A stretch of DNA of 53,127 bases from a virus: positions 1-53,127 of IMG/VR virus record IMGVR_UViG_3300044675_006021. The stretch is one strand, 5' to 3'. The notes under the pieces were generated by a model. That model was not told where the DNA came from, searched no databases, and saw nothing but the letters and a program-made list of their open reading frames with translations. A program made the position numbers and the translations under genes. The first letter of the stretch is position 1, and each line of letters begins with the position of its first letter. This document shows positions 1 to 53,127 of the stretch, in pieces.

Positions 1-132
1 ACTGGCGACGATATCCGTGCGCAGTTCACCGAGTCCAAGAGCATTGAGGATGATGTGAACGAGACGCTGGTGTCGGAAGACGTAGAGGAAAAGGATCCTC
101 TAAAGTACTTCTCCGAAATGGAGAATGATTGA
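1..132 (+). CDS. C-terminal end of an unidentified protein (partial)
   Basis: The reading frame is open from the first base and stops with TGA at 130-132, giving the last 43 residues of a protein that begins outside the window. Fifteen of the 43 residues are Asp or Glu, and the tail ends in an acidic stretch after a PLKYFSEM motif. Codons are rich in C and G at third positions, like gp22, gp23 and the clamp genes here, which suggests a well-expressed core gene. Acidic C-termini are typical of phage DNA-binding proteins such as gp32 or UvsX, but I cannot identify this one. It is followed at once by a terminator shared with the convergent gene. Confidence 0.75.
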   Translation, partial: TGDDIRAQFTESKSIEDDVNETLVSEDVEEKDPLKYFSEMEND

Positions 133-133
133 G

Positions 134-160
134 AAAAGCCCCCGCAAGGGGGCTTTTTTT
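134..160. terminator. Bidirectional intrinsic terminator between convergent genes
   Basis: A 10-bp perfect stem (134-143 with 148-157) is closed by a GCAA tetraloop (144-147). It has an A-run on the left and a T-run on the right, so it can act in both directions. It begins one base after the stop codon of the plus-strand gene. The stop codon of the convergent minus-strand gene (159-161) lies at its edge. Confidence 0.92.
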
Positions 161-590
161 ATCCCCACTTGGGATAGTCTGAAAACTGTTCTTTTCTGGT
201 TTCAAAAATTAAATTATTTTGTTCTAAAGTGGGTTTTTCATCAAAATTTGATTTTGCTTTTGGATCCGTGATCCATTTAGATTGCAAAGAATTTATTGTT
301 TCTGATAAATTTCTTTGAAGTCCACTTATTTGTGTTTCCAGTTTAGATATTTGATCTTCCATGTCTGCCTTTATCCGCAAATCTAAAGCGACTTTTGCGG
401 TTTGGGCAACTGGGGTTTCAGATATAAGAACTTGTGTTGGCTCAAATAAAATTGGTGGTGGTAGCGGTAAATCTGGCTGACTGGTTACAGCAAGCTGTAC
501 TTGTTTTTGTGATTCTGTAATAGCTGCAGAGAATACTTTTTGTTCTGCGGATACATCAATGTTTACTGGTGATTTAGACTCTTCCATCAT
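159..590 (-). CDS. Hypothetical coiled-coil protein at the end of the tail operon
   Basis: A 143-residue protein that I do not recognise. The middle is Pro-rich (PDLPLPPP, about residues 39-46). Residues about 72-105 form heptad-like Leu/Ile spacing (MEDQISKLETQISGLQRNL), so a short coiled coil is likely. It is the last gene of the minus-strand operon. Its ATGATG start overlaps the TGA that ends the predicted frameshift extension of gp26, which implies translational coupling, and its stop lies in the shared terminator. Position directly after a gp26-type chaperone suggests a tail assembly role, but no tape measure signature is visible. Function is unknown. Confidence 0.65.
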   Translation of the reverse strand: MMEESKSPVNIDVSAEQKVFSAAITESQKQVQLAVTSQPDLPLPPPILFEPTQVLISETPVAQTAKVALDLRIKADMEDQISKLETQISGLQRNLSETINSLQSKWITDPKAKSNFDEKPTLEQNNLIFETRKEQFSDYPKWG

Positions 591-790
591 TGAAAGCCTT
601 CATATTGTTTCATCATGCTAGTTTGTTTTTTCTGTTCTTGGTATTCAATCAGTAAGGTGATGTAAATTTCTCGTTCCCACCATATCATGTTATCTATATC
701 ATATAGATTCCAATTAAAATTATTTATTAATGTAAAGTTGGTGGTAAAGTAGTCTTTTAAGTCAAAAAACTTTACCGATAGGTAAAAAAA
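587..790 (-). CDS. Predicted -1 frameshift extension of gp26 (chaperone G/T-like)
   Basis: After the T7 run at 784-790 the -1 frame stays open for 65 codons to a TGA at 589-587. It encodes a distinctive segment with a DIDNMIWWEREIYITLL core followed by a charged helix. The frame has no ATG, GTG or TTG codon before the Met inside that core, so it cannot easily be made as a separate protein. A -1 slip would produce a 282-residue gp26 fusion. This is the organisation of lambda G/GT and P2 E/E', tail assembly chaperones that handle the tape measure protein. In T4 a separate gene 51 follows 26; whether this extension is homologous to gp51 I cannot tell. The fusion is inferred, not demonstrated. 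Confidence 0.72.
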   Translation of the reverse strand, partial: FFYLSVKFFDLKDYFTTNFTLINNFNWNLYDIDNMIWWEREIYITLLIEYQEQKKQTSMMKQYEGFQ

Positions 791-1434
791 GTAAGTAAAC
801 CACTTACCTCCTTTTCACCATCTTTGGTGTTTAACATTACGTAAAGTTCAGGTTGTTTGGCAAAAAACTCTTCAATTTTTGGTAAAACATTCATCGGCAA
901 ATTGTCAATTAAATTTTCTATGTCTTTTGTCACAAATTTATTTAAATAATAAATTTCGTTTTTAACAATTACTTTTTTAATACAGGCTTTGATAAAAACA
1001 TCTTTGTCGAATGATGAAAGTTTTAACAGATCTTTTATTGTAGGAGTTTGAACTACGATATGAGTATCGTCTGTTAATTTTATTTTATCTTCTGATATTG
1101 CATTTCGATGCAATATATCAAATATATAAACTTGAACTTTTTCTTGGTTGTATATCAAGTTTAGACGTTCGTCCACACTCTTTGATCTAATTTGCAAAAA
1201 TAAAAATTCAGCGTCAGCCAAACACAAGTCCAATACGTTTACTCCTTTTGTGTTTGTTTTTAAAAGTTCAACCATTGATTGCAGAGCTAATTTTTTATTT
1301 TCTTCTTGCAATACGATTGATATGTTTTTTGCATCTTTTACTCTAAATGGAGTAAATGATGCTTTTTCATTGGAAAAAGGCAATACAGTTTCATATTGTG
1401 GTAACAGTGCTTCTAAAGAAGGAAACGAGTCCAT
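772..1434 (-). CDS. gp26: Baseplate hub/tail assembly protein gp26 (T4 baseplate family)
   Basis: The 220-residue product resembles the T4 gp26 family (T4 protein 208 residues). It has the N-terminal LP..PF..E..SFTPFRVKDAK-type segment, a central D-AEFLFLQIRSKS motif (about residues 74-85), and a C-terminus ending in GLLTFF, the usual family ending. The family takes part in assembling the central hub of the baseplate. It follows the tube-fold gene in a minus-strand operon, 9 bases downstream, with a GAGG ribosome site before ATG 1434. The last codons contain a slippery T-run that could send a fraction of ribosomes into a 65-residue extension. Family identity rests on motif pattern and context. 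Confidence 0.75.
   Translation of the reverse strand: MDSFPSLEALLPQYETVLPFSNEKASFTPFRVKDAKNISIVLQEENKKLALQSMVELLKTNTKGVNVLDLCLADAEFLFLQIRSKSVDERLNLIYNQEKVQVYIFDILHRNAISEDKIKLTDDTHIVVQTPTIKDLLKLSSFDKDVFIKACIKKVIVKNEIYYLNKFVTKDIENLIDNLPMNVLPKIEEFFAKQPELYVMLNTKDGEKEVSGLLTFFTYR
784..790 (-). other. Candidate -1 ribosomal frameshift site (T7 slippery run)
   Basis: On the minus strand the gp26 frame reads ACT TTT TTT ACC, seven consecutive T residues, four codons before the gp26 stop. Slipping by -1 on the two Phe codons preserves perfect tRNA pairing and enters the 65-codon open frame. A lone homopolymer could also cause polymerase slippage or a sequencing error, but the site sits exactly where G/GT-type genes shift. 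Confidence 0.68.
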
Positions 1435-1443
1435 TTATAATCC

Positions 1444-2013
1444 TCACGATGGGCTGGTAAATGTAAAGTCTCTAAAATTAATCAATACTTGATATGTCGA
1501 ATATTTATTAGCATCGATCATATCCAAAACAATCGGTAATGTCTCTATGGGATATATTTCATAAAATGTAAATGTTCTATTGATATTTCCATTTAAATCT
1601 AAAAGATTGATGTTCATTGAGGCGTCCAAGATGATATCATCATAATAAGAAAGTTGAAACGGAGCACCATAATAGCCTTTTTGTCTACCACCAGAATAAA
1701 TTGTATTAAACCAGGTATCAAAAAAATCGGTAATAAAATTATCGTTGGTGACGGCAAATGTCAGTAAAACGCCCTGTGGAAATTTTTGAGAGCGTGGAAC
1801 GGTTCTTCCGAGACCATAACCAGCTAAATTATCTGCAATTCCGTCAATAGCTCTAGATCCAATCGTAACTGCAAGTGGCTGGAGATCATCATTTGAAATC
1901 TGCGGCAATGTCTCTGGTAGAGACAAAGACATGGAAAATCTGTTTGATCGCTGTAGACCTTTATGGCGATCAAAAAAGTCTTTAATATTGATTATTGAGT
2001 TTGAGTTAGCCAT
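1444..2013 (-). CDS. Tail-tube-fold baseplate protein, gp54/gp19-like
   Basis: A 189-residue protein with the pattern of T4-family tube proteins: an N-terminal RSNRFSMSLSLP strand, a central segment with FPQGVLLTFAVTND followed by W-containing helix FFDTWFNTIY, and a DLNGNINRTFTFYEIYPIE strand pair that parallels the LDLNG motif of the two gp19 copies at 15147-16219. It is therefore probably a tube-like ring at the baseplate-tube junction (gp54 or similar) rather than the main tube. Its start overlaps the end of gp4 by 8 bases, so both are translated together. It lies directly before gp26. Confidence 0.6.
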   Translation of the reverse strand: MANSNSIINIKDFFDRHKGLQRSNRFSMSLSLPETLPQISNDDLQPLAVTIGSRAIDGIADNLAGYGLGRTVPRSQKFPQGVLLTFAVTNDNFITDFFDTWFNTIYSGGRQKGYYGAPFQLSYYDDIILDASMNINLLDLNGNINRTFTFYEIYPIETLPIVLDMIDANKYSTYQVLINFRDFTFTSPS

Positions 2014-2428
2014 TGGTAAATAATTCTTTTTCTGTTATTATTTTAAAAATCATATTGTTTTTTGTGCAATAGTCTTTTGCTGCTTTCCATTTTGCGTTGT
2101 TTACAGCCCAAATCATTCTCTCTCTTTTAGAGGCACTTTCTTTCAATATGGTTTGCTTTTTTGGCTTTACCTCAACCATCCATGTATGCAATCCATCATT
2201 GTTTTTAAACTGGATGATGAAATCCGGATAGTAGGTGTGCATTTTACTGTCGATGGGGCTCATATAAGGAATCCCGATTTCCTCAGATGACCATTTGATT
2301 ATACTGGGGTGCTCATCACAAAATTTGCAAACATTACGTTCCCAAAGAGAACGGCAGACAATTTTGCTCGCATCTCCCACGTATTTTTTATAATTTTTGG
2401 GATTAAATACCGTTTTGTATGCCATCAT
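2006..2428 (-). CDS. gp4: Head completion nuclease gp4 (TnsA/ExK-type)
   Basis: About 140 residues, against 150 in T4. The pattern R-S-x-WE-R (Glu near 29), WSSEEIGIPY, YYPDFI (Asp near 68) and VEVKP (Glu 85, Lys 87; numbering from the second Met) is that of T4 gp4/gp50, which carries a D-ExK restriction-nuclease-like core. The protein acts on packaged heads before tail joining. The gene begins with ATGATG at 2428/2425 just 2 or 5 bases after a late promoter box, with no ribosome binding site. The second ATG lies where a T4-type late transcript should start, so I favour leaderless initiation at 2425. It is the first gene of the minus-strand operon. Confidence 0.88.
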   Translation of the reverse strand: MMAYKTVFNPKNYKKYVGDASKIVCRSLWERNVCKFCDEHPSIIKWSSEEIGIPYMSPIDSKMHTYYPDFIIQFKNNDGLHTWMVEVKPKKQTILKESASKRERMIWAVNNAKWKAAKDYCTKNNMIFKIITEKELFTNG

Positions 2429-2430
2429 AA

Positions 2431-2438
2431 TATTTAGA
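2431..2438 (-). promoter_or_regulatory. T4-type late promoter (TCTAAATA) for the gp4 operon
   Basis: Minus-strand TCTAAATA, one arm of a perfect inverted repeat with 2446-2453. The start codons at 2428 and 2425 lie 2 and 5 bases downstream, so the mRNA would be leaderless or nearly so. Confidence 0.7.
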
Positions 2439-2445
2439 GAAATTG

Positions 2446-2453
2446 TCTAAATA
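2446..2453 (+). promoter_or_regulatory. T4-type late promoter (TCTAAATA) for the baseplate operon
   Basis: Plus-strand TCTAAATA, the other arm of the divergent inverted repeat. It stands 7 bases before the ATG at 2461, with no Shine-Dalgarno sequence between. Confidence 0.7.
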
Positions 2454-2460
2454 TTTACAT

Positions 2461-3276
2461 ATGGCCTATTTCTACAAATATCCAACGGGCAGTGCAGCAG
2501 ACGAACAACCTATGTGGTTGAATTTTTATGCTGCAAACTATTCATTAATTGATACGGATAGAACTCGATCAGGGGTCATCAGCCGTTCCTTCGCTCATTT
2601 GCAGCTACCGATGCCAAAGGAACCGGGTTACCAAATAGCACACGAATATGGTGAAAGTAATAACAATCCGGTAGGCCCGGTTCTCAGTGCAGCTGGTATC
2701 GCCAATGCCGGTGGTGGCCTAAAAGGTACGCTTAATGTCTTAAAAAGAACCCTGCAACCCGCTACTTTTTACTGGGAACGTATGTTTGCTACTTCAACTT
2801 TCAGACGTTTTAGCAACATTGCGGAATATACTATGGTAAGTGAAGGAAGAAAACGGTATTTTTTCCAATATGTTTTTACGCCCAAAAATGAAAGAGAAAC
2901 AATTGAAGTCGAAAGTATCGTTGGAACTTTTAGAAAAGCATCATATCCAACTGTAGCTTCAGGGCTACCAGAAAGATCCTATCCACAAAATTTGTGGTGC
3001 ATTCAAGCAACCCCAGGAAATCAAACACCGCTGGGTGGATCGGATCCATTTAATCTTACTGCAAACTGGCTCGGTGAACCATTGGTGTGCGTACTGGAAA
3101 CAGTAAAGGTAGAAAAAAATGACGCAAGCGATCCCATAATTCGCTACTTGCCAAACGGAGCGTCTTCGCTGACTCTCCTTGGCCTCTATTTTACGGAATT
3201 TGAAACCGGCTCTTATGTTCCAGAGTGGAATGCACTCTGGTCAAAATCAGAAATATCTTCATATTACTTAACTTAA
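2461..3276 (+). CDS. gp48: Baseplate tail tube cap/initiator gp48/gp54
   Basis: The 271-residue product shows the gp48/gp54 family pattern: an early LQLPMP segment, a Gly/Ala-rich middle, then FSNIAEYTMVSEGRKRYFFQYVFTPKNERE and IVGTFRKASYP, followed by a strand-rich end. In T4 these proteins (364 and 320 residues) cap the hub and start tube polymerisation. A TTG at 2443 is in frame, but it overlaps the late promoter box, so I take ATG 2461 (MAYFYKYPTG). First gene of the plus-strand baseplate operon, 1 base before gp53. I cannot tell whether it is closer to gp48 or gp54. Confidence 0.75.
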   Translation: MAYFYKYPTGSAADEQPMWLNFYAANYSLIDTDRTRSGVISRSFAHLQLPMPKEPGYQIAHEYGESNNNPVGPVLSAAGIANAGGGLKGTLNVLKRTLQPATFYWERMFATSTFRRFSNIAEYTMVSEGRKRYFFQYVFTPKNERETIEVESIVGTFRKASYPTVASGLPERSYPQNLWCIQATPGNQTPLGGSDPFNLTANWLGEPLVCVLETVKVEKNDASDPIIRYLPNGASSLTLLGLYFTEFETGSYVPEWNALWSKSEISSYYLT

Positions 3277-3277
3277 A

Positions 3278-4123
3278 ATGAAATTTTTTACTAATCTACC
3301 AAAAACAACTTTTGCAAGCACAATCGGTAATTTTACAATTTCTGATTTTTTTACCTACTTGGACGTGGACAATACCCAAGTACAGGAAGCAGCTGTTGCT
3401 GTTGATGATAAAACGACTTTAGTAGAAGCTGCAGTAACGGTTTACCAAGATCCAAATGCGTTTTGGGCATTTGTTGCTGCTAGCAATACAGTAAATCCAT
3501 TTGCGCTTTTAGATATAAACAGCAATCTTTTTACAAAAAATACAGAAGATAAAATTAACCTTACTCTTTTACCCGGTCCTACATCGGTTACAGGGGGAAC
3601 GGCATTTCCAGCTGGAAGTCTAATAGTGCCTTATTCGGCCAATACCGGATTTACCTTTAATTCTGGTTATACCGGCAACTTTAATATAAGTGGACCATTT
3701 GCAGTAATAGAGCAATCATCATTTTATGATGGAAATATGGTAATAAGCGGTCAGGTTGGCGGAACACAAGATTTTATAATTGTTGGAGCCACGTCAGAGC
3801 GAGTTACGGTTATCCAAAAAAACTTTGATGGGTCATTTACTTGGGCTGGCTCATATTATACTGGAAACAAAAAAACGTATTCTAATAAAGTTGTTTATCA
3901 GTCTTTGAATAAAGATGGTAAAAAAATATTTAAAGAACTAGTTTCATCCAACCCAACAATCGATCAATACTTACCAATTTCAACACCAATTGGCGGTTCT
4001 ACCGCTTATACTCCTACGACGGCTCTAGATAATATTGACGATCAGACAAAAGAAATACAAGCATATATACCAGCACAGATAGGTTTGATACAGTCCTCAT
4101 TTATAACAGCTACACACAGATAA
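3278..4123 (+). CDS. gp53: Baseplate wedge protein gp53
   Basis: 281 residues. The N-terminal third matches the T4 gp53 pattern, a LysM-like fold: TLVEAAVTVYQDPNAFWAF followed by AASNTVNPFALL (about residues 47-80). gp53 holds neighbouring baseplate wedges together. The T4 protein has 196 residues. The extra length here comes from a Gly/Thr-rich beta segment (about residues 95-190) that looks like an inserted domain. The tail (TKEIQAYIPAQIG) is typical of a wedge connector. It lies 1 base after gp48 and 1 base before the hub gene. Confidence comes from both the N-terminal pattern and the position. Confidence 0.75.
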   Translation: MKFFTNLPKTTFASTIGNFTISDFFTYLDVDNTQVQEAAVAVDDKTTLVEAAVTVYQDPNAFWAFVAASNTVNPFALLDINSNLFTKNTEDKINLTLLPGPTSVTGGTAFPAGSLIVPYSANTGFTFNSGYTGNFNISGPFAVIEQSSFYDGNMVISGQVGGTQDFIIVGATSERVTVIQKNFDGSFTWAGSYYTGNKKTYSNKVVYQSLNKDGKKIFKELVSSNPTIDQYLPISTPIGGSTAYTPTTALDNIDDQTKEIQAYIPAQIGLIQSSFITATHR

Positions 4124-4124
4124 T

Positions 4125-6161
4125 ATGCCAGCTCCTCCAACATTTCCAAAATTTAATCCCGCGTATTCAACAATACGTTTTATTAGACTTGGTACGCTAG
4201 TTATCAATAAACAAAATAAAGAATGTAGATTTGAACGTTTGGAAATGGTTGAAAGCATAAATGAAATATTTCCAAGTGGAAGTATTGTTGTAACAGACCT
4301 AAAAGATATAGTTTCATACATTGGAGCAAGTTCAATAGATTATATTGAAATTGAATTTTTTGATGGAAAAGTTATTTTTGGAGATATTACCAGCGTTTCT
4401 TACATAGATAACGCCGCGTCTGATAATGAAACAACAACTGTTGCAATTAATTTTACAAATTCTTATTACAAATATTTTTCAAATAATTCAATAATTAATT
4501 TATTGGGCTATAAAAAACCAGTTGTATTTTCAATTAATGAATTGGTAACGCTATTGCGTACCTGGACATTTGGCTCGGCTCCTGGTTCAGGATATCAAGA
4601 TTTTGCTTCAAACTTTTTCCTATATCGTCCAAATATTCCTTATATGTCTGGAGATGAAACGCAGCCAGGAAATGCTCTCGAATTTATAAAGTATCTAACA
4701 AATGGTGCTGTAGACGAGGCCGGAGAACCAAACTTTTTCTTTTGGACCACTTTTGGTGGTGGCGTAAACTTTAAATCATTTAAAAGAAATCCAGCCGCAG
4801 ATTGTTCTTTTACAACGATAAATGCGGATTACCGCAATATAGCAGTATATGATAATGAAGCTGTTATACAGCGTTTGTCTGACAGAAAGGTGTACCGTAA
4901 AGCATATTTTGCTGCTACGAGCCCAGCTTATCAATGGATTTCTAAAAACTATTACTATATCAGAAAAACACCAAAATACTTGGATGTTCTTCCAAAAATA
5001 AAAATTGACCCATCATTGACTGGAACTGCATTGGATGAAGCTATGGCAGAAGCTGCAGCACAGACAGAAAAGGAAGCAACTAAAAATTTAATGTTTCATT
5101 TTCAAGATGATGGACAAAAATACAACATTGATGTTGTTACTGTAGATGGCAGAGGCACTATTGCACCTAAAGGTGGAGATGCTATACCATATGAAAAGGA
5201 TTGGGGTTACTTTGATGGTAAGGTTCCTACAAATACACAATCTGTAACAAATCTTTTAAGTAATCAATATGGAACAAATTTAAATTATGCTGGTTTAAAT
5301 TTTATGGGAGAAACTGGGTATATGCCTTTCTTGGATAGCCCAGACATGTGGAAAAATATGTTTGATTTGACACCAATACATCCCCATTATCCAGATGAAG
5401 GAAGCTTGTCGGCTACCAGTCCAGTACCATGCAGTGGTGGCGGTAGTGTCGGTATCGATGGCAAGGATACCAATCTCCAGCACATAATGGATATCCGATA
5501 TAAATCATTCATTGATAGCATTTCTTCAATCTCAGCAGACAGGGTATCTCAAATAAGAGACATAGAAACTCAAAACTTTGTACTTTACTCACTTTGTTGC
5601 ATGGGTAAAAAAGAGGATTGTTTCTTTGCTGTGTTACAAAGATATGAACCGGATTCAGCATATTACGGCACAACAGGGGCATCGGGTGGTTCTGGTGGAA
5701 CTGCAGGAGCTGGATTAACTCTACCCATGGGTGCTAAAATGTATCGTTATAAATGGAATAAAATAAATTTTGATTCCGGAACTACAGGTAGCTCAGGAGG
5801 AACCGGGTCAACTGGAGGGATGGGCGGATCGAGTGGTTCCTCTGGTGCTACTGGTTCTTATCTTGTACACCAATTAGAAAAATGGTCTCTTGATCCTACA
5901 GTTAAGTCAAATAATACACAAGATAGCACATGGGCCATTAATCTAAATGAAAGAGGTTTGAGTGGAAACGTTTTGCCACCGGGATGGGTTGTAAGCAGCA
6001 CAGGGAATTTTAAATATCGTCCTATAGGTGCATCTGGTTCTAGTAGCTTCAACGCTTCTGGAAATATATTTCACATTGCCAGAATTTGCGTTGAAACTGT
6101 GGATGGTAATAATCAATTGGCGTATTTTTGGGCCGAAAATACAGTGGATGGAGATTGCTGA
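4125..6161 (+). CDS. Baseplate hub protein, N-terminal part (gp27-like, split)
   Basis: 678 residues. The first 240 residues have the layout of contractile-tail hub proteins (gp27/gpD type): strand-rich segments YIEIEFFDGKVIFGDITSVSY and TTTVAINFTNSYYKYFSN, then LLRTWTFG and a segment resembling the IPYMS...ALEFIKYL region that joins the two tube-like domains. Later residues are unusual: two Gly/Ser/Thr linkers (about residues 515-530 and 552-580) and a Cys pair in LYSLCCMGKKEDC. The frame ends in TGATG, where the stop overlaps the start of the next gene. That gene supplies what looks like the missing C-terminal hub domain. Homology is inferred from pattern and position. Confidence 0.55.
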   Translation: MPAPPTFPKFNPAYSTIRFIRLGTLVINKQNKECRFERLEMVESINEIFPSGSIVVTDLKDIVSYIGASSIDYIEIEFFDGKVIFGDITSVSYIDNAASDNETTTVAINFTNSYYKYFSNNSIINLLGYKKPVVFSINELVTLLRTWTFGSAPGSGYQDFASNFFLYRPNIPYMSGDETQPGNALEFIKYLTNGAVDEAGEPNFFFWTTFGGGVNFKSFKRNPAADCSFTTINADYRNIAVYDNEAVIQRLSDRKVYRKAYFAATSPAYQWISKNYYYIRKTPKYLDVLPKIKIDPSLTGTALDEAMAEAAAQTEKEATKNLMFHFQDDGQKYNIDVVTVDGRGTIAPKGGDAIPYEKDWGYFDGKVPTNTQSVTNLLSNQYGTNLNYAGLNFMGETGYMPFLDSPDMWKNMFDLTPIHPHYPDEGSLSATSPVPCSGGGSVGIDGKDTNLQHIMDIRYKSFIDSISSISADRVSQIRDIETQNFVLYSLCCMGKKEDCFFAVLQRYEPDSAYYGTTGASGGSGGTAGAGLTLPMGAKMYRYKWNKINFDSGTTGSSGGTGSTGGMGGSSGSSGATGSYLVHQLEKWSLDPTVKSNNTQDSTWAINLNERGLSGNVLPPGWVVSSTGNFKYRPIGASGSSSFNASGNIFHIARICVETVDGNNQLAYFWAENTVDGDC

Positions 6162-6973
6162 TGGGAAAACAGATAATAACATATGGTACAAATTACTCAC
6201 AACATGCACTTTATACTGTTAATAGTAGGGGTGCATATGAATGTGCAAATGCAAAAATTACAAGAGGATATACCTCAATCCCATCAAATGTACAAGATTG
6301 CTTAGACAGATTTCCAGAAATAAAGGCAATTGCAGAAGCAGTTGGATTTTATTCTCCTCCGGAAGGTAGCTCGGGCTCATCTGGTGGTTCTGGAGCATCT
6401 GGCGGTAGTGGTGGAAATGGCGGTGGTGTAAATCTTTGGACCGGTAATGTTCCGGTTCCCGCGTTTAATACCAGTAATCCAGAAGATTTATATTTTGAAA
6501 AATCTTCTTCAGAATGTGGATATGTTAATGATGACCCAAATTTGGGCCCCGATTGGATGGGCTGCTTATGGGGAACCCCTTCTGCACCGTATAGCTGCAC
6601 ATGCCCCGAAGTTAGACCAAATTACGAAGCTTACATAAAACACAGATTAAATGTTGCTTCATTCTGGAATACACCAGTAGAAACACCGGTAAAGCGTGCT
6701 GAATTTTTAGATGCTTTACAATATGGAAGAAAAATAGATGTAACAATAGCTGGTGATTTTAATCTTAAAGTGGGGCAAGTCGTAAATATTAGATTAAATG
6801 GAATTAGTGGTTACCCCTATTCATCCAGCAATTCATTTTTAAATGGTTTATTTTACATAATTGCAATAAAGCACGTTGTTACAAATTCTGGAACACATGA
6901 AACGGCGTTGTCTTTGTCTACGATAGCATCGGATTACTCATCTTTTGGTGCAGTAGGCCCAGTTTACCCTTGA
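6161..6973 (+). CDS. Baseplate hub protein, C-terminal part (gp27-like, split)
   Basis: 270 residues from ATG 6161, which overlaps the previous stop (TGATG). An upstream in-frame ATG at 6128 lies inside the preceding gene and is less likely. The C-terminal 80 residues (GRKIDVTIAGDFNLKVGQVVN, GLFYIIAIKHVV, THETALSLSTIA) match the closing beta-barrel of gp27-like hubs, where a NFNLTPG-type strand precedes the VIHEL-type strand. Before it come a 21-residue Gly/Ser/Asn linker (about 68-88) and a Cys-rich patch (ECGY, GCLWG, SCTCPE; five Cys in about 40 residues) that could bind metal. With the gene before it, this probably makes one hub from two chains. Confidence 0.55.
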   Translation: MGKQIITYGTNYSQHALYTVNSRGAYECANAKITRGYTSIPSNVQDCLDRFPEIKAIAEAVGFYSPPEGSSGSSGGSGASGGSGGNGGGVNLWTGNVPVPAFNTSNPEDLYFEKSSSECGYVNDDPNLGPDWMGCLWGTPSAPYSCTCPEVRPNYEAYIKHRLNVASFWNTPVETPVKRAEFLDALQYGRKIDVTIAGDFNLKVGQVVNIRLNGISGYPYSSSNSFLNGLFYIIAIKHVVTNSGTHETALSLSTIASDYSSFGAVGPVYP

Positions 6974-6981
6974 TATAAATA
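6974..6981 (+). promoter_or_regulatory. T4-type late promoter (TATAAATA) for gp25
   Basis: A perfect TATAAATA begins one base after the stop codon of the hub gene and ends exactly 5 bases before the gp25 ATG. There is no Shine-Dalgarno sequence, so a T4-like start site would fall at the ATG itself. Confidence 0.8.
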
Positions 6982-6986
6982 TTCTG

Positions 6987-7367
6987 ATGGGCACTAAAGA
7001 TTTTTCTATTCTTTTGGAAAAAGTAAGCGTAACTGATACAAAAAAGGATATCAGTTTGGTTACCGGTTTTAACGCTTACGCACAGTACATAGAAGTCGTG
7101 TGCAAAACCCAAAAAGGTGAACTCGTGTCAGACATGAACTTGGGTTCAAATTATTATGAATATATCTTTAATGGTCAGGCTGACCTGCCCGCATTACAAA
7201 ATTCGATGGCGGGATATATTCAGGCCGTAATACCTAAAGTAGCAAATGTTAAAGTTATCACACAATATTCTTCCGCAAGTCAATTTCAATTTAATGTTTA
7301 TTATTCAGTATCGGACGGGATAAACTCACAAACCAATAATAGTACTTTTGTCGAGGTCGAAATCTAA
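6987..7367 (+). CDS. gp25: Baseplate wedge protein gp25
   Basis: 126 residues, close to T4 gp25 (132). It has the family hallmark GELVSDMNLGSNYYEYIFN (about residues 42-60) and the C-terminal VYYSVSDG.....TFVEVEI strands of the GpW/Gp25 fold. gp25 sits at the inner baseplate, where its fold copies a sheath-subunit handshake domain and primes sheath polymerisation. Its start follows a perfect late promoter by 5 bases. Its stop overlaps the start of gp6 by one base (TAATG), consistent with the wedge operon gp25-gp6-gp7. Confidence 0.92.
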   Translation: MGTKDFSILLEKVSVTDTKKDISLVTGFNAYAQYIEVVCKTQKGELVSDMNLGSNYYEYIFNGQADLPALQNSMAGYIQAVIPKVANVKVITQYSSASQFQFNVYYSVSDGINSQTNNSTFVEVEI

Positions 7368-8446
7368 TGACATACCAAATACAAAATTTAAACGTATCTT
7401 CTTTAGACTTCGATGATATCAAAACATCGTTGGTTGATTTTTTTAAACAACAACCAGATCTGTCAGATATAGATTTTGACAATGAAGCAAGCACGGCCAA
7501 CCTATTAGTAAATATTTTAGCAACTGCAACAGCATATAATGGTGTTTATGCACAATTTGGATACGTAAATTCCTTTGCTACAACAACAACCCTGATGAAT
7601 AGTTTGCTCGGTATTGCAGCAAACAGCTCGGTATTGGTTGTACCGGTTCAAGGAGCATCTGCTACGAGAACGGTAACTGCAGTCGGTGCAACTTTGCAAG
7701 ATTATACAACTTTCCAAGCATCAACTACAAACGGGGCAGTCACGTTCTTCTTTAATATCGCATCTATACCAGCGGGTACAGCAAAATCAATAACACTATA
7801 TTCGGGATCTGAAGTTATCAGCTATACAAATTATGATTATGCGACACAATCATGCGAGCTTCCCTATTCAATAGATCCACGAACTATTTCTTTGTATGAA
7901 ACAACCACCAATTCTGGTGTAATCAATAAATGGACAAGAGTAGAGAAGAGTGATACGGCAACATCCGGTGACCAAAATATTTTTACCGTAATTAATGGAC
8001 CAAAAGGTTATATTGTAACAAACAATCTGCCCAATGCAAAGTATCTTACCACATCAAGCACGGTTCTCATAAGAGCCGTATCATCAAACGGTGATGAAGG
8101 CAATAATGCCTCTATCACCCAAAGAGCTGATGTCCAATTTAATACATCTGCTACACCAACAGGTGGTTACGATGAGATTTCAATAGAACAAGCACGATAT
8201 AGTCTTTTGTTCAATGCAACTGGCCAGGATCGATGTGTAACGGTAAACGATTACGTAAATGCAATTTTAAGTTCAGGTATATCCGGAACTAACGACGAAT
8301 CTTTAATTACCGTTCAAACACATTGTTGCATCCCCGGTGCTGTTAAAATTTATGTGTCTGGGCTATCTACCAGCAACCAAACTCTACTTATGCGCTATCT
8401 CACTACTAAATCTGTGGCGGGAATTCAGTTAATATACGAACTATGA
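7367..8446 (+). CDS. gp6: Baseplate wedge protein gp6 (baseplate J-like)
   Basis: 359 residues. The N-terminus follows the gp6/J pattern: LNVSSLDFDDIKTSLVDFFKQQ, then DIDFDNEASTANLLVNILA and YNGVYAQFGYVNSFATTTT. The C-terminus has the conserved SIEQARYSLLFNATGQDRCVTVNDYVNAIL segment and a final Ig-like strand. gp6 forms the ring that joins wedge arms around the hub. T4 gp6 has 660 residues, so this version lacks much of the middle and is close in size to J proteins of simple contractile phages. It is coupled to gp25 upstream and overlaps the next gene by 4 bases (ATGA). Confidence 0.88.
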   Translation: MTYQIQNLNVSSLDFDDIKTSLVDFFKQQPDLSDIDFDNEASTANLLVNILATATAYNGVYAQFGYVNSFATTTTLMNSLLGIAANSSVLVVPVQGASATRTVTAVGATLQDYTTFQASTTNGAVTFFFNIASIPAGTAKSITLYSGSEVISYTNYDYATQSCELPYSIDPRTISLYETTTNSGVINKWTRVEKSDTATSGDQNIFTVINGPKGYIVTNNLPNAKYLTTSSTVLIRAVSSNGDEGNNASITQRADVQFNTSATPTGGYDEISIEQARYSLLFNATGQDRCVTVNDYVNAILSSGISGTNDESLITVQTHCCIPGAVKIYVSGLSTSNQTLLMRYLTTKSVAGIQLIYEL

Positions 8447-9078
8447 TATCCGTAATAAATCCACAAACGGTAACATTAGACAGCAAGGTCAAAATTGCCA
8501 TATCTACGGCAGAACAGACCGTTGGAAGTGATTTTAATACAAGTGAGCTAAATCCTTGGCTCGGTGATAAACTCACCGTAGAATCTTTATTTCCTCAGTG
8601 GATTTTAAAAGCTTATGAAAATGACACCGAAAATGTCATGATCATTCCAATAATCAAACAATATTTTCGATGGTTGTTTAGCCAAGAGTATGGATACGGA
8701 GCTCAATTAAACTGGGAAAATATTCGAGTTCCATTGTTTGCAAATTCAATTTTTTTAGAAGCACTGGCTGATTACTATTTTCCAAATGCTGATTTTTCAA
8801 CTCCGGCATTAAATGCAGTCTTGCCAAACATACGTCAATTTGCTGTAAAATCGGATTCAAACTATTTTAATATAAAGGGCACCCCATCTGCAATAAAGTA
8901 TGTAATATGCTCTTTGCTTGGTTTTAATTGGGATGACGTGTTTGTCTATACAAACAGCGGTGTCTTGGTAGAAATTAGAATTGCAAGCGCACAGGCAAGC
9001 TTGCTTGAGCCTTTTAAACCATTTTTAGTAAGTCATGTAATACCAGTGGGATCTGTTCCTAACTACACTACATTTTAA
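8443..9078 (+). CDS. Baseplate wedge protein, possibly gp7/tail protein I-like
   Basis: 211 residues. The sequence has the features of phage tail protein I or the N-terminal part of gp7: an early SLFPQWILKAYENDTENVMIIP segment, a helix with QYFRWLFSQEYG, NYFNIKGTPSAIKYVICSLLGF (about 141-162), and a final PVGSVPNYTTF. In P2-like and T4-like baseplates this protein pairs with gp6/J to form the wedge. The position right after gp6, with an ATGA overlap, fits that role. T4 gp7 is far longer (1032 residues), so only the core could be present. Homology is suggested, not proven. Confidence 0.5.
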   Translation: MISVINPQTVTLDSKVKIAISTAEQTVGSDFNTSELNPWLGDKLTVESLFPQWILKAYENDTENVMIIPIIKQYFRWLFSQEYGYGAQLNWENIRVPLFANSIFLEALADYYFPNADFSTPALNAVLPNIRQFAVKSDSNYFNIKGTPSAIKYVICSLLGFNWDDVFVYTNSGVLVEIRIASAQASLLEPFKPFLVSHVIPVGSVPNYTTF

Positions 9079-9083
9079 TTTTT

Positions 9084-9536
9084 ATGTTTAAAAAGATGAT
9101 CATGTTTGCCTCATCCCTCGCTTCACGGGGGCTTGGCAATAAAAAAACAGATATTGAAACAAAAAAACTACGCGTTCTATCCTGTTTTGGTGGAATAGAG
9201 GATATTCCACCATGCCCATATTTAATACAAAGCAGGGTGGACCAGTCAAAGCATTACTGTGGGAAGTGCGGCTGCGGTGATAAAAAAATGACTTGGTTAA
9301 TGACTAATGAGGAAGATTACTCCAAATTAGATTTTCCAGTATTGAATTGCCCCATCAAGATGCCTGGATTTAGCAACTATGATCCTAATTTTGTAAGTCC
9401 AGAAATAAAAGTCAGAAAAGAAAGCATAGAATCACTAGATCCAGAAAAACTGAATTTAATTCAGGTAACTTTGGGTGCCAGTGAAGAAAAAGAAAAAATT
9501 ATAGCCGAGGTTACCAAAATAACTAAGAATACATAA
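9084..9536 (+). CDS. Small Cys-rich, probably zinc-binding protein
   Basis: 150 residues of unknown function. Cysteines cluster as CPYL, HYCGKCGCGDK and LNCPIKMPG (about residues 44-90), the spacing of a zinc ribbon or knuckle. The N-terminal 35 residues are basic and the C-terminal 50 are charged and probably helical. It lies between wedge and neck genes, 5 bases after the previous stop. Its TAA stop is part of the late promoter of gp13. It may be a late virion-assembly or structural accessory, but the sequence does not show which. Confidence 0.65.
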   Translation: MFKKMIMFASSLASRGLGNKKTDIETKKLRVLSCFGGIEDIPPCPYLIQSRVDQSKHYCGKCGCGDKKMTWLMTNEEDYSKLDFPVLNCPIKMPGFSNYDPNFVSPEIKVRKESIESLDPEKLNLIQVTLGASEEKEKIIAEVTKITKNT

Positions 9537-9539
9537 ATA
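9532..9539 (+). promoter_or_regulatory. T4-type late promoter (CATAAATA) for gp13
   Basis: CATAAATA contains the TAA stop codon (9534-9536) of the zinc-binding gene and ends 5 bases before the gp13 ATG. There is no Shine-Dalgarno sequence. Confidence 0.75.
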
Positions 9540-9544
9540 TTTGT

Positions 9545-10381
9545 ATGGCTATAACCTCACGACAAGAATTCATCGACTTTACATTTAGACGGTTGGGTGC
9601 TCCAGTAATCCAGATAAACGTGGACATGGAGCAAGCACACGACCGTTTAGATGAATCCTTGGAATACATGCAAGAACGTCATTTTGATTTTAATGAGCGA
9701 GCTCAGTTCGTTGTTCCCGTTACACAACAAAATATAAATCAACAATATTTTGACGTAACTCAATTTGGATATGCCCTGGGAGCCCAAGGAGTAACATCCG
9801 CAGAAACGGGAGCAACTGCTTTTTGGCCTGCTGCAGCAGATATTAGAACTATAAGTAACGTGTATAGCCCGGGTAACCAAGTTGGTGACTATATGTTTGA
9901 TTTGCGTTATCAGATGACTTTGTTTGATTTCTTTGGTCTTTATTTTAACCAAGGAGGTCTCCAACAGGGACCGATGGCGACATATATGGAGGCCATGCAA
10001 TACATCTCACTCATTAATGATGTGTTTAATTATCCTGTACCATATACATTCACAAAAACTACCAATAGGTTATTTTTGGAAACTCAGCCTTCAGATACGT
10101 ACAGCACTGCAGGGTCATATTTGATGGTTGATGCATATGTGCAGGTAAACCCTGAATATTATCCAAGAGTCTGGAGTGATCGTATTTTTCAAAGACACTA
10201 CTCCGCTTTGCTCAAAAAGCAATGGGCACAAAATTTAATGAAGTACACCGGAATACCGCTTCCCGGTGGAGCTTCGATCAATGCAGCTGCGATAATGCAA
10301 GATGCAGTTAGAGAGTTGGCAGAAATTGAAGCAATGCTGCTCAAGACACAAGAACTACCAGTTAACCCACTTATAGGATAA
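9545..10381 (+). CDS. gp13: Neck protein gp13
   Basis: 278 residues (T4 309). The N-terminus FTFRRLGAPVIQINVDMEQAHDRLDE and the Y-x-x-RHFDFNER stretch match gp13. So does the C-terminal QWAQNLMKYTGIPLPGGASINAAAIM helix region followed by EL.EIEAMLLKTQELPVN. gp13 and gp14 form the neck ring that closes the packaged head and receives the tail. It opens the neck-terminase-tail-head run on the plus strand, under its own late promoter with an apparently leaderless start. Confidence 0.9.
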   Translation: MAITSRQEFIDFTFRRLGAPVIQINVDMEQAHDRLDESLEYMQERHFDFNERAQFVVPVTQQNINQQYFDVTQFGYALGAQGVTSAETGATAFWPAAADIRTISNVYSPGNQVGDYMFDLRYQMTLFDFFGLYFNQGGLQQGPMATYMEAMQYISLINDVFNYPVPYTFTKTTNRLFLETQPSDTYSTAGSYLMVDAYVQVNPEYYPRVWSDRIFQRHYSALLKKQWAQNLMKYTGIPLPGGASINAAAIMQDAVRELAEIEAMLLKTQELPVNPLIG

Positions 10382-10382
10382 C

Positions 10383-11069
10383 ATGGCAACTAATCCCTAC
10401 ATCAATTTAACAAATTTTGGTCCCGAACAGTCTCTAATAGAAAGTTTGACCATTGAATTGATTCAGGGCATGGGACAAAATTGCTATTACGTTCCAAGAA
10501 AATATTTTAACATTGATAAAATATTTGGTGAAGATCCAGCGACTTCATTTGAAAAAACATATGTTATAGAGATGTACATTCAATCCTATAAAGGATTTGA
10601 AGGTACTGATGTGATCTCACAATTTGGATTGGAAATTAGAGATAAAATATCTCTTTTATTTGCAAGAGCAAGATTCCGTCAACAGGTTACGGTGTACGAT
10701 CCAGAAATAACAAGACCAAGAGAAGGCGATTTAATATATTTTCCTCTATCAAAATCTCTGTTTGAGATAAACTTTGTAGAACATGAAAATCCATTATATC
10801 CTCTTGGGCGTTTGTATTCCTATCAAGTAACAGCCGAACTGTTTACTTACAGCTACGAAAGAATCGAAACCAACGTGGCCAATATCAATTCACCGTATAC
10901 GTCTACTCGCGGTTTAAGCGGTTCTGTTGTAATTCCACTAAACAACAATCTTGGAACTACAATGGGCATCAATGATATTCTTGCCCAAGAAGGCAATAGT
11001 TATGGCTTTGATCCCAATAACCCATTCAATGACTGTGCAATCGATGCTAGCTGCGATAAAGAGCAATAA
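10383..11069 (+). CDS. gp14: Neck protein gp14
   Basis: 228 residues (T4 256). It has the gp14 pattern: EQSLIESLTIELIQGMGQNCYYVPR at the N-terminus, then FGEDPATSFEKTYVIEMYI, PREGDLIYFPLSKSLFEINFVEHENPLYPLG and a C-terminal FDPNNPFND. gp14 completes the neck with gp13. One base separates it from gp13, with an AGGA ribosome site inside the gp13 end. The tail DASCDKEQ carries two Cys near the end. Identification is firm. Confidence 0.9.
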   Translation: MATNPYINLTNFGPEQSLIESLTIELIQGMGQNCYYVPRKYFNIDKIFGEDPATSFEKTYVIEMYIQSYKGFEGTDVISQFGLEIRDKISLLFARARFRQQVTVYDPEITRPREGDLIYFPLSKSLFEINFVEHENPLYPLGRLYSYQVTAELFTYSYERIETNVANINSPYTSTRGLSGSVVIPLNNNLGTTMGINDILAQEGNSYGFDPNNPFNDCAIDASCDKEQ

Positions 11070-11078
11070 AGGATTAAA

Positions 11079-11735
11079 ATGTTTGGATATTACTATAATC
11101 AAAATTTAAGAAAATTGGTTGTTGGGTTTGGTGCACTTTTCCAAAATATCCAAGTAGCCCATCTAGACCCTGTCACAGAACAACCTTTTAATATACGGGT
11201 GCCAATACATTATTCTGCACAGGAAAAGTTTATCCAAAGGTTACTACAACCCTCTTCAATCACAGAGGGCACTCGTATTGAGTTCCAGCTTCCCATCATG
11301 AGTTTTGTGATGAATAGTATTGTTGCAGACCCGGGACGAAGAATAAGTAGATTTGCTTCCAACATAAATTTACAAAATGGAGAATCGTGTGATTTTGAAG
11401 GTAAAAAAATTCAAACACAGATCCCAGTAAATGTATCGTTTAATCTATTCGTATATACTAGGCATACTGACGATATGCTGCAAATTGTAGAACAGATTAT
11501 GCCATTTTTTACTCCAGATCATCTTATTAAGTTAGATATGAATGAAGTGCAACCTGATCTGCAGATACCAATTGTTATGATAAGCAATAATTTGACCGAA
11601 AAATATGAAGGTGATTTGAATTCACGAAGAATAAACATAGCGTCGTTTCAATTTGTTGCAAAATCCTGGATATTCGGTGAAGTGAGCAGTGTGACCACTA
11701 TTAGTACATCTCAAGAGATTGTAGATTTGGATTAA
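11079..11735 (+). CDS. gp15: Tail sheath stabiliser/completion protein gp15
   Basis: 218 residues (T4 272). It matches gp15 in FGYYYNQNLRKLVVGFGALF, the VPIHYSAQEKFIQRL motif, LPIMSFVMNSIVADPGRR and VNVSFNLFVYTRHTDDMLQIVEQIMPFF (about residues 120-147). gp15 caps the finished tail and docks it to the neck. A GGATT(A) ribosome site precedes ATG 11079. The protein is shorter than the T4 one, mostly at the C-terminus. gp16 begins 3 bases downstream. Confidence 0.9.
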   Translation: MFGYYYNQNLRKLVVGFGALFQNIQVAHLDPVTEQPFNIRVPIHYSAQEKFIQRLLQPSSITEGTRIEFQLPIMSFVMNSIVADPGRRISRFASNINLQNGESCDFEGKKIQTQIPVNVSFNLFVYTRHTDDMLQIVEQIMPFFTPDHLIKLDMNEVQPDLQIPIVMISNNLTEKYEGDLNSRRINIASFQFVAKSWIFGEVSSVTTISTSQEIVDLD

Positions 11736-11738
11736 ATT

Positions 11739-12182
11739 ATGAATTTAAATAAAAATTTGGCAAAGCTGTTTGACGTTGATACGAAAGAAAGCAACAAAAA
11801 ACAGATTGCAGGTGGAACATTTGATGCAAATAATTTTCAAAAAGATTACGAATTTGTTCAAACAAATTTAAAAGATTTGATTGGAAACGGAAATGTTGCA
11901 TTGGAGTCGGCCCTAAAGGTTGCAACAGAATCTGATAGCCCTCGGGCCTTCGAGGTTGTGGCAATACTATTAAAAACCATGGCCGATTTGAATAATAATG
12001 TTTTAGATGTGCATAAAAAAGCAAAAGACACGACTGCACCTGTTAAGGCAGAGTTAAAGCAAACCAATAATTCCGTCTTTATTGGTTCAACAAAAGATCT
12101 GCAGAACCTATTAAATAAAGATAGAAGCACGGAAAAAGAAATTGTGGATGTGGAGACTATAGAAAATGGCGATAAACAATAA
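11739..12182 (+). CDS. gp16: Terminase small subunit gp16
   Basis: 147 residues (T4 164). The core FQKDYEFVQTNLKDLIGNGNVALESAL followed by TESDSPRAFEVVAILLKTMADLN is the T4 gp16 coiled-coil oligomerisation region (about residues 33-88). It is followed by a helix with VHKKAKD and a polar tail. gp16 forms rings that recognise DNA and stimulate the gp17 ATPase. Its 3' end overlaps the start of gp17 by 17 bases, an arrangement that would keep the two subunits co-translated. Confidence 0.88.
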   Translation: MNLNKNLAKLFDVDTKESNKKQIAGGTFDANNFQKDYEFVQTNLKDLIGNGNVALESALKVATESDSPRAFEVVAILLKTMADLNNNVLDVHKKAKDTTAPVKAELKQTNNSVFIGSTKDLQNLLNKDRSTEKEIVDVETIENGDKQ

Positions 12183-13821
12183 AGAGGGTTATCGGAATAA
12201 TCCAAAATTAAAACTTCCGGGAGTTGAGCTCCAATATACAGAGGAGCAGTTAAAAGAATACGTCAGATGTGCAAAAGATCCGGTTTATTTTTGTGAAAAA
12301 TATATTAAAGTCAAAACCCTAGATAAGGGAATCGTTCCCTTCAATCTATACCAATATCAAAAAAACTTTGTGAATGCAATTCACGATAGCCGATTTGTAA
12401 TTTCAAAGTGGCCTCGCCAATGTGGTAAGTCTACCTGTGTAACGAGTTATATTTGCCATTATATTACCTTTAACCAAAGCGTAAACGTTGCAATCCTTGC
12501 CAACCGATTAAAAACAGCCAAAGAAGAACTTTTTTCCAAGTTGCAATTAGCTTACGAAAATTTACCGCACTTTTTGCAACAAGGTGTTGTGGAATGGAAT
12601 AAAACCAGCTTTAAGTTGGAAAATGGCTCTAGAGTAATGTGTGATGCCACAAGCTCATCTGCAATCCGTGGTGGTTCTTATAACCTTCTTCTGTTGGACG
12701 AATACGCATTCTTACCCAGTCACGTAGCAGAAGAATTCTATACATCTACTTACCCAACCATTTCTGCAGGTACTACAACCAAACTCATCATCGTTTCTAC
12801 GCCAAACGGCATGAACCACTTCCACAAGCTTTGGGTTGACGCTAAAAGACCAGACGGGCACAAGTTAAAAAATAAATTCGTGCCAGTAGAAGTAACTTGG
12901 CGGGATACTCCAATAAGCCCAGGAAGTCCAAAACTCAGAGATGATGAATGGGCAGCAGAACAGATAGCAAATACAAGCGCTGATCAGTTTGAACAAGAAT
13001 ATGGCTGTAGCTTTTTGGGCTCATCAAATACTCTGATATCTTCAAGCAAACTAAACGTACTTGCTGGAGAAGAACCGATAACTGAAAATGCAGACGGATA
13101 TCGTGTATATGAAACCCCACAGGCAGAAAAAACATATTTTTTGCAGGCTGACGTATCCCGTGGGCAGGGTATTGATTATTCCGCCTTTACAGTAATAGAA
13201 GGTTCCTCTACTCCATATAAGATCGTAGCCAGCTACAGAAACAATACGATCAGCCCGTTTAACTTCCCAACAGTTATAAGAGATGCTGCTAAAGCCTATA
13301 ACAATGCATATGTTTTAATTGAAACCAACGATTTGGGTGGACAGGTATCAAATATCTTGCACGCGGATCTGGAATATGAAAATGTGCTTATGACTAAGGT
13401 TTTGGGAAGAAAGGGTCAGGTACTTTCTCAGGGGTTCGGTGGAGTTGGAAAAAATGAAATGGGTATCCGTACAACAGCCCAAACTAAAAAAATTGGCTGT
13501 GCTATTTTAAAAAGACTTGTTGAAGAAAACAAAATTTTGTTAAATGATGACAGAATCATTGCAGAATTGATGTCTTTCGTATCTAAATCCAATACATATA
13601 AAGCGGACGACGGTCAAACTGACGACTTGGTAATGAGTTTGGTTTTCTTTGCATGGCTTACCAGACAAGAATATTTTGCTGATTTGATCGAACAGGCAAA
13701 ATTTAACTATGAAGAGAGTATAAAACCAGAAGATGACAACGTTTTATTTGTTCCAGAGAGCAAAAATGATGATGATAATGGTGAATTTATCCACGGAGGG
13801 GCAATTTGGTATCCTGTATAA
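12166..13821 (+). CDS. gp17: Terminase large subunit gp17
   Basis: 551 residues (T4 610). The ATPase half has Walker A PRQCGKST (83-90), Walker B LLLLDEY (174-180) and coupling motif VSTPNG (210-215). The nuclease half has an RNase H-like start QADVSRGQGIDYSAF with Asp near 329, then VLIETNDLGG and a final DGQTDDLVMSL acidic pair. gp17 pumps DNA into the prohead and cuts concatemers. The Cys in the Walker A loop, where T4 has Leu, is a harmless-looking variant. It overlaps gp16 and is followed by the late promoter of the sheath gene. Confidence 0.95.
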   Translation: MAINNKEGYRNNPKLKLPGVELQYTEEQLKEYVRCAKDPVYFCEKYIKVKTLDKGIVPFNLYQYQKNFVNAIHDSRFVISKWPRQCGKSTCVTSYICHYITFNQSVNVAILANRLKTAKEELFSKLQLAYENLPHFLQQGVVEWNKTSFKLENGSRVMCDATSSSAIRGGSYNLLLLDEYAFLPSHVAEEFYTSTYPTISAGTTTKLIIVSTPNGMNHFHKLWVDAKRPDGHKLKNKFVPVEVTWRDTPISPGSPKLRDDEWAAEQIANTSADQFEQEYGCSFLGSSNTLISSSKLNVLAGEEPITENADGYRVYETPQAEKTYFLQADVSRGQGIDYSAFTVIEGSSTPYKIVASYRNNTISPFNFPTVIRDAAKAYNNAYVLIETNDLGGQVSNILHADLEYENVLMTKVLGRKGQVLSQGFGGVGKNEMGIRTTAQTKKIGCAILKRLVEENKILLNDDRIIAELMSFVSKSNTYKADDGQTDDLVMSLVFFAWLTRQEYFADLIEQAKFNYEESIKPEDDNVLFVPESKNDDDNGEFIHGGAIWYPV

Positions 13822-13825
13822 AAAG

Positions 13826-13833
13826 TATAAATA
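13826..13833 (+). promoter_or_regulatory. T4-type late promoter (TATAAATA) for gp18
   Basis: A perfect TATAAATA starts 5 bases after the gp17 stop. The leader to ATG 13855 is 21 bases long and carries an AAGGA ribosome site, unlike the leaderless class. Confidence 0.85.
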
Positions 13834-13854
13834 ATTTACATAGAAGGATAATAA

Positions 13855-15147
13855 ATGCCATCACTCAGCTCTTTTATCAGCACAAACCAATATAATAAAG
13901 AAAGTACTACAATTCCTCTATTGGGAGGAATGCAGCTGGGCTCAACATACGCTGGCGTTACTTTTAATGGTGCTGGTGTGGCAATAACCGATCCAGGTGG
14001 CTTATTTGGATGGCTTGTTTATTCCAGATACACAAGATATAGTCCACCAAAAGGCGGAACAGCTGACAAATATATTGTTTATACCAACCCTTCTGATTTA
14101 GTTGGCGATCTCAATAAGCTTGGAAGCATTCCAAAATGTTTAATAAGTGATCAAAATAGCGGTGGAACTTATGGATTTTTTGAAAATATTGGTGTTTTTA
14201 ACAATGTTATTCGTCTAAAACCATTACAAAATGGACAAGATTTCTTGTATGCAATACACTATCTCGCATACGGCGGTCAATTAATCTTAACAGGCGGTCC
14301 CCAAGGATTTGACCAATATCAAAACGATACTAATAAGTCTCTTGATGTTATCATAGATACTGTTGGTACGACATCAAATGCCCGGTGGTTAATCGATCAA
14401 CCCAATACAGTTGGTATTTTTCCAACGATAACTGTTGGTGGTTTAACCGGAGCAGGATACACCATGGCAGATTTTGCTACGCTTCTAGGTAGCACAACCT
14501 ATCTTAGCGGGACAACTGTAGCAAATAGAATTTTTAATGTCTGTGGTGTAAAGAGAGTTAATCTTGCAGACACTACAACGCTTTTGGCAAACAGTAAAAT
14601 TAGTTACGATTTGAGTGCTGTTTCCGACGTTGGTGGCTTCTTTACTCGGTCAAAGAATAGAAACCAATTGTATTTGACGGTTGCAGGTGTTAGACTTTCT
14701 ACCGTTTTGAACGGTAGTATAACTAATACCGTCGATTGGCAAGATTCTCTTAAAGATGCTTTGCGTTTAAATCGCGTAAACTTCTTTGTAAACAACATCC
14801 CAAAGTTTTTGGGCGGTGATGTTGTCGGTGCTACATCTGGAGGGCCAGTAACCCAAGAAGAGAGAATTGGTGTATCAAAACTCAAATCAGCTATTGGAAA
14901 TGATTTGAACAAAATTGGGTTAAAATATCTGTTCGAACCCAATAATGCAACCACAAGAGCCAGAGTTACTACGGAAATGCGAACAGCAATGAATAAGTAC
15001 TCATCCTTCGTATTTCCGGCATCTACTCAGATAATTTGCGATAGCTCAAACAATACGAATGATAGCTCGACTCTAGTGATGACGGTTGTATTCCAACCAG
15101 TTTTGAGTATTGATAGCTTTGAAGTAACAGTCAGCGTCACACCATAA
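13855..15147 (+). CDS. gp18: Tail sheath protein gp18
   Basis: 430 residues. The C-terminal half has the sheath hallmarks: KLKSAIGNDLNKIGLKYLFEPN, TRARVTTEMRTAMNKYSSF, then a CDSSNNTND segment and a final FQPVLSIDSFEVTVSVTP strand used for handshake contacts between subunits. T4 gp18 has 659 residues with two outer protease-resistant domains. This copy is about a third shorter and must lack or reduce the outer domains. The central NARWLIDQPN and ITVGGLTGAGYTMADFATLLG segments look like one retained outer domain. It is co-transcribed with the tube genes, and its stop overlaps the next ATG (TAATG). Confidence 0.87.
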   Translation: MPSLSSFISTNQYNKESTTIPLLGGMQLGSTYAGVTFNGAGVAITDPGGLFGWLVYSRYTRYSPPKGGTADKYIVYTNPSDLVGDLNKLGSIPKCLISDQNSGGTYGFFENIGVFNNVIRLKPLQNGQDFLYAIHYLAYGGQLILTGGPQGFDQYQNDTNKSLDVIIDTVGTTSNARWLIDQPNTVGIFPTITVGGLTGAGYTMADFATLLGSTTYLSGTTVANRIFNVCGVKRVNLADTTTLLANSKISYDLSAVSDVGGFFTRSKNRNQLYLTVAGVRLSTVLNGSITNTVDWQDSLKDALRLNRVNFFVNNIPKFLGGDVVGATSGGPVTQEERIGVSKLKSAIGNDLNKIGLKYLFEPNNATTRARVTTEMRTAMNKYSSFVFPASTQIICDSSNNTNDSSTLVMTVVFQPVLSIDSFEVTVSVTP

Positions 15148-15692
15148 TGGCAATAAATAATTCCAATTCCATAACAGCATTTAAAAACGGGTTCAACGGA
15201 GGAACCCGTGCAAACAGATTTATTGTTCGGCCAGATTGGCCAAATAAAATTACTGTACCGCAGGCGGATAGTAGTTTTAAGATTGTATCTGCATCTCTAC
15301 CAGCAGTTCAAATCAATACTATAGGTGTTCCCTACCGTGGGCGCATGATAACCTTCCCAGGAGACCGTCAATACAGTACTTGGGCGATTGGTATCTATGA
15401 TGACAATAACACCAGAAACATCTGGAAGGGCCTACACAGATGGGGTGAATTGATGGATGGTCACTTTACGCACTTGGTAGATGACGACGATTATGCATTT
15501 ACCAGTCTCCAGACAGATTGGTCAATCCAGCAATTGGATTTAAATGGAACTGTTTTAAAAACAATCACTTTATATAAATGCTGGCCATCCGTAGTTGGTG
15601 AAATAAATCTAAACATGGGAGAAGCTGGGTTCGTAAGTTTTAGTGCTACTTTAACGTTTGATTATATTTCCATTGACGACAATTACAATTAA
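15147..15692 (+). CDS. gp19: Tail tube protein gp19 (first copy)
   Basis: 181 residues (T4 163). Tube pattern: FKNGFNGGTRANRFIVRPDWP at the N-terminus, SASLPAVQINTIGVPYRGR, FPGDRQYSTWAIGIYDD, a helix with NIWKGLHRWGELMDGH, then IQQLDLNGTVLKTITLYKCWPS and a final FSATLTFDYISID strand. gp19 stacks in hexameric rings to form the inner tube. It is the first of two adjacent gp19-type genes, 5 bases from the second. Both keep every structural element. Confidence 0.9.
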   Translation: MAINNSNSITAFKNGFNGGTRANRFIVRPDWPNKITVPQADSSFKIVSASLPAVQINTIGVPYRGRMITFPGDRQYSTWAIGIYDDNNTRNIWKGLHRWGELMDGHFTHLVDDDDYAFTSLQTDWSIQQLDLNGTVLKTITLYKCWPSVVGEINLNMGEAGFVSFSATLTFDYISIDDNYN

Positions 15693-15697
15693 TACAA

Positions 15698-16219
15698 ATG
15701 CTAATTGATTTTAAAAACAACTTCTATGGTGGAACCAGATCAAATAGATTTCGTATCAGTGGAAATTTTCCAACTGGCGGTGGTTTTACAGACTTTCACG
15801 TAAGATCGACCACAATACCCAATGCTGCGTCCAAAACGATCAGTTATGATTATTTTGGAAGAAAGTTTCACTATCCGGGAGAAAAAGATTACGGAACTTG
15901 GTCATTTACTGCTTGGGATGATACCGGTGGGCAAAATATATGGGGCCGTTTACAAAAATGGCAAGATTTTATAAACAATCACGATACCAATATTTCTGCC
16001 CTTGATGCGGATGATTATAAAGCATATGACTGGAGAATCCAGCATTTAGACTTAAATGGCAATGCAGATCCATTAAAAGAATGGGTCTTGCATGGTTGTT
16101 GGCCCGTTGGCATCCAACAAGTTACCTTAAACATGGGCAATCCAAACACGTTAAATAGTTTTAACGTTATTATTGTGTACGACTATATTGAAATTGAAGG
16201 AATAACAGATACAAGGTGA
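15698..16219 (+). CDS. Tail tube protein gp19-like (second copy)
   Basis: 173 residues, a clear paralogue of the gene before it. The shared landmarks occur in the same order: FKNNFYGGTRSNRFRISGNFP, ISYDYFGRKFHYPGEKDYGTW, NIWGRLQKWQDFINNH, IQHLDLNGNADPLKEWVLHGCWPVG and FNVIIVYDYIEIE. Similarity is moderate, so this is an old duplication rather than a recent one. It may form mixed rings, a special ring at one end of the tube, or a neck-proximal terminator. It lies 3 bases before the portal gene and is well conserved throughout, so it is unlikely to be a decaying copy. Confidence 0.85.
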   Translation: MLIDFKNNFYGGTRSNRFRISGNFPTGGGFTDFHVRSTTIPNAASKTISYDYFGRKFHYPGEKDYGTWSFTAWDDTGGQNIWGRLQKWQDFINNHDTNISALDADDYKAYDWRIQHLDLNGNADPLKEWVLHGCWPVGIQQVTLNMGNPNTLNSFNVIIVYDYIEIEGITDTR

Positions 16220-16222
16220 TAT

Positions 16223-17791
16223 ATGGAAATTGATATATTAGGATTTCAGTTTGGAAAAAAGAAAAAACCGGAAATTGACCGCAAGGCAAATCCGATTGAG
16301 ACATTTACCGAGCCAGAGGTTTATGATGGCACAGTAACCATCGAAGCAGGTGGTTTCTTCGGCACAGCTCTTGATTATGCTGCGACCATGAAAGATGAGT
16401 CGCAGTCTATAATTCAGTATCGGAACATGTCAGTTTATCCTGAACTGGACAATGCAATCGATGAGATTGTAAATGCATCAATTGTTCCTGGAACAGATCA
16501 CAAACCAGTAAAACTAGACCTAAGCAATTGCCCGGTTTCTGATAATATCAAGACAAAAATTTATAGAGAATTTGAAACCATTCTTCACTTACTAGATTTT
16601 AATCATAGATCATATGAAATTTTTAGAAGATGGTATATTGATTCAAAAATTTATTACAATATCGTAATAGACAAAGATCTACCAAACGAGGGAATCAAAG
16701 AGATTATTCCTATCGATCCCCTAAAAATCAAAAAAGTCCGCAAGGTTAAAAAAGAAATTGATAGAAAATCTGGTAGCACTCCAACTCAAATTGTAACGGA
16801 CATCGAAGAATTCTATCTTTATACAAATACGGACAAAGAATCTTATGTAATGACTGGACCACAGGGTCTGCATTTATCCACCGATAGCATAGTTTATGTT
16901 CCATCTGGTCTAGTTGAACTAAACAGCAAGCGCGTATTGGGTTATCTTTATAAGGCAATTCGTCCTTTAAACATGTTGCGTCAGATGGAGGATGCTCTTC
17001 TTGTTTACCGTATTGCGAGAGCCCCTGAGCGTAGAGTGTTCTATGTCGATGTAGGACAGCTCCCAAAACAAAAAGCCGAGCAGTACATGCGTGACATGAT
17101 GAGCCGTTTTAGAACTCGTTTGGTATATAATCAAGATACCGGAGAAGTTCGTGATGAACGCAAGTTCATGTCAGTGTTGGAAGATTACTGGCTTCCCCGA
17201 CGTGAAGGATCAAGAGGAACTGAAATCACCACTTTGCCGGGTGCACAATCTCTTTCTCAAATTGAGGATGCGGAATACTTCAAAAAGAAACTCTACATGG
17301 CTTTAAATGTTCCCATGAGTCGTTTGCAACCTGAAAGCAACGGTTTTAATATGGGTCGTTCAACGGAAATTACAAGAGAAGAAATTAAGTTCTACAAGTT
17401 TATAGATAGACTAAGATTTCAGTTTTCAAAGTTGTTCTTGGATACTTTAAGAGTGCAGTTGCTTCTTAAAGGAATTATGACGGATGACGATTGGAAGCAT
17501 CTGAAGACTGATATCAAGTTTGTCTTTAACACCGATAACTATTTCTGGGATCTAAAAGAGGCAGAAATATTAGCAGAACGGTTAAAGATGCTTTCTTTCG
17601 TAGAGCCATACATCGGAAAGTATTTTTCTACCGATTACGTCAAAACAGATATTCTCAAATTTACTCCAGAAACTCTTATGGTTCTGGAACGTCAAATGGC
17701 CGCTGATCGCCAGAGAATGGCGCAAGAGCAAGCTGCTCTTGCAGCACAGCAAGCGGCACAGGGAATGCAAGCCGAAGAACAGGGTCAATGA
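16223..17791 (+). CDS. gp20: Portal vertex protein gp20
   Basis: 522 residues, almost the T4 length (524). Conserved landmarks include YRNMSVYPELDNAIDEIVNASIV (about 66-90), a LPNEGIKEIIPIDPLKIKKVR strand, MEDALLVYRIARAPERRVFYVDVG, then EDYWLPRREGSRGTEITTLPG and NVPMSRLQPE. gp20 is the dodecameric portal through which DNA enters and leaves. The C-terminal tail is Gln/Ala-rich (QAALAAQQAAQGMQAEEQG), which is common at portal ends. It overlaps the next gene by 4 bases (ATGA). Confidence 0.95.
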   Translation: MEIDILGFQFGKKKKPEIDRKANPIETFTEPEVYDGTVTIEAGGFFGTALDYAATMKDESQSIIQYRNMSVYPELDNAIDEIVNASIVPGTDHKPVKLDLSNCPVSDNIKTKIYREFETILHLLDFNHRSYEIFRRWYIDSKIYYNIVIDKDLPNEGIKEIIPIDPLKIKKVRKVKKEIDRKSGSTPTQIVTDIEEFYLYTNTDKESYVMTGPQGLHLSTDSIVYVPSGLVELNSKRVLGYLYKAIRPLNMLRQMEDALLVYRIARAPERRVFYVDVGQLPKQKAEQYMRDMMSRFRTRLVYNQDTGEVRDERKFMSVLEDYWLPRREGSRGTEITTLPGAQSLSQIEDAEYFKKKLYMALNVPMSRLQPESNGFNMGRSTEITREEIKFYKFIDRLRFQFSKLFLDTLRVQLLLKGIMTDDDWKHLKTDIKFVFNTDNYFWDLKEAEILAERLKMLSFVEPYIGKYFSTDYVKTDILKFTPETLMVLERQMAADRQRMAQEQAALAAQQAAQGMQAEEQGQ

Positions 17792-18204
17792 TGCAAAACG
17801 TAACAAAACTTTTATTAAAACACGGAGTCGAAGGGCTTATCTCAGAAAATGAGGACTTTTTTAGACAAAACATAACACAAGCCCTTGCTTTAAAATTAAA
17901 TGAAAGTGTGAAAGAAATAAGAGAAAACGTTTCAGAAAAACTTTTGTTTAATGATACGTACACCACAGAGTCTGGTGAATTATCTGAATTTTTAAATTTT
18001 ATCGATAATTTTAAACCAGGAATTTATAATTTTAAAAATGGTTCTAGTATAAATATTACCGAATCAAATATAGATGATCTACAGGAATTGTTTGAGTGCC
18101 TGAACCCACAAAACAGACAAAAAATGGTATCCGAAATCTTTACTGATGCCATAACCTTCAAACAACATTTAAATTTCTTTCAGAAAGCAAAGCAAGTATT
18201 ATGA
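17788..18204 (+). CDS. Probable prohead core protein (gp67/gp68 position)
   Basis: 138 residues that I cannot match by sequence alone. It is charged and largely helical, with FFRQNITQALALKLNESVKEI and RENVSEKLLF near the N-terminus and a KMVSEIFTDAITFKQHLNFFQKAKQVL amphipathic C-terminal helix. In T4 the genes between portal 20 and protease 21 are the prohead core proteins 67 and 68. Two small genes occupy that place here, with ATGA overlaps at both joints, so a core role is the natural reading. The position is seen; the function is inferred. Confidence 0.6.
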   Translation: MMQNVTKLLLKHGVEGLISENEDFFRQNITQALALKLNESVKEIRENVSEKLLFNDTYTTESGELSEFLNFIDNFKPGIYNFKNGSSINITESNIDDLQELFECLNPQNRQKMVSEIFTDAITFKQHLNFFQKAKQVL

Positions 18205-18365
18205 AAAACAACGTCCGCCAAATGTTAAAAAACGTCATTGAAGAAAACGCAGTTGGATTTAAGTCCAGCACCTCTCGCGTTTTATATGGAAAAATGGCAA
18301 CTAGATTGCAAGAGCAATATAAGTCAGTTGCAAAAAACGTAATGGGAAAGATCAATAAGCAATGA
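18201..18365 (+). CDS. Small basic prohead core protein (54 aa, gp67/68-like)
   Basis: A 54-residue frame starts at ATG 18201, overlapping the previous stop (ATGA), and ends at TGA 18363-18365, which overlaps the ATG of gp21. The product is basic and helical, with the segment FKSSTSRVLYGKMATRLQEQYKSVAK, a style of sequence common in T4-family core proteins made just before gp21. The double ATGA coupling is strong evidence that it is translated. T4 gp67 (80 residues) and gp68 (141) are the candidates for equivalence; I cannot choose between them. Confidence 0.75.
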   Translation: MKNNVRQMLKNVIEENAVGFKSSTSRVLYGKMATRLQEQYKSVAKNVMGKINKQ

Positions 18366-19006
18366 AGCTCATCACAGAACTCAACGAAGATGTAAAGTAC
18401 ATCAAGGAAAATGTCGGAAACGGTGAAAAAGCATATTTCATCGAAGGCATTTTCATGCAATCCAACGTAAAGAACCGCAATGGCCGTTTATACCCACAAA
18501 ATACATTGCTCAAGGAATGCAAAAGATACATCAATGAGTATGTGAATAAAGGCCGTGCTCTCGGAGAGCTAAACCACCCAACTGGCCCAACTGTTAATTT
18601 GGATCGTGTTTCTCACATCGTAAAAGAACTTCACGAAGACGGGAACAATGTCTATGGTAAGGCTAAGATCATGGACACGCCAACCGGCAAAATTGTTAAA
18701 AATTTGATTGACGAGGGAGCCCAACTCGGTGTATCAACGCGTGGAATGGGTTCTTTGTCAAAGAAAAATGGCTACCAAGAGGTCCAAGAAGACTTCATGC
18801 TTGCCGCAATTGATATTGTTGCCGATCCTTCAGCACCAAATGCTTTCGTAAATGGAATCATGGAAGGCCGCGATTGGATGTTGATCGAGGGAGTATGGCA
18901 AGAAAAAGAAGCAGCTGAGGCGAGAAAGCTTATCAGACGTTCTTCTAGCAGAAACCTTAATCAAAATATTGTCAAGGTATTCAACGATTACTTTAAAAAC
19001 CTATAA
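18362..19006 (+). CDS. gp21: Prohead core protease gp21
   Basis: 214 residues (T4 212). Herpesvirus assemblin-like serine protease fold with the conserved segments NVKNRNGRLYP, LGELNHPTGP (catalytic His72), LGVSTRGMGS (catalytic Ser125) and DIVADPSAP (Asp155). It cuts the scaffold, core proteins and the gp23 N-terminus after small hydrophobic-x-Glu motifs before packaging. All catalytic elements are intact. Translation is coupled to the 54-residue core gene by an ATGA overlap. Confidence 0.93.
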   Translation: MKLITELNEDVKYIKENVGNGEKAYFIEGIFMQSNVKNRNGRLYPQNTLLKECKRYINEYVNKGRALGELNHPTGPTVNLDRVSHIVKELHEDGNNVYGKAKIMDTPTGKIVKNLIDEGAQLGVSTRGMGSLSKKNGYQEVQEDFMLAAIDIVADPSAPNAFVNGIMEGRDWMLIEGVWQEKEAAEARKLIRRSSSRNLNQNIVKVFNDYFKNL

Positions 19007-19014
19007 GAACTTTA

Positions 19015-19719
19015 ATGTTTTCAGAACAAACAAAAAAATATTTACTTGAGGGTCTTAATAAAAATCTGACCGAAAATATTCATTGTGAGTTTTTAAGGGA
19101 TGTTAGAGTTATCAATGAAGTTACTGGGCCGGGTGGTGGTGCAGGTGTCGGTGGTCCAGCACCATCATCAGCAAAAAAATCTAAAAAAGCTTCTGATCCA
19201 GCTCCCGAAGAAAGTGAAGAAACCCGCGAAGTGGGCGACAGCGAAATGGATCAAAATATCCTATTCGGAGATTCTAACATAAACTGGGCCGGTGCCATGG
19301 GTATGTACGCAGGTGGTAAAGCTCTTGAACAGCTTGCAGACATGGCTGAAACAGGAGTTGGAAAATTTGCAAGCGGTGCCGTAGCCAAGGGATTAAAATA
19401 TCTTCCCAAATCTATAACTAACCTACCCATTCTTGGGCCTGCAGCAAAATTTGCAGCTGGTCTGCCACCACAGCTGGCAGGAGCCATGCTTAGAAATCTA
19501 GCAGATTTGAGTGGCGCAAACATGTTCGATGCCAATGTTAAAAATATTGGTACAGGACAGCTGGGTCTAAGCGTTCAAGGTGCAGGTAAACCATTCGTTC
19601 CAATTCAAGTACCGAAGGGCGTTGAACGTGGCGATTCTCCTGCTGATAGAGCCTTGGCAGCAGCCAAGAGAGAAGAAGAGGCCAAGAAATACCGTGGCCT
19701 GGGTTATTCAATACCTTAA
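19015..19719 (+). CDS. Unrecognised capsid-operon protein between protease and scaffold
   Basis: 234 residues with three parts. Residues about 1-36 are a helix ending in RVINEVTGPGG. About 38-80 are a disordered Gly/Pro/Ser/Lys then acidic stretch. About 85-170 are a long Ala/Gly/Leu-rich amphipathic segment (INWAGAMGMYAGGKALEQLADM, LGPAAKFAAGLPPQLAGAML), followed by a polar, Lys-rich tail. T4 has no gene between 21 and 22. The LLE-G and INE-V sites look like possible gp21 cleavage motifs, so the protein may be an internal head or ejected protein trimmed during maturation. That role is inference; the gene itself is well supported by position and codon pattern. Confidence 0.65.
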   Translation: MFSEQTKKYLLEGLNKNLTENIHCEFLRDVRVINEVTGPGGGAGVGGPAPSSAKKSKKASDPAPEESEETREVGDSEMDQNILFGDSNINWAGAMGMYAGGKALEQLADMAETGVGKFASGAVAKGLKYLPKSITNLPILGPAAKFAAGLPPQLAGAMLRNLADLSGANMFDANVKNIGTGQLGLSVQGAGKPFVPIQVPKGVERGDSPADRALAAAKREEEAKKYRGLGYSIP

Positions 19720-19731
19720 ATTTAAAATTCT

Positions 19732-19739
19732 ACTAAATA
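19732..19739 (+). promoter_or_regulatory. T4-type late promoter (ACTAAATA) for gp22
   Basis: ACTAAATA with a 21-base leader to ATG 19761, containing an AAGGA ribosome site at 19746-19750. Confidence 0.72.
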
Positions 19740-19760
19740 ATTTACAAGGATTCCTTTACT

Positions 19761-20771
19761 ATGAAAAACAAAAAGAAATATATTTCAGAAGCTGCCGCAG
19801 AAGCCATGGGGCTTGGTAGCTATGCACAAGATGCAACCGGAAAAGGTGACTTTGATCTTCAAGGTCGTGGTTCAATGATCGCTCAACCCGCAATTTCTGC
19901 TCCACCCGCAGCTACCCCCACAGCTCCAATGGCAATGGCTGGTGCTTCCGAGGAGATGGAAGAAGAAGAGGGTGAAGAGGGCGGCGAAGATGAACTTCTC
20001 GTCAAGCCAACCCCAACTTCAATGCCATACGAGACCACTGAAGAAGTAAAACACCAATTCCGCAATGCTTTGGTTTCTCTATTGGGCGAAGATGTCGATG
20101 CTTCTCTCATCACACAACTAGAGGCTGTCTTTGAGGCTGCTGTTTCTGATCGTGTTGAGAAAACCGTTGCACACATCGTTGAAAACGTAGATGGCAACGT
20201 CAAAGAATATCTCGAAAACGTAACAGAATCATTGGTTGAAAAAGTCGATGATTATCTGGATTACGTCGTTGAAGAATGGATGACCGAGAATGCTGTTGCT
20301 GTTGAGCAAGGCATCAAGACTCAGATTGCCGAAAACTTCATCCATGGCCTCAAGAACCTCTTCGAAAATCACTACATTGATGTTCCTTCGGAGAAGTATA
20401 ACGTTCTTGACGATCTCTATGCACAAAACAGAGAACTTGAGAACAAACTCAACGAGTCCGTCAAGTACAACATGAACCTCAAGAAGGAAATTGAGCTAAC
20501 TGAATGTGCCGGTATCTTTGTCGCGGAAACCCGTGATTTGGCCGACACCCAAGTTGCCAAGCTCCAAAGCTTGATGGAAAACGTTAACTTCACAACCTCA
20601 GAAGAATATCGTGAAAAGCTTGTTGCAATTCGTGAAAATTACATGTCTTCACGTCCCATGCCAGCAAGAACCATCGAGCCAGAACAATCTTTTGCTCCAG
20701 TAAAGCAAATCCCCACAACCTTGGTTGAGGGCTATGCTGGCGCAATCGGTAGACTTAATAAAAAGATCTAA
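19761..20771 (+). CDS. gp22: Prohead scaffold protein gp22
   Basis: 336 residues (T4 269). The N-terminal 100 residues are Ala/Pro-rich and then strongly acidic (EEMEEEEGEEGGEDE). The rest is helical and contains the scaffold core VDDYLDYVVEEWMTENAVAVEQGIKT followed by AENFIHGLKNLFENHYIDVPSEK, typical of gp22. A late LVE-G motif near the C-terminus is a possible gp21 cleavage site. gp22 forms the inner core on which gp23 assembles and is then degraded. Codons are biased to C/G endings, as in gp23, consistent with high expression from its own late promoter. Confidence 0.9.
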   Translation: MKNKKKYISEAAAEAMGLGSYAQDATGKGDFDLQGRGSMIAQPAISAPPAATPTAPMAMAGASEEMEEEEGEEGGEDELLVKPTPTSMPYETTEEVKHQFRNALVSLLGEDVDASLITQLEAVFEAAVSDRVEKTVAHIVENVDGNVKEYLENVTESLVEKVDDYLDYVVEEWMTENAVAVEQGIKTQIAENFIHGLKNLFENHYIDVPSEKYNVLDDLYAQNRELENKLNESVKYNMNLKKEIELTECAGIFVAETRDLADTQVAKLQSLMENVNFTTSEEYREKLVAIRENYMSSRPMPARTIEPEQSFAPVKQIPTTLVEGYAGAIGRLNKKI

Positions 20772-20782
20772 AATTTCACTTT

Positions 20783-20790
20783 ACTAAATA
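20783..20790 (+). promoter_or_regulatory. T4-type late promoter (ACTAAATA) for gp23
   Basis: ACTAAATA followed by a 30-base leader with an AGGAG ribosome site 5' of ATG 20821. The box sequence is identical to that of gp22. Confidence 0.75.
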
Positions 20791-20820
20791 ATTTTAACTC
20801 ACTAGGAGATTACTACTACA

Positions 20821-22272
20821 ATGAACTTTCAAGACAACACACCATATGATGTCCTAACTGAAAAGTGGGACCCAGTCCTCAATCACGAGGCACTTCCATC
20901 CATTAAGGATGACTATCGTAAGAAGGTTACTGCCGTTCTTCTCGAGAACCAAGAGCAAGCCCTTCGTCAACAACATCTAGTCGAAGACATGGGTGGCAAC
21001 GCCAACCTCGGCGGTCCAGCCACCTCTACTGGTTATAACACCGGTAGCGTCTCAGGTTACGATCCAGTACTCATTTCATTGATCCGTCGTTCCATGCCAA
21101 ACCTCATGGCTTACGACATCTGCGGCGTTCAGCCAATGACTGCCCCAACCGGCTTGATCTTTGCAATGCGTTCGCAATATCAATTTGCTGGTACCGGTAG
21201 AACCTACGGTCAATCCGGCTACGCTGAAGCTATGTTCCAAGAGCCACAACCATCTTACGGTGGTTCTGGTTGGACCTTGCCAGCTGGCTACAACGGTTTG
21301 TCTGCTGGCTTCAACCTCACCTACGGTGCTAGCGGATCGGTTGTTCCTAACGCAGCTTCCTTGACTGCTCTCCGTGGTATCCTCACCTCAAACGGTGAAG
21401 GCATCGGAAACAACACCGTTGTTGGTGCATCTGGATTCTATCAACCAAATAGTGCAAACTATTATGGTACCTGGAACCAAATGTCGTTCTCCATCGACCG
21501 TGTTGCAGTACAAGCTCGTACCCGCGCTCTGTCCAGCAACTACACCGTCGAATTGGCACAAGACCTCAAGGCTGTTCACGGATTGGATGCCGAAGCCGAA
21601 CTCGCAAATCTCCTCAGCACAGAAATTCTTGCTGAAATCAACCGCGAGATCGTCAAGACCATCTATTACGTCGCCAAGCCAGGTTCACAACAAGGTGATA
21701 TCACCACCAGAGGTGTTTATGACCTTGATCAAGACTCAGACGGTCGTTGGTCTGCTGAACGCTTCCGTGGCCTTAGCTTCCAAATCGAGCGTGAGTGCAA
21801 CCAAATTGCCAAGGAAACCCGCCGTGGTAAGGGCAACTTCATCATCTGCGATAGCGATACCGCAGCTGCCCTCGCTATGTCTGGCTTCATGAGCCTCAGC
21901 CCAGCAATTGCTCCACAAATCAATGCTGATGATACTCAAAGCACCTTCGCAGGTATCTTGAGTGGTAAGATCCGCGTCTACATCGACCCATATAGCCCAG
22001 CCGGATTCAACTTCTTCGTTGCCGGTTATAAGGGTGAGTCGCCATATGACGCTGGTCTCTTCTACTGCCCATACGTTCCGCTACAAATGGTACGTGCAGT
22101 CGATCCTAACACTTTCCAGCCACGCATTGCGTTCAAGACCCGTTACGGTGTTGTTGCTAACCCATTCGTTCTCAACAGCAACAACGTTCCAGACGCTGAT
22201 ACCCTCACCGCTGGATTGAACCAATACTACCGCTTGACTGCAATCACACACCTCCACGGTAACACCATCTAA
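20821..22272 (+). CDS. gp23: Major capsid protein gp23
   Basis: 483 residues (T4 521). It has the gp23 landmarks: an N-terminal delta segment with WDPVLNHEALP, then VLISLIRRSMPNLMAYDICGVQPMTAPTGLIFAMR, AVHGLDAEAELANLLSTEILAEINREI and NFFVAGYKGESPYDAGLFYCPYVPLQM. A likely gp21 cut site is L53-V54-E55, just before the Gly/Ala-rich start of the mature protein. No gp24 (vertex) homologue is seen nearby, so gp23 may form all capsomers, as in many non-enteric relatives. Codons are strongly biased, and the gene has its own late promoter and terminator, as expected for the most abundant virion protein. Confidence 0.96.
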   Translation: MNFQDNTPYDVLTEKWDPVLNHEALPSIKDDYRKKVTAVLLENQEQALRQQHLVEDMGGNANLGGPATSTGYNTGSVSGYDPVLISLIRRSMPNLMAYDICGVQPMTAPTGLIFAMRSQYQFAGTGRTYGQSGYAEAMFQEPQPSYGGSGWTLPAGYNGLSAGFNLTYGASGSVVPNAASLTALRGILTSNGEGIGNNTVVGASGFYQPNSANYYGTWNQMSFSIDRVAVQARTRALSSNYTVELAQDLKAVHGLDAEAELANLLSTEILAEINREIVKTIYYVAKPGSQQGDITTRGVYDLDQDSDGRWSAERFRGLSFQIERECNQIAKETRRGKGNFIICDSDTAAALAMSGFMSLSPAIAPQINADDTQSTFAGILSGKIRVYIDPYSPAGFNFFVAGYKGESPYDAGLFYCPYVPLQMVRAVDPNTFQPRIAFKTRYGVVANPFVLNSNNVPDADTLTAGLNQYYRLTAITHLHGNTI

Positions 22273-22309
22273 TAGATGGTAGGTTAAGGGAAAGTAAGTA
22301 AACCTTTCG

Positions 22310-22337
22310 AGACCTCCCCAGAAATGGGGAGGTCTTT
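22310..22337 (+). terminator. Intrinsic terminator after gp23
   Basis: A perfect 10-bp stem (22310-22319 with 22326-22335) rich in G-C pairs, with a 6-base AGAAAT loop and a short T-run. It ends the capsid operon about 40 bases after the gp23 stop. Confidence 0.88.
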
Positions 22338-22344
22338 GCTTTTA

Positions 22345-22352
22345 CATAAATA
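22345..22352 (+). promoter_or_regulatory. T4-type late promoter (CATAAATA)
   Basis: CATAAATA lies directly after the gp23 terminator and 5 bases before ATG 22358, with no Shine-Dalgarno sequence. It belongs to the predicted leaderless class. Confidence 0.75.
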
Positions 22353-22357
22353 ATTTT

Positions 22358-22882
22358 ATGAGTTGCATTCCAAACATCAATCCACTCTACAATACGTACT
22401 TTACTTTGTTTTTTGGTAGAGGAACGAAGCAGTTTGAATTAAATTGCCAAAAAGCAAATTTGCCGGGATGCACGGTTCCCGACGTAAATCAACCAACCAT
22501 TTTGGGAACAACCATTCCAGTACCCACCATGCAATTCAACTATGAAACTTTAAATGTTGAGTTTATAGTTGATTCAAATTTAAATAACTGGAAGGCCATA
22601 TATTCTTGGATGAGAAATTTGGCAAATATTGAAAACGATGAAGAATTTAATTTAGATTACCAGGATTGGCATCACCAGGCAACCTTGACTCTCTATGATC
22701 CTTCAAACCAATGCCCTGTTTTAAATGTTAGATTTTATTACATTGTTCCGGTAAAATTAAGTGGTCTTGTTTTCCAAGTTGACAGCGCAGATGCTTTGAT
22801 TCAAAAAGCAACATGTCAGTTCAAATATTCTTACTATGATTTGTGCCCGGATGCCCCAGCAGATCTAAAAAATCAAAATTAA
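22358..22882 (+). CDS. Tail-tube-fold protein (possible tail terminator gp3 or tube accessory)
   Basis: 174 residues. The layout resembles the tube fold: an N-terminal FELNCQKANLPGC strand, TTIPVPTMQFNYETLNVEFIVDS, a helix with NNWKAIYSWMRNL (compare NIWKGLHRW in gp19), then an IVPVKLSGLVFQVDS and CQFKYSYYDL strand pair. Some cyanophage relatives, as I recall, place the tail completion gene 3 directly after gene 23, which would fit this position, but I cannot confirm homology to gp3. It has its own late promoter and a leaderless-type start. Its stop overlaps that of the convergent LSm-like gene by 4 bases. Confidence 0.55.
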   Translation: MSCIPNINPLYNTYFTLFFGRGTKQFELNCQKANLPGCTVPDVNQPTILGTTIPVPTMQFNYETLNVEFIVDSNLNNWKAIYSWMRNLANIENDEEFNLDYQDWHHQATLTLYDPSNQCPVLNVRFYYIVPVKLSGLVFQVDSADALIQKATCQFKYSYYDLCPDAPADLKNQN

Positions 22883-23565
22883 AAGTAATCCATAGGGTTA
22901 TCTGACCAACCTTCAGCAGAGTTGGGGTCTGCATCTGGTTTAAAAGGTATCTCAGAGCTGCTAGGATTGATTATACGGCGTTTCTTCTTGCGGGATGGCT
23001 TCGGAGACTCTTTTGGTTCCGGAAGGCTTATAGGGCTTTCTGGCTCACTTTCTTCGCTTTCAGCCGCAGCCTCTTCTTCCTCTATTTCATCCAAAATTTC
23101 ATTCATAACCCCATCGGCTTCAAAATTTTCAATAAGATCATTTACAAATTCAACAAAGTCTTCATTGTTAAAAAGATCATTTAAAAGTTTTAATCCACTT
23201 TCCAAAGATTCATTTCCTTCGGGCATTGAGCTTACAACAGCTGCAGGATCATTTTGCATTGCCATAAAATAAATTTCATACATCTTCTCAAGATCCATTG
23301 CTGGTTGGCCAATGTATAATATTGCAGTTCTTGAAACAGATATTTCATGGCCCTTTATACTGGCCAAATAATTTGTTAATTTTACGTATTCAACAATATT
23401 GCCTTCGGGATCCTTACTATTGTAAAGTTCCATCTTTGCTGGCAATTTAATTGTTATCTTTTCGGGCATTGCTTCGCAAACCATTCCAATGAGTTCTTCA
23501 CCGGTGATAAGCTTTACAACTCTGAGTACGCCCGAGAATGAGTTCTCAGGAAGTGAATCGGACAT
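22879..23565 (-). CDS. LSm/Hfq-like conserved phage protein with acidic tail
   Basis: 228 residues. The first 95 residues have the Sm-like pattern of a protein often found in marine T4-like phages: VVKLITGEELIGMVCEAM, ITIKLPAKMEL, KLTNYLASIKGHEISVSRTAILYIGQPA. The remainder is a Glu/Ser/Pro-rich disordered region, a basic KPSRKKKRR patch and a C-terminal WSDNPMDYF. It could bind RNA, but no such activity has been shown from this sequence. It is the last gene of the minus-strand uvsY-uvsW operon and has its own late promoter and a strong GGGAGGA ribosome site. Confidence 0.7.
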   Translation of the reverse strand: MSDSLPENSFSGVLRVVKLITGEELIGMVCEAMPEKITIKLPAKMELYNSKDPEGNIVEYVKLTNYLASIKGHEISVSRTAILYIGQPAMDLEKMYEIYFMAMQNDPAAVVSSMPEGNESLESGLKLLNDLFNNEDFVEFVNDLIENFEADGVMNEILDEIEEEEAAAESEESEPESPISLPEPKESPKPSRKKKRRIINPSSSEIPFKPDADPNSAEGWSDNPMDYF

Positions 23566-23586
23566 AAGTATGTCCTCCCTTCCCTA

Positions 23587-25086
23587 TTATTTATCTTTTG
23601 GTAGTTCCATCGACACTATCTTGTAATCAAACTTTTCTTTCTTGTATATCTTTATGCGTTCTTCAAAATGCTTGAATACGTGATTTTTGTATGACTTAGT
23701 GCAAAGATCGTCAACAATGTCAAAAACCTTGAGTGTTTTCTTTCGTGCAGATACACGCAAGCCTCTTCCGATGCTTTGCAGCAATCGTATTACTGACTTA
23801 GTAGGTGACGCAAAAATAATATTGTCGAGATTAACAATGTTGATGCCAGCACTAGTAGTACCATAACTGGCAACAAGGATCGCATTTTTTTCCGTGTCGA
23901 TGACACGGCGGATGTATTCTCTTGCGTCTGCATCCGTTTTTCCGTAGATAAGATATACTTTTCTATCGCCAGCCGCTGCCTTAAGGAGAGAGTACAGGGG
24001 CTTTCCTTGTCCTTCGACATAGTTGAAGAGGACAAGGGTGTTTCCTTTGGTGCTGAGTGCGAGGTCTCGGATGAACTCATTGCGCCTATCATTACTTATC
24101 AACCACTTGATTTCATCTGGGTATCGTTGCTTTTTTAGCAACTCTTTTTCAGCTTCGGTGTACTTCAACAGTATGGCGTCGATTCCAAGTGTGGCAAGCA
24201 ATCCCTTATTCATGAGATTCTTGGTCTGTATGAACTGTACAGCTGGGCCAAGAATGCCTTCAATGCTGAGACGATGTGCTTGTGCTTGATCCAAGGTTCC
24301 TGTTGTACCGATGCGGAACCAAGCCTTTGACATCTTTTGTCCAATCATGTTTATGGATTCGGCCTTGGCTTGGTGGCATTCATCGAAGATCACAGCATCA
24401 AATTGGTCAAACCATTCTCTGGGCAATTTGTATACGGATTGCCAAGTCGAAACAATTATTTGCTTATTTGTTTCCTTCTCCGCTCCAGCGCTGATCTTGT
24501 GTACTGACTTCCTGCAATTCCACTTGGGATCGTTCTTTGAATAGTCAAAGAAGTCAGACTCCATCTGGTTTACCAGTCCCACCGTGGGGACCAGAATCAA
24601 TATTTTTCTGTCTGATTTTATTACGGATAGTAGCCAACGGAGCAAGACGTATATTATCAAACTTTTTCCAGATCCTGTTGGGGATATAATCACGCAACGG
24701 TGATTGTTTATAGCGTGGATGATTGCTTGTGACTGATGTGGATGCATTTGTATAATAGACTTTTTCACCGTCACATTTAGTCCAGTATAAAGGGTAGCAA
24801 GTTCCTCCTGTGTTATGCATAGGTCTTTTTTGCTTTCTTTGAAAGAAATGGAATACTTGCGTTCATCCGCAAACTTTTTTAAATAAGTCTTCAAGCCCCG
24901 GGGAAGGGTGGATGTAAGGATATCATACAGACGAATTTTGCCATCCCATATTCTGCGTTTGAACATGGGCATATATTGGGCGCCAGGAACCATGAAGGAA
25001 AAATAATCCCTCAGTTCCTTCTTTATCGCGTTGTCTGTCTTGATGTAGTAACGAACTTCATCATTAGATTCAACTTCAATATCCAC
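23587..25086 (-). CDS. uvsW: UvsW-type DNA/RNA helicase
   Basis: 499 residues, close to T4 UvsW. Superfamily 2 helicase with motif I SPTGSGKS (135-142), motif II DECH (235-238), GTTGTL as motif III and a C-terminal SIGRGLR as motif VI. The N-terminal 100 residues form the small double-stranded-DNA-recognising domain (RRIWDGKIRLYD). UvsW unwinds R-loops and branched recombination intermediates and drives the switch from origin-dependent to recombination-dependent replication. It starts at GTG 25086, 4 bases after a late promoter box. T4 uvsW is also a late gene, so this timing is conserved. Confidence 0.95.
   Translation of the reverse strand: MDIEVESNDEVRYYIKTDNAIKKELRDYFSFMVPGAQYMPMFKRRIWDGKIRLYDILTSTLPRGLKTYLKKFADERKYSISFKESKKDLCITQEELATLYTGLNVTVKKSIIQMHPHQSQAIIHAINNHRCVIISPTGSGKSLIIYVLLRWLLSVIKSDRKILILVPTVGLVNQMESDFFDYSKNDPKWNCRKSVHKISAGAEKETNKQIIVSTWQSVYKLPREWFDQFDAVIFDECHQAKAESINMIGQKMSKAWFRIGTTGTLDQAQAHRLSIEGILGPAVQFIQTKNLMNKGLLATLGIDAILLKYTEAEKELLKKQRYPDEIKWLISNDRRNEFIRDLALSTKGNTLVLFNYVEGQGKPLYSLLKAAAGDRKVYLIYGKTDADAREYIRRVIDTEKNAILVASYGTTSAGINIVNLDNIIFASPTKSVIRLLQSIGRGLRVSARKKTLKVFDIVDDLCTKSYKNHVFKHFEERIKIYKKEKFDYKIVSMELPKDK
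23588..23595 (-). promoter_or_regulatory. T4-type late promoter (GATAAATA) for the LSm-like gene
   Basis: Minus-strand GATAAATA overlaps the UvsW stop codon (TAA, 23589-23587). The 22-base leader contains GGGAGGA before ATG 23565. Confidence 0.7.
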
Positions 25087-25090
25087 ATAA

Positions 25091-25098
25091 TATTTAGA
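25091..25098 (-). promoter_or_regulatory. T4-type late promoter (TCTAAATA) for uvsW
   Basis: Minus-strand TCTAAATA includes the UvsY stop codon (TAA, 25096-25094) and ends 4 bases before the GTG start of uvsW. There is no Shine-Dalgarno sequence. Confidence 0.75.
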
Positions 25099-25531
25099 CC
25101 ACGCCGTTCATCATTTTATGCCACTCTATGGCTGACTTGATGGCAAAGTTTCTATTGTTGAGTGAACGCAAAAATTCCTCAACCATTTTTAGTTTTACTT
25201 CGCTCACGGCAATTTTAGATTTTAATTCAATAACCTTTGGATCAGCTTCCACAAACTGTTCCACATCACTCTTTAGTAGGGTTAGGTCAGAAGGATCTTC
25301 TCCCCATGATTCCAACTCCTCTTGGGAGGCTTTACCTGTATAAATTTTCCACTTGCGCAACTTTAGGATTGCCAAGTCATGCTGTTGTTTGGTCAAAAGT
25401 AATTTGACATCTGATAATATCGTAAGATACTTCGAGTGTATTTGAGGTATCTTAAGAGACTCTATTCCTAACTCTGTAGAGTCTATTTGAGAGTCTTTAG
25501 TAATAAGTTCTTTAAGGTTCTCTAGATTCAT
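25094..25531 (-). CDS. uvsY: UvsY recombination mediator
   Basis: 145 residues (T4 137). N-terminal MNLENLKELITKDSQIDSTELGIES, then SKYLTILSDVK, a KLRKWKIYTGKAS segment and C-terminal LNNRNFAIKSAIEWHKMMNG match the UvsY layout, in which the N-terminal half binds gp32-coated single-stranded DNA and the C-terminal half forms a hexamer. UvsY loads the UvsX recombinase. It is the first gene of the minus-strand operon and reads away from the glycan island. Its upstream region (25532-25620) holds divergent regulatory signals. No strong promoter for the minus strand could be assigned. Confidence 0.85.
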   Translation of the reverse strand: MNLENLKELITKDSQIDSTELGIESLKIPQIHSKYLTILSDVKLLLTKQQHDLAILKLRKWKIYTGKASQEELESWGEDPSDLTLLKSDVEQFVEADPKVIELKSKIAVSEVKLKMVEEFLRSLNNRNFAIKSAIEWHKMMNGVV

Positions 25532-25567
25532 CTTTTATAGATTACTCTATAGTATACTCTAGATAAT

Positions 25568-25587
25568 GTCAAATAAATATATTTGAC
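25568..25587. repeat. Inverted repeat in the uvsY/glycan-island divergent region
   Basis: Arms GTCAAAT and ATTTGAC (7 bp) separated by 6 bases. The right arm supplies the TTGAC of the plus-strand -35 box, so a protein bound here could affect transcription both ways. It has no adjoining T-run long enough for a clear terminator. Confidence 0.5.
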
Positions 25588-25610
25588 TTTTAGTTTATAC
25601 AAATTATATT
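25583..25610 (+). promoter_or_regulatory. Sigma70-like promoter of the glycan island
   Basis: TTGACT (25583-25588), 16-base spacer, TATATT (25605-25610). It is followed by a GAGG ribosome site and ATG 25626. It is the only good promoter before the twelve-gene island apart from that at 33263. Confidence 0.7.
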
Positions 25611-25625
25611 GACTGTGAGGAATTT

Positions 25626-26261
25626 ATGATCATTGATTTACGAGAGATACCAGTTGTTTGGATAAATTTAGATTCAGCAACTAAAAATGCCGAATCCATG
25701 GAAGCAAAATTAAAAGAACATGGATTCAAACAAACCTATAGAAAATCTGCTAGGATTATACCAGCACCACCGGGAACAATCCCCAGTAATGCACATTATG
25801 TAGGTTGTGCCCAATCACATATTGATATTTTGGCTGATTCTGCATATGGTTCTCCCCTGCTTATTTTGGAGGACGATGCAGAATTTTCACAAAATTTTCA
25901 ACCTATTATCGACATACCAGATGATTCTGACGGGATCTACCTCGGTGTTTCTAGTGGAAACAGGGGTTATCAGACCAAACAATACAATGACCATTATATG
26001 AGAATTGGTGGTATTTTGGCTACCCATGCAATTCTATATGTAAATGACAAGTTTAAAATGACGATGGCGCAGGCAGCGATCCACTGCATTGAAGACTTAA
26101 AACAACCTTGGGATATGGGCGCAGCCTCAGTCCAGTTTCACACCAGAGTCTATACACCAAACAGACCTTATTTTTACCAATCAGATGAACGTCAGTCGGC
26201 CAATAAATGGCAATATTTTACTGATGTTGGTTTAGAAAATAGAAATTCTCCTTACCTATGA
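25626..26261 (+). CDS. Glycosyltransferase family 25-like
   Basis: 211 residues. GT25 (LPS biosynthesis) pattern: VVWINLDSA near the N-terminus, YRKSARI, GCAQSH (60-65) and LLILEDDAEF (78-87), where the acidic cluster binds the metal and nucleotide sugar. The C-terminal half is less typical. It transfers a sugar, commonly galactose in this family, to a glycan or hydroxylysine-type acceptor; the donor here is unknown. First gene of the island, with a GAGG ribosome site 5' of ATG 25626, and coupled to the next gene by an ATGA overlap. Confidence 0.8.
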   Translation: MIIDLREIPVVWINLDSATKNAESMEAKLKEHGFKQTYRKSARIIPAPPGTIPSNAHYVGCAQSHIDILADSAYGSPLLILEDDAEFSQNFQPIIDIPDDSDGIYLGVSSGNRGYQTKQYNDHYMRIGGILATHAILYVNDKFKMTMAQAAIHCIEDLKQPWDMGAASVQFHTRVYTPNRPYFYQSDERQSANKWQYFTDVGLENRNSPYL

Positions 26262-27172
26262 AAATATTAATAACTGGTGGTTGTGGGTTTATTGGAAGCC
26301 ATTTGGTAGAAGAGTTGGCTAAACAAAATTATAATCTTATTGTTGTAGATGATTTATCTGCCAACAATGATCAATTTTATTTTTTAAAACAAGATAACGT
26401 CGAATACCATAAATTCGATATCGCAGACGAATCTAATTTTGAAATACTAAAAACCATTGCCAAAGATTGTAAATTTGTTTTTCATCTAGCTGCAGAAACT
26501 AGGATTCAAGACACAATAAACAACCCCAAAAAAACAATCCAAACAAATATTTTGGGAACGTTCTACATCTTAGAGTTGTGCATACAGCTTGGCGTAAAAG
26601 GTCTTTTGTTTTCTTCTACTTCTTCGGTATATGGGTTAACAGAAAATACACCGATTACAGAAAATGAAAAAGAATCGTGTTTAAATCCATACGCTTCAAC
26701 CAAATACTCTGCAGAATTGTTGATAAAAAATTATAACAAACTATATGGTGTAAAATCTTGTATCTTTAGATACTTTAATGTATTTGGCGAAAGAGCCCCT
26801 GCAAAAGGTCCGTATTCTTTGGTCACAGGAATATTTTTAAGACAAAAAAATAACGGAGAACCACTTACCATAGTTGGCGACGGAACCCAAGAACGAGATT
26901 TTATTTATGTAAAAGATATTGTAGCTGCAAATATACTAGCTATGTCAAAGTGGGACACTGTTCCAGAAATCAGTGAAGCAAATGTTTTTAACATTGGATC
27001 AGAAAAAGCAATCACAGTAAAACAACTTGCAGACGCAATAAGCAGCAACCAGACACATGTCTCTCTAAGAAAAGGAGAGGCAAGAACTAATTTGTCGTCT
27101 TCCAATAAATTTAAGGTGTTGACTGGGTGGGTTGCAAAAACTGATATTTTAGACTGGATTAAAACTCAATGA
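26258..27172 (+). CDS. NAD-dependent nucleotide-sugar epimerase/dehydratase (SDR)
   Basis: 304 residues. Extended SDR with the Rossmann loop GGCGFIG (7-13), DLSANND after strand 2, SSTSSVYG (119-126) and catalytic YASTK (Tyr145, Lys149). The RYFNVFGERAP motif and IVGDGTQERDFIYVKDIV are typical of UDP-glucose/UDP-GlcNAc 4-epimerases and related enzymes. It probably interconverts UDP-hexoses for the transferases nearby. Substrate cannot be read from sequence. The start overlaps the previous stop (ATGA) and the end overlaps the next start by 4 bases. Confidence 0.87.
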   Translation: MKILITGGCGFIGSHLVEELAKQNYNLIVVDDLSANNDQFYFLKQDNVEYHKFDIADESNFEILKTIAKDCKFVFHLAAETRIQDTINNPKKTIQTNILGTFYILELCIQLGVKGLLFSSTSSVYGLTENTPITENEKESCLNPYASTKYSAELLIKNYNKLYGVKSCIFRYFNVFGERAPAKGPYSLVTGIFLRQKNNGEPLTIVGDGTQERDFIYVKDIVAANILAMSKWDTVPEISEANVFNIGSEKAITVKQLADAISSNQTHVSLRKGEARTNLSSSNKFKVLTGWVAKTDILDWIKTQ

Positions 27173-27957
27173 TAACTTTTAGTAAAATAGGAACATATGG
27201 AAGATTTGGAAACCAAATGTTTCAATATGCAACTTTGTTGGCAATAGCCAAATCAAAAGGTTATGATTATGGAGTTCCATACCAACACAAAAGCTCCAAT
27301 GAATTTTTTGATTTTTGTTTGCCAGAAGCCTTTTGCAATTTATCGGCAAAAGATTCATCTGATATTGTTGTACCGAACAAAGCAATAGAACGTGGATTTC
27401 CATATAGTTCTGGATTCTTTGGTATACAAGACAACACAGATATTTGTGGTTATTTTCAAACAGAAAAATATTTTAAAGATTATAAAAATGATATTTTAAA
27501 AGAATACACTTTTAAAAAAGATATTTTGGAAAAAGCTCATGACATGAGAGACTTAACCAAAAAAGATGCAATATCAATACATTTGCGTCTTGGTGACTAT
27601 TTACATCTTCAACATGTTTATCCAATATGTTCTTTGGAATATTATCAAGAAGCTTTAACAAAATTACCTGATGATATTTTAATATTTGTTTTTAGTGATG
27701 AGCCGGAAAAAGCGGAAACTTATTTTAAATCATTTAATAGGAAGATGGTTTTCTCTGATGGGACAGATAAATATGTTGACATGGCTACAATGAGTTTGTG
27801 TGATTATCATGTTATAGCAAATAGCTCGTTTAGTTGGTGGGGTGCTTGGTTAAGCAACTCTAAAAAAACAATAGCCCCATCTAGATGGTTTGGATCAGCA
27901 CCAAATGCACCTAAAGATTGGCGCGACATATACTGCAAAGAATGGGAAATAATTTAA
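27169..27957 (+). CDS. Glycosyltransferase family 11 (alpha-1,2-fucosyltransferase-like)
   Basis: 262 residues. GT11 signatures: YGRFGNQMFQYA (10-21), GYFQTEKYF (94-102), SIHLRLGDY with the HxRxGDY nucleotide-sugar motif (138-144), FVFSDEPEKA and SSFSWWGAWLS. The family transfers fucose from GDP-fucose in alpha-1,2 linkage, or rhamnose in some members. No GDP-fucose synthesis genes are visible in this window, so the donor would have to come from the host or lie elsewhere. Overlaps both neighbours (ATGA upstream, TAATG downstream), indicating tight co-translation. Confidence 0.88.
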   Translation: MITFSKIGTYGRFGNQMFQYATLLAIAKSKGYDYGVPYQHKSSNEFFDFCLPEAFCNLSAKDSSDIVVPNKAIERGFPYSSGFFGIQDNTDICGYFQTEKYFKDYKNDILKEYTFKKDILEKAHDMRDLTKKDAISIHLRLGDYLHLQHVYPICSLEYYQEALTKLPDDILIFVFSDEPEKAETYFKSFNRKMVFSDGTDKYVDMATMSLCDYHVIANSSFSWWGAWLSNSKKTIAPSRWFGSAPNAPKDWRDIYCKEWEII

Positions 27958-28856
27958 TGATTGTTACTGAAATATATAATGGTCAAGGTTTAGGAAATCA
28001 GTTGGCATGTTATGTCACAACAAGGACAATAGCAGCAGACATGGGTGTACCTTTTGGAATTATGAATCCTCATAAATTTAAATGTCTTGAGTTTATGAAT
28101 TTAGATTTTGGCGAGGATGTAACTGGAGGTGAGGGGCCAGAAGGCGGTCCACCGACAGTTCTTCCAAATGACATTTTATATTACTATAAAGAAAAATATC
28201 ATGTCCTACCAAATGGATCAAACATTACAATTGATGATCCCAATTTAGAAATTGTTCCAGACAATACTAAAATTGATGGAATATTGCAGTCAGAAAATAG
28301 ATTTATACACAGAAAATCTGAAATAAAAGAATGGCTTAAAGTAAATTTAGATAAAGAAAATTACACCTATTCGGATCCAGACATTTGTGTATTAGCGTTT
28401 AGAGGTGGTGAGTATAAGTATGTACCAAATTTCTTTTTGAAACCGAAATATTGGCAGGATGCTGTAAATCATATGTTAAAAATCAACCCAAAGTTTAAAT
28501 TTGTAGTTGTAACCGACGATCCACAGTGTGCAAGACAGTTTTTTCCTGAATCTTTTTATGTTACACATTCTGAAATATGGAATGATTATACTATTATAAA
28601 AAATGCACATTATCTGATTTCATCAAATTCAAGTTTTCCGTATTTTCCAACGCTTACTAGTAATACTTTAAAGTATATTTTAGCGCCCAAATATTGGGGA
28701 CGCCATAATATATCTGATGGCTATTGGGCATGTGGATATAATATTTACAGAGGCTATAATTATATTGATAGAGAAGGTAAAGTTTTTAATTATGACGAAT
28801 GTGTAAAAGAATTTGAAGAATATAAACAAAAAACAAAAATATATAATAATTTGTAA
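27957..28856 (+). CDS. GT11-related glycosyltransferase-like protein
   Basis: 299 residues from ATG 27957, which overlaps the previous TAA. The N-terminal IYNGQGLGNQLACYVTTRTIA parallels the G-R-GNQMF start of family 11. The RGGEYK segment (in place of HxRxGDY) and VVVTDDPQCARQFFP followed by NAHYLISSNSSF repeat the family's C-terminal order. So it is a divergent relative, probably of fucosyltransferase fold. It lacks the classic HxR motif, which suggests a different donor or acceptor. An upstream in-frame ATG at 27918 lies inside the preceding gene and is unlikely to be used. Confidence 0.65.
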   Translation: MIVTEIYNGQGLGNQLACYVTTRTIAADMGVPFGIMNPHKFKCLEFMNLDFGEDVTGGEGPEGGPPTVLPNDILYYYKEKYHVLPNGSNITIDDPNLEIVPDNTKIDGILQSENRFIHRKSEIKEWLKVNLDKENYTYSDPDICVLAFRGGEYKYVPNFFLKPKYWQDAVNHMLKINPKFKFVVVTDDPQCARQFFPESFYVTHSEIWNDYTIIKNAHYLISSNSSFPYFPTLTSNTLKYILAPKYWGRHNISDGYWACGYNIYRGYNYIDREGKVFNYDECVKEFEEYKQKTKIYNNL

Positions 28857-28861
28857 AATTT

Positions 28862-29488
28862 ATGCCATATTCACACGAAGAACATGTAACATATACAAAT
28901 AAAGAATATAGAGATTATTCATATTATCAGTCTTTATTTAATATTTTAAAAAATAAAAATATTCAATCTTACATAGATATTGGTGCAAATGTAGGAGAAG
29001 TTTGTAATATTTATTTTGATACCCTGCCAACGCTTAAAAAAGCATACCTGTTTGAGGTGGAGGTGTCTGCATTTAATTTTTTAAACAACAATATTAAATA
29101 TCCAGAAAAAGTACAAAGTTATAACTTGGCAATTTATTATGGTTCAGATCCACCAAAGTTATTTAAAAATTTTAATACTGGTGGGGGTGTGGTTGCAACT
29201 GCTATAAACAACAACCAATTCACGGAATTTGATACTATAAAAAATTATAGCACTCTTGAGCAATTAAATTTACCTTTAGTTGATTTAATAAAAATGGATA
29301 TAGAGGGTGGAGAATATGATATTATTAAATATTCAAAATTTCTACATTCTGTAAAATACTTAGAAATAGAGTTTCATTATGATAATTTAAATATCGAGGA
29401 GTATATTGCCAATTCTTTTCCAAACCACAATATTATTTTAGCAGAAGATATAAAAGGTAGATTTTTATTTGAAAGTAAGTATTTATGA
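28862..29488 (+). CDS. FkbM-family methyltransferase
   Basis: 208 residues. SAM-binding start YIDIGANVGEV (about 37-47), YLFEVEVSAFNFL, then YNLAIYYG and the FkbM signature LVDLIKMDIEGGEYDIIKY (about 139-157) followed by EIEFHY. FkbM-type enzymes commonly O-methylate sugars in glycans. The gene is very AT-rich and lies 5 bases after the preceding gene. It overlaps the GT17 gene by 4 bases (ATGA), so methylation of an island-made glycan is the likely role. Confidence 0.85.
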   Translation: MPYSHEEHVTYTNKEYRDYSYYQSLFNILKNKNIQSYIDIGANVGEVCNIYFDTLPTLKKAYLFEVEVSAFNFLNNNIKYPEKVQSYNLAIYYGSDPPKLFKNFNTGGGVVATAINNNQFTEFDTIKNYSTLEQLNLPLVDLIKMDIEGGEYDIIKYSKFLHSVKYLEIEFHYDNLNIEEYIANSFPNHNIILAEDIKGRFLFESKYL

Positions 29489-30249
29489 AAATATATGATT
29501 GTTTTTCTTTTTTTGATGAACTGGATTTATTAGAAATTAGATTAAATATTTTAGACCAATATGTCGATAAATTTGTTATAGTTGAAGCAAGAGAAACATT
29601 TAATGGTCATAAAAAACCATTAGTTTTTTCTAAAAATCAAACTCGATACAAAAAATGGGAATCTAAAATAATACATTATGTTGTTGATGAATTTCCAAAT
29701 AATCAGGAAATATACAACAAAGCATTAAACAGCCCAAATACTGGAAATAAAGAACATTGGTGGTTAAGAGAATTTTACCAAAAAGAACATGTAAATATGC
29801 CTTTATCATCTTGCGATGATGATGATATAATTTATGTATCTGATGTTGACGAAATTTGGAATCCGGAATTATCAATTCCATTTGATGATAAAAATGTCTT
29901 TAGACCGATACAGACGGCTTATCCTTTTTTTTTAAATAATAGATCGAATCAAAATTATAATGATTGGACTGGCACCAGAGCTGCAAAATATAAAGTATTT
30001 AAAAAATATGGTGCCAATCATTTTAGAACCGAAAGAGAAGTAAAATCAACACCAATCTTTAACGGTGGATGGCATTTTTCTTGGCTTCATAAAAAAGAAG
30101 ATAAGTGGAATGATAGCCATCCAAACAATAATATTAGATTTGCATCTGTCAAAAATACAAAAATGTGGAAAGACGAATCGGAATTACCTTCATATTTGAA
30201 AGAAAATAAACAAACTTGGATAAACTTATTTTTGGCGGAAAATATATGA
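29485..30249 (+). CDS. Glycosyltransferase family 17-like
   Basis: 254 residues. GT17 pattern from the first residues: MKIYDCFSFFDELDLLEIRL, then VDKFVIVEARETFNG.KKPL, and the DXD-type SDVDEIWNPE segment (about 114-123). The C-terminal GGWHFSWLHKKED also fits. The eukaryotic prototype adds bisecting GlcNAc to N-glycans; bacterial and phage members have unknown acceptors. Overlaps the next gene by 4 bases (ATGA). Confidence 0.85.
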   Translation: MKIYDCFSFFDELDLLEIRLNILDQYVDKFVIVEARETFNGHKKPLVFSKNQTRYKKWESKIIHYVVDEFPNNQEIYNKALNSPNTGNKEHWWLREFYQKEHVNMPLSSCDDDDIIYVSDVDEIWNPELSIPFDDKNVFRPIQTAYPFFLNNRSNQNYNDWTGTRAAKYKVFKKYGANHFRTEREVKSTPIFNGGWHFSWLHKKEDKWNDSHPNNNIRFASVKNTKMWKDESELPSYLKENKQTWINLFLAENI

Positions 30250-30983
30250 AACATATTAAAAATAATTTTTTAGTAGTCAGTGACTATAATTGGTTGCCGG
30301 ATAATTTGGAAGAATCTTGGGTAGAAAAATATTCAGACAATTATCTCATCTATGATAGGTATCATAGGTTTAAAGAAAGCGATAAAGTAAAACATCAAAA
30401 AAATGTTGGACAAAATATTTACGATATTTTTGATTTTATTGTAACACATTACAATAATTTACCAGAAAATATTATTTTTTGTCGTGCTTGTTTTTTAAAC
30501 CCAAAAGATGATGGAATTGTTCGGTATGATAAAAATAATAGAAGAATTTCTACTGGAAATTGTAGTGAAGAATATTTTTTAAAAAATGCAAACAATACCC
30601 ATTTAACCGAATTACAAGATTTTTTTACAGAATCGTGGAGATTTAATGGGTGGTCAAATAAAATAGGTCCAAATAATAGCTATTTGGAATTAAATCAAAA
30701 TTGGTATTTTGCAAGTTATAAGGGTAAATACTATAACGACATAAATGTATTTTTTAATGATATATACGAAAACCCCCCGCATCAACAATATTTGAGATTT
30801 TCTCCTGGTGGTAACTATATTGTCCCCAAAACAAATATTTTAAAATATAACATTAATTTTTATGAAAAAATTAAAAATATTTTGTCTTGGGATGTCATAG
30901 TTGGAGAAGCACATATGATTGAAAGAGCTTTATACACTATTTTTTTATGTGATTATGAAATAAAGAAAGAATTTAAACCATGA
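30246..30983 (+). CDS. Glycan-island protein of unknown function (DUF3431-like)
   Basis: 245 residues from ATG 30246 (ATGA overlap); an in-frame ATG at 30216 lies within the previous gene. Two features recall the DUF3431 family seen in polysaccharide loci: GQNIYDIFDFIVTHYNNLPENIIFCRA (an N-Y-N-x-LP-x-x-I-F core) and later LRFSPGGNYIVPKTNILKY, close to the P-G-A-x-F-x-V-x-x-x-x-I style. It is probably a glycosyltransferase-like or glycan-processing protein. No catalytic residues can be named. The gene is extremely AT-rich. Confidence 0.6.
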   Translation: MKHIKNNFLVVSDYNWLPDNLEESWVEKYSDNYLIYDRYHRFKESDKVKHQKNVGQNIYDIFDFIVTHYNNLPENIIFCRACFLNPKDDGIVRYDKNNRRISTGNCSEEYFLKNANNTHLTELQDFFTESWRFNGWSNKIGPNNSYLELNQNWYFASYKGKYYNDINVFFNDIYENPPHQQYLRFSPGGNYIVPKTNILKYNINFYEKIKNILSWDVIVGEAHMIERALYTIFLCDYEIKKEFKP

Positions 30984-31537
30984 GTATTCCAATATATCTT
31001 AGAAATGTTCCGCCTCCTGCTGAAACATTTGATCATGGATCATTGTTGCAGTTTTTATTATCTTATATCAAACCAAATGTATATCTTGAATTGGGAGTCC
31101 GAGAAGGAGTTACATTTACAAAATGTGCAACCCATGCCAAAAAAGCTATTGGAGTTGATATCTCCCCATGTCCTTTTTCTTTAAAAGAAAACATGGAATA
31201 TCATCAATGCACAACAGATATTTTTTTTACTAAATTAGATAAAAATGTAATATTTGACGCGGTTTTTATTGATGCGGACCACTCACATCAGCAATCTTTA
31301 AAAGATTTTTTAAATGTAAAAGATCATATTATAGATGATGGATTTGTTTTTTTTCATGATACTTATCCATATGATAAGTCAATGATGGATCCGGGATTAT
31401 GTAACGATGTATATAAAACGGCTCTATATATTAAAGAGCATTTTATAGAAGAATTTGAAGTTATTACTTTACCTTTTAATCCAGGTTTAAGTATACTTAA
31501 AAAGATGCCAAGAAAGAAACAGTTGCTTTATTTATGA
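30980..31537 (+). CDS. Class I SAM-dependent methyltransferase (Methyltransf_24 type)
   Basis: 185 residues. SAM-binding motif I is VYLELGVREGVTF, motif II KKAIGVDISP, and FDAVFIDADHSHQQSLKDF carries the metal-coordinating Asp pair typical of this group. The GFVFFHDTYP strand follows. Members methylate sugars or small phenols; in a glycan island an O-methyl sugar is the likely product. Overlaps both flanking genes by 4 bases. Confidence 0.85.
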   Translation: MSIPIYLRNVPPPAETFDHGSLLQFLLSYIKPNVYLELGVREGVTFTKCATHAKKAIGVDISPCPFSLKENMEYHQCTTDIFFTKLDKNVIFDAVFIDADHSHQQSLKDFLNVKDHIIDDGFVFFHDTYPYDKSMMDPGLCNDVYKTALYIKEHFIEEFEVITLPFNPGLSILKKMPRKKQLLYL

Positions 31538-32463
31538 AGAATGAAAAAATTTTTATAACTGGTGGGGCCGGATATCTTGGTCAGAATTTGATAAAACAGT
31601 TTTATGATACAAATCAAATTACAGTTTATTCAAGAGATGAAGCAAAACACTATTACATAAAAAAACAATTTCCAAAAGTAAATTTTGTTGTTGGTGACAT
31701 ACGTAATAGAGATCTTCTTCTTAGAAAATCAAAAAACCATACTGTAGGGATTTTTGCCGCTTCATTGAAGCAAATCGATGCCTGCACGGAAAATTATGAA
31801 GAGGCTTCAAAAATTATTATAGATGGGGCATTCAATTCTCGTATATGTGCTGAAGAAAATAATTTTAAATCAGCTTGTTTTATTTCTTCTGATAAAAGTC
31901 GAGCAGCTACAACCATTTATGGGGCAATGAAGTATGTTGCGGGAGAAGGCTTTATTAGCGGACCTTCTAATTGTAATCTTACAACAGCCATATATGGTAA
32001 TGTAATGAATTCTACCGGATCCATTATTCCTCTAATATGGAAATATATAAATCAAAAAACAAAACTTCAACTGTATAGCACAGAAATGACACGATTTTTA
32101 TTGGACATAGAAGATGGTATCGATCTTATATGCAAAGCTTTAACATATTCTGGTTGCAATGTGATTATGAATGCCAAATCGTTTAAAATTTTAGATTTAT
32201 TTGAAATATATAAAGAAAAATATAATTTAGAATTTGAAGTTAGTTCTCCAAGAACTGGAGAAAAAATTCATGAAATCATGGCCGCATCAGAAGAAATTAG
32301 ACGAATGGAATATATAGAAAAAGACAATATTTTTCTTTTGCATCCAAATAAAAATTTTAATACGGTAGTTTTTAAAAATTCTGAATTTTCGTCAAAAGAC
32401 TATTGTATTTCAAAAGAAGAATTATTTAACTTTTTAAACAAAAGGAATTTTTATCAGCCATGA
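31534..32463 (+). CDS. Nucleotide-sugar 4,6-dehydratase/epimerase (CapE/PseB/WbjB-like)
   Basis: 309 residues. SDR with GGAGYLG (10-16), acidic GDIRNRD after strand 3, AASLKQ at the place of the AALKH motif of inverting 4,6-dehydratases, SSDK (118-121) and the catalytic YGAMK (Tyr129, Lys133). The C-terminal SPRTGEKIHEIM is also typical of the CapE/WbjB/PseB group, which acts on UDP-GlcNAc to start L-FucNAc, pseudaminic acid or rhamnose-type sugars. The following RmlD/CapF-like reductase fits the next step. Exact product unknown. Confidence 0.83.
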   Translation: MKNEKIFITGGAGYLGQNLIKQFYDTNQITVYSRDEAKHYYIKKQFPKVNFVVGDIRNRDLLLRKSKNHTVGIFAASLKQIDACTENYEEASKIIIDGAFNSRICAEENNFKSACFISSDKSRAATTIYGAMKYVAGEGFISGPSNCNLTTAIYGNVMNSTGSIIPLIWKYINQKTKLQLYSTEMTRFLLDIEDGIDLICKALTYSGCNVIMNAKSFKILDLFEIYKEKYNLEFEVSSPRTGEKIHEIMAASEEIRRMEYIEKDNIFLLHPNKNFNTVVFKNSEFSSKDYCISKEELFNFLNKRNFYQP

Positions 32464-33260
32464 GCGTTTACATTTTTGGTTCCAACGGGATGTTGGGTAC
32501 GTATTTGACAACTTATTTAAAAAATTTTTATAATACAATTCCACTAACAAGACAGCATTTTAATATTTCGGAAACTAATTTTTCCGAGTATGACTCTTAT
32601 TTTAAGGACAAGCTCAATTCCGATGACATTATAATCAATGCTGCCGGAATTATTAAACAAAAAAGTTTTACAGCAAAAGATTTAATTTCTGTAAACTCTT
32701 TATTTCCTCATATATTGGCAGAACTAAAAAACAAATATAATTGTAATGTTATCCATGTAACAACTGATTGTGTTTTTAGTGGTCTGTATGGAAATTATAA
32801 TGAAAATAATCTTCACGATTGCACCGATGATTACGGAAAAAGTAAATCATTGGGTGAGAGTTCTTTATTAACAAATATTAGAACTTCTATAATTGGTGAA
32901 GAAAATCAAGGTAAAAAATCTCTTTTAGAATGGTGTAGATCCAATAAAAATAAACAAGTTTATGGATTTTTAAATCATACTTGGAATGGTGTAAGTTGTT
33001 TAGAATTAGCTAAAATTATACAAAATATAATATCAAATAATTTATACTGGAATGGAACCAAGCACATATTTTCCCCAAATGTTGTAAACAAATATGAATT
33101 AGTTAAGTGTATTTCGGATACTTACGACTTAAATTTAAGCATTGAAACAAAAAATACAGAAAAACATTGTTACAGAACCTTATCAACGATATATAACCAT
33201 AATTGGACTCAAAAAACCGTTCAAGAGCAAGTACAGGATCTGTATAATTATAAAATATAA
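32460..33260 (+). CDS. RmlD/CapF-like nucleotide-sugar 4-reductase
   Basis: 266 residues. Rossmann motif GSNGMLG (7-13), INAAGIIKQK, VTTDCVFSG (100-108) and catalytic YGKSK (Tyr125, Lys129) match the RmlD substrate-binding family (dTDP-4-dehydrorhamnose reductase and WbjC/CapF reductases). It would reduce the 4-keto sugar made by a dehydratase such as the neighbour at 31534 or the RmlB-like enzyme at 33977. The start overlaps the previous stop by 4 bases. It ends a long co-translated block; the next gene has its own promoter. Confidence 0.85.
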   Translation: MSVYIFGSNGMLGTYLTTYLKNFYNTIPLTRQHFNISETNFSEYDSYFKDKLNSDDIIINAAGIIKQKSFTAKDLISVNSLFPHILAELKNKYNCNVIHVTTDCVFSGLYGNYNENNLHDCTDDYGKSKSLGESSLLTNIRTSIIGEENQGKKSLLEWCRSNKNKQVYGFLNHTWNGVSCLELAKIIQNIISNNLYWNGTKHIFSPNVVNKYELVKCISDTYDLNLSIETKNTEKHCYRTLSTIYNHNWTQKTVQEQVQDLYNYKI

Positions 33261-33262
33261 GC

Positions 33263-33290
33263 TTGACTTTTCTGTAAAAAAAGATATACT
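33263..33290 (+). promoter_or_regulatory. Sigma70-like promoter with start codon 5 bases after the -10 box
   Basis: TTGACT (33263-33268), 16-base spacer, TATACT (33285-33290). The ATG at 33296 lies where transcription should begin, so the first gene would be leaderless. Five bases separate -10 and ATG. Confidence 0.7.
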
Positions 33291-33295
33291 TAGAT

Positions 33296-33976
33296 ATGCA
33301 AATTTCTTTAGCGGTACCTGTTTATGAATGCCATGGGATGGGATGGCTATATTTGAGTGAACTCTTGAATAGTGTCGCTAAACAGACTTATAAAAATATA
33401 GAGATCGTCATCAGCGATCAAAGTACTGATGATAAAATTAAAATTTTATGTGATGCGTATAAAAATTATTTAAATATAAAATACGTAACAGGACATCACC
33501 TATTACGCAGTAATTCGCCCAATGCGAATAATGCAATTAAAAATTGCTCATCAAAATATATTAAAATTCTTTTTCAAGACGATTTTTTTGTAGATGAAAT
33601 GGCATTACAAAAAATAGTTGCAGCGTTTGAAAGCGATGCAATGTGGATTGTCTCCGGTTGTGTTCACTGTAGCAATATTCACAGCCTTTATAGGCCCTTT
33701 GTGCCATATTATAATGATAATATGCTGGAAGGAAATAATACAATAAGTTCACCCAGCGTATTGTCTGTGCAAGAAAAAGAACTTTTTGATGAAAACTTAA
33801 TAATGTTAATGGACTGTGAGATGTATTATAGACTCCATAATAAATATGGAGAACCGTATATTATACGAGATTTATTAGTGTGCAATAGGCAGCATAAAAA
33901 CCAGTTGCAAAATTTAAATCAAGATAAATTGTCTGAAGAAATCGATTATTGTAAAAACAAATATAAAGGAGCTTAA
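33296..33976 (+). CDS. Glycosyltransferase family 2
   Basis: 226 residues. GT2 (GT-A fold): ISLAVPVYE at residues 3-11, SVAKQTYKNIEIVISDQSTD, then ILFQDDFFVDE with the acidic metal site. The start at ATG 33296 is fixed by the conserved first strand, which begins at residue 3, so no later start is possible. That makes the tight promoter spacing meaningful. It is followed directly by the RmlB-like gene, whose AAGGAG ribosome site lies in the end of this gene. Confidence 0.87.
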   Translation: MQISLAVPVYECHGMGWLYLSELLNSVAKQTYKNIEIVISDQSTDDKIKILCDAYKNYLNIKYVTGHHLLRSNSPNANNAIKNCSSKYIKILFQDDFFVDEMALQKIVAAFESDAMWIVSGCVHCSNIHSLYRPFVPYYNDNMLEGNNTISSPSVLSVQEKELFDENLIMLMDCEMYYRLHNKYGEPYIIRDLLVCNRQHKNQLQNLNQDKLSEEIDYCKNKYKGA

Positions 33977-34975
33977 ATGCGAAATCGTTTTTTAATTACT
34001 GGTGGTTGTGGTTTTATCGGTCATCACATGGTAGAATTTTTGTTGGAAAATGATGACTGTGATATTGTCGTATTAGATAGACTTGATGTTTCTGGTAATC
34101 TAAACCGTTTAACAGAATTGCCTGTTTGGGAAAAGGAACATAAAAGAGTAACATTTGTTTGGCACGATATGAAGGCTGAAATTCATAACAATGAAGTTTT
34201 GACATCAATGATTGGGCCGATAAATACGATTCTCCACATAGGAGCATCTTCTCACGTTGATCGTTCAATTTCAGATCCATTGAGTTTTGTGATGGACAAT
34301 GTTGTTGGAACCTGCAACGTATTAAATTATGCCAGAACACAAAACAATTTAACTAATTTTGTTTATTTTTCTACTGATGAAATTTTTGGTCCAGCACCAG
34401 AGGGTGTGAATTATAAAGAAAATGATCGTTATAATTCTGGAAACCCATATGCAGCAGCAAAAGCTGGCGGCGAAGAGTTGGCAGTATCGTTTCACAATAC
34501 CTACAAATTGCCGATTATGGTAACTCACTGCATGAATGTATTTGGTGAAAGACAACATCCAGAAAAATTTATTCCACTTTGCATTAAAAATAGCTTAATT
34601 GGAAAAAAGATTTTTATTCATGCAAATAAAAACCTAACAAAAGCTGGAAGCCGGTATTACATTCACGCTAAAAATGTCTGCCATGCAGTTAACTTTTTGC
34701 TAAAAAATGGAACTCCCGGAGAAAAATATAATATTGTTGGAGAAAAAGAAGTAGATAATCTCACACTTGCCAAGATGATTTCTTCATGCGTGGGCAAGGA
34801 GTTGGATTGTGAACTTGTAGATTTCCACAGCAGCAGACCGGGCCATGATTTGAGATATGCTTTGGATGGTTCTAAAATGGCAAATTTGGGGTGGGTTCCA
34901 CAAGATAATTTGGAACAATCTTTGGCAAAGTTGGTAGATTGGTCAATAAAAAACCCAAAGTGGATTGGACTGTAA
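33977..34975 (+). CDS. rmlB: dTDP-glucose 4,6-dehydratase-like (RmlB)
   Basis: 332 residues. Extended SDR with GGCGFIG (9-15), HIGASSHVDRSISDP (the RmlB AAxSHVDRS motif), STDEIFG with catalytic TDE (133-135) and YAAAK (Tyr158, Lys162). RmlB converts dTDP-glucose to the 4-keto-6-deoxy intermediate for rhamnose and other deoxysugars. A possible RmlD partner lies at 32460. No RmlA or RmlC is seen, so the host may supply dTDP-glucose and an epimerase, or the final sugar is not rhamnose. A strong AAGGAG ribosome site precedes the ATG. Confidence 0.88.
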   Translation: MRNRFLITGGCGFIGHHMVEFLLENDDCDIVVLDRLDVSGNLNRLTELPVWEKEHKRVTFVWHDMKAEIHNNEVLTSMIGPINTILHIGASSHVDRSISDPLSFVMDNVVGTCNVLNYARTQNNLTNFVYFSTDEIFGPAPEGVNYKENDRYNSGNPYAAAKAGGEELAVSFHNTYKLPIMVTHCMNVFGERQHPEKFIPLCIKNSLIGKKIFIHANKNLTKAGSRYYIHAKNVCHAVNFLLKNGTPGEKYNIVGEKEVDNLTLAKMISSCVGKELDCELVDFHSSRPGHDLRYALDGSKMANLGWVPQDNLEQSLAKLVDWSIKNPKWIGL

Positions 34976-34976
34976 A

Positions 34977-35564
34977 ATGAACTTAACAGACATATACAAT
35001 TACTTGGTAAAATCTCCATCAGATATAAATGAACATCTTCCAGTATTAAAAGAATATGCGGAAAAATGTGAACATGTTACAGAAATGGGCGTAAGATACG
35101 TAGTATCTACTTTTGCATTGGTATTGGCTAAACCAAAAAATTTAATATCCATTGACCTATTTCATCCTAGCCACTACGGTGACAATGGTCGTTTGTACAT
35201 AATACAAAATTATGCTAAGGAAAATAATATTAATTTTAATTTTAAACTAGGTGATACTCTTAAAATTGATATCGAACCCACCGATCTACTGTTTATAGAT
35301 ACCCTTCATGTCTATGGTCAGTTAAAGGCTGAACTACACAAACACTCGAAAAATGTTAAAAAATATTTAATTTTTCATGATACAACAACCTTTGCCGAAA
35401 AAGACGAAGGTCACTATTATCAAACTCCCAATTTAGATAATTCTAAGGTGGGATTGTGGCCAGCCATTGAAGAGTTTTTAGAAGATAACAAAGACTGGGA
35501 ATTATTAGAAAGAAAAACTAATAATAACGGTTTAACCATTCTTCATAAAAAATCTTCCACATAA
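34977..35564 (+). CDS. Class I methyltransferase-like protein, end of glycan island
   Basis: 195 residues from ATG 34977; a TTG 12 bases upstream lies within the previous gene. Motifs: VTEMGVRYVVSTFAL as a SAM loop variant, NLISIDLFHPSH, DLLFIDTLHVYGQLKAEL and KYLIFHDTTTF. This is the same order as in the methyltransferase at 30980, of which it is probably a distant paralogue. Its stop codon lies in the loop of a hairpin that can hide the ribosome site of gp55, so its translation may control access to gp55. Confidence 0.75.
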   Translation: MNLTDIYNYLVKSPSDINEHLPVLKEYAEKCEHVTEMGVRYVVSTFALVLAKPKNLISIDLFHPSHYGDNGRLYIIQNYAKENNINFNFKLGDTLKIDIEPTDLLFIDTLHVYGQLKAELHKHSKNVKKYLIFHDTTTFAEKDEGHYYQTPNLDNSKVGLWPAIEEFLEDNKDWELLERKTNNNGLTILHKKSST

Positions 35565-35576
35565 TTTGGGAGATTT
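35550..35576 (+). promoter_or_regulatory. Hairpin sequestering the gp55 ribosome binding site
   Basis: 35550-35558 can pair with 35568-35576 over nine positions, including one G-U pair, closing a 9-base loop. The right arm contains GGGAG, the ribosome site of gp55 (ATG 35579). The upstream stop codon TAA (35562-35564) lies in the loop. The structure predicts that gp55 translation depends on ribosomes finishing the upstream gene. Confidence 0.5.
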
Positions 35577-35578
35577 CA

Positions 35579-36154
35579 ATGAAAAAGTATAAAAAGAAAA
35601 AAACAAAGCCATCGGACGCAGATTATGTGAGCAATGATGAATTATATATTGCTTTGGTGGACTATAAAAAGAAGTGTGTTGACGCAGAAAACGCTGGGAG
35701 AAAAAACCCAAAGCTGCCAGATTTTATAGGTGAGTGTATATTAAAAATAGCAACACGTCTTTCTTATAGGCCAAATTTTGCAAATTATCCATATAGAGAA
35801 GAGATGGTTTCTGACGCAGTATTGAATTGCGTCACTTACATTGATAATTTTGATCCTACAAAGTCTAGCAGTCCGTTTGGATATCTAACCCAAATATGCT
35901 GGTTTTCTTTTGTTAGAATTATAAACAAAGAAAAAAAAGAAAAATACATTCAATATAAATTTGCTGAACTTCAAAATGATAAAGATTTTCATAATTGGTT
36001 CAACGAAACCTATGCTGGAATAGATATAGGTCGGAGAGATTTTTTTGGTCTTACAGATCTGGACATGCAAAGATTTGATGATATGCTTAATCCACCAAAA
36101 AAGACAAAGGTTAAAAGAACCAGAAAATCAAAGGATAATGCTCTGGATTTATGA
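35579..36154 (+). CDS. gp55: Late-transcription sigma factor gp55
   Basis: 191 residues (T4 185). It has the gp55 core PYREEMVSDAVLNCVTYIDNFDPTKSSSPFGYLTQICWFSFVRIINKEKKEKYIQYK (about residues 76-130 as a whole, related to sigma region 2), a central WFNETYAG segment and a basic C-terminus. gp55 replaces sigma70 on host RNA polymerase and reads TATAAATA promoters. Boxes of that type precede late genes across this window. It starts the gp55-gp47-gp46 operon and overlaps gp47 by 4 bases (ATGA). Its ribosome site can be hidden in a hairpin. Confidence 0.92.
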   Translation: MKKYKKKKTKPSDADYVSNDELYIALVDYKKKCVDAENAGRKNPKLPDFIGECILKIATRLSYRPNFANYPYREEMVSDAVLNCVTYIDNFDPTKSSSPFGYLTQICWFSFVRIINKEKKEKYIQYKFAELQNDKDFHNWFNETYAGIDIGRRDFFGLTDLDMQRFDDMLNPPKKTKVKRTRKSKDNALDL

Positions 36155-37197
36155 AAGCTGTTATACTAAACGACTCACACTTTGGATATAAAGCAGATTC
36201 TCCGATTGTATTGGAATATTTTTTAAAGTTTTTTGAAGATCAGCTATTTCCGTATCTAAAAGAAAACAATATTAAAACAGTATTTCATCTGGGAGATGTT
36301 TTTGATAGGCGAAAATATGTAAACTTTCGTACTTTAAACCAAGTTCGTACTAGGTTTATGGAACCTCTCCGCGATATGGGCATTAAGTGTATTGCTATTT
36401 GCGGTAATCACGATACTTATTACAAAAACAACAACCGAGTAAATTCTTTAGATGAGTTGGTATCCCAATATGCAAACTGGGAAATTTATTCAGAACCAAT
36501 TGAAATAAACACGACAGCTGGCTGCGTAGCTCTTCTGCCCTGGATTAATCCAGAAAACGAGGAAACTGCTGCAAAATTTATTACGGAAACTACATGTAGT
36601 GTTTTGCTGGGCCATCTTGAATTGTGTGGCTTTCAGAGCATTCGTGGAATTTTTATAGAGCAAGGATATGACCCAAAACACTTTGACAAGTTTGATTATG
36701 TACTCACCGGTCATTATCATGTTAAGTCTAGTCGTGATAATATTCATTACCTGGGTACGCAGTATCAGATGGCTTTCTCGGATGTATGGGAGCCGAAGGG
36801 CTTCCACGTATTTGATTTTTCGTCTAGAGAACTTGTATTCATCCAAAATACTAGAAAACTTTTTTATACGTTTGACTATAATGAAGACGAACCGCAAAAA
36901 CTGGACTATTCGACATTCAAGGATTGCTACGTCAAGATCTTTGTCAAGAAACGGACGAAGGCTGCGCCGTTTGAGAAGTACATGGATAAGTTTTATGAGG
37001 CGGGCGTGGCGGAATTGGCTGTCACCGAGGAAGTTAGCGCAAATCCTGAGCTGGTTGCGGTGGACGTGCACAAGGACACTCTACAGTTACTACATGAGGA
37101 ACTTGGAACCATTAACGAGAAGTCAATCGACAAGCAAATGCTTGCCAAGATAATAGATGAAGCGTATAATAGTGCACTGTCAAAGGATGAAGAGTGA
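36151..37197 (+). CDS. gp47: Recombination endonuclease subunit gp47 (Mre11/SbcD-like)
   Basis: 348 residues (T4 339). Metallophosphoesterase motifs in order: NDSHFGYK (Asp8, His10), HLGDVFDRR, CGNHDTYY, LLGHLEL and LTGHYHV. With gp46 it forms the Mre11/Rad50-type complex that resects ends for recombination-dependent replication. The last 100 residues have C-richer codons than the first 250, giving a visible shift in base use within the gene. The end overlaps gp46 by 4 bases (GTGA). Confidence 0.95.
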   Translation: MKAVILNDSHFGYKADSPIVLEYFLKFFEDQLFPYLKENNIKTVFHLGDVFDRRKYVNFRTLNQVRTRFMEPLRDMGIKCIAICGNHDTYYKNNNRVNSLDELVSQYANWEIYSEPIEINTTAGCVALLPWINPENEETAAKFITETTCSVLLGHLELCGFQSIRGIFIEQGYDPKHFDKFDYVLTGHYHVKSSRDNIHYLGTQYQMAFSDVWEPKGFHVFDFSSRELVFIQNTRKLFYTFDYNEDEPQKLDYSTFKDCYVKIFVKKRTKAAPFEKYMDKFYEAGVAELAVTEEVSANPELVAVDVHKDTLQLLHEELGTINEKSIDKQMLAKIIDEAYNSALSKDEE

Positions 37198-38915
37198 TTG
37201 AATTTTTAACTGTTCGCTTCAAAAACTTTGGGTCATTCGGCAACAACTTTTCCGAAATAGACCTTAACACAAGAAAGACAACGCTTGTAACTGGAACCAA
37301 TGGACACGGTAAGTCTTTTGCGTTGCTTGATTCTCTTTGCTTTGGATTGTTTGGCAAGCCATTTCGTCCAATTAATATTCCCCAGCTGGTAAACAGCGTC
37401 AACGGCAAGGGTTGTGTGGTTGAGATAGAATTTAACAAGTCTGGGTCGCACTACTTGATACGTCGTGGACTATCTCCCAAGATCTTTGAGATTCATAAAA
37501 ACGGAGAGATGATTGACCAAAATGCCAAAACTAAAGATTACCAAGAAATGTTCGAGGAACAGATTCTTGGTTTTGATTATTCTGCTTTCAAGCAAGTAGT
37601 GATTCTTGGTAAGTCAAATTTTATCCCCTTCATGCAGCTGACCCCTGCGGAGCGTAGGAAGATCATCGAAGGGCTGCTGGATCTGGATATCCTAGCAGAT
37701 ATGAATCAGTATGTTAAAGGACAGCTAGGATCGCTTAAGGTTAGCATAGCCGAGAATGAGTCTTTGGTTAAGATCTCACACGAAAAGATCAAAGCACAAA
37801 AACAATTTATCGATCAGGTAAAGACGCACAATGCTGATGATATCAAACTGCTTGATGAAAAAATTGAATCATTTGAGGCCAATATCAAACTAAGCAAATC
37901 TGAAAGAAGCGAGTTTGCAAAACAACTTGAAAAACTTTTAGGGGAGCAGGCAAAGTATCAAAAGACGGTTCAGTCTTTAAAAGACGTGCCTCTAATGCTG
38001 GCAAAAACAGAAGCTTTGGAGACGACGCTAAAAGAGGAAATAGAATCTCTGAATACTTCCGCAACATGTAAATGCTGCGGACAAGAACTTCCACTAGACC
38101 AAAAGCAAAAGCATATCCAGGATAAAGAAACCAAGCTTCTAGAATGTCAAAAAGCAATAAAAATTGCGCAAGACAAAAACCAAAAACTCCTTGATGCACA
38201 AAACCAATACAATTTTTATAAAGAAGAAATCGACACGATGAACAACGATATCGTGGGAATAAATTATAGAATTGGTAACGGTGAAGAGAACGTAAAGCGA
38301 CTCCAAAAAGAAAAGAAAGACAAACAAGCATCCAGCAACATATCTTCTTTGGAAGAAAGTCTGCACAAATCTGAATCTGAAAAACAAGAACTAGCTAATA
38401 CCCTACAGGCTCACATCAATGAACAAATTCACTACGATGTTGTCTACGATATTCTCAAGGATGGCGGTCTTAAGAGCCGTATCATCAAGCATTATGTTCC
38501 CATCATCAATGGACTCGTCAACAAGTTCCTCGGAAAGCTTAATCTCTATGTTGATTTCACCATCGATGAGGAATTCAAGGAAACAATCAAGTCTAGATAC
38601 AGAGATGCATTCTCATATTCCTCTTTCTCTGAGGGAGAAAAGCAGCGTATCGATTTGGCCATACTGCTGACTTGGCGTGAGATAGCCAAGATGAAGAACA
38701 GCCTAAATTGCAACCTGCTGATCTTTGATGAGATATTGGATTCATCCTTGGATGCTTCTGGTACAGAGTCGTTCCTGAAGCTCTTAAATAAGATGAAGAA
38801 TAAGTGCTCCATCTTTATCATTAGCCATAAGGCAGATGCGCTAGTGGATAAATTTGATTCTTCTATGCAGTTTGAAAAGAAAAATAATTTTTCAAAGATC
38901 AAGACAAATATCTAA
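37194..38915 (+). CDS. gp46: Recombination endonuclease subunit gp46 (Rad50/SbcC-like)
   Basis: 573 residues (T4 560). Walker A GTNGHGKS (34-41), then a coiled-coil arm broken by the zinc hook CKCC (Cys292-x-x-Cys295), a returning coiled coil, the FSEGEKQRIDLA ABC signature near 480, and Walker B NLLIFDEILDSSLD near 510. It starts at GTG 37194, overlapping the gp47 stop. ATP-driven motions of gp46 control the gp47 nuclease. The TAA stop lies inside the late promoter of the next gene. Confidence 0.95.
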   Translation: MIEFLTVRFKNFGSFGNNFSEIDLNTRKTTLVTGTNGHGKSFALLDSLCFGLFGKPFRPINIPQLVNSVNGKGCVVEIEFNKSGSHYLIRRGLSPKIFEIHKNGEMIDQNAKTKDYQEMFEEQILGFDYSAFKQVVILGKSNFIPFMQLTPAERRKIIEGLLDLDILADMNQYVKGQLGSLKVSIAENESLVKISHEKIKAQKQFIDQVKTHNADDIKLLDEKIESFEANIKLSKSERSEFAKQLEKLLGEQAKYQKTVQSLKDVPLMLAKTEALETTLKEEIESLNTSATCKCCGQELPLDQKQKHIQDKETKLLECQKAIKIAQDKNQKLLDAQNQYNFYKEEIDTMNNDIVGINYRIGNGEENVKRLQKEKKDKQASSNISSLEESLHKSESEKQELANTLQAHINEQIHYDVVYDILKDGGLKSRIIKHYVPIINGLVNKFLGKLNLYVDFTIDEEFKETIKSRYRDAFSYSSFSEGEKQRIDLAILLTWREIAKMKNSLNCNLLIFDEILDSSLDASGTESFLKLLNKMKNKCSIFIISHKADALVDKFDSSMQFEKKNNFSKIKTNI

Positions 38916-38918
38916 ATA
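38911..38918 (+). promoter_or_regulatory. T4-type late promoter (TCTAAATA)
   Basis: TCTAAATA contains the gp46 stop codon (38913-38915) and ends 7 bases before ATG 38926. There is no Shine-Dalgarno sequence. Confidence 0.7.
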
Positions 38919-38925
38919 TTTGTAA

Positions 38926-39210
38926 ATGTTCAGAGGACAGTTTAAATTTAAAACAACTAATGGAGCCAGCATTCGTTATAATCTTGGCGATATTGTAGTT
39001 GAGCAAGGCCGTGCGTATGAGTGCAATACACCAACGACAAAGAGCCCTCTTCAATCGCCAAATAAATGGACTTTTACTGGACTGACTGAGGTTTTTAATT
39101 CGGAAAATCCGCCAATAAATCCAATCAGAAATCAAATTTGGGTTTCGGGGAACGGCACTCAATATATTTGGTATAAAGACCCAAATGGATTCCAGTGGGT
39201 TGAAATTTGA
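38926..39210 (+). CDS. Small late protein with carbohydrate-binding-like module
   Basis: 94 residues. The first half, with YNLGDIVVEQGRAYECNT followed by KSPLQSPNKWT, has the G-D-x-V...Y-x-C...P..W pattern of small chitin/carbohydrate-binding (CBM5/12-like) modules common in phage tail and fibre proteins. The second half, NPPINPIRNQIWVSGNG and YIWYKDPNGFQWVEI, resembles short beta repeats of virion proteins. Its private late promoter marks it as a late gene, probably structural, although it sits between recombination and replication genes. The link to carbohydrate binding is tentative. Confidence 0.65.
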   Translation: MFRGQFKFKTTNGASIRYNLGDIVVEQGRAYECNTPTTKSPLQSPNKWTFTGLTEVFNSENPPINPIRNQIWVSGNGTQYIWYKDPNGFQWVEI

Positions 39211-39237
39211 CTTTATAATCTTTGGAGTTAATATAAT
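39207..39237 (+). promoter_or_regulatory. Possible sigma70-like promoter before the gp45 region
   Basis: TTGACT (39207-39212) and TATAAT (39232-39237) are both excellent, but the spacer is 19 bases, longer than ideal. The TGA stop of the preceding gene lies in the -35 box. A second TATAAT at 39214-39219 lacks a good -35. Confidence 0.5.
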
Positions 39238-39240
39238 ACT

Positions 39241-39393
39241 ATGAATGAAGACAGTTTTGAGAAGTTTACCAATCGCCGTAAGAACAAGCCATCTGGTCTC
39301 AGCAAAAAGCAACACAAAAGAAGTGTGCGTGGAAACAGACATGAGCAGAAGCAAAAACTGAACGATTCGATTTACCGTAAAGATGTTGACTAA
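39241..39393 (+). CDS. Small basic protein between gp46 and gp45
   Basis: A 50-residue frame from ATG 39241 to TAA 39391-39393. The product is highly basic and polar, with NRRKNKPSGLSKKQHKRSVRGNRHEQKQK. T4-family phages often carry a short basic gene in this interval (rpbA/45.2 region in T4), so the gene is probably real and may bind nucleic acid or RNA polymerase; neither can be shown from sequence. A GGAG at 39224 is 13 bases upstream, rather far, so initiation may be weak or leaderless. gp45 follows 20 bases later. Confidence 0.7.
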   Translation: MNEDSFEKFTNRRKNKPSGLSKKQHKRSVRGNRHEQKQKLNDSIYRKDVD

Positions 39394-39413
39394 TTTACAG
39401 AAAGATTTATATT

Positions 39414-40085
39414 ATGAACACTGTGACAAAAATGAGACTAACAAAAGAAACCTATAACATTCTCAAGAACTTTGCTGCGATCAATTCAAATATCTTGATC
39501 AATCCCGGCAACGTCTTGAAGACCATGAGCGCAGGCAAGAACATCTATGCTGAGGCTACGGTTGCTGAGGATTTTGATGTTGCTGTACCCATTTGGGATC
39601 TAAACAAGTTCCTTGGAGTAATCAGCATGTTTGCAAATCCAGATTTGGAGTTTCACGACACCCATGTCGTTATCTCCAATGGCCGGTCAAGCGTGACTTA
39701 TTTCTACTCTGAGCCTACTCTATTGACTGTTCCCACCAAGGAAGTCAAGATGCCCAGAACTGCAGTCAAATTTGATTTGGATGAAAAGGATCTAAACGAG
39801 GTCCTGAAGGCAGCAAACATTCTTCAGGTTAGTGATTTTAATCTTGTTGGTGCTGATGGTAAGTTTGTTATTACCGTTGATGATTCCAGCCAGAGCACCA
39901 GCAACAGCTTTGAGATCGTATTGGATGACAACTACAATGGTCCCGATGTTGAAGGTACGATCAACGTATCTGAAATAAAGTTTATTCCGGGTTCATACAC
40001 CGTGGAGTTGACTGATACCATTATTTCTAAGTTTACGCACAAGACTCTAAACCTATCTTACTTCGTCGCAATCAAGCGGGGATAA
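39414..40085 (+). CDS. gp45: DNA polymerase sliding clamp gp45
   Basis: 223 residues (T4 228). Matches the trimeric T4 clamp: MRLTKETYNILKNFAAINSNILINPGN at the N-terminus, AVPIWDLNKFLGVISMF, VVISNGRSSVTYFYSEP, and the C-terminal FIPGSYTVELTDTIISKFTH and LSYFVAIKR. It tethers the replicative polymerase and also activates late transcription together with gp33/gp55 in T4. Codons are C-rich. gp44 follows 2 bases later. No gp43 polymerase is in the window. Confidence 0.94.
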   Translation: MNTVTKMRLTKETYNILKNFAAINSNILINPGNVLKTMSAGKNIYAEATVAEDFDVAVPIWDLNKFLGVISMFANPDLEFHDTHVVISNGRSSVTYFYSEPTLLTVPTKEVKMPRTAVKFDLDEKDLNEVLKAANILQVSDFNLVGADGKFVITVDDSSQSTSNSFEIVLDDNYNGPDVEGTINVSEIKFIPGSYTVELTDTIISKFTHKTLNLSYFVAIKRG

Positions 40086-40087
40086 TC

Positions 40088-41032
40088 GTGACAGACATTA
40101 ATAACTTGCTTTGGGTCGAAAAGTATCGACCTAAGACGCTGTCGGATTGCATTCTTCCTGTAGATCTTTCCGTTGTTTTTAACGGAATGGTCAAAGAGGG
40201 TACAATTCCAAACATGATGTTATACGGCAAGGCAGGCACGGGAAAGACTACGGTCGCCCGTGCCATTGCCAATGACATTGGTGCAGATAGCATAATAATC
40301 AACTGCTCCGAAGAGAATGGTATCGATACTCTTCGTACAAAGATCCGCAATTATTGCTCTACGGTATCTTTGAACGGTGGGCTGAAGGTAGTCATTCTTG
40401 ATGAGTTTGATTACGCCAATCCAAACTCTGTTCAACCGGCTTTGCGTGGTGCGATTGAGGAGTTTGCCAAGAACTGCCGATTTATCATGACCTGTAACTA
40501 CAAAAACAGAGTCATTGATCCACTTCATTCTCGGTGCACTGGCATTGACTTTACGGTTCCTGCAGCAGAAAAAGCCCAGCTTGCCATGGGAATCCTTAAG
40601 CGTGTGGAACATATCCTAACTACTGAAAAGGTTCCATATGACACGCCAGTGCTCGTCAATCTCATCAAAAAGCATTTTCCGGACATTCGCCGTACTCTTA
40701 ATGAACTTCAGCGGTATTCTTCTTCTGGAAGAATTGATGTTGGGATACTGGCACAGGGTAGCTGCGATTCCTACAAGGAACTTCTTGGATATATGAAGGC
40801 CAAGGATTTTGCATCCTGCCGTAAGTGGACGATGCAAAACATTGACCTTAACACCACAGAGTTTTTCCGAAAGCTGTATAACGAGCTCTATAATGTGCTC
40901 AAGCCAAACTCAATTCCGCAGGCAATTTTGATAATTGCTGAGTATCAGTATAAGGCTTCGTTTGCAGCCGATCAGGAAATCAATACTATGGCAATGATTG
41001 TTCAAATCATGATGGATTGTGAGTTTAACTAA
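40088..41032 (+). CDS. gp44: Clamp loader large subunit gp44 (AAA+)
   Basis: 314 residues (T4 319). Starts at GTG 40088 behind a GGGG sequence in the end of gp45. AAA+ motifs: EKYRPKTLSDCILP, Walker A GKAGTGKT (47-54), Walker B VVILDEFD (101-108), sensor 1 FIMTCNYKN and the SRC arginine finger (about 148-150). Four gp44 and one gp62 open and load the gp45 ring. Stop and start overlap with gp62 by one base. Confidence 0.95.
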   Translation: MTDINNLLWVEKYRPKTLSDCILPVDLSVVFNGMVKEGTIPNMMLYGKAGTGKTTVARAIANDIGADSIIINCSEENGIDTLRTKIRNYCSTVSLNGGLKVVILDEFDYANPNSVQPALRGAIEEFAKNCRFIMTCNYKNRVIDPLHSRCTGIDFTVPAAEKAQLAMGILKRVEHILTTEKVPYDTPVLVNLIKKHFPDIRRTLNELQRYSSSGRIDVGILAQGSCDSYKELLGYMKAKDFASCRKWTMQNIDLNTTEFFRKLYNELYNVLKPNSIPQAILIIAEYQYKASFAADQEINTMAMIVQIMMDCEFN

Positions 41033-41412
41033 TGGAGCTTAAACACTATCTCAATAGCATCAATTATGACAAAAAAGCCTTGATGGATAACGACGAAAAA
41101 GCAGAAAAGTTATATCCGCCATATATCGTGAATCGCTGCCTGTCATTTTTTTCTGACACCATATTTCATGCAAATGTCGCAAACTGCAACTGGACATTGG
41201 ACAAAAAAATGCAGTTTGATTTTTACAGACTTTCTATCAGAAAAAATAAACGGTTTTCTCCTTGGGTTAAAAAAGAGGAAAGTGCAGATATTGACCTGGT
41301 AAAACAGGCTTATGGATATACAGAACAGAAGGCTAGAGAAGTCCTAAATATATTGCGTCCCGAGGATTTGCAAGCAATACGCAAATCTCTAGATACTGGT
41401 GGGACAAAATAA
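41032..41412 (+). CDS. gp62: Clamp loader small subunit gp62
   Basis: 126 residues, well below T4 gp62 (187). It keeps the recognisable N-terminal region: LKHYLNSINYDKKALMDND, YPPYIVNRCLSFFSDTIFHANVAN and KMQFDFYRLSIRKNKRFSPWVKKE. The C-terminal helix (VKQAYGYTEQKAREVLNIL) resembles the tail of clamp loader partners in marine relatives, which are similarly short as I recall. The start overlaps the gp44 stop (TAATG), which sets the 4:1 subunit ratio by coupling. Identification is firm from context and pattern. Confidence 0.88.
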   Translation: MELKHYLNSINYDKKALMDNDEKAEKLYPPYIVNRCLSFFSDTIFHANVANCNWTLDKKMQFDFYRLSIRKNKRFSPWVKKEESADIDLVKQAYGYTEQKAREVLNILRPEDLQAIRKSLDTGGTK

Positions 41413-41427
41413 TATAAGGATTGTGTC

Positions 41428-41853
41428 ATGTCTGATGTTTCTAAGAATGTATTTAATGGTGTTGGAGTGCACATAAAATTATTAGATGATGAAGACTTCA
41501 TGGTAGTCCGTGAAACCTTATCTCGTATTGGTGTTTCTCCAAAGGGAAAAAACATATTGTATCAATCATGCCATCTTATCCATAAAGATGGCGTTTATGT
41601 TTTGGCACACTTCAAAGAATTGTTTGCTTTGGATGGCCTTCCTTCAAATGTCTCCGAAGAAGACATAAAACGTAGAAATGCCATAGCAAAACTTCTTGAA
41701 GAGTGGGAACTACTTGAAGTCGTGGACAAAGAAAAAATAAAAGAATCCATGGCAATCAATGGTTTAAAGATCATTAAATATACTGAAAAAGACAAATGGC
41801 AGTTGATACCGAAATTTAACACTGGTTCGTTGAGAAAATTTTTTAATTCATAA
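41428..41853 (+). CDS. regA: Translational repressor RegA
   Basis: 141 residues (T4 122). Core pattern LLDDEDFMVVRETLSRIGV, KGKNILYQSCHLIHKDGVYVLAHFKELFALDG, a charged EEDIKRRNAIAKLLEEWELLEVV helix and C-terminal KDKWQLIPKFNTGSLRKFF agree with RegA throughout. RegA binds AU-rich initiation sites and represses early mRNAs, including its own and those of gp44/gp45 in T4. The N-terminus is about 10 residues longer than in T4. AAGGA lies 5' of ATG 41428. In T4 the polymerase gene 43 follows; here it is replaced by a glycosyltransferase. Confidence 0.92.
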   Translation: MSDVSKNVFNGVGVHIKLLDDEDFMVVRETLSRIGVSPKGKNILYQSCHLIHKDGVYVLAHFKELFALDGLPSNVSEEDIKRRNAIAKLLEEWELLEVVDKEKIKESMAINGLKIIKYTEKDKWQLIPKFNTGSLRKFFNS

Positions 41854-41861
41854 GGATGAAA

Positions 41862-43079
41862 ATGCACAAATTAACACTTGCTATGATCGTCAAAAACGAA
41901 GCCCCAAACATTGAAAGATGTTTGGCTTCATGCGCCCCATTTATTGATTATTATGTAATCTGCGATACTGGTTCGACAGATAACACAAAAGAAATCATTA
42001 AAAACTTCTTTGATTCGAAGGGAATCCAGGGCGAGATCCATGACCATGAATGGTCCGATTTCGGAACCAACAGGTCAAAGGCACTTGAACTCTGCTTGGG
42101 TAAGACCAAGTGGGCTATGATGATTGATGCCGATGACTTTATTACCGGTACATTGCCCGTAAATAGTTTTGACGATAGCCTTGACGGTTATGTCGTAAAT
42201 ATCAGACGGGGTGAATTCCAGTGGCTGCGTGCACAAATTTTTAATCTTGCCAAGAAAAAGTGGTGGTATGAAGAGCCATTGCACGAATATGCAATGTGCG
42301 AACAGCCAATGAACGTGCAGCGCCTTGATGGAGACTATGCTTGGGAAGTTAGAACTGAGGGATGCCGGTCTCGGTCTTCGGCAAATGACATTGAAAAGTA
42401 CACCAAGGATTACCATGTCCTGAAGTCGTTCCTTGAAAAGGACCCAAATCAACCAAGAAAGCAATTCTATGCAGCGCAATCGGCATTTGATGCAAGGATG
42501 TATGATGTTGCTGAAAAGGAATATCTTGCTCGGGTTGCATTGGGTGCATGGCACGAAGAAGTTTTCTTTTCCTGGATGCGCATTGGAATGTGCCGAGAAT
42601 TTATAGGCAAACCAGTTGAACAAGTTGCAGATGCCTTTATGATGGCATTTGAAACTGCACCAAACCGTGTTGAGCCTCTATACCACCTTTCTTGCATCTA
42701 TAGAAAGCATAACAGGCCGAGAAATGCCTTCTTGGTAGCTTCTCTTGGTTTGACTATCCCAGTTCCAGAGAACGATATTCTGTTCGTGGATAAGGCGAAT
42801 TATAATTGGGGCATCTATGACGAAATTGCCACAACAGCGTATTATATCGGTCGCCCACATGTTGGTGTCGGTGCATGTGAAAAACTGCTTAAGGATTCCA
42901 ATCTTCCATCTGAACATAGAGAAAGAGTTTCAAATAACTACAAAATTTATGTCCAAGCCATGCACCAAATGCAACAGGCAATGATGGAACAGCAAAAAAT
43001 TTGGGCAGACAAAGTGGCAAAAGAATCCAATAAAACCACTTTAAATATCACGCCCGAGATGGCAAATTTAAAACTATAA
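41862..43079 (+). CDS. Family 2 glycosyltransferase with TPR-like helical domain
   Basis: 405 residues from ATG 41862, chosen because AGGA (41853-41856) is well spaced before it; ATG 41856 overlaps that site. The GT2 half has LAMIVKNEAPNIERCL, VICDTGSTDNT (32-42) and MIDADD (D89, D91, D92). The rest, from about 180 on, is made of helical repeats with W/Y/A spacing typical of TPRs (FYAAQSAFDARMYDVAEKEYLAR). Enzymes with this design often glycosylate proteins. It sits alone between regA and the fibre genes, where T4 has the DNA polymerase. A fibre-modifying role is inferred only from position. Confidence 0.87.
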   Translation: MHKLTLAMIVKNEAPNIERCLASCAPFIDYYVICDTGSTDNTKEIIKNFFDSKGIQGEIHDHEWSDFGTNRSKALELCLGKTKWAMMIDADDFITGTLPVNSFDDSLDGYVVNIRRGEFQWLRAQIFNLAKKKWWYEEPLHEYAMCEQPMNVQRLDGDYAWEVRTEGCRSRSSANDIEKYTKDYHVLKSFLEKDPNQPRKQFYAAQSAFDARMYDVAEKEYLARVALGAWHEEVFFSWMRIGMCREFIGKPVEQVADAFMMAFETAPNRVEPLYHLSCIYRKHNRPRNAFLVASLGLTIPVPENDILFVDKANYNWGIYDEIATTAYYIGRPHVGVGACEKLLKDSNLPSEHRERVSNNYKIYVQAMHQMQQAMMEQQKIWADKVAKESNKTTLNITPEMANLKL

Positions 43080-43094
43080 TCAAAATTTAGTTGT

Positions 43095-43102
43095 CCTAAA
43101 TA
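43095..43102 (+). promoter_or_regulatory. T4-type late promoter (CCTAAATA) of the fibre region
   Basis: CCTAAATA, with a 56-base leader to ATG 43159, the longest late leader in the window. The leader carries a hairpin and two copies of GGAGAATC. Confidence 0.7.
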
Positions 43103-43104
43103 TA

Positions 43105-43152
43105 GGAGAATCAATAATAGCCCGTAAAAAGGCTATTATTATTTGGAGAATC
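43105..43152 (+). promoter_or_regulatory. Structured late leader: hairpin between duplicated GGAGAATC
   Basis: Two GGAGAATC copies (43105-43112 and 43145-43152) flank a perfect 10-bp hairpin (43113-43122 with 43131-43140, loop of 8). The first copy lies near the expected transcription start, the second serves ATG 43159. Only ATT follows the stem, so it is a poor terminator and more likely a 5' stabilising or spacing element. Confidence 0.6.
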
Positions 43153-43158
43153 TTCTAG

Positions 43159-43557
43159 ATGTCAGACACCTTCAACCCTACGGCAGTAAAAGGCGATACA
43201 ATAAGCTGGGTTTTAAATTTAACCGGTCCTACGGGTGGAACCTATGACATTGGTGGTTGTACTTTTAATATGCAGGTAAGAAAAAGTTATCACCCTAGCG
43301 GATTGTTGGTTTCTTACGTGCTGCATGTAGAGGATGGTGATCCAGTAGTTCCAGCCAATGGTGTTGAAGGTGGCTTGGCTGCAAGTGCAACAGGTGGAAT
43401 TTTGTATGTGACAATAGGATCCACCTATTCACAGCATTTTTCTCAATATTCTTCATCTTTCTATGATATTCAGATGCAGTACCCAAATAATGGAGGTGTT
43501 ATCACCCTCCTCCGAGGAAGTATTGAAACTCTACCAGACGTAACTATACCACACTAA
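43159..43557 (+). CDS. Small virion-type protein upstream of the collagen-like fibres
   Basis: 132 residues, beta-rich, not firmly recognised. It opens with [29 protein letters not shown], a G-D-x-x-x-W/L..G..YD-GG pattern frequent in small phage structural proteins that precede fibres, and has [22 protein letters not shown] and [19 protein letters not shown] strands. The pattern suggests an immunoglobulin-like or baseplate-upper-protein-like attachment domain. First gene after the fibre-region late promoter. The next gene starts 1 base after its stop, so the pair is co-translated. Role inferred. Confidence 0.6.
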
Positions 43558-43558
43558 T

Positions 43559-46500
43559 ATGGCAAGCACCAGCAGAACAATAAATGTAGAAGTAAACTCA
43601 ACACCTTATGCCGTTCAAGGTGCACGGGGAAATACCGGACCAACGGGACCAATTGGCCCAACAGGTCCCAGTTTCCCGCTGATGAATTTTACAGGAACTG
43701 TTGTTGTAAGTTACGGTTCCGCTTCAACGGTTACAGTAGATTCTTCTTATGGCGCCAATGCGTTTCAAATCGGAACTGTAATTAAAGTAAATTTTCCAGT
43801 TCTTGGAACGTTTCTTTATGGTGAAATTACAGCTTACGTCGGAACATCTCTGACTTTTAGACAAGTTAGTGGTACTGCAGTGGCTGCTTCTACGGCAACA
43901 TCTGGAACCATTGTTTTTGGTGCAACCTCACCAGATTTTGACACAGCTGTTCAAGTTCAGGTATCACAGGTTGCCAATGTAGGAACTTCGTATTACATTC
44001 CATTAGTTAGTGCATGTGGTGCCCAGTCCATATTTATTGATGCCAATGTCCTTCCATTAAGTTATATACCAAGTACATCATCCTTGCTATGTAATAATAT
44101 TGCTCTTGGAAATAAAAACGTTGGATTTGAATTTCTTAAAATTACAACAACTGAGATAAATTCAAATGATTTCTTTTATTTTATCTCGCAAAATGGTTTG
44201 TATTGCCAAGATAAAAATTTAGTTCAAATGGGAGACGTGACGGTTGAAAACTATGGAACCGTCATGGAAGTTTTGGGTGCAACATCTAATAACTTAGTTA
44301 AAATAAGAAATCAAGATGCTTCTGATACAACTCTAGCAATAAACAGAGATAGCGCTGATCCAAGAACCCATGCTCTTGAAATTAATAAGAGTGATGGAAA
44401 AGCCATAAAATTAATTTATAACGATGTAACAGACGGTGCACCTGATAATGTTCTACTAGAAGTAGGTAGCACGGGTTCATTTATAATTAACCCATCTGGA
44501 AGCTTAACCACAATTACAGGCGATCTATCTGTTTTGGGTGGCTATACCGGAAATCTTGTCACAAGCTTGAATAGTTTGGTTGGTGCTTTAAATCTAAGTG
44601 CTGGTCCAAATATTGGTATTACATCTGATAATGGTATAATTACTATTTCTGCGGTTGGGGGTCTAACTAGCGGAGTTTATGAATTAAATGGATTAAGTGG
44701 TGCTATAAATCTTGTTGCAGGAATGAATATCGGAATTACAGTTTCCGGTAATAATATTGAAATTTTATCAACAGGTGGCACTGGCAGTACTGGAAATACG
44801 GGTCCTACAGGACCACAGGGTCCACAAGGTAACACGGGCGCAACTGGTGAACAGGGCCCGCAAGGAAACACCGGTGCAACTGGTGAACAAGGTCCACAGG
44901 GGAACACAGGTGCAACTGGCAACCAAGGTCCTCAAGGCAATACCGGTAATACTGGGGCAACTGGCGCACCCGGAAATACTGGAGCCACTGGTGATCAAGG
45001 ACCACAGGGAAACACTGGTGCAACTGGTAATCAGGGACCACAGGGAAATACTGGTAATACTGGAGCAACTGGTTCACAAGGACCTCAAGGTAATACTGGT
45101 GCTACTGGTAATCCCGGACCACAAGGCCCCACTGGTGCAACTGGTTTAGCTGGAGATATCTTTTCTTCTACATCGACAACAGGAATTACTTTAGCTTCTA
45201 TAACTACAGGAAGTCAAGTTTCCTTAAATGTCGGTCCAGATTTAGCATATAGTCGTGTGCAGGATGTCTTAGTTGCTGCTGGTCTATCACAGTTTTTTAC
45301 AGCTACTGTAATAACATATGGCGGTGAAACTTTAACAGTACAAGTTTCTGGCGTTTGTGGATCAAACTTCTTTAATTCTTGGGATGTTAACCTTGCAGGT
45401 GCAGTTGGTCAGGCTGGACCACAGGGGCCACAAGGCAACACTGGTAATGCTGGTATACAAGGAAATACCGGTAATACTGGTGCTACAGGTGGAACAGGCC
45501 CACAAGGAAATACCGGTAATACAGGTAATACGGGTCCTACAGGAAATACTGGAAATACCGGGCTCCAAGGAAATACTGGCGCATCATATCTTGCACGAAC
45601 AACTACGCTTCAAGGCACAATAAGTGAACTCGTTAATCAAAATTTTGCTGGACCTTTCACTACGGCTAGATTCTTACCATATTCCGTTGGCGATAATGTC
45701 TTATGTTCTTCCATTTCAAACCCCACGAGGTGGATCATAGCGCCAGTAAGCGCATACAACCCGACAAATGGATCAATGACTATTTCTCCAATTTTGAGAA
45801 ATAGCGGCCCAGACGGAACTCTAATTACTAGCTGGTCTATAAATTTAACAGGCATACCAGGAATTACTGGTGCAACTGGTGCAACTGGTGCACAAGGCAA
45901 TACAGGCAATACCGGAAATACTGGACCGACCGGTCCACGCGGTAATACGGGAAATGATGGATTAAGTCCAACAAATTTCGTAGAATCTTTTAATGGATTA
46001 ACTGGTAGTGTATTTGGTGTTTCTTCAATCAATGGAGCAACGGGATCATTTCAAGTTGTAACATCTGTAAATGGTGCAACAGGAGCAGTCGAAAATGTTG
46101 CTAGACTAAATGTATCTCAAGACTTTACGTCTCAGCCTACATTTAGAAATGCGTTTACAATCCAAGCTCCATCTCCTGCGCCACTACTATCTGGTGGTCT
46201 CACTGCAAGCATAAACTTTAATACTCTATATGCACCAACACTGCAATATTACAATGAACCTTTTCAAAGTATTATTGTTCCTGCCGGAGGCGGTGCCGTA
46301 AATGTTGATCTAGCCGTTGCTCAGGTATTCTCGTTGCTTTTAAATGATAACATTACACAATTTAATATTCTGAATACTCCCCAAACAAACGACAGAACAA
46401 TTGGATTTACATTGATATTGCAGATGAATACTCCAAATAGAACTGTAAACTGGGGATCAAAAGTTCGCTGGCCAAATGGAATTGCACCTACTCTGAGCAG

Positions 46501-46594
46501 TCTACAAAAAATTGACGTGTTCTCATTCTTGACTATCGACAAGGGTGTTTCTTGGTTGGCATTTGTCGGTGGTCAAAACTTTGCAGGATCATAA
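43559..46594 (+). CDS. Large collagen-like tail fibre protein 1
   Basis: 1011 residues. Modular: a short GPTG collagen start (about 24-37), a globular beta domain (37-120), a unique domain (120-310), two beta-prism-like repeats of the [17 protein letters not shown] type (330-405), then long Gly-X-Y tracts at about 406-531, 618-675 and 769-802 rich in GNT, GAT and GPQ triplets. Globular modules (about 535-615 and 680-768) separate them. The C-terminal 200 residues ([20 protein letters not shown], then [24 protein letters not shown]) look like a trimerisation/tip domain. No receptor can be named. It lies 1 base after the previous gene. Confidence 0.85.
44776..45152 (+). repeat. Gly-X-Y (collagen-like) repeat tract
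   Basis: About 125 codons of uninterrupted G-x-x triplets, dominated by GNT, GAT, GPQ and GxQ. At DNA level units such as CCACAGGGAAACACTGGTGC recur with synonymous changes, which suggests expansion followed by drift. Confidence 0.9.
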
Positions 46595-46601
46595 AAACTG
46601 A

Positions 46602-46609
46602 TATAAATA
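46602..46609 (+). promoter_or_regulatory. T4-type late promoter (TATAAATA)
   Basis: A perfect TATAAATA begins 8 bases after the stop of fibre 1 and ends 9 bases before ATG 46619. There is no Shine-Dalgarno sequence. Confidence 0.78.
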
Positions 46610-46618
46610 TATTACTCC

Positions 46619-49303
46619 ATGGAAGACATCATTAATGTAACAGTATATGAAACACCATATGGTGTTGCGGGGCCGCAAGGTCCACAGGGTAGCACTGGTG
46701 CAACTGGACCACAGGGTCCAGCTGGTCCAACTGGAGCACAAGGTGATCCTGGATCTGTCGGTCCACCCGGACCTCCTGGAAATATTGGTCCAGAAGGACC
46801 ACAAGGACCAGAAGGACCTATTGGAAATACTGGGCCCCAAGGTGAAATAGGCCCAACTGGACCACAGGGGAATACTGGAGCTTGTGGTGATATATACCGA
46901 AGTACATCTAACACCACTGTAAATTTAAGTGCCATTACTTTTGGTAGTGTAGTTCAACTAAATGTTGGGGCAAACTATGCTTATAGCAAAGTTCAGACAA
47001 TTTTGGTTGCAAATGATACTTCAAATTATTTTACTGGTTTGGTCAATGGATACTCTGGCCAAACACTTTCTATTCAAGTAGATGGTGTGACTGGTTCTGG
47101 TAGTTTTTCTTCTTGGGACGTAAACCTTGCTGGAGCTGTTGGGCAGGCCGGACCACAAGGTGCACAAGGCAATACCGGTGCAACAGGAGCACAGGGAAAC
47201 ACGGGAAATACTCCGACAGAATATGTCGCCAGTTTCAATGGACTTACTGGCAATGTGTTTGGTGTTCCCAGTATAAACGGCAGCACTGCTGCAGCAGAAG
47301 TAGTTTCTACATTGAATGGAATGACTGGAACAATAACAAATGTTGCTTTCAGAAATATAGGAAATACATTTAGCGTAGACCAGCAGGTAAGTTACGCAAA
47401 TAGAGTAACTACCATTTCAAATAATTCAATTGTATTCAATAATAGTCTAACAGGTATAACCAGAACTATAAACTATTCTTCTCTAGGATTAACAGTTACG
47501 CAGATTACAATACCAGGAGAAAGTGGAACAATTGCTCTAACCTCCGGTGTTGTAAGTTCTTTCAATGGAAAGACGGGCGGTATTCAAGGGCTTGAATTGG
47601 TTACTGCTGGTGCCGGAATGAGTCTTTCCGGACAAACCGGAAGCGTAATATTCCAGAATACAGGAGTACTGCGCTTCAATGGATTGTCAGGTGGAATTAC
47701 TCTTGCGGCTGGTTCAAATATTGGATTGACTACCGATGGAAATGTTATAACCATTTCTTCAACCGGTTCTTCGGGCGGAACTTCTGGTGTAGAATCATTC
47801 AACGGATTTACGGGTGCAGTAACGGGAGTAAGCAATCTAGTTGCATCAACCGGAATTTTTGTATCTGGAGCTACTGGAAATATAACTGTATCGAATACAG
47901 GTGTTAGAACTCTTTCCGGTCAAGCCAGTCAGGTATCAGTTTCTGGATCTACAGGTGATGTTATTGTTTCTTTGCCAACAAGCATAATCAATATTAATTC
48001 TATATCGGCTGAAGAAGATACCAATTTGCTTTTAAACAGCACCGACAGTCTGATACCTTCACAAAATACAACTTTGACTTTAGGTGCAGCCGGAATTACT
48101 TCTAGCAGATCAGTCTCCATCGTAGGAAACCTAAAAGTAAGTGGTTCTTATGAAGGAAGAGTTGTCAGATCCTTCAATGGAATAACCGGAGCTGTACAGG
48201 GAGTGTGTGCGGCATTTGCAGGCACCGGAATTGGTTTGTCGGGAACTACCGGAAATATAACAATATCCAACCTCGGTGTACTTTCCATGACTTTGGGAAT
48301 AGGAAGAAATGCCGCTTTAGGTCCAGGTGTTGGTGCTGGATTGAATATTTCTGGAACAACTGGAAATATTACACTAGAGTATTATGGAATTAGGAGACTC
48401 TCTACACTTCAAGGTCTAACATTGAATCCTCCTGGTGGTACTGGTATCGTCACAATAGTTAATACGGGACTGTGGAGTCTTAATGGTTTGTCTTTTGGCA
48501 ATGCAAATATTGTGGGTTCTACTGGAATATCCGTAACAGTTCCTTCTTCGACTCAGATTTCTATTGAAAATTCTGGAGTTCTTTCTGTAAACGGACAAAC
48601 TGGCGACGTTACCGTATCTAGCGCAGCATCAGGTGTAACGGATGGCAGCGCCATAATATGGAATCTGAGACCTCTTGGAAATACGACAGGTGATTTGATT
48701 GCCTATAGCGGAAACAGCTGGTCCGTAACACCAAGAGATTATGTAACAACTCCCAGTATTTGGCAGACTGTTCCGGATTCAACAAATCAATACCCCTCAT
48801 CAAAATATTCAGCTAGCGGCGATTCAGTAAATGTAAACGGTGCGTCCGGCAATGGCTTTGTATTGGGTGAATTGGTTCAAATCAGTTTATGGACACAAGA
48901 TCCAAATGCAGGAATTACTTTAAATTCCGGAACATGGTGGTTAAATTATACTGTTTATGACGATAGTTTTGGTGGAAATCCTGGAACATTGCTTGGAGCA
49001 TTTTCTGGGTTGACTTTAGTATCCGCACCCAGACACTTCCAACCTCAAGTTTCCCATTCGGGTGATGTTATGGGATTTGCCTTAAAGGTTCGTGGTTCCA
49101 CTTACAACGCCTTTGATGGGCGTGGTGGCCCTTACGGAAACACTGGATGTACGCTAGACCCCAACCAAAAGCCGTTAAACCCAAGTGATCCATGTGCTTC
49201 AAACGGTATTGAAGAATGGACCATATGTACACAGCCTGTTCGTGGATTCACTTACAATGGTTGCTATTATGCAGATGGATGCGGGGACCCAATATGCCCC
49301 TAA
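46619..49303 (+). CDS. Large collagen-like tail fibre protein 2
   Basis: 894 residues. A Gly-X-Y tract (about 16-92) follows a 15-residue N-terminus that closely matches that of fibre 1 ([10 protein letters not shown] versus [10 protein letters not shown]), probably the attachment peptide. Next come a globular module shared with fibre 1 (about 93-173), a second short collagen tract (174-199) and then many repeats of the FNGLTG / [17 protein letters not shown] type (about 200-700), which suggest a long beta-helical shaft. The last 55 residues contain seven Cys ([29 protein letters not shown]), unusual for a fibre tip. It has its own late promoter. Confidence 0.85.
46664..46894 (+). repeat. Gly-X-Y (collagen-like) repeat tract near the N-terminus of fibre 2
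   Basis: About 77 codons of G-x-x triplets, mixing GPQ, GPE, GAT and GPP. It is richer in Pro and Glu than the tract of fibre 1. A second tract of about 25 codons occurs at 47140-47215. Confidence 0.88.
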
Positions 49304-49306
49304 ATA
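49299..49306 (+). promoter_or_regulatory. T4-type late promoter (CCTAAATA)
   Basis: CCTAAATA contains the TAA stop of fibre 2 (49301-49303) and ends 10 bases before ATG 49317. There is no Shine-Dalgarno sequence. Confidence 0.7.
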
Positions 49307-49316
49307 GTATAAACTA

Positions 49317-51524
49317 ATGTTCTTCGGAAAGAACAAAACATCCCTAAAACTGGCAAAACAGCACCCAGAACTGCTGATGGGGTGTGAGTATTTCATTGTA
49401 GAACAGGTAGAGAATCCAAAAAAAATAAAAATTGGTTCTGGTCTGACTCAATTATTACTAAAAAACTCCGATGGTGAAGAATACATCATCGAAGGAAACT
49501 CATCCAAAATCAAGGAATATTTTGTTCCAACAATGGCATTTGAATATCTAAACGGCAAATTAGTAAAAGTAAAGCACGCAGTAGGATCTCTTTTCCAAAA
49601 TCAGATTCTAAAAGAAGTTGCTCCTTGTAAGTATGATGAAAAAATTCAGCTGGGAATTGGCATCACTGAACATTATTTCATACAAAAAGACACAAACAAA
49701 GTAATAAAAGTTTATGGCAATTCCAAGCAAATTAAAAATTTGTTTGAGGAAATTGTAACTCCAAATAAACAAGCCGTCCAAATTCAACCAATACAAAATT
49801 CCGTTGGTCAAGTTTCCTTGACTGAAGATGCTTCAGGACAAAGCATTCAGATAAAGGGCGTGAAGGGAGATAAGGGTGACCGTGGTGAAGTTGGTCCACG
49901 TGGACTGGTTGGCCCAATGGGCCCAAAAGGCCCAGAAGGAGAACAAGGAGAAGTTGGCCCCCAAGGACCAAAAGGCGATAAGGGCGACAAAGGAGATGTT
50001 GGCGAACGAGGTTTGGTTGGACTGCGTGGGCCAAAGGGAGAAAAAGGTGACCGTGGAGATGCTGGACCGCAAGGCCCACAGGGACCTGATGGACCACAAG
50101 GAAAAGATGGAAAAGACGGTAAGGATGGAGCTCGGGGTCCAATCGGACTACCCGGACAAAACGGAGCTCCCGGAGCACGTGGTCCAGAAGGTGTTCCAGG
50201 AAAAGATGGTAGGGATGGAAAAGATGGAATATCACCGGTAATTTCTGCAAATTATCCTTTAATTTTAGAAGACGGTACTTTAAGTTTTGATTCTGACAAG
50301 TTTACTAAAGTACTTGATCATTTTAAAAACACAGATATTCAGAACGCCATTAATAAACTTTCCACCGCAATTCCTACAGGTGGCGGTGCGGTAGGAATCA
50401 AAGAAGATGGTAATAGGATTATTAAATCTGTAAGCGATATTAACTTTACAGGTTCTGGAGTCTCGGTTACTCGCCAAGGCAAAAATGTTACCGTTGATAT
50501 TTCCGGTGGAGGTGGACCTGGAGGCGGGGTTTCGCAAATAACGGCAGGACCCGGAATAACTTTAGATCCATCCGGTGGTACGGGTGTTGTACAAATTTCT
50601 AGTTTGGCTACTGTAAAAGGCACCCCAGGAATGTTGCAGTTGGCTGCAGCCAACGGGGATCTGGAAGTCAATACTGGTTTGATTTTGGATCCAATATCAG
50701 CTCAATTAAGTGTTCCGAACGGATTAAAAATATCTTCAGGTTTGCCAGAGTCTTATATTGAATTTGCCGATGGGACTACGCAGGGCACAGCAATGCTCCG
50801 AGGAAATACAGGTGCAACTGGACCAGCTGGACCTACCGGATCACAAGGAAGTACGGGATCAGCTGGTGCTACGGGATCTCAAGGTCCACAAGGAAATACT
50901 GGACCAGCTGGACCTACTGGTTCACAAGGTCCTCAAGGAAACACCGGTGCTACGGGATCACAAGGTCCACAAGGAAATACTGGACCAGCTGGACCTACTG
51001 GTCCCCAAGGGCCTCAAGGAAACACTGGTGCTACTGGACCAGCTGGCCCCGCTGGTGCTGGAGGAACTTATTATTATCAATTAACTGCACCAACAGGCCC
51101 CGGAATCACAATGGGGTTCCGCTGGATGGCTTCCGATACTGGTATTGAATATGTTTATATTAATGATGGTAATAGTAATCAGTGGGTTCAACCAACAAAT
51201 ACCGGAGGTTCTAGCACAACTTCAATTTCTATTCTTGCAACTACTGGTGTTACTGGTGCAACATACGCAGCTCTTTCTTCCGATTATTATATCGGAGTAA
51301 GTTACGCAGGTCCCGTTACTATAACTCTTCCAACCAACCCAGAAACAGGAAGAGAAATTGTGGTCAAGGATGAATCTGGAAATGCAGGAAACGGAGTCAA
51401 TCGTCAGATCACGATTGTCGGAGCCACTGCATCTCATAAGATAGACAATCAAAGTTCAGCAATAATAAATTTAGACAACGCTGGTCTGCATTTTATCTAC
51501 AGATCCGGCTGGAGAATAATATAA
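49317..51524 (+). CDS. Collagen-like virion protein 3 with duplicated N-terminal domain
   Basis: 735 residues. Residues 1-180 hold a domain unlike those of fibres 1 and 2, with an internal duplication ([33 protein letters not shown] and [35 protein letters not shown]). Then comes a charged collagen tract rich in GDK, GDR, GPK and GEx (about 181-311), a beta/linker region to about 494, a second, neutral collagen tract of GNT/GPA/GPT type (495-583), and a C-terminal beta domain with [24 protein letters not shown] and a Tyr/Trp-rich end typical of phage fibre tips. It starts 10 bases after a late box; the next gene overlaps its stop by one base. Confidence 0.83.
49857..50250 (+). repeat. Charged Gly-X-Y tract (GDK/GDR/GPK type)
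   Basis: About 130 codons of G-x-x triplets with Lys, Arg, Asp and Glu in most X and Y places. This composition resembles stable bacterial collagen-like proteins and differs sharply from the neutral tract later in the same gene. Confidence 0.88.
50877..51038 (+). repeat. Two tandem copies of an 81-bp collagen-coding unit
   Basis: 50877-50957 and 50958-51038 are nearly identical at DNA level, each coding nine Gly-X-Y triplets. This marks a recent in-frame duplication within the neutral tract. Confidence 0.82.
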
Positions 51525-52759
51525 TGTCATACTTATACAATGATTTAGTAGGTTTCAAGGGAAATGTGGTTGATGCGTTTAATCGACTAAAAGTTAGCAA
51601 TCCTTTTACCTTATTTGACAGTCAGCAAAGATATACACTCAGTGATAAATGGAATTATGTTGGAGTAAGTGGCGGCACATATTCATTTAATCCAGTAGAA
51701 AGCACGGTATCTCTAACTTCAGGAACTACAAGTGGTTCTAAGATGTATGTTGAAACTAAAAGGGTGTTTCCATACCAGCCGGGAAAATCTTTGACTATTG
51801 TTGATTCGTTTGCAATGGCTCAACCAAAAAGTGGATTACGTCAACGGGTTGGATATTTTGGTATAACAGGTGGTGTTACAGCTGGAACGCCATATAACGG
51901 AGTATATCTACAGCAAGATGGATTGACGTTGTCAGTTTGCTTGACATCTGCTTCACTCGGAACCACACAAACGGTAACACAATCAAATTGGAATGGTGAC
52001 AAATTTGATGGAACTGGTGATTCTGGTGTTACGATAGATGTAACAAAAGGGAATATTTTTTGGCTAGACGTTGAATGGTTGGGTGTGGGTGATGTCCGCA
52101 CTGGATTCTTTATAGATGGTAAACCTGTTGTGGCACACACATTTTATAATACAAATAAAAATTCAACAACCTATATGTCAACTGCATGTTTGCCTTTGCG
52201 ATACGAGATTGAAAATACTGCTGGACAAACAGGCAGCAGTACCATGAGACAAATTTGTTCAACGATATTGTCTGAAGGTGGATATGAAGGATTCAGCAGA
52301 AGATACAACGTAACTCATAGTGGAACTACACCCCATACTTTAACAACAGCAGGAACTCAATATCCACTGGTTGCAATACGATTGGCCCCCGATAGATTGG
52401 ATAGTATTATTGTGCCGTCAAATATTAGTGTGGCAATAGAGCCGGATACAAACAACAAACCATTAGTAGTGCAATACAGAATTTTATTAAATCCAACTTT
52501 AACGGGAAACACGTGGGCAACACATTTCAATGGAAATGTTCAATATAATGTTACGGCTACGGGAGTTACTGGCGGAACTGATATTATAGGTGGATATATA
52601 AGTAGCAGCGGAACCTTGGATGTATCTTCCATAAATGATTTCAATTTTCAAATAGGAAGAACACAACTGGGAGTAAGCGATACATTTGTTCTCGTACTGG
52701 TTCCTACGGAAAATGGCACAGAAGGTTATACCGACCTTTCATGGTTTGAAATCATATAA
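51524..52759 (+). CDS. Virion structural protein (fibre/lectin-like)
   Basis: 411 residues. The N-terminus VDAFNRLKVSNPFTLFDSQQRY followed by a YVETKRVFPYQPGKSLTIVDSF segment is a recurrent signature of virion proteins in marine and freshwater phages. These carry a jelly-roll-like module that also appears in T7-like and T4-like fibres. The middle (WNGDKFDGTGDSGVTIDVTKGNIFWLDVEWLGVGDVRTGFFIDGKPV) resembles a concanavalin-type lectin strand set. It may be a receptor-binding or decorating protein; the exact role is unknown. Its ATG overlaps the previous stop, and its own TAA lies inside the next late promoter. Confidence 0.75.
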   Translation: MSYLYNDLVGFKGNVVDAFNRLKVSNPFTLFDSQQRYTLSDKWNYVGVSGGTYSFNPVESTVSLTSGTTSGSKMYVETKRVFPYQPGKSLTIVDSFAMAQPKSGLRQRVGYFGITGGVTAGTPYNGVYLQQDGLTLSVCLTSASLGTTQTVTQSNWNGDKFDGTGDSGVTIDVTKGNIFWLDVEWLGVGDVRTGFFIDGKPVVAHTFYNTNKNSTTYMSTACLPLRYEIENTAGQTGSSTMRQICSTILSEGGYEGFSRRYNVTHSGTTPHTLTTAGTQYPLVAIRLAPDRLDSIIVPSNISVAIEPDTNNKPLVVQYRILLNPTLTGNTWATHFNGNVQYNVTATGVTGGTDIIGGYISSSGTLDVSSINDFNFQIGRTQLGVSDTFVLVLVPTENGTEGYTDLSWFEII

Positions 52760-52762
52760 ATA
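52755..52762 (+). promoter_or_regulatory. T4-type late promoter (TATAAATA)
   Basis: A perfect TATAAATA containing the stop codon 52757-52759 and ending 7 bases before ATG 52770. There is no strong ribosome site. Confidence 0.75.
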
Positions 52763-52769
52763 TTAAGAC

Positions 52770-53033
52770 ATGCCATTAGATTTTCCTCCATCCCCATCAC
52801 TAAACGAAATTTACACCTTTGGTGGTAGTTCTTGGATCTGGAATGGCAGCGCATGGAATGTTTATAGCACCACAGCGGTTGTAAATACCCTAAATGGACT
52901 TACTGGTACAGTAGGTCTTTCTGCCGGAAGTGGTATTACGTTAACTTCTGCAGGAAATACAATTACAATTTCTGCTTCTGGTGGTGGGGGAGTAGACGAA
53001 GCATTCGTAATCGCTATGGCAACTGTACTATAA
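52770..53033 (+). CDS. Small fibre-module protein
   Basis: 87 residues. The first half is a W-rich module, FPPSPSLNEIYTFGGSSWIWNGSAWNVY, found near phage fibres and in cyanophage structural proteins. The second half is one copy of the NTLNGLTGTVGLSAGSGITLTSAGNTITIS repeat that recurs in fibres 1 and 2. It may be a detached fibre module or a small baseplate/fibre connector. It ends in GVDEAFVIAMATVL, a hydrophobic tail. Its stop is inside the next late promoter. Confidence 0.7.
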   Translation: MPLDFPPSPSLNEIYTFGGSSWIWNGSAWNVYSTTAVVNTLNGLTGTVGLSAGSGITLTSAGNTITISASGGGGVDEAFVIAMATVL

Positions 53034-53036
53034 ATA
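53029..53036 (+). promoter_or_regulatory. T4-type late promoter (TATAAATA)
   Basis: A perfect TATAAATA containing the stop codon 53031-53033. It has a 13-base leader with AGGGGA before ATG 53050. Confidence 0.75.
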
Positions 53037-53049
53037 TAGGGGATACTAA

Positions 53050-53127
53050 ATGAAACAATTACTAGGCCAAGATACGTCAGGAACTTACACTTTTAACCCA
53101 ACTGCAAAGACAGTAACCTTTTCAGGA
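53050..53127 (+). CDS. N-terminal end of a virion protein (partial)
   Basis: The frame starts at ATG 53050 after an AGGGGA ribosome site and is open to the end of the window (26 codons). It reads MKQLLGQDTSGTYTFNPTAK and continues with TVTFSG, the kind of short beta start seen in phage structural proteins. It is under its own late promoter, so it is probably another fibre or decoration protein. Confidence 0.7.
   Translation, partial: MKQLLGQDTSGTYTFNPTAKTVTFSG

Follow-up and report, generated by a model that had tools for sequence, protein, structure and literature searches.

A probable programmed -1 frameshift joins the gp26 and gp51 domains of T4-like phages

The window, by which we mean the whole stretch of viral DNA analysed here (53,127 nucleotides; IMG/VR record IMGVR_UViG_3300044675_006021), carries a gp26-type gene on its minus strand, the end of which overlaps a gp51 domain in the -1 frame. 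The features of the locus, each with the evidence for it, are as follows.

772..1434, minus strand: gp26-type gene of 220 aa, the putative short form (TAC-N, counterpart of lambda gpG); PF12322 and phrog_150 matches, AF2 model.
784..790, minus strand: slippery heptamer T_TTT_TTT, in X_XXY_YYZ phase in the gp26 frame; seen in the sequence and kept in 93/93 loci.
587..784, minus strand: -1 extension of 65 codons plus TGA, the gp51 domain (TAC-C, counterpart of lambda T); phrog_634 match and alignment.
772..774, minus strand: TAA stop of the unshifted frame; seen in the sequence.
806..812, minus strand: SD-like AGGAGGT, 15 nt upstream of the heptamer, a candidate upstream stimulator; GAGGT invariance and anti-SD pairing.
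743..776, minus strand: stem-loop of GGTAAAGT (776..769) and ACTTTACC (750..743), a candidate downstream stimulator; fold test and folding peak.
159..590, minus strand: next ORF, 143 aa; its ATGATG (590..585) shares bases with the TGA that closes the -1 frame.

Read on the minus strand, the 3' end of gp26 is CTT ACT TTT TTT ACC TAT CGG TAA, with the run of seven Ts at T790-T784 and three sense codons between this run and the stop. From T784, the -1 frame is open for 65 codons (translation YLSVKFFDLKDYFTTNFTLINNFNWNLYDIDNMIWWEREIYITLLIEYQEQKKQTSMMKQYEGFQ) and closes with a TGA at 589..587. An initial annotation of this DNA had reported that gp26 ends with ACT TTT TTT ACC shortly before a stop and that the 65-codon frame runs to the ATGATG of the next gene, and both readings are correct, the stop being the TAA after ACC TAT CGG. 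The same holds for its description of a WWEREIYITLL domain that is not preceded by a start codon: the earliest ATG, GTG or TTG in the frame is ATG 688 at codon 33, immediately ahead of the IWWEREIY motif, and no SD-like sequence was found ahead of this ATG. The 57 gene-like ORFs of the window contain 24 in-frame T_TTT_TTN heptamers. The -1 frame following the heptamer is open for 65 codons at the gp26 site versus 0-21 codons at the other 23, and the gp26 heptamer is the only one located within 10 codons of a stop.

The gp26 protein matches PF12322 (T4_baseplate) over residues 12-217 with an E-value of 2e-24 and 86.9 bits (curated cut-off 24.5), and phrog_150 (baseplate hub) with an E-value of 7e-26 in a profile search. 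The family to which the -1 frame belongs, suggested in the initial annotation to be that of gp51, could be identified through a match of residues 8-60 to phrog_634 (gp51, baseplate hub assembly catalyst; E 5.8e-16). Residues L9, F17 and E37 are invariant in an alignment of 46 gp51 extensions (alignment A4). For structural comparisons, the gp26 and gp51 parts were folded apart, from the unshifted translations. The AF2 model of gp26 has a pLDDT of 88, and among the matches listed the HK97 tail assembly chaperone 2OB9 is the only PDB match with a probability above 0.11 (probability 0.38, rmsd 3.8 Å, 62 columns); at an E-value of 1.3 this match is weak and no proof of an HK97-chaperone fold for gp26. 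A PDB sequence search with the gp26 profile gave no match, and a Foldseek search with the gp51 model returned zero matches. The gp51 profile found coiled-helix proteins only in the PDB (HIV gp41, E 0.14-0.98), which we dismissed as chance-level matches. A blastn search with positions 1-3600 of the window yielded a single match of 72 bp.

In the clade of the window, gp51 is followed by an ORF of 140-143 aa and then, in the opposite orientation, by a gp32-like gene. The ORF is 140 aa long in locus L005 and its C-terminus matches that of the 143-aa counterpart in the window. Positions 1..132 of the window (plus strand) code for the C-terminus of an ssDNA-binding protein that is probably gp32-like, and near-identical residues close a 285-aa ORF at L005:6303-7160. 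In this clade, a tape-measure gene appears not to lie next to gp51, which counts against the chaperone reading. According to the annotations of HTVC008M and phiM12, the chaperone genes of these phages are located near the tape-measure gene, with one small ORF between. Elsewhere, the window codes for a head-closure protein (phrog_218; 2006..2428, minus strand) in which a TnsA-like endonuclease domain is recognised (PF08722, E 1e-22), a block of genes resembling glycosyltransferases, sugar-nucleotide epimerases and methyltransferases (25626..35564, plus strand) and three large ORFs, probably for tail fibres, that contain collagen-like GxY repeats (43559..51524, plus strand).

We scanned viral contigs as well as phage genomes and obtained 93 gp26 loci, that of the window among them; 54 of the 93 are at <70% identity. 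All 93 contain T_TTT_TT(T/C/A) in X_XXY_YYZ phase, 0-3 codons ahead of the gp26 stop and with gp51 in the -1 frame. The initial annotation had asked whether the T7 run is conserved in relatives: the slippery heptamer is, whereas the full T7 is found in 35 loci (TTTTTTT), the others having TTTTTTC (55) or TTTTTTA (3). The X codon is AGT, TCT, GAT, AAT, ACT, CGT or GCT, so that the encoded residue varies (S/T/N/D/R/A) while the final T is constant in 93/93. Under gp26 codon usage, the chance of such a constant T in the 54 loci at <70% identity would be about 10^-18.6 if these were independent, which as relatives they are not, and only 2 of 39 other Phe-Phe sites within gp26 are slippery. Constraint on the last base of the X codon, and on the TTT codon, goes beyond what the amino acids need. 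The -1 extension has a length of 58-69 codons in all 54 loci at <70% identity. GAT or AGT TTT TTC with gp51 in the -1 frame is also present in further isolates, namely Aeh1, Aeromonas 65, two KVP40-like vibriophages and Stenotrophomonas, Variovorax and Vibrio phages. Judged from these sequences, the slip between gp26 and gp51 appears to be the standard arrangement across most T4-like phages.

The heptamer is flanked by two candidate stimulators. In a sliding fold test of 83 loci, a single peak was seen at 0 to +6 nt past the heptamer (mean z -2.0), compared with a background of z about 0 away from the slip; 46-47% of the loci reach z < -2 at the peak, and many loci show no obvious single stem. 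The stem-loop of the window, which begins 7 nt downstream of the heptamer, has an MFE of -10.6 kcal/mol and a z of -3.7, and 1 of 200 shuffles was as stable. The 5' arm GGTAAAGT is kept throughout the window's clade, and its partner strand lies at either of two places: at 34-41 nt in the window, L002 and L005, and around 44-53 nt in L003 and L017-L019. A stem model common to all relatives was rejected, as the stem geometry differs by clade, and covariation was for this reason counted in one clade only. In this cyanophage group of 16 sequences, stem pairs are formed in 95.6% of cells versus 22-48% when slid, and one stem pair occurs as UA, AU and GC.

On the upstream side, an SD-like GAG(G) is located 10-16 nt ahead of the slip and is kept beyond codon usage. 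Its GAGGT is invariant in 11 loci of the window's clade, and anti-SD pairing 10-18 nt upstream of the slip exceeds that of synonymous-codon shuffles, with z down to -9.8. At codons -4 and -6 the usual GAA gives way to GAG, which accounts for 23 of 31 and 16 of 18 Glu codons, respectively, versus 21% gene-wide. In E. coli dnaX, an SD-like element about 10 nt upstream and a stem-loop about 5 nt downstream flank the slippery heptamer. The window has the same three-part cassette, but the heptamer is A_AAA_AAG in dnaX and T_TTT_TTN in gp26, the SD-like spacing in gp26 is 10 or 16 nt depending on the clade, and in gp26 the shift would lengthen the product. From its sequence signature, the combination of SD-like element, heptamer and stem-loop is that of a predicted dnaX-style programmed -1 frameshift.

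We consider it highly probable that gp26 and its -1 frame constitute one tail-assembly-chaperone gene expressed by a stimulated -1 slip; that ribosomes slip here, how often they do so and that the products act as chaperones we infer from sequence and by analogy. The majority of ribosomes would stop at 772 and produce the 220-residue short form. A minority would slip back one base at T_TTT_TTT (790..784), aided by the upstream SD-like AGGAGG and the stem-loop 7 nt downstream, resulting in a fusion of about 282 residues with the gp51 domain. If the system works like lambda gpG/gpGT, the tape-measure protein would be coated by the short form, and the long form, being rarer, would bring in subunits of the tube or baseplate. 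In the lambda system, ribosomes that slip by -1 close to the end of the first ORF append a C-terminal domain, and the N-domain is common to both forms (PMC5009743). The window would also add a C-terminal domain to a shared N-domain by a -1 slip, although this N-domain is larger (220 aa) and homology was undetected here. The lambda slip takes place at a G-run site, that of the window at T_TTT_TTT. With P2 E/E' the window would share the use of a -1 frameshift chaperone design in a contractile-tail phage (PMC5009743); the protein families differ from gp26/gp51, and the two are likened by design. Both proposals of the initial annotation, a programmed -1 frameshift and the analogy with G/GT and E/E', gain support from the slippery heptamer kept in 93/93 loci, the homologous -1 extension with its uniform length of 58-69 codons, the many relatives without a usable start, and the stem-loop and SD-like element that flank the slip.

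If gp51 were instead a separate gene with its own start, coupled at the gp26 stop, the T run would merely reflect a conserved Phe-Phe pair. This would fit with gp51 being a separate ORF in many databases, with an ATG that lies three codons past the slip in some loci, and with the Pseudomonas phage Cygsa01 (L098:1792-1982). Here, gp26 ends with AGC ATT TTC ACC TAA TG; the perfect heptamer is gone and the ATG of gp51 overlaps the gp26 stop (TAATG), a possible switch from frameshifting to an independent start, which indicates that the second part can start on its own in a distant relative. The initial annotation had regarded relatives with such a start as evidence against a frameshift, and Cygsa01 is a relative of this kind. 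The first 12 codons of the extension are free of starts in 24 of the 54 loci, an SD-like sequence is absent ahead of the first possible start in 53 of the 54, and in the window the first start comes only at codon 33. Moreover, T4-type gp26 codes for Phe-Phe as GAG TTC TTT, and a separate gene does not account for the constraint on the X-codon third base and the TTT codon. We thus regard a separate gene as very improbable.

The frame could also change if RNA polymerase slipped on the T run during transcription, but this seems less probable still. There are seven consecutive Ts in the window and T7 occurs in many relatives, but in 58 of the 93 loci a C or A ends the run after T6, and six Ts are short for polymerase slippage; the X_XXY_YYZ phase, the SD-like element and the stem suit ribosomal slippage. 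Homopolymers are also error-prone, and a miscounted T run, with a single merged frame as the true sequence, was the other refutation put forward in the initial annotation. We give it a negligible chance, since the arrangement recurs in contigs of independent origin and in the genomes of isolates: the frame relation is identical in all 93 loci, which come from many metagenomes and isolates and include T6C versions, and the unshifted stop is 0-3 codons away in every one of them.

A different solution is found in T4-type phages. In T4, genes 26 and 51 are located on opposite strands, and residues 1-201 of gp51 form a complete PF12322 domain (E 4e-52), to which the gp51 extension is added (phrog_634, residues 147-246; hhalign E 2e-5 against alignment A4), which makes T4 gp26 and gp51 short and long paralogues. 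The initial annotation was hence right that T4 51 is a separate gene, but this gene is a gp26 paralogue with an added extension. T4 gp26 ends with GAG TTC TTT, so that Phe-Phe is retained and the heptamer lost. We read six T4-type gp26 genes, and the heptamer with gp51 in the -1 frame is also absent from the other five (CC31, AM101, Serratia 4S, phiAS4 and an RB49-like phage). In these five phages, as in RB43, the gp51 protein belongs to PF12322, the extension having been checked in T4 gp51 only. In the record of the Acinetobacter phage AM101, gp26 and gp51 are annotated as tape measure protein assembly chaperones. Going by the sequences, T4 appears to encode the short and the long form in different genes, in contrast to the frameshift of most relatives, and the loss of the slip together with a separate gp26-like gp51 suggests that duplication replaces frameshifting.

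The main idea, namely that T4-like chaperones are made by poly-T frameshifting or from two genes, is known since 2022, as far as it is relayed in two later articles. Vladimirov, Gautam and Davidson (2022, Virology 566:9-15), as described in PMC10885494, reported that in some T4-like phages a short gene and a long fusion gene take the place of a frameshift, and PMC12846349 attributes to the same work poly-T slippery sequences in T4-like TAC-N genes. The initial annotation had put forward the fused gp26-gp51 as a notable link between T4-like and other tail chaperones, a link that this work, as these articles present it, had already made. The window shares the PF12322 N-domain and the gp51 C-domain with T4-like gp26/gp51 chaperones, and its gp26 belongs to a divergent branch, about 25-32% identical to the cyanophage forms. 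A literature search that covered titles and abstracts listed no mention of an SD-like element or stem at this slip. The breadth of conservation may add to the 2022 work, as may the conserved flanking stimulators, which may be novel.

The gp51 protein has been reported as missing in Aeh1 and as having about 20% of the T4 length in cyanophages (PMC3037559), which can be explained by gp51 being the -1 frame of gp26. Similarly, gp51 is unannotated or cut short in the records of Aeh1 (L106), Aeromonas 65 (L107) and P-SSM7 (L111), because the -1 frame has no start codon. Our results support the view that the gp51 described as "tiny", cut short or "missing" in many T4-like genomes is the tail that a frameshift adds to gp26. 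On balance, we favour the idea that the slip cassette (SD-like element, T_TTT_TTN and stem-loop) is selected across T4-like phages, even though the stem partner and the SD spacing have moved, that it is lost where gp26 has been duplicated into a full-length gp51, and that frameshifting and duplication are interchangeable means of setting the ratio of short to long form. The gp26/gp51 pair thereby offers a clean natural comparison of recoding and gene duplication as ways to set a protein ratio in tail assembly.

Follow-up and report, generated by a model that had tools for sequence, protein, structure and literature searches.

Two adjoining genes on the plus strand, here named A and B, lie among baseplate and tail genes in the stretch of viral DNA analysed here (the window, a 53-kb record of 53,127 nucleotides that is probably incomplete), and their parts and immediate neighbours are collected in Table 1. 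Both open reading frames are present as the preliminary description had claimed, starting at 4125 and 6161 and coupled at TGATG, where the stop of A and the start of B overlap by one base common to both frames. In the window, A and B come after the cap and gp53 genes, which is where Methylophilales phage Melnitz and Pseudomonas phage pf16 have a one-gene hub, with gp25 and gp6 found further downstream of the hub in pf16; two relatives of 136 and 137 kb share with the window the order cap, gp53, A, B, gp25, gp6. The gene at the gp53 position (3278-4123) gave no profile hit of its own. Its product has 281 aa versus 162-174 aa in pf16 and Melnitz, and thus carries, judged by length, an extension relative to the products of the genes at that position in these two phages.

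Table 1. Features of the A-B locus and its flanking genes (positions in the window)
Feature	Position	Strand	Size or evidence
Tail tube cap gene, upstream neighbour	2443..3276	+	phrog_230, E 9e-9
Probable gp53-type wedge gene	3278..4123	+	position and N-terminal motif; phrog_232 genes at this place in Melnitz and pf16
Gene A, proposed N-terminal chain of the split hub and first part of the insert	4125..6161	+	678 aa
A residues 39-329, hub-homologous (first barrel and middle domain, probably also the initial strands of the second barrel)	4239..5111	+	hhalign
A residues 330-678, first part of the insert, relatives detected in A genes only	5112..6158	+	
A residues 512-538, shorter Gly-X-Y linker	5658-5738	+	
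A residues 549-582, variable Gly-X-Y linker	5769..5870	+	
Gene B, proposed remainder of the insert and C-terminal chain of the split hub	6161..6973	+	270 aa
B residues 1-182, insert part	6161..6706	+	
B residues 64-92, variable Gly-X-Y linker	6350..6436	+	
B residues 183-254, putative C-terminal hub strands, equivalent to T4 gp27 residues ~303-360	6707..6922	+	hhalign
gp25-type wedge gene, downstream neighbour	6987..7367	+	phrog_120, E 1e-6; PF04965, E 6e-4

Homology of A and B to one hub family

In T4-like phages, the gp27-type hub links the tail tube to the spike, and its two tube-like barrels make up a pseudo-hexameric ring; type VI secretion systems possess counterparts of it. Among the PHROG profiles, B matches positions 360-422 of the 436-position family phrog_350, named 'tail protein' (E 6e-4), a family that is matched by B in 22 of 26 relatives, and A matches positions 172-211 of the same family weakly (E 0.2). 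Single-chain members of phrog_350 were gathered from viral contigs and named phages, and 14 of them were used in comparisons with hhalign. With a clade profile, A 39-329 matched these hubs with a score of 55 and E 6e-6 (a value, like the other hhalign E-values given here, for a single comparison), the reversed control scoring 17 and shuffled controls reaching at most 22-26, bar one unreproduced outlier. That outlier, a score of 135 in one of 100 whole-A alignment shuffles, did not recur in 60 further whole-A shuffles (maximum 25.5), nor did any of 100 hub-part shuffles exceed 22.2, and it was treated as a glitch.

For B, residues 183-254 matched the single-chain hubs with E 1.5e-9, and the C-terminal part by itself matched T4 gp27 with E 5.7e-7. 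A alone gave a weak match to T4 gp27 (E 0.03-0.05), and its relation to that protein rests, at the level of sequence profiles, on the single-chain hubs as a bridge, which themselves match T4 gp27 across most of the length (E 1e-10). The hub parts of A and B, when joined in silico, formed one colinear alignment with the single hubs (E 1.1e-13), and were likewise colinear with positions 49-355 of the T4 gp27 profile (E 3.6e-6). The preliminary description had seen hub-like N-terminal domains in A and a hub-like C-terminal barrel in B; the phrog_350 profiles agree with the placement of the two genes at the N- and C-terminal ends of a hub, but B would hold the last strands of the second barrel rather than a whole barrel.

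It might be supposed that A alone forms a functional hub ring with complete barrels, and that B is a separate tail-tip protein sharing a hub-like C-terminal segment, since just ~72 residues of B are hub-like and no known protein family is matched by most of B or by the latter half of A. This is decidedly unlikely, in that A 346-678 has no match to the C-terminal hub strands (E 0.3, hhalign), B has no match to the N-terminal part of the hub (residues 1-170 matching nothing with hhalign), the matches of the two chains are complementary and colinear, and B adjoins A in every one of the 71 pairs described below. Relatives with a single hub gene, for which a search had been proposed at the outset, were found and have that gene in the same position as A-B; the full-length hubs of the Melnitz type were single chains of 483-486 aa in 26 of 26 cases checked. 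An intact gp27 elsewhere, which in the preliminary description was to count against a two-chain hub, was found neither in the 53-kb window, which also yielded no second copy of A, nor in relatives of 83-137 kb searched with phrog_350, phrog_196 and PF09096, the last of these being weak evidence as it gave no signal in any control genome either.

Conservation of the split and proposed organisation of the hub

Scans of viral contigs yielded, after removal of copies, 71 distinct pairs in which both A and B are full-length. The two are separate genes in all of them and fused in none (0/71); A ends in a stop codon and B starts with ATG throughout, and a Shine-Dalgarno-like sequence (by a relaxed criterion) precedes B in 62 pairs. 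As the gap between A and B ranges from -4 to +29 nt, with the frames the same or different, the TGATG overlap is a local detail without conservation among relatives. A scan with the A-insert alignment recovered 80 loci, all of them A genes and none fused to B; in other genes the insert was not detected. Its mean identity outside the linkers is 49-57%, compared with 47-56% in the hub parts, and thus the insert is, by this measure, under a constraint similar to theirs. The phages of the split-hub clade are T4-like and uncultured, and form a large group; in named phages, tblastn with A or B gave no match, and no relative was found in the bacterial and archaeal genome contigs searched, or among PDB sequences searched with profiles of A, B and the single hubs.

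The one-base overlap of the frames in the window would also suit a single fused gene that has been broken by a sequencing error, is decaying into a pseudogene or is read with a programmed frameshift. Error and decay as causes of the break are refuted by the 71 distinct split pairs, and the differing junctions, the universal ATG, the frequent ribosome-binding-like sequence and an insert as conserved as the hub parts make this whole group of explanations very improbable.

The complementary and colinear profile matches, the gene position and the splitting of all 71 pairs together point to one hub encoded in two genes, and the two-chain hub first suggested for this locus is in this respect well supported. 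Hubs of this type are usually, though not by strict definition, one polypeptide; because A and B are two genes in 71/71 pairs, they are a split variant and not an ordinary member of the phrog_350/gp27 family. Taken as a whole, with ring and insert module included, the best explanation, which we regard as likely, is a T4 gp27-type baseplate hub permanently divided between two genes, with A encoding its N-terminal and B its C-terminal piece. In such a hub, the first tube-like barrel and the middle domain would come from A, as would the initial strands of the second barrel, whose other strands would come from B, and a trimeric ring of three A and three B chains would cap the tail tube. The ~530 residues around the break, to which A contributes its C-terminal and B its N-terminal portion, would make up an additional module, stabilised by disulfides, that holds both chains together and sits on the spike-facing side, where gp27 has residues 240-306, with the Gly-X-Y linkers acting as variable spacers inside it.

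Cysteines and glycine-rich linkers

The cysteines reported as clusters in the preliminary description are real, and eight of them are invariant in the 71 pairs (A 34, 491, 492 and 678; B 28, 47, 135 and 148). Further cysteines were gained or lost strictly together, two by two, namely A499/655 (48/48), A625/677 (24/24), B119/146 (63/63) and A518/575 (6/6), and simulated independent evolution on the tree reached the concordance of these four pairs in 0, 0, 0 and 4 of 1196-1500 runs, respectively. Such joint gain and loss is the pattern of disulfides, and suggests disulfides rather than a metal cluster. Between the chains, A588 and B99 are shared in 12 cases, with three having the cysteine in B only, a concordance reached in 2 of 1500 simulated runs; since 465 column pairs were screened, an interchain disulfide at this place is suggestive only.

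A metal-binding insertion, as had initially been envisaged, does not draw support from these pairs. It would be a module in which the invariant cysteines coordinate zinc or an iron-sulfur cluster, and the eight invariant residues, which the sequence does not assign, could still bind metal; a Cys4 site exists in an upper baseplate protein of siphophage JBD30 (PMC11445458), and iron-sulfur clusters occur in lambda gpL and a gene transfer agent, as cited in that paper. The strictly paired changes of the non-invariant cysteines argue in the other direction, as does the precedent for disulfides in the contractile baseplate of phage Milano (PMC10811340), and we consider a metal module rather unlikely.

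The Gly/Ser/Thr/Ala linkers claimed for both genes exceed shuffled controls (19 of 20 residues at A ~549-582 and B ~64-92, versus a shuffle maximum of 16), vary among relatives from 5 to 58 residues in length, and show Gly-X-Y periodicity above that of shuffles. They might form short triple helices in a trimeric ring; slippage of repeats at the DNA level is an equally good explanation.

Position of the break, the spike and related systems

The structure of T4 gp27 contains two homologous barrels, formed by residues 2-111 and by residues 207-239 plus 307-368 (PMC3004832). In the hhalign comparisons, the hub match of A stops near gp27 residue 240 and that of B starts near 303, which places the break and the ~530 extra residues, on this alignment, at residues 240-306 of T4 gp27, between the two halves of the second barrel. 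The second barrel is thus probably completed by both chains. The gp27 domains outside the ring project towards the lysozyme chamber (PMC2147016), and the insert is therefore probably close to the spike.

Gp5_OB, phrog_430 and phrog_694 were matched in Melnitz but gave no match in any split-hub record, including two of 136-137 kb, and an HMM of gp5 N-termini found nothing convincing in the split-hub clade. The missing gp5 signal may reflect either divergence or a replaced tip. If the tip were replaced, the insert would have taken over the place of a gp5-type spike, and the split hub would carry its own tip. This would fit the profile differences between Melnitz and the split-hub records, as well as the arrangement in pf16, where a gp5 gene lies between hub and gp25, a place taken here by A and B alone. 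However, no similarity to OB, lysozyme or beta-helix proteins was detected in the insert, the absence of gp5 was judged by sequence profiles that would miss a diverged spike, and gp5 is located elsewhere in the genome in Melnitz too, so that replacement of the spike is unlikely. The corresponding design, a contractile-tail hub with one ring barrel completed by a second gene product and a disulfide-linked insert replacing the gp5 spike as the cell-facing tip, is equally doubtful.

Several known systems resemble the proposed split hub in part. The single-chain phrog_350 hubs of Melnitz, pf16, Synechococcus phage S-M1 and Rhizobium phage RHph_Y68 are homologous to A and B in their N- and C-terminal parts, but consist of one chain of ~400-480 aa with 2-7 Cys, and lack the 530-residue insert. 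T4 gp27, to which the likeness is a colinear profile match via these hubs, and for B a direct match to residues ~303-360, is one chain of 391 aa, and A/B have the break and the insert in place of its 240-306 region. Gp147 of Bacillus phage 0305phi8-36 is likewise a gp27-type hub much enlarged by extra domains, but these are located at the N- and C-terminal ends of a single chain (PMC2147016). Siphophage JBD30 has a two-protein hub core (one protein in T5) with a Cys-rich second chain, but its tail is non-contractile, it has a Cys4 metal site, and its hub is not of the T4 type divided within one barrel (PMC11445458). In Agrobacterium phage Milano, disulfides link baseplate subunits of a contractile tail, but they are reported in the sheath, tube, wedges and receptor-binding parts, with no split hub (PMC10811340). 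The preliminary description had called the arrangement a new design; this holds for the proposed division of a hub within one of its barrels by a conserved break between genes, of which no T4-type example was found in the literature searched (largely without subscription journals), but not for enlarged hubs or a two-protein hub core, which have already been described in other phages. If the proposed organisation is correct, a core ring of the baseplate can accommodate both a break in its chain and an insert of very large size, stably across a whole clade, and the break would offer a natural split point for tagging and studying contractile tails. It also raises the question of how split-hub phages puncture cells without a recognisable spike.

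Other genes of the window and its relatives are recorded here as separate observations. The tail tube family phrog_45 is matched by four proteins (1444-2013 on the minus strand, 15147-15692, 15698-16219 and 22358-22882), which represent several tube-like paralogues and may include a gp3-type terminator. A small Cys-rich protein at 9084-9536 (150 aa, 6 Cys, with a CGKCGCG motif) has no family match and is conserved in two relatives. In one relative, a 1077-aa RCC1-repeat protein is encoded on the minus strand between the gp14 and gp15 genes (L255:6622-9852); neither the window nor the other relative has it in this interval. Finally, three large adjoining genes are tail fibre-like (43559-46594, 46619-49303 and 49317-51524), with Pfam collagen repeats in the first two and collagen-like PHROG matches in the last two.
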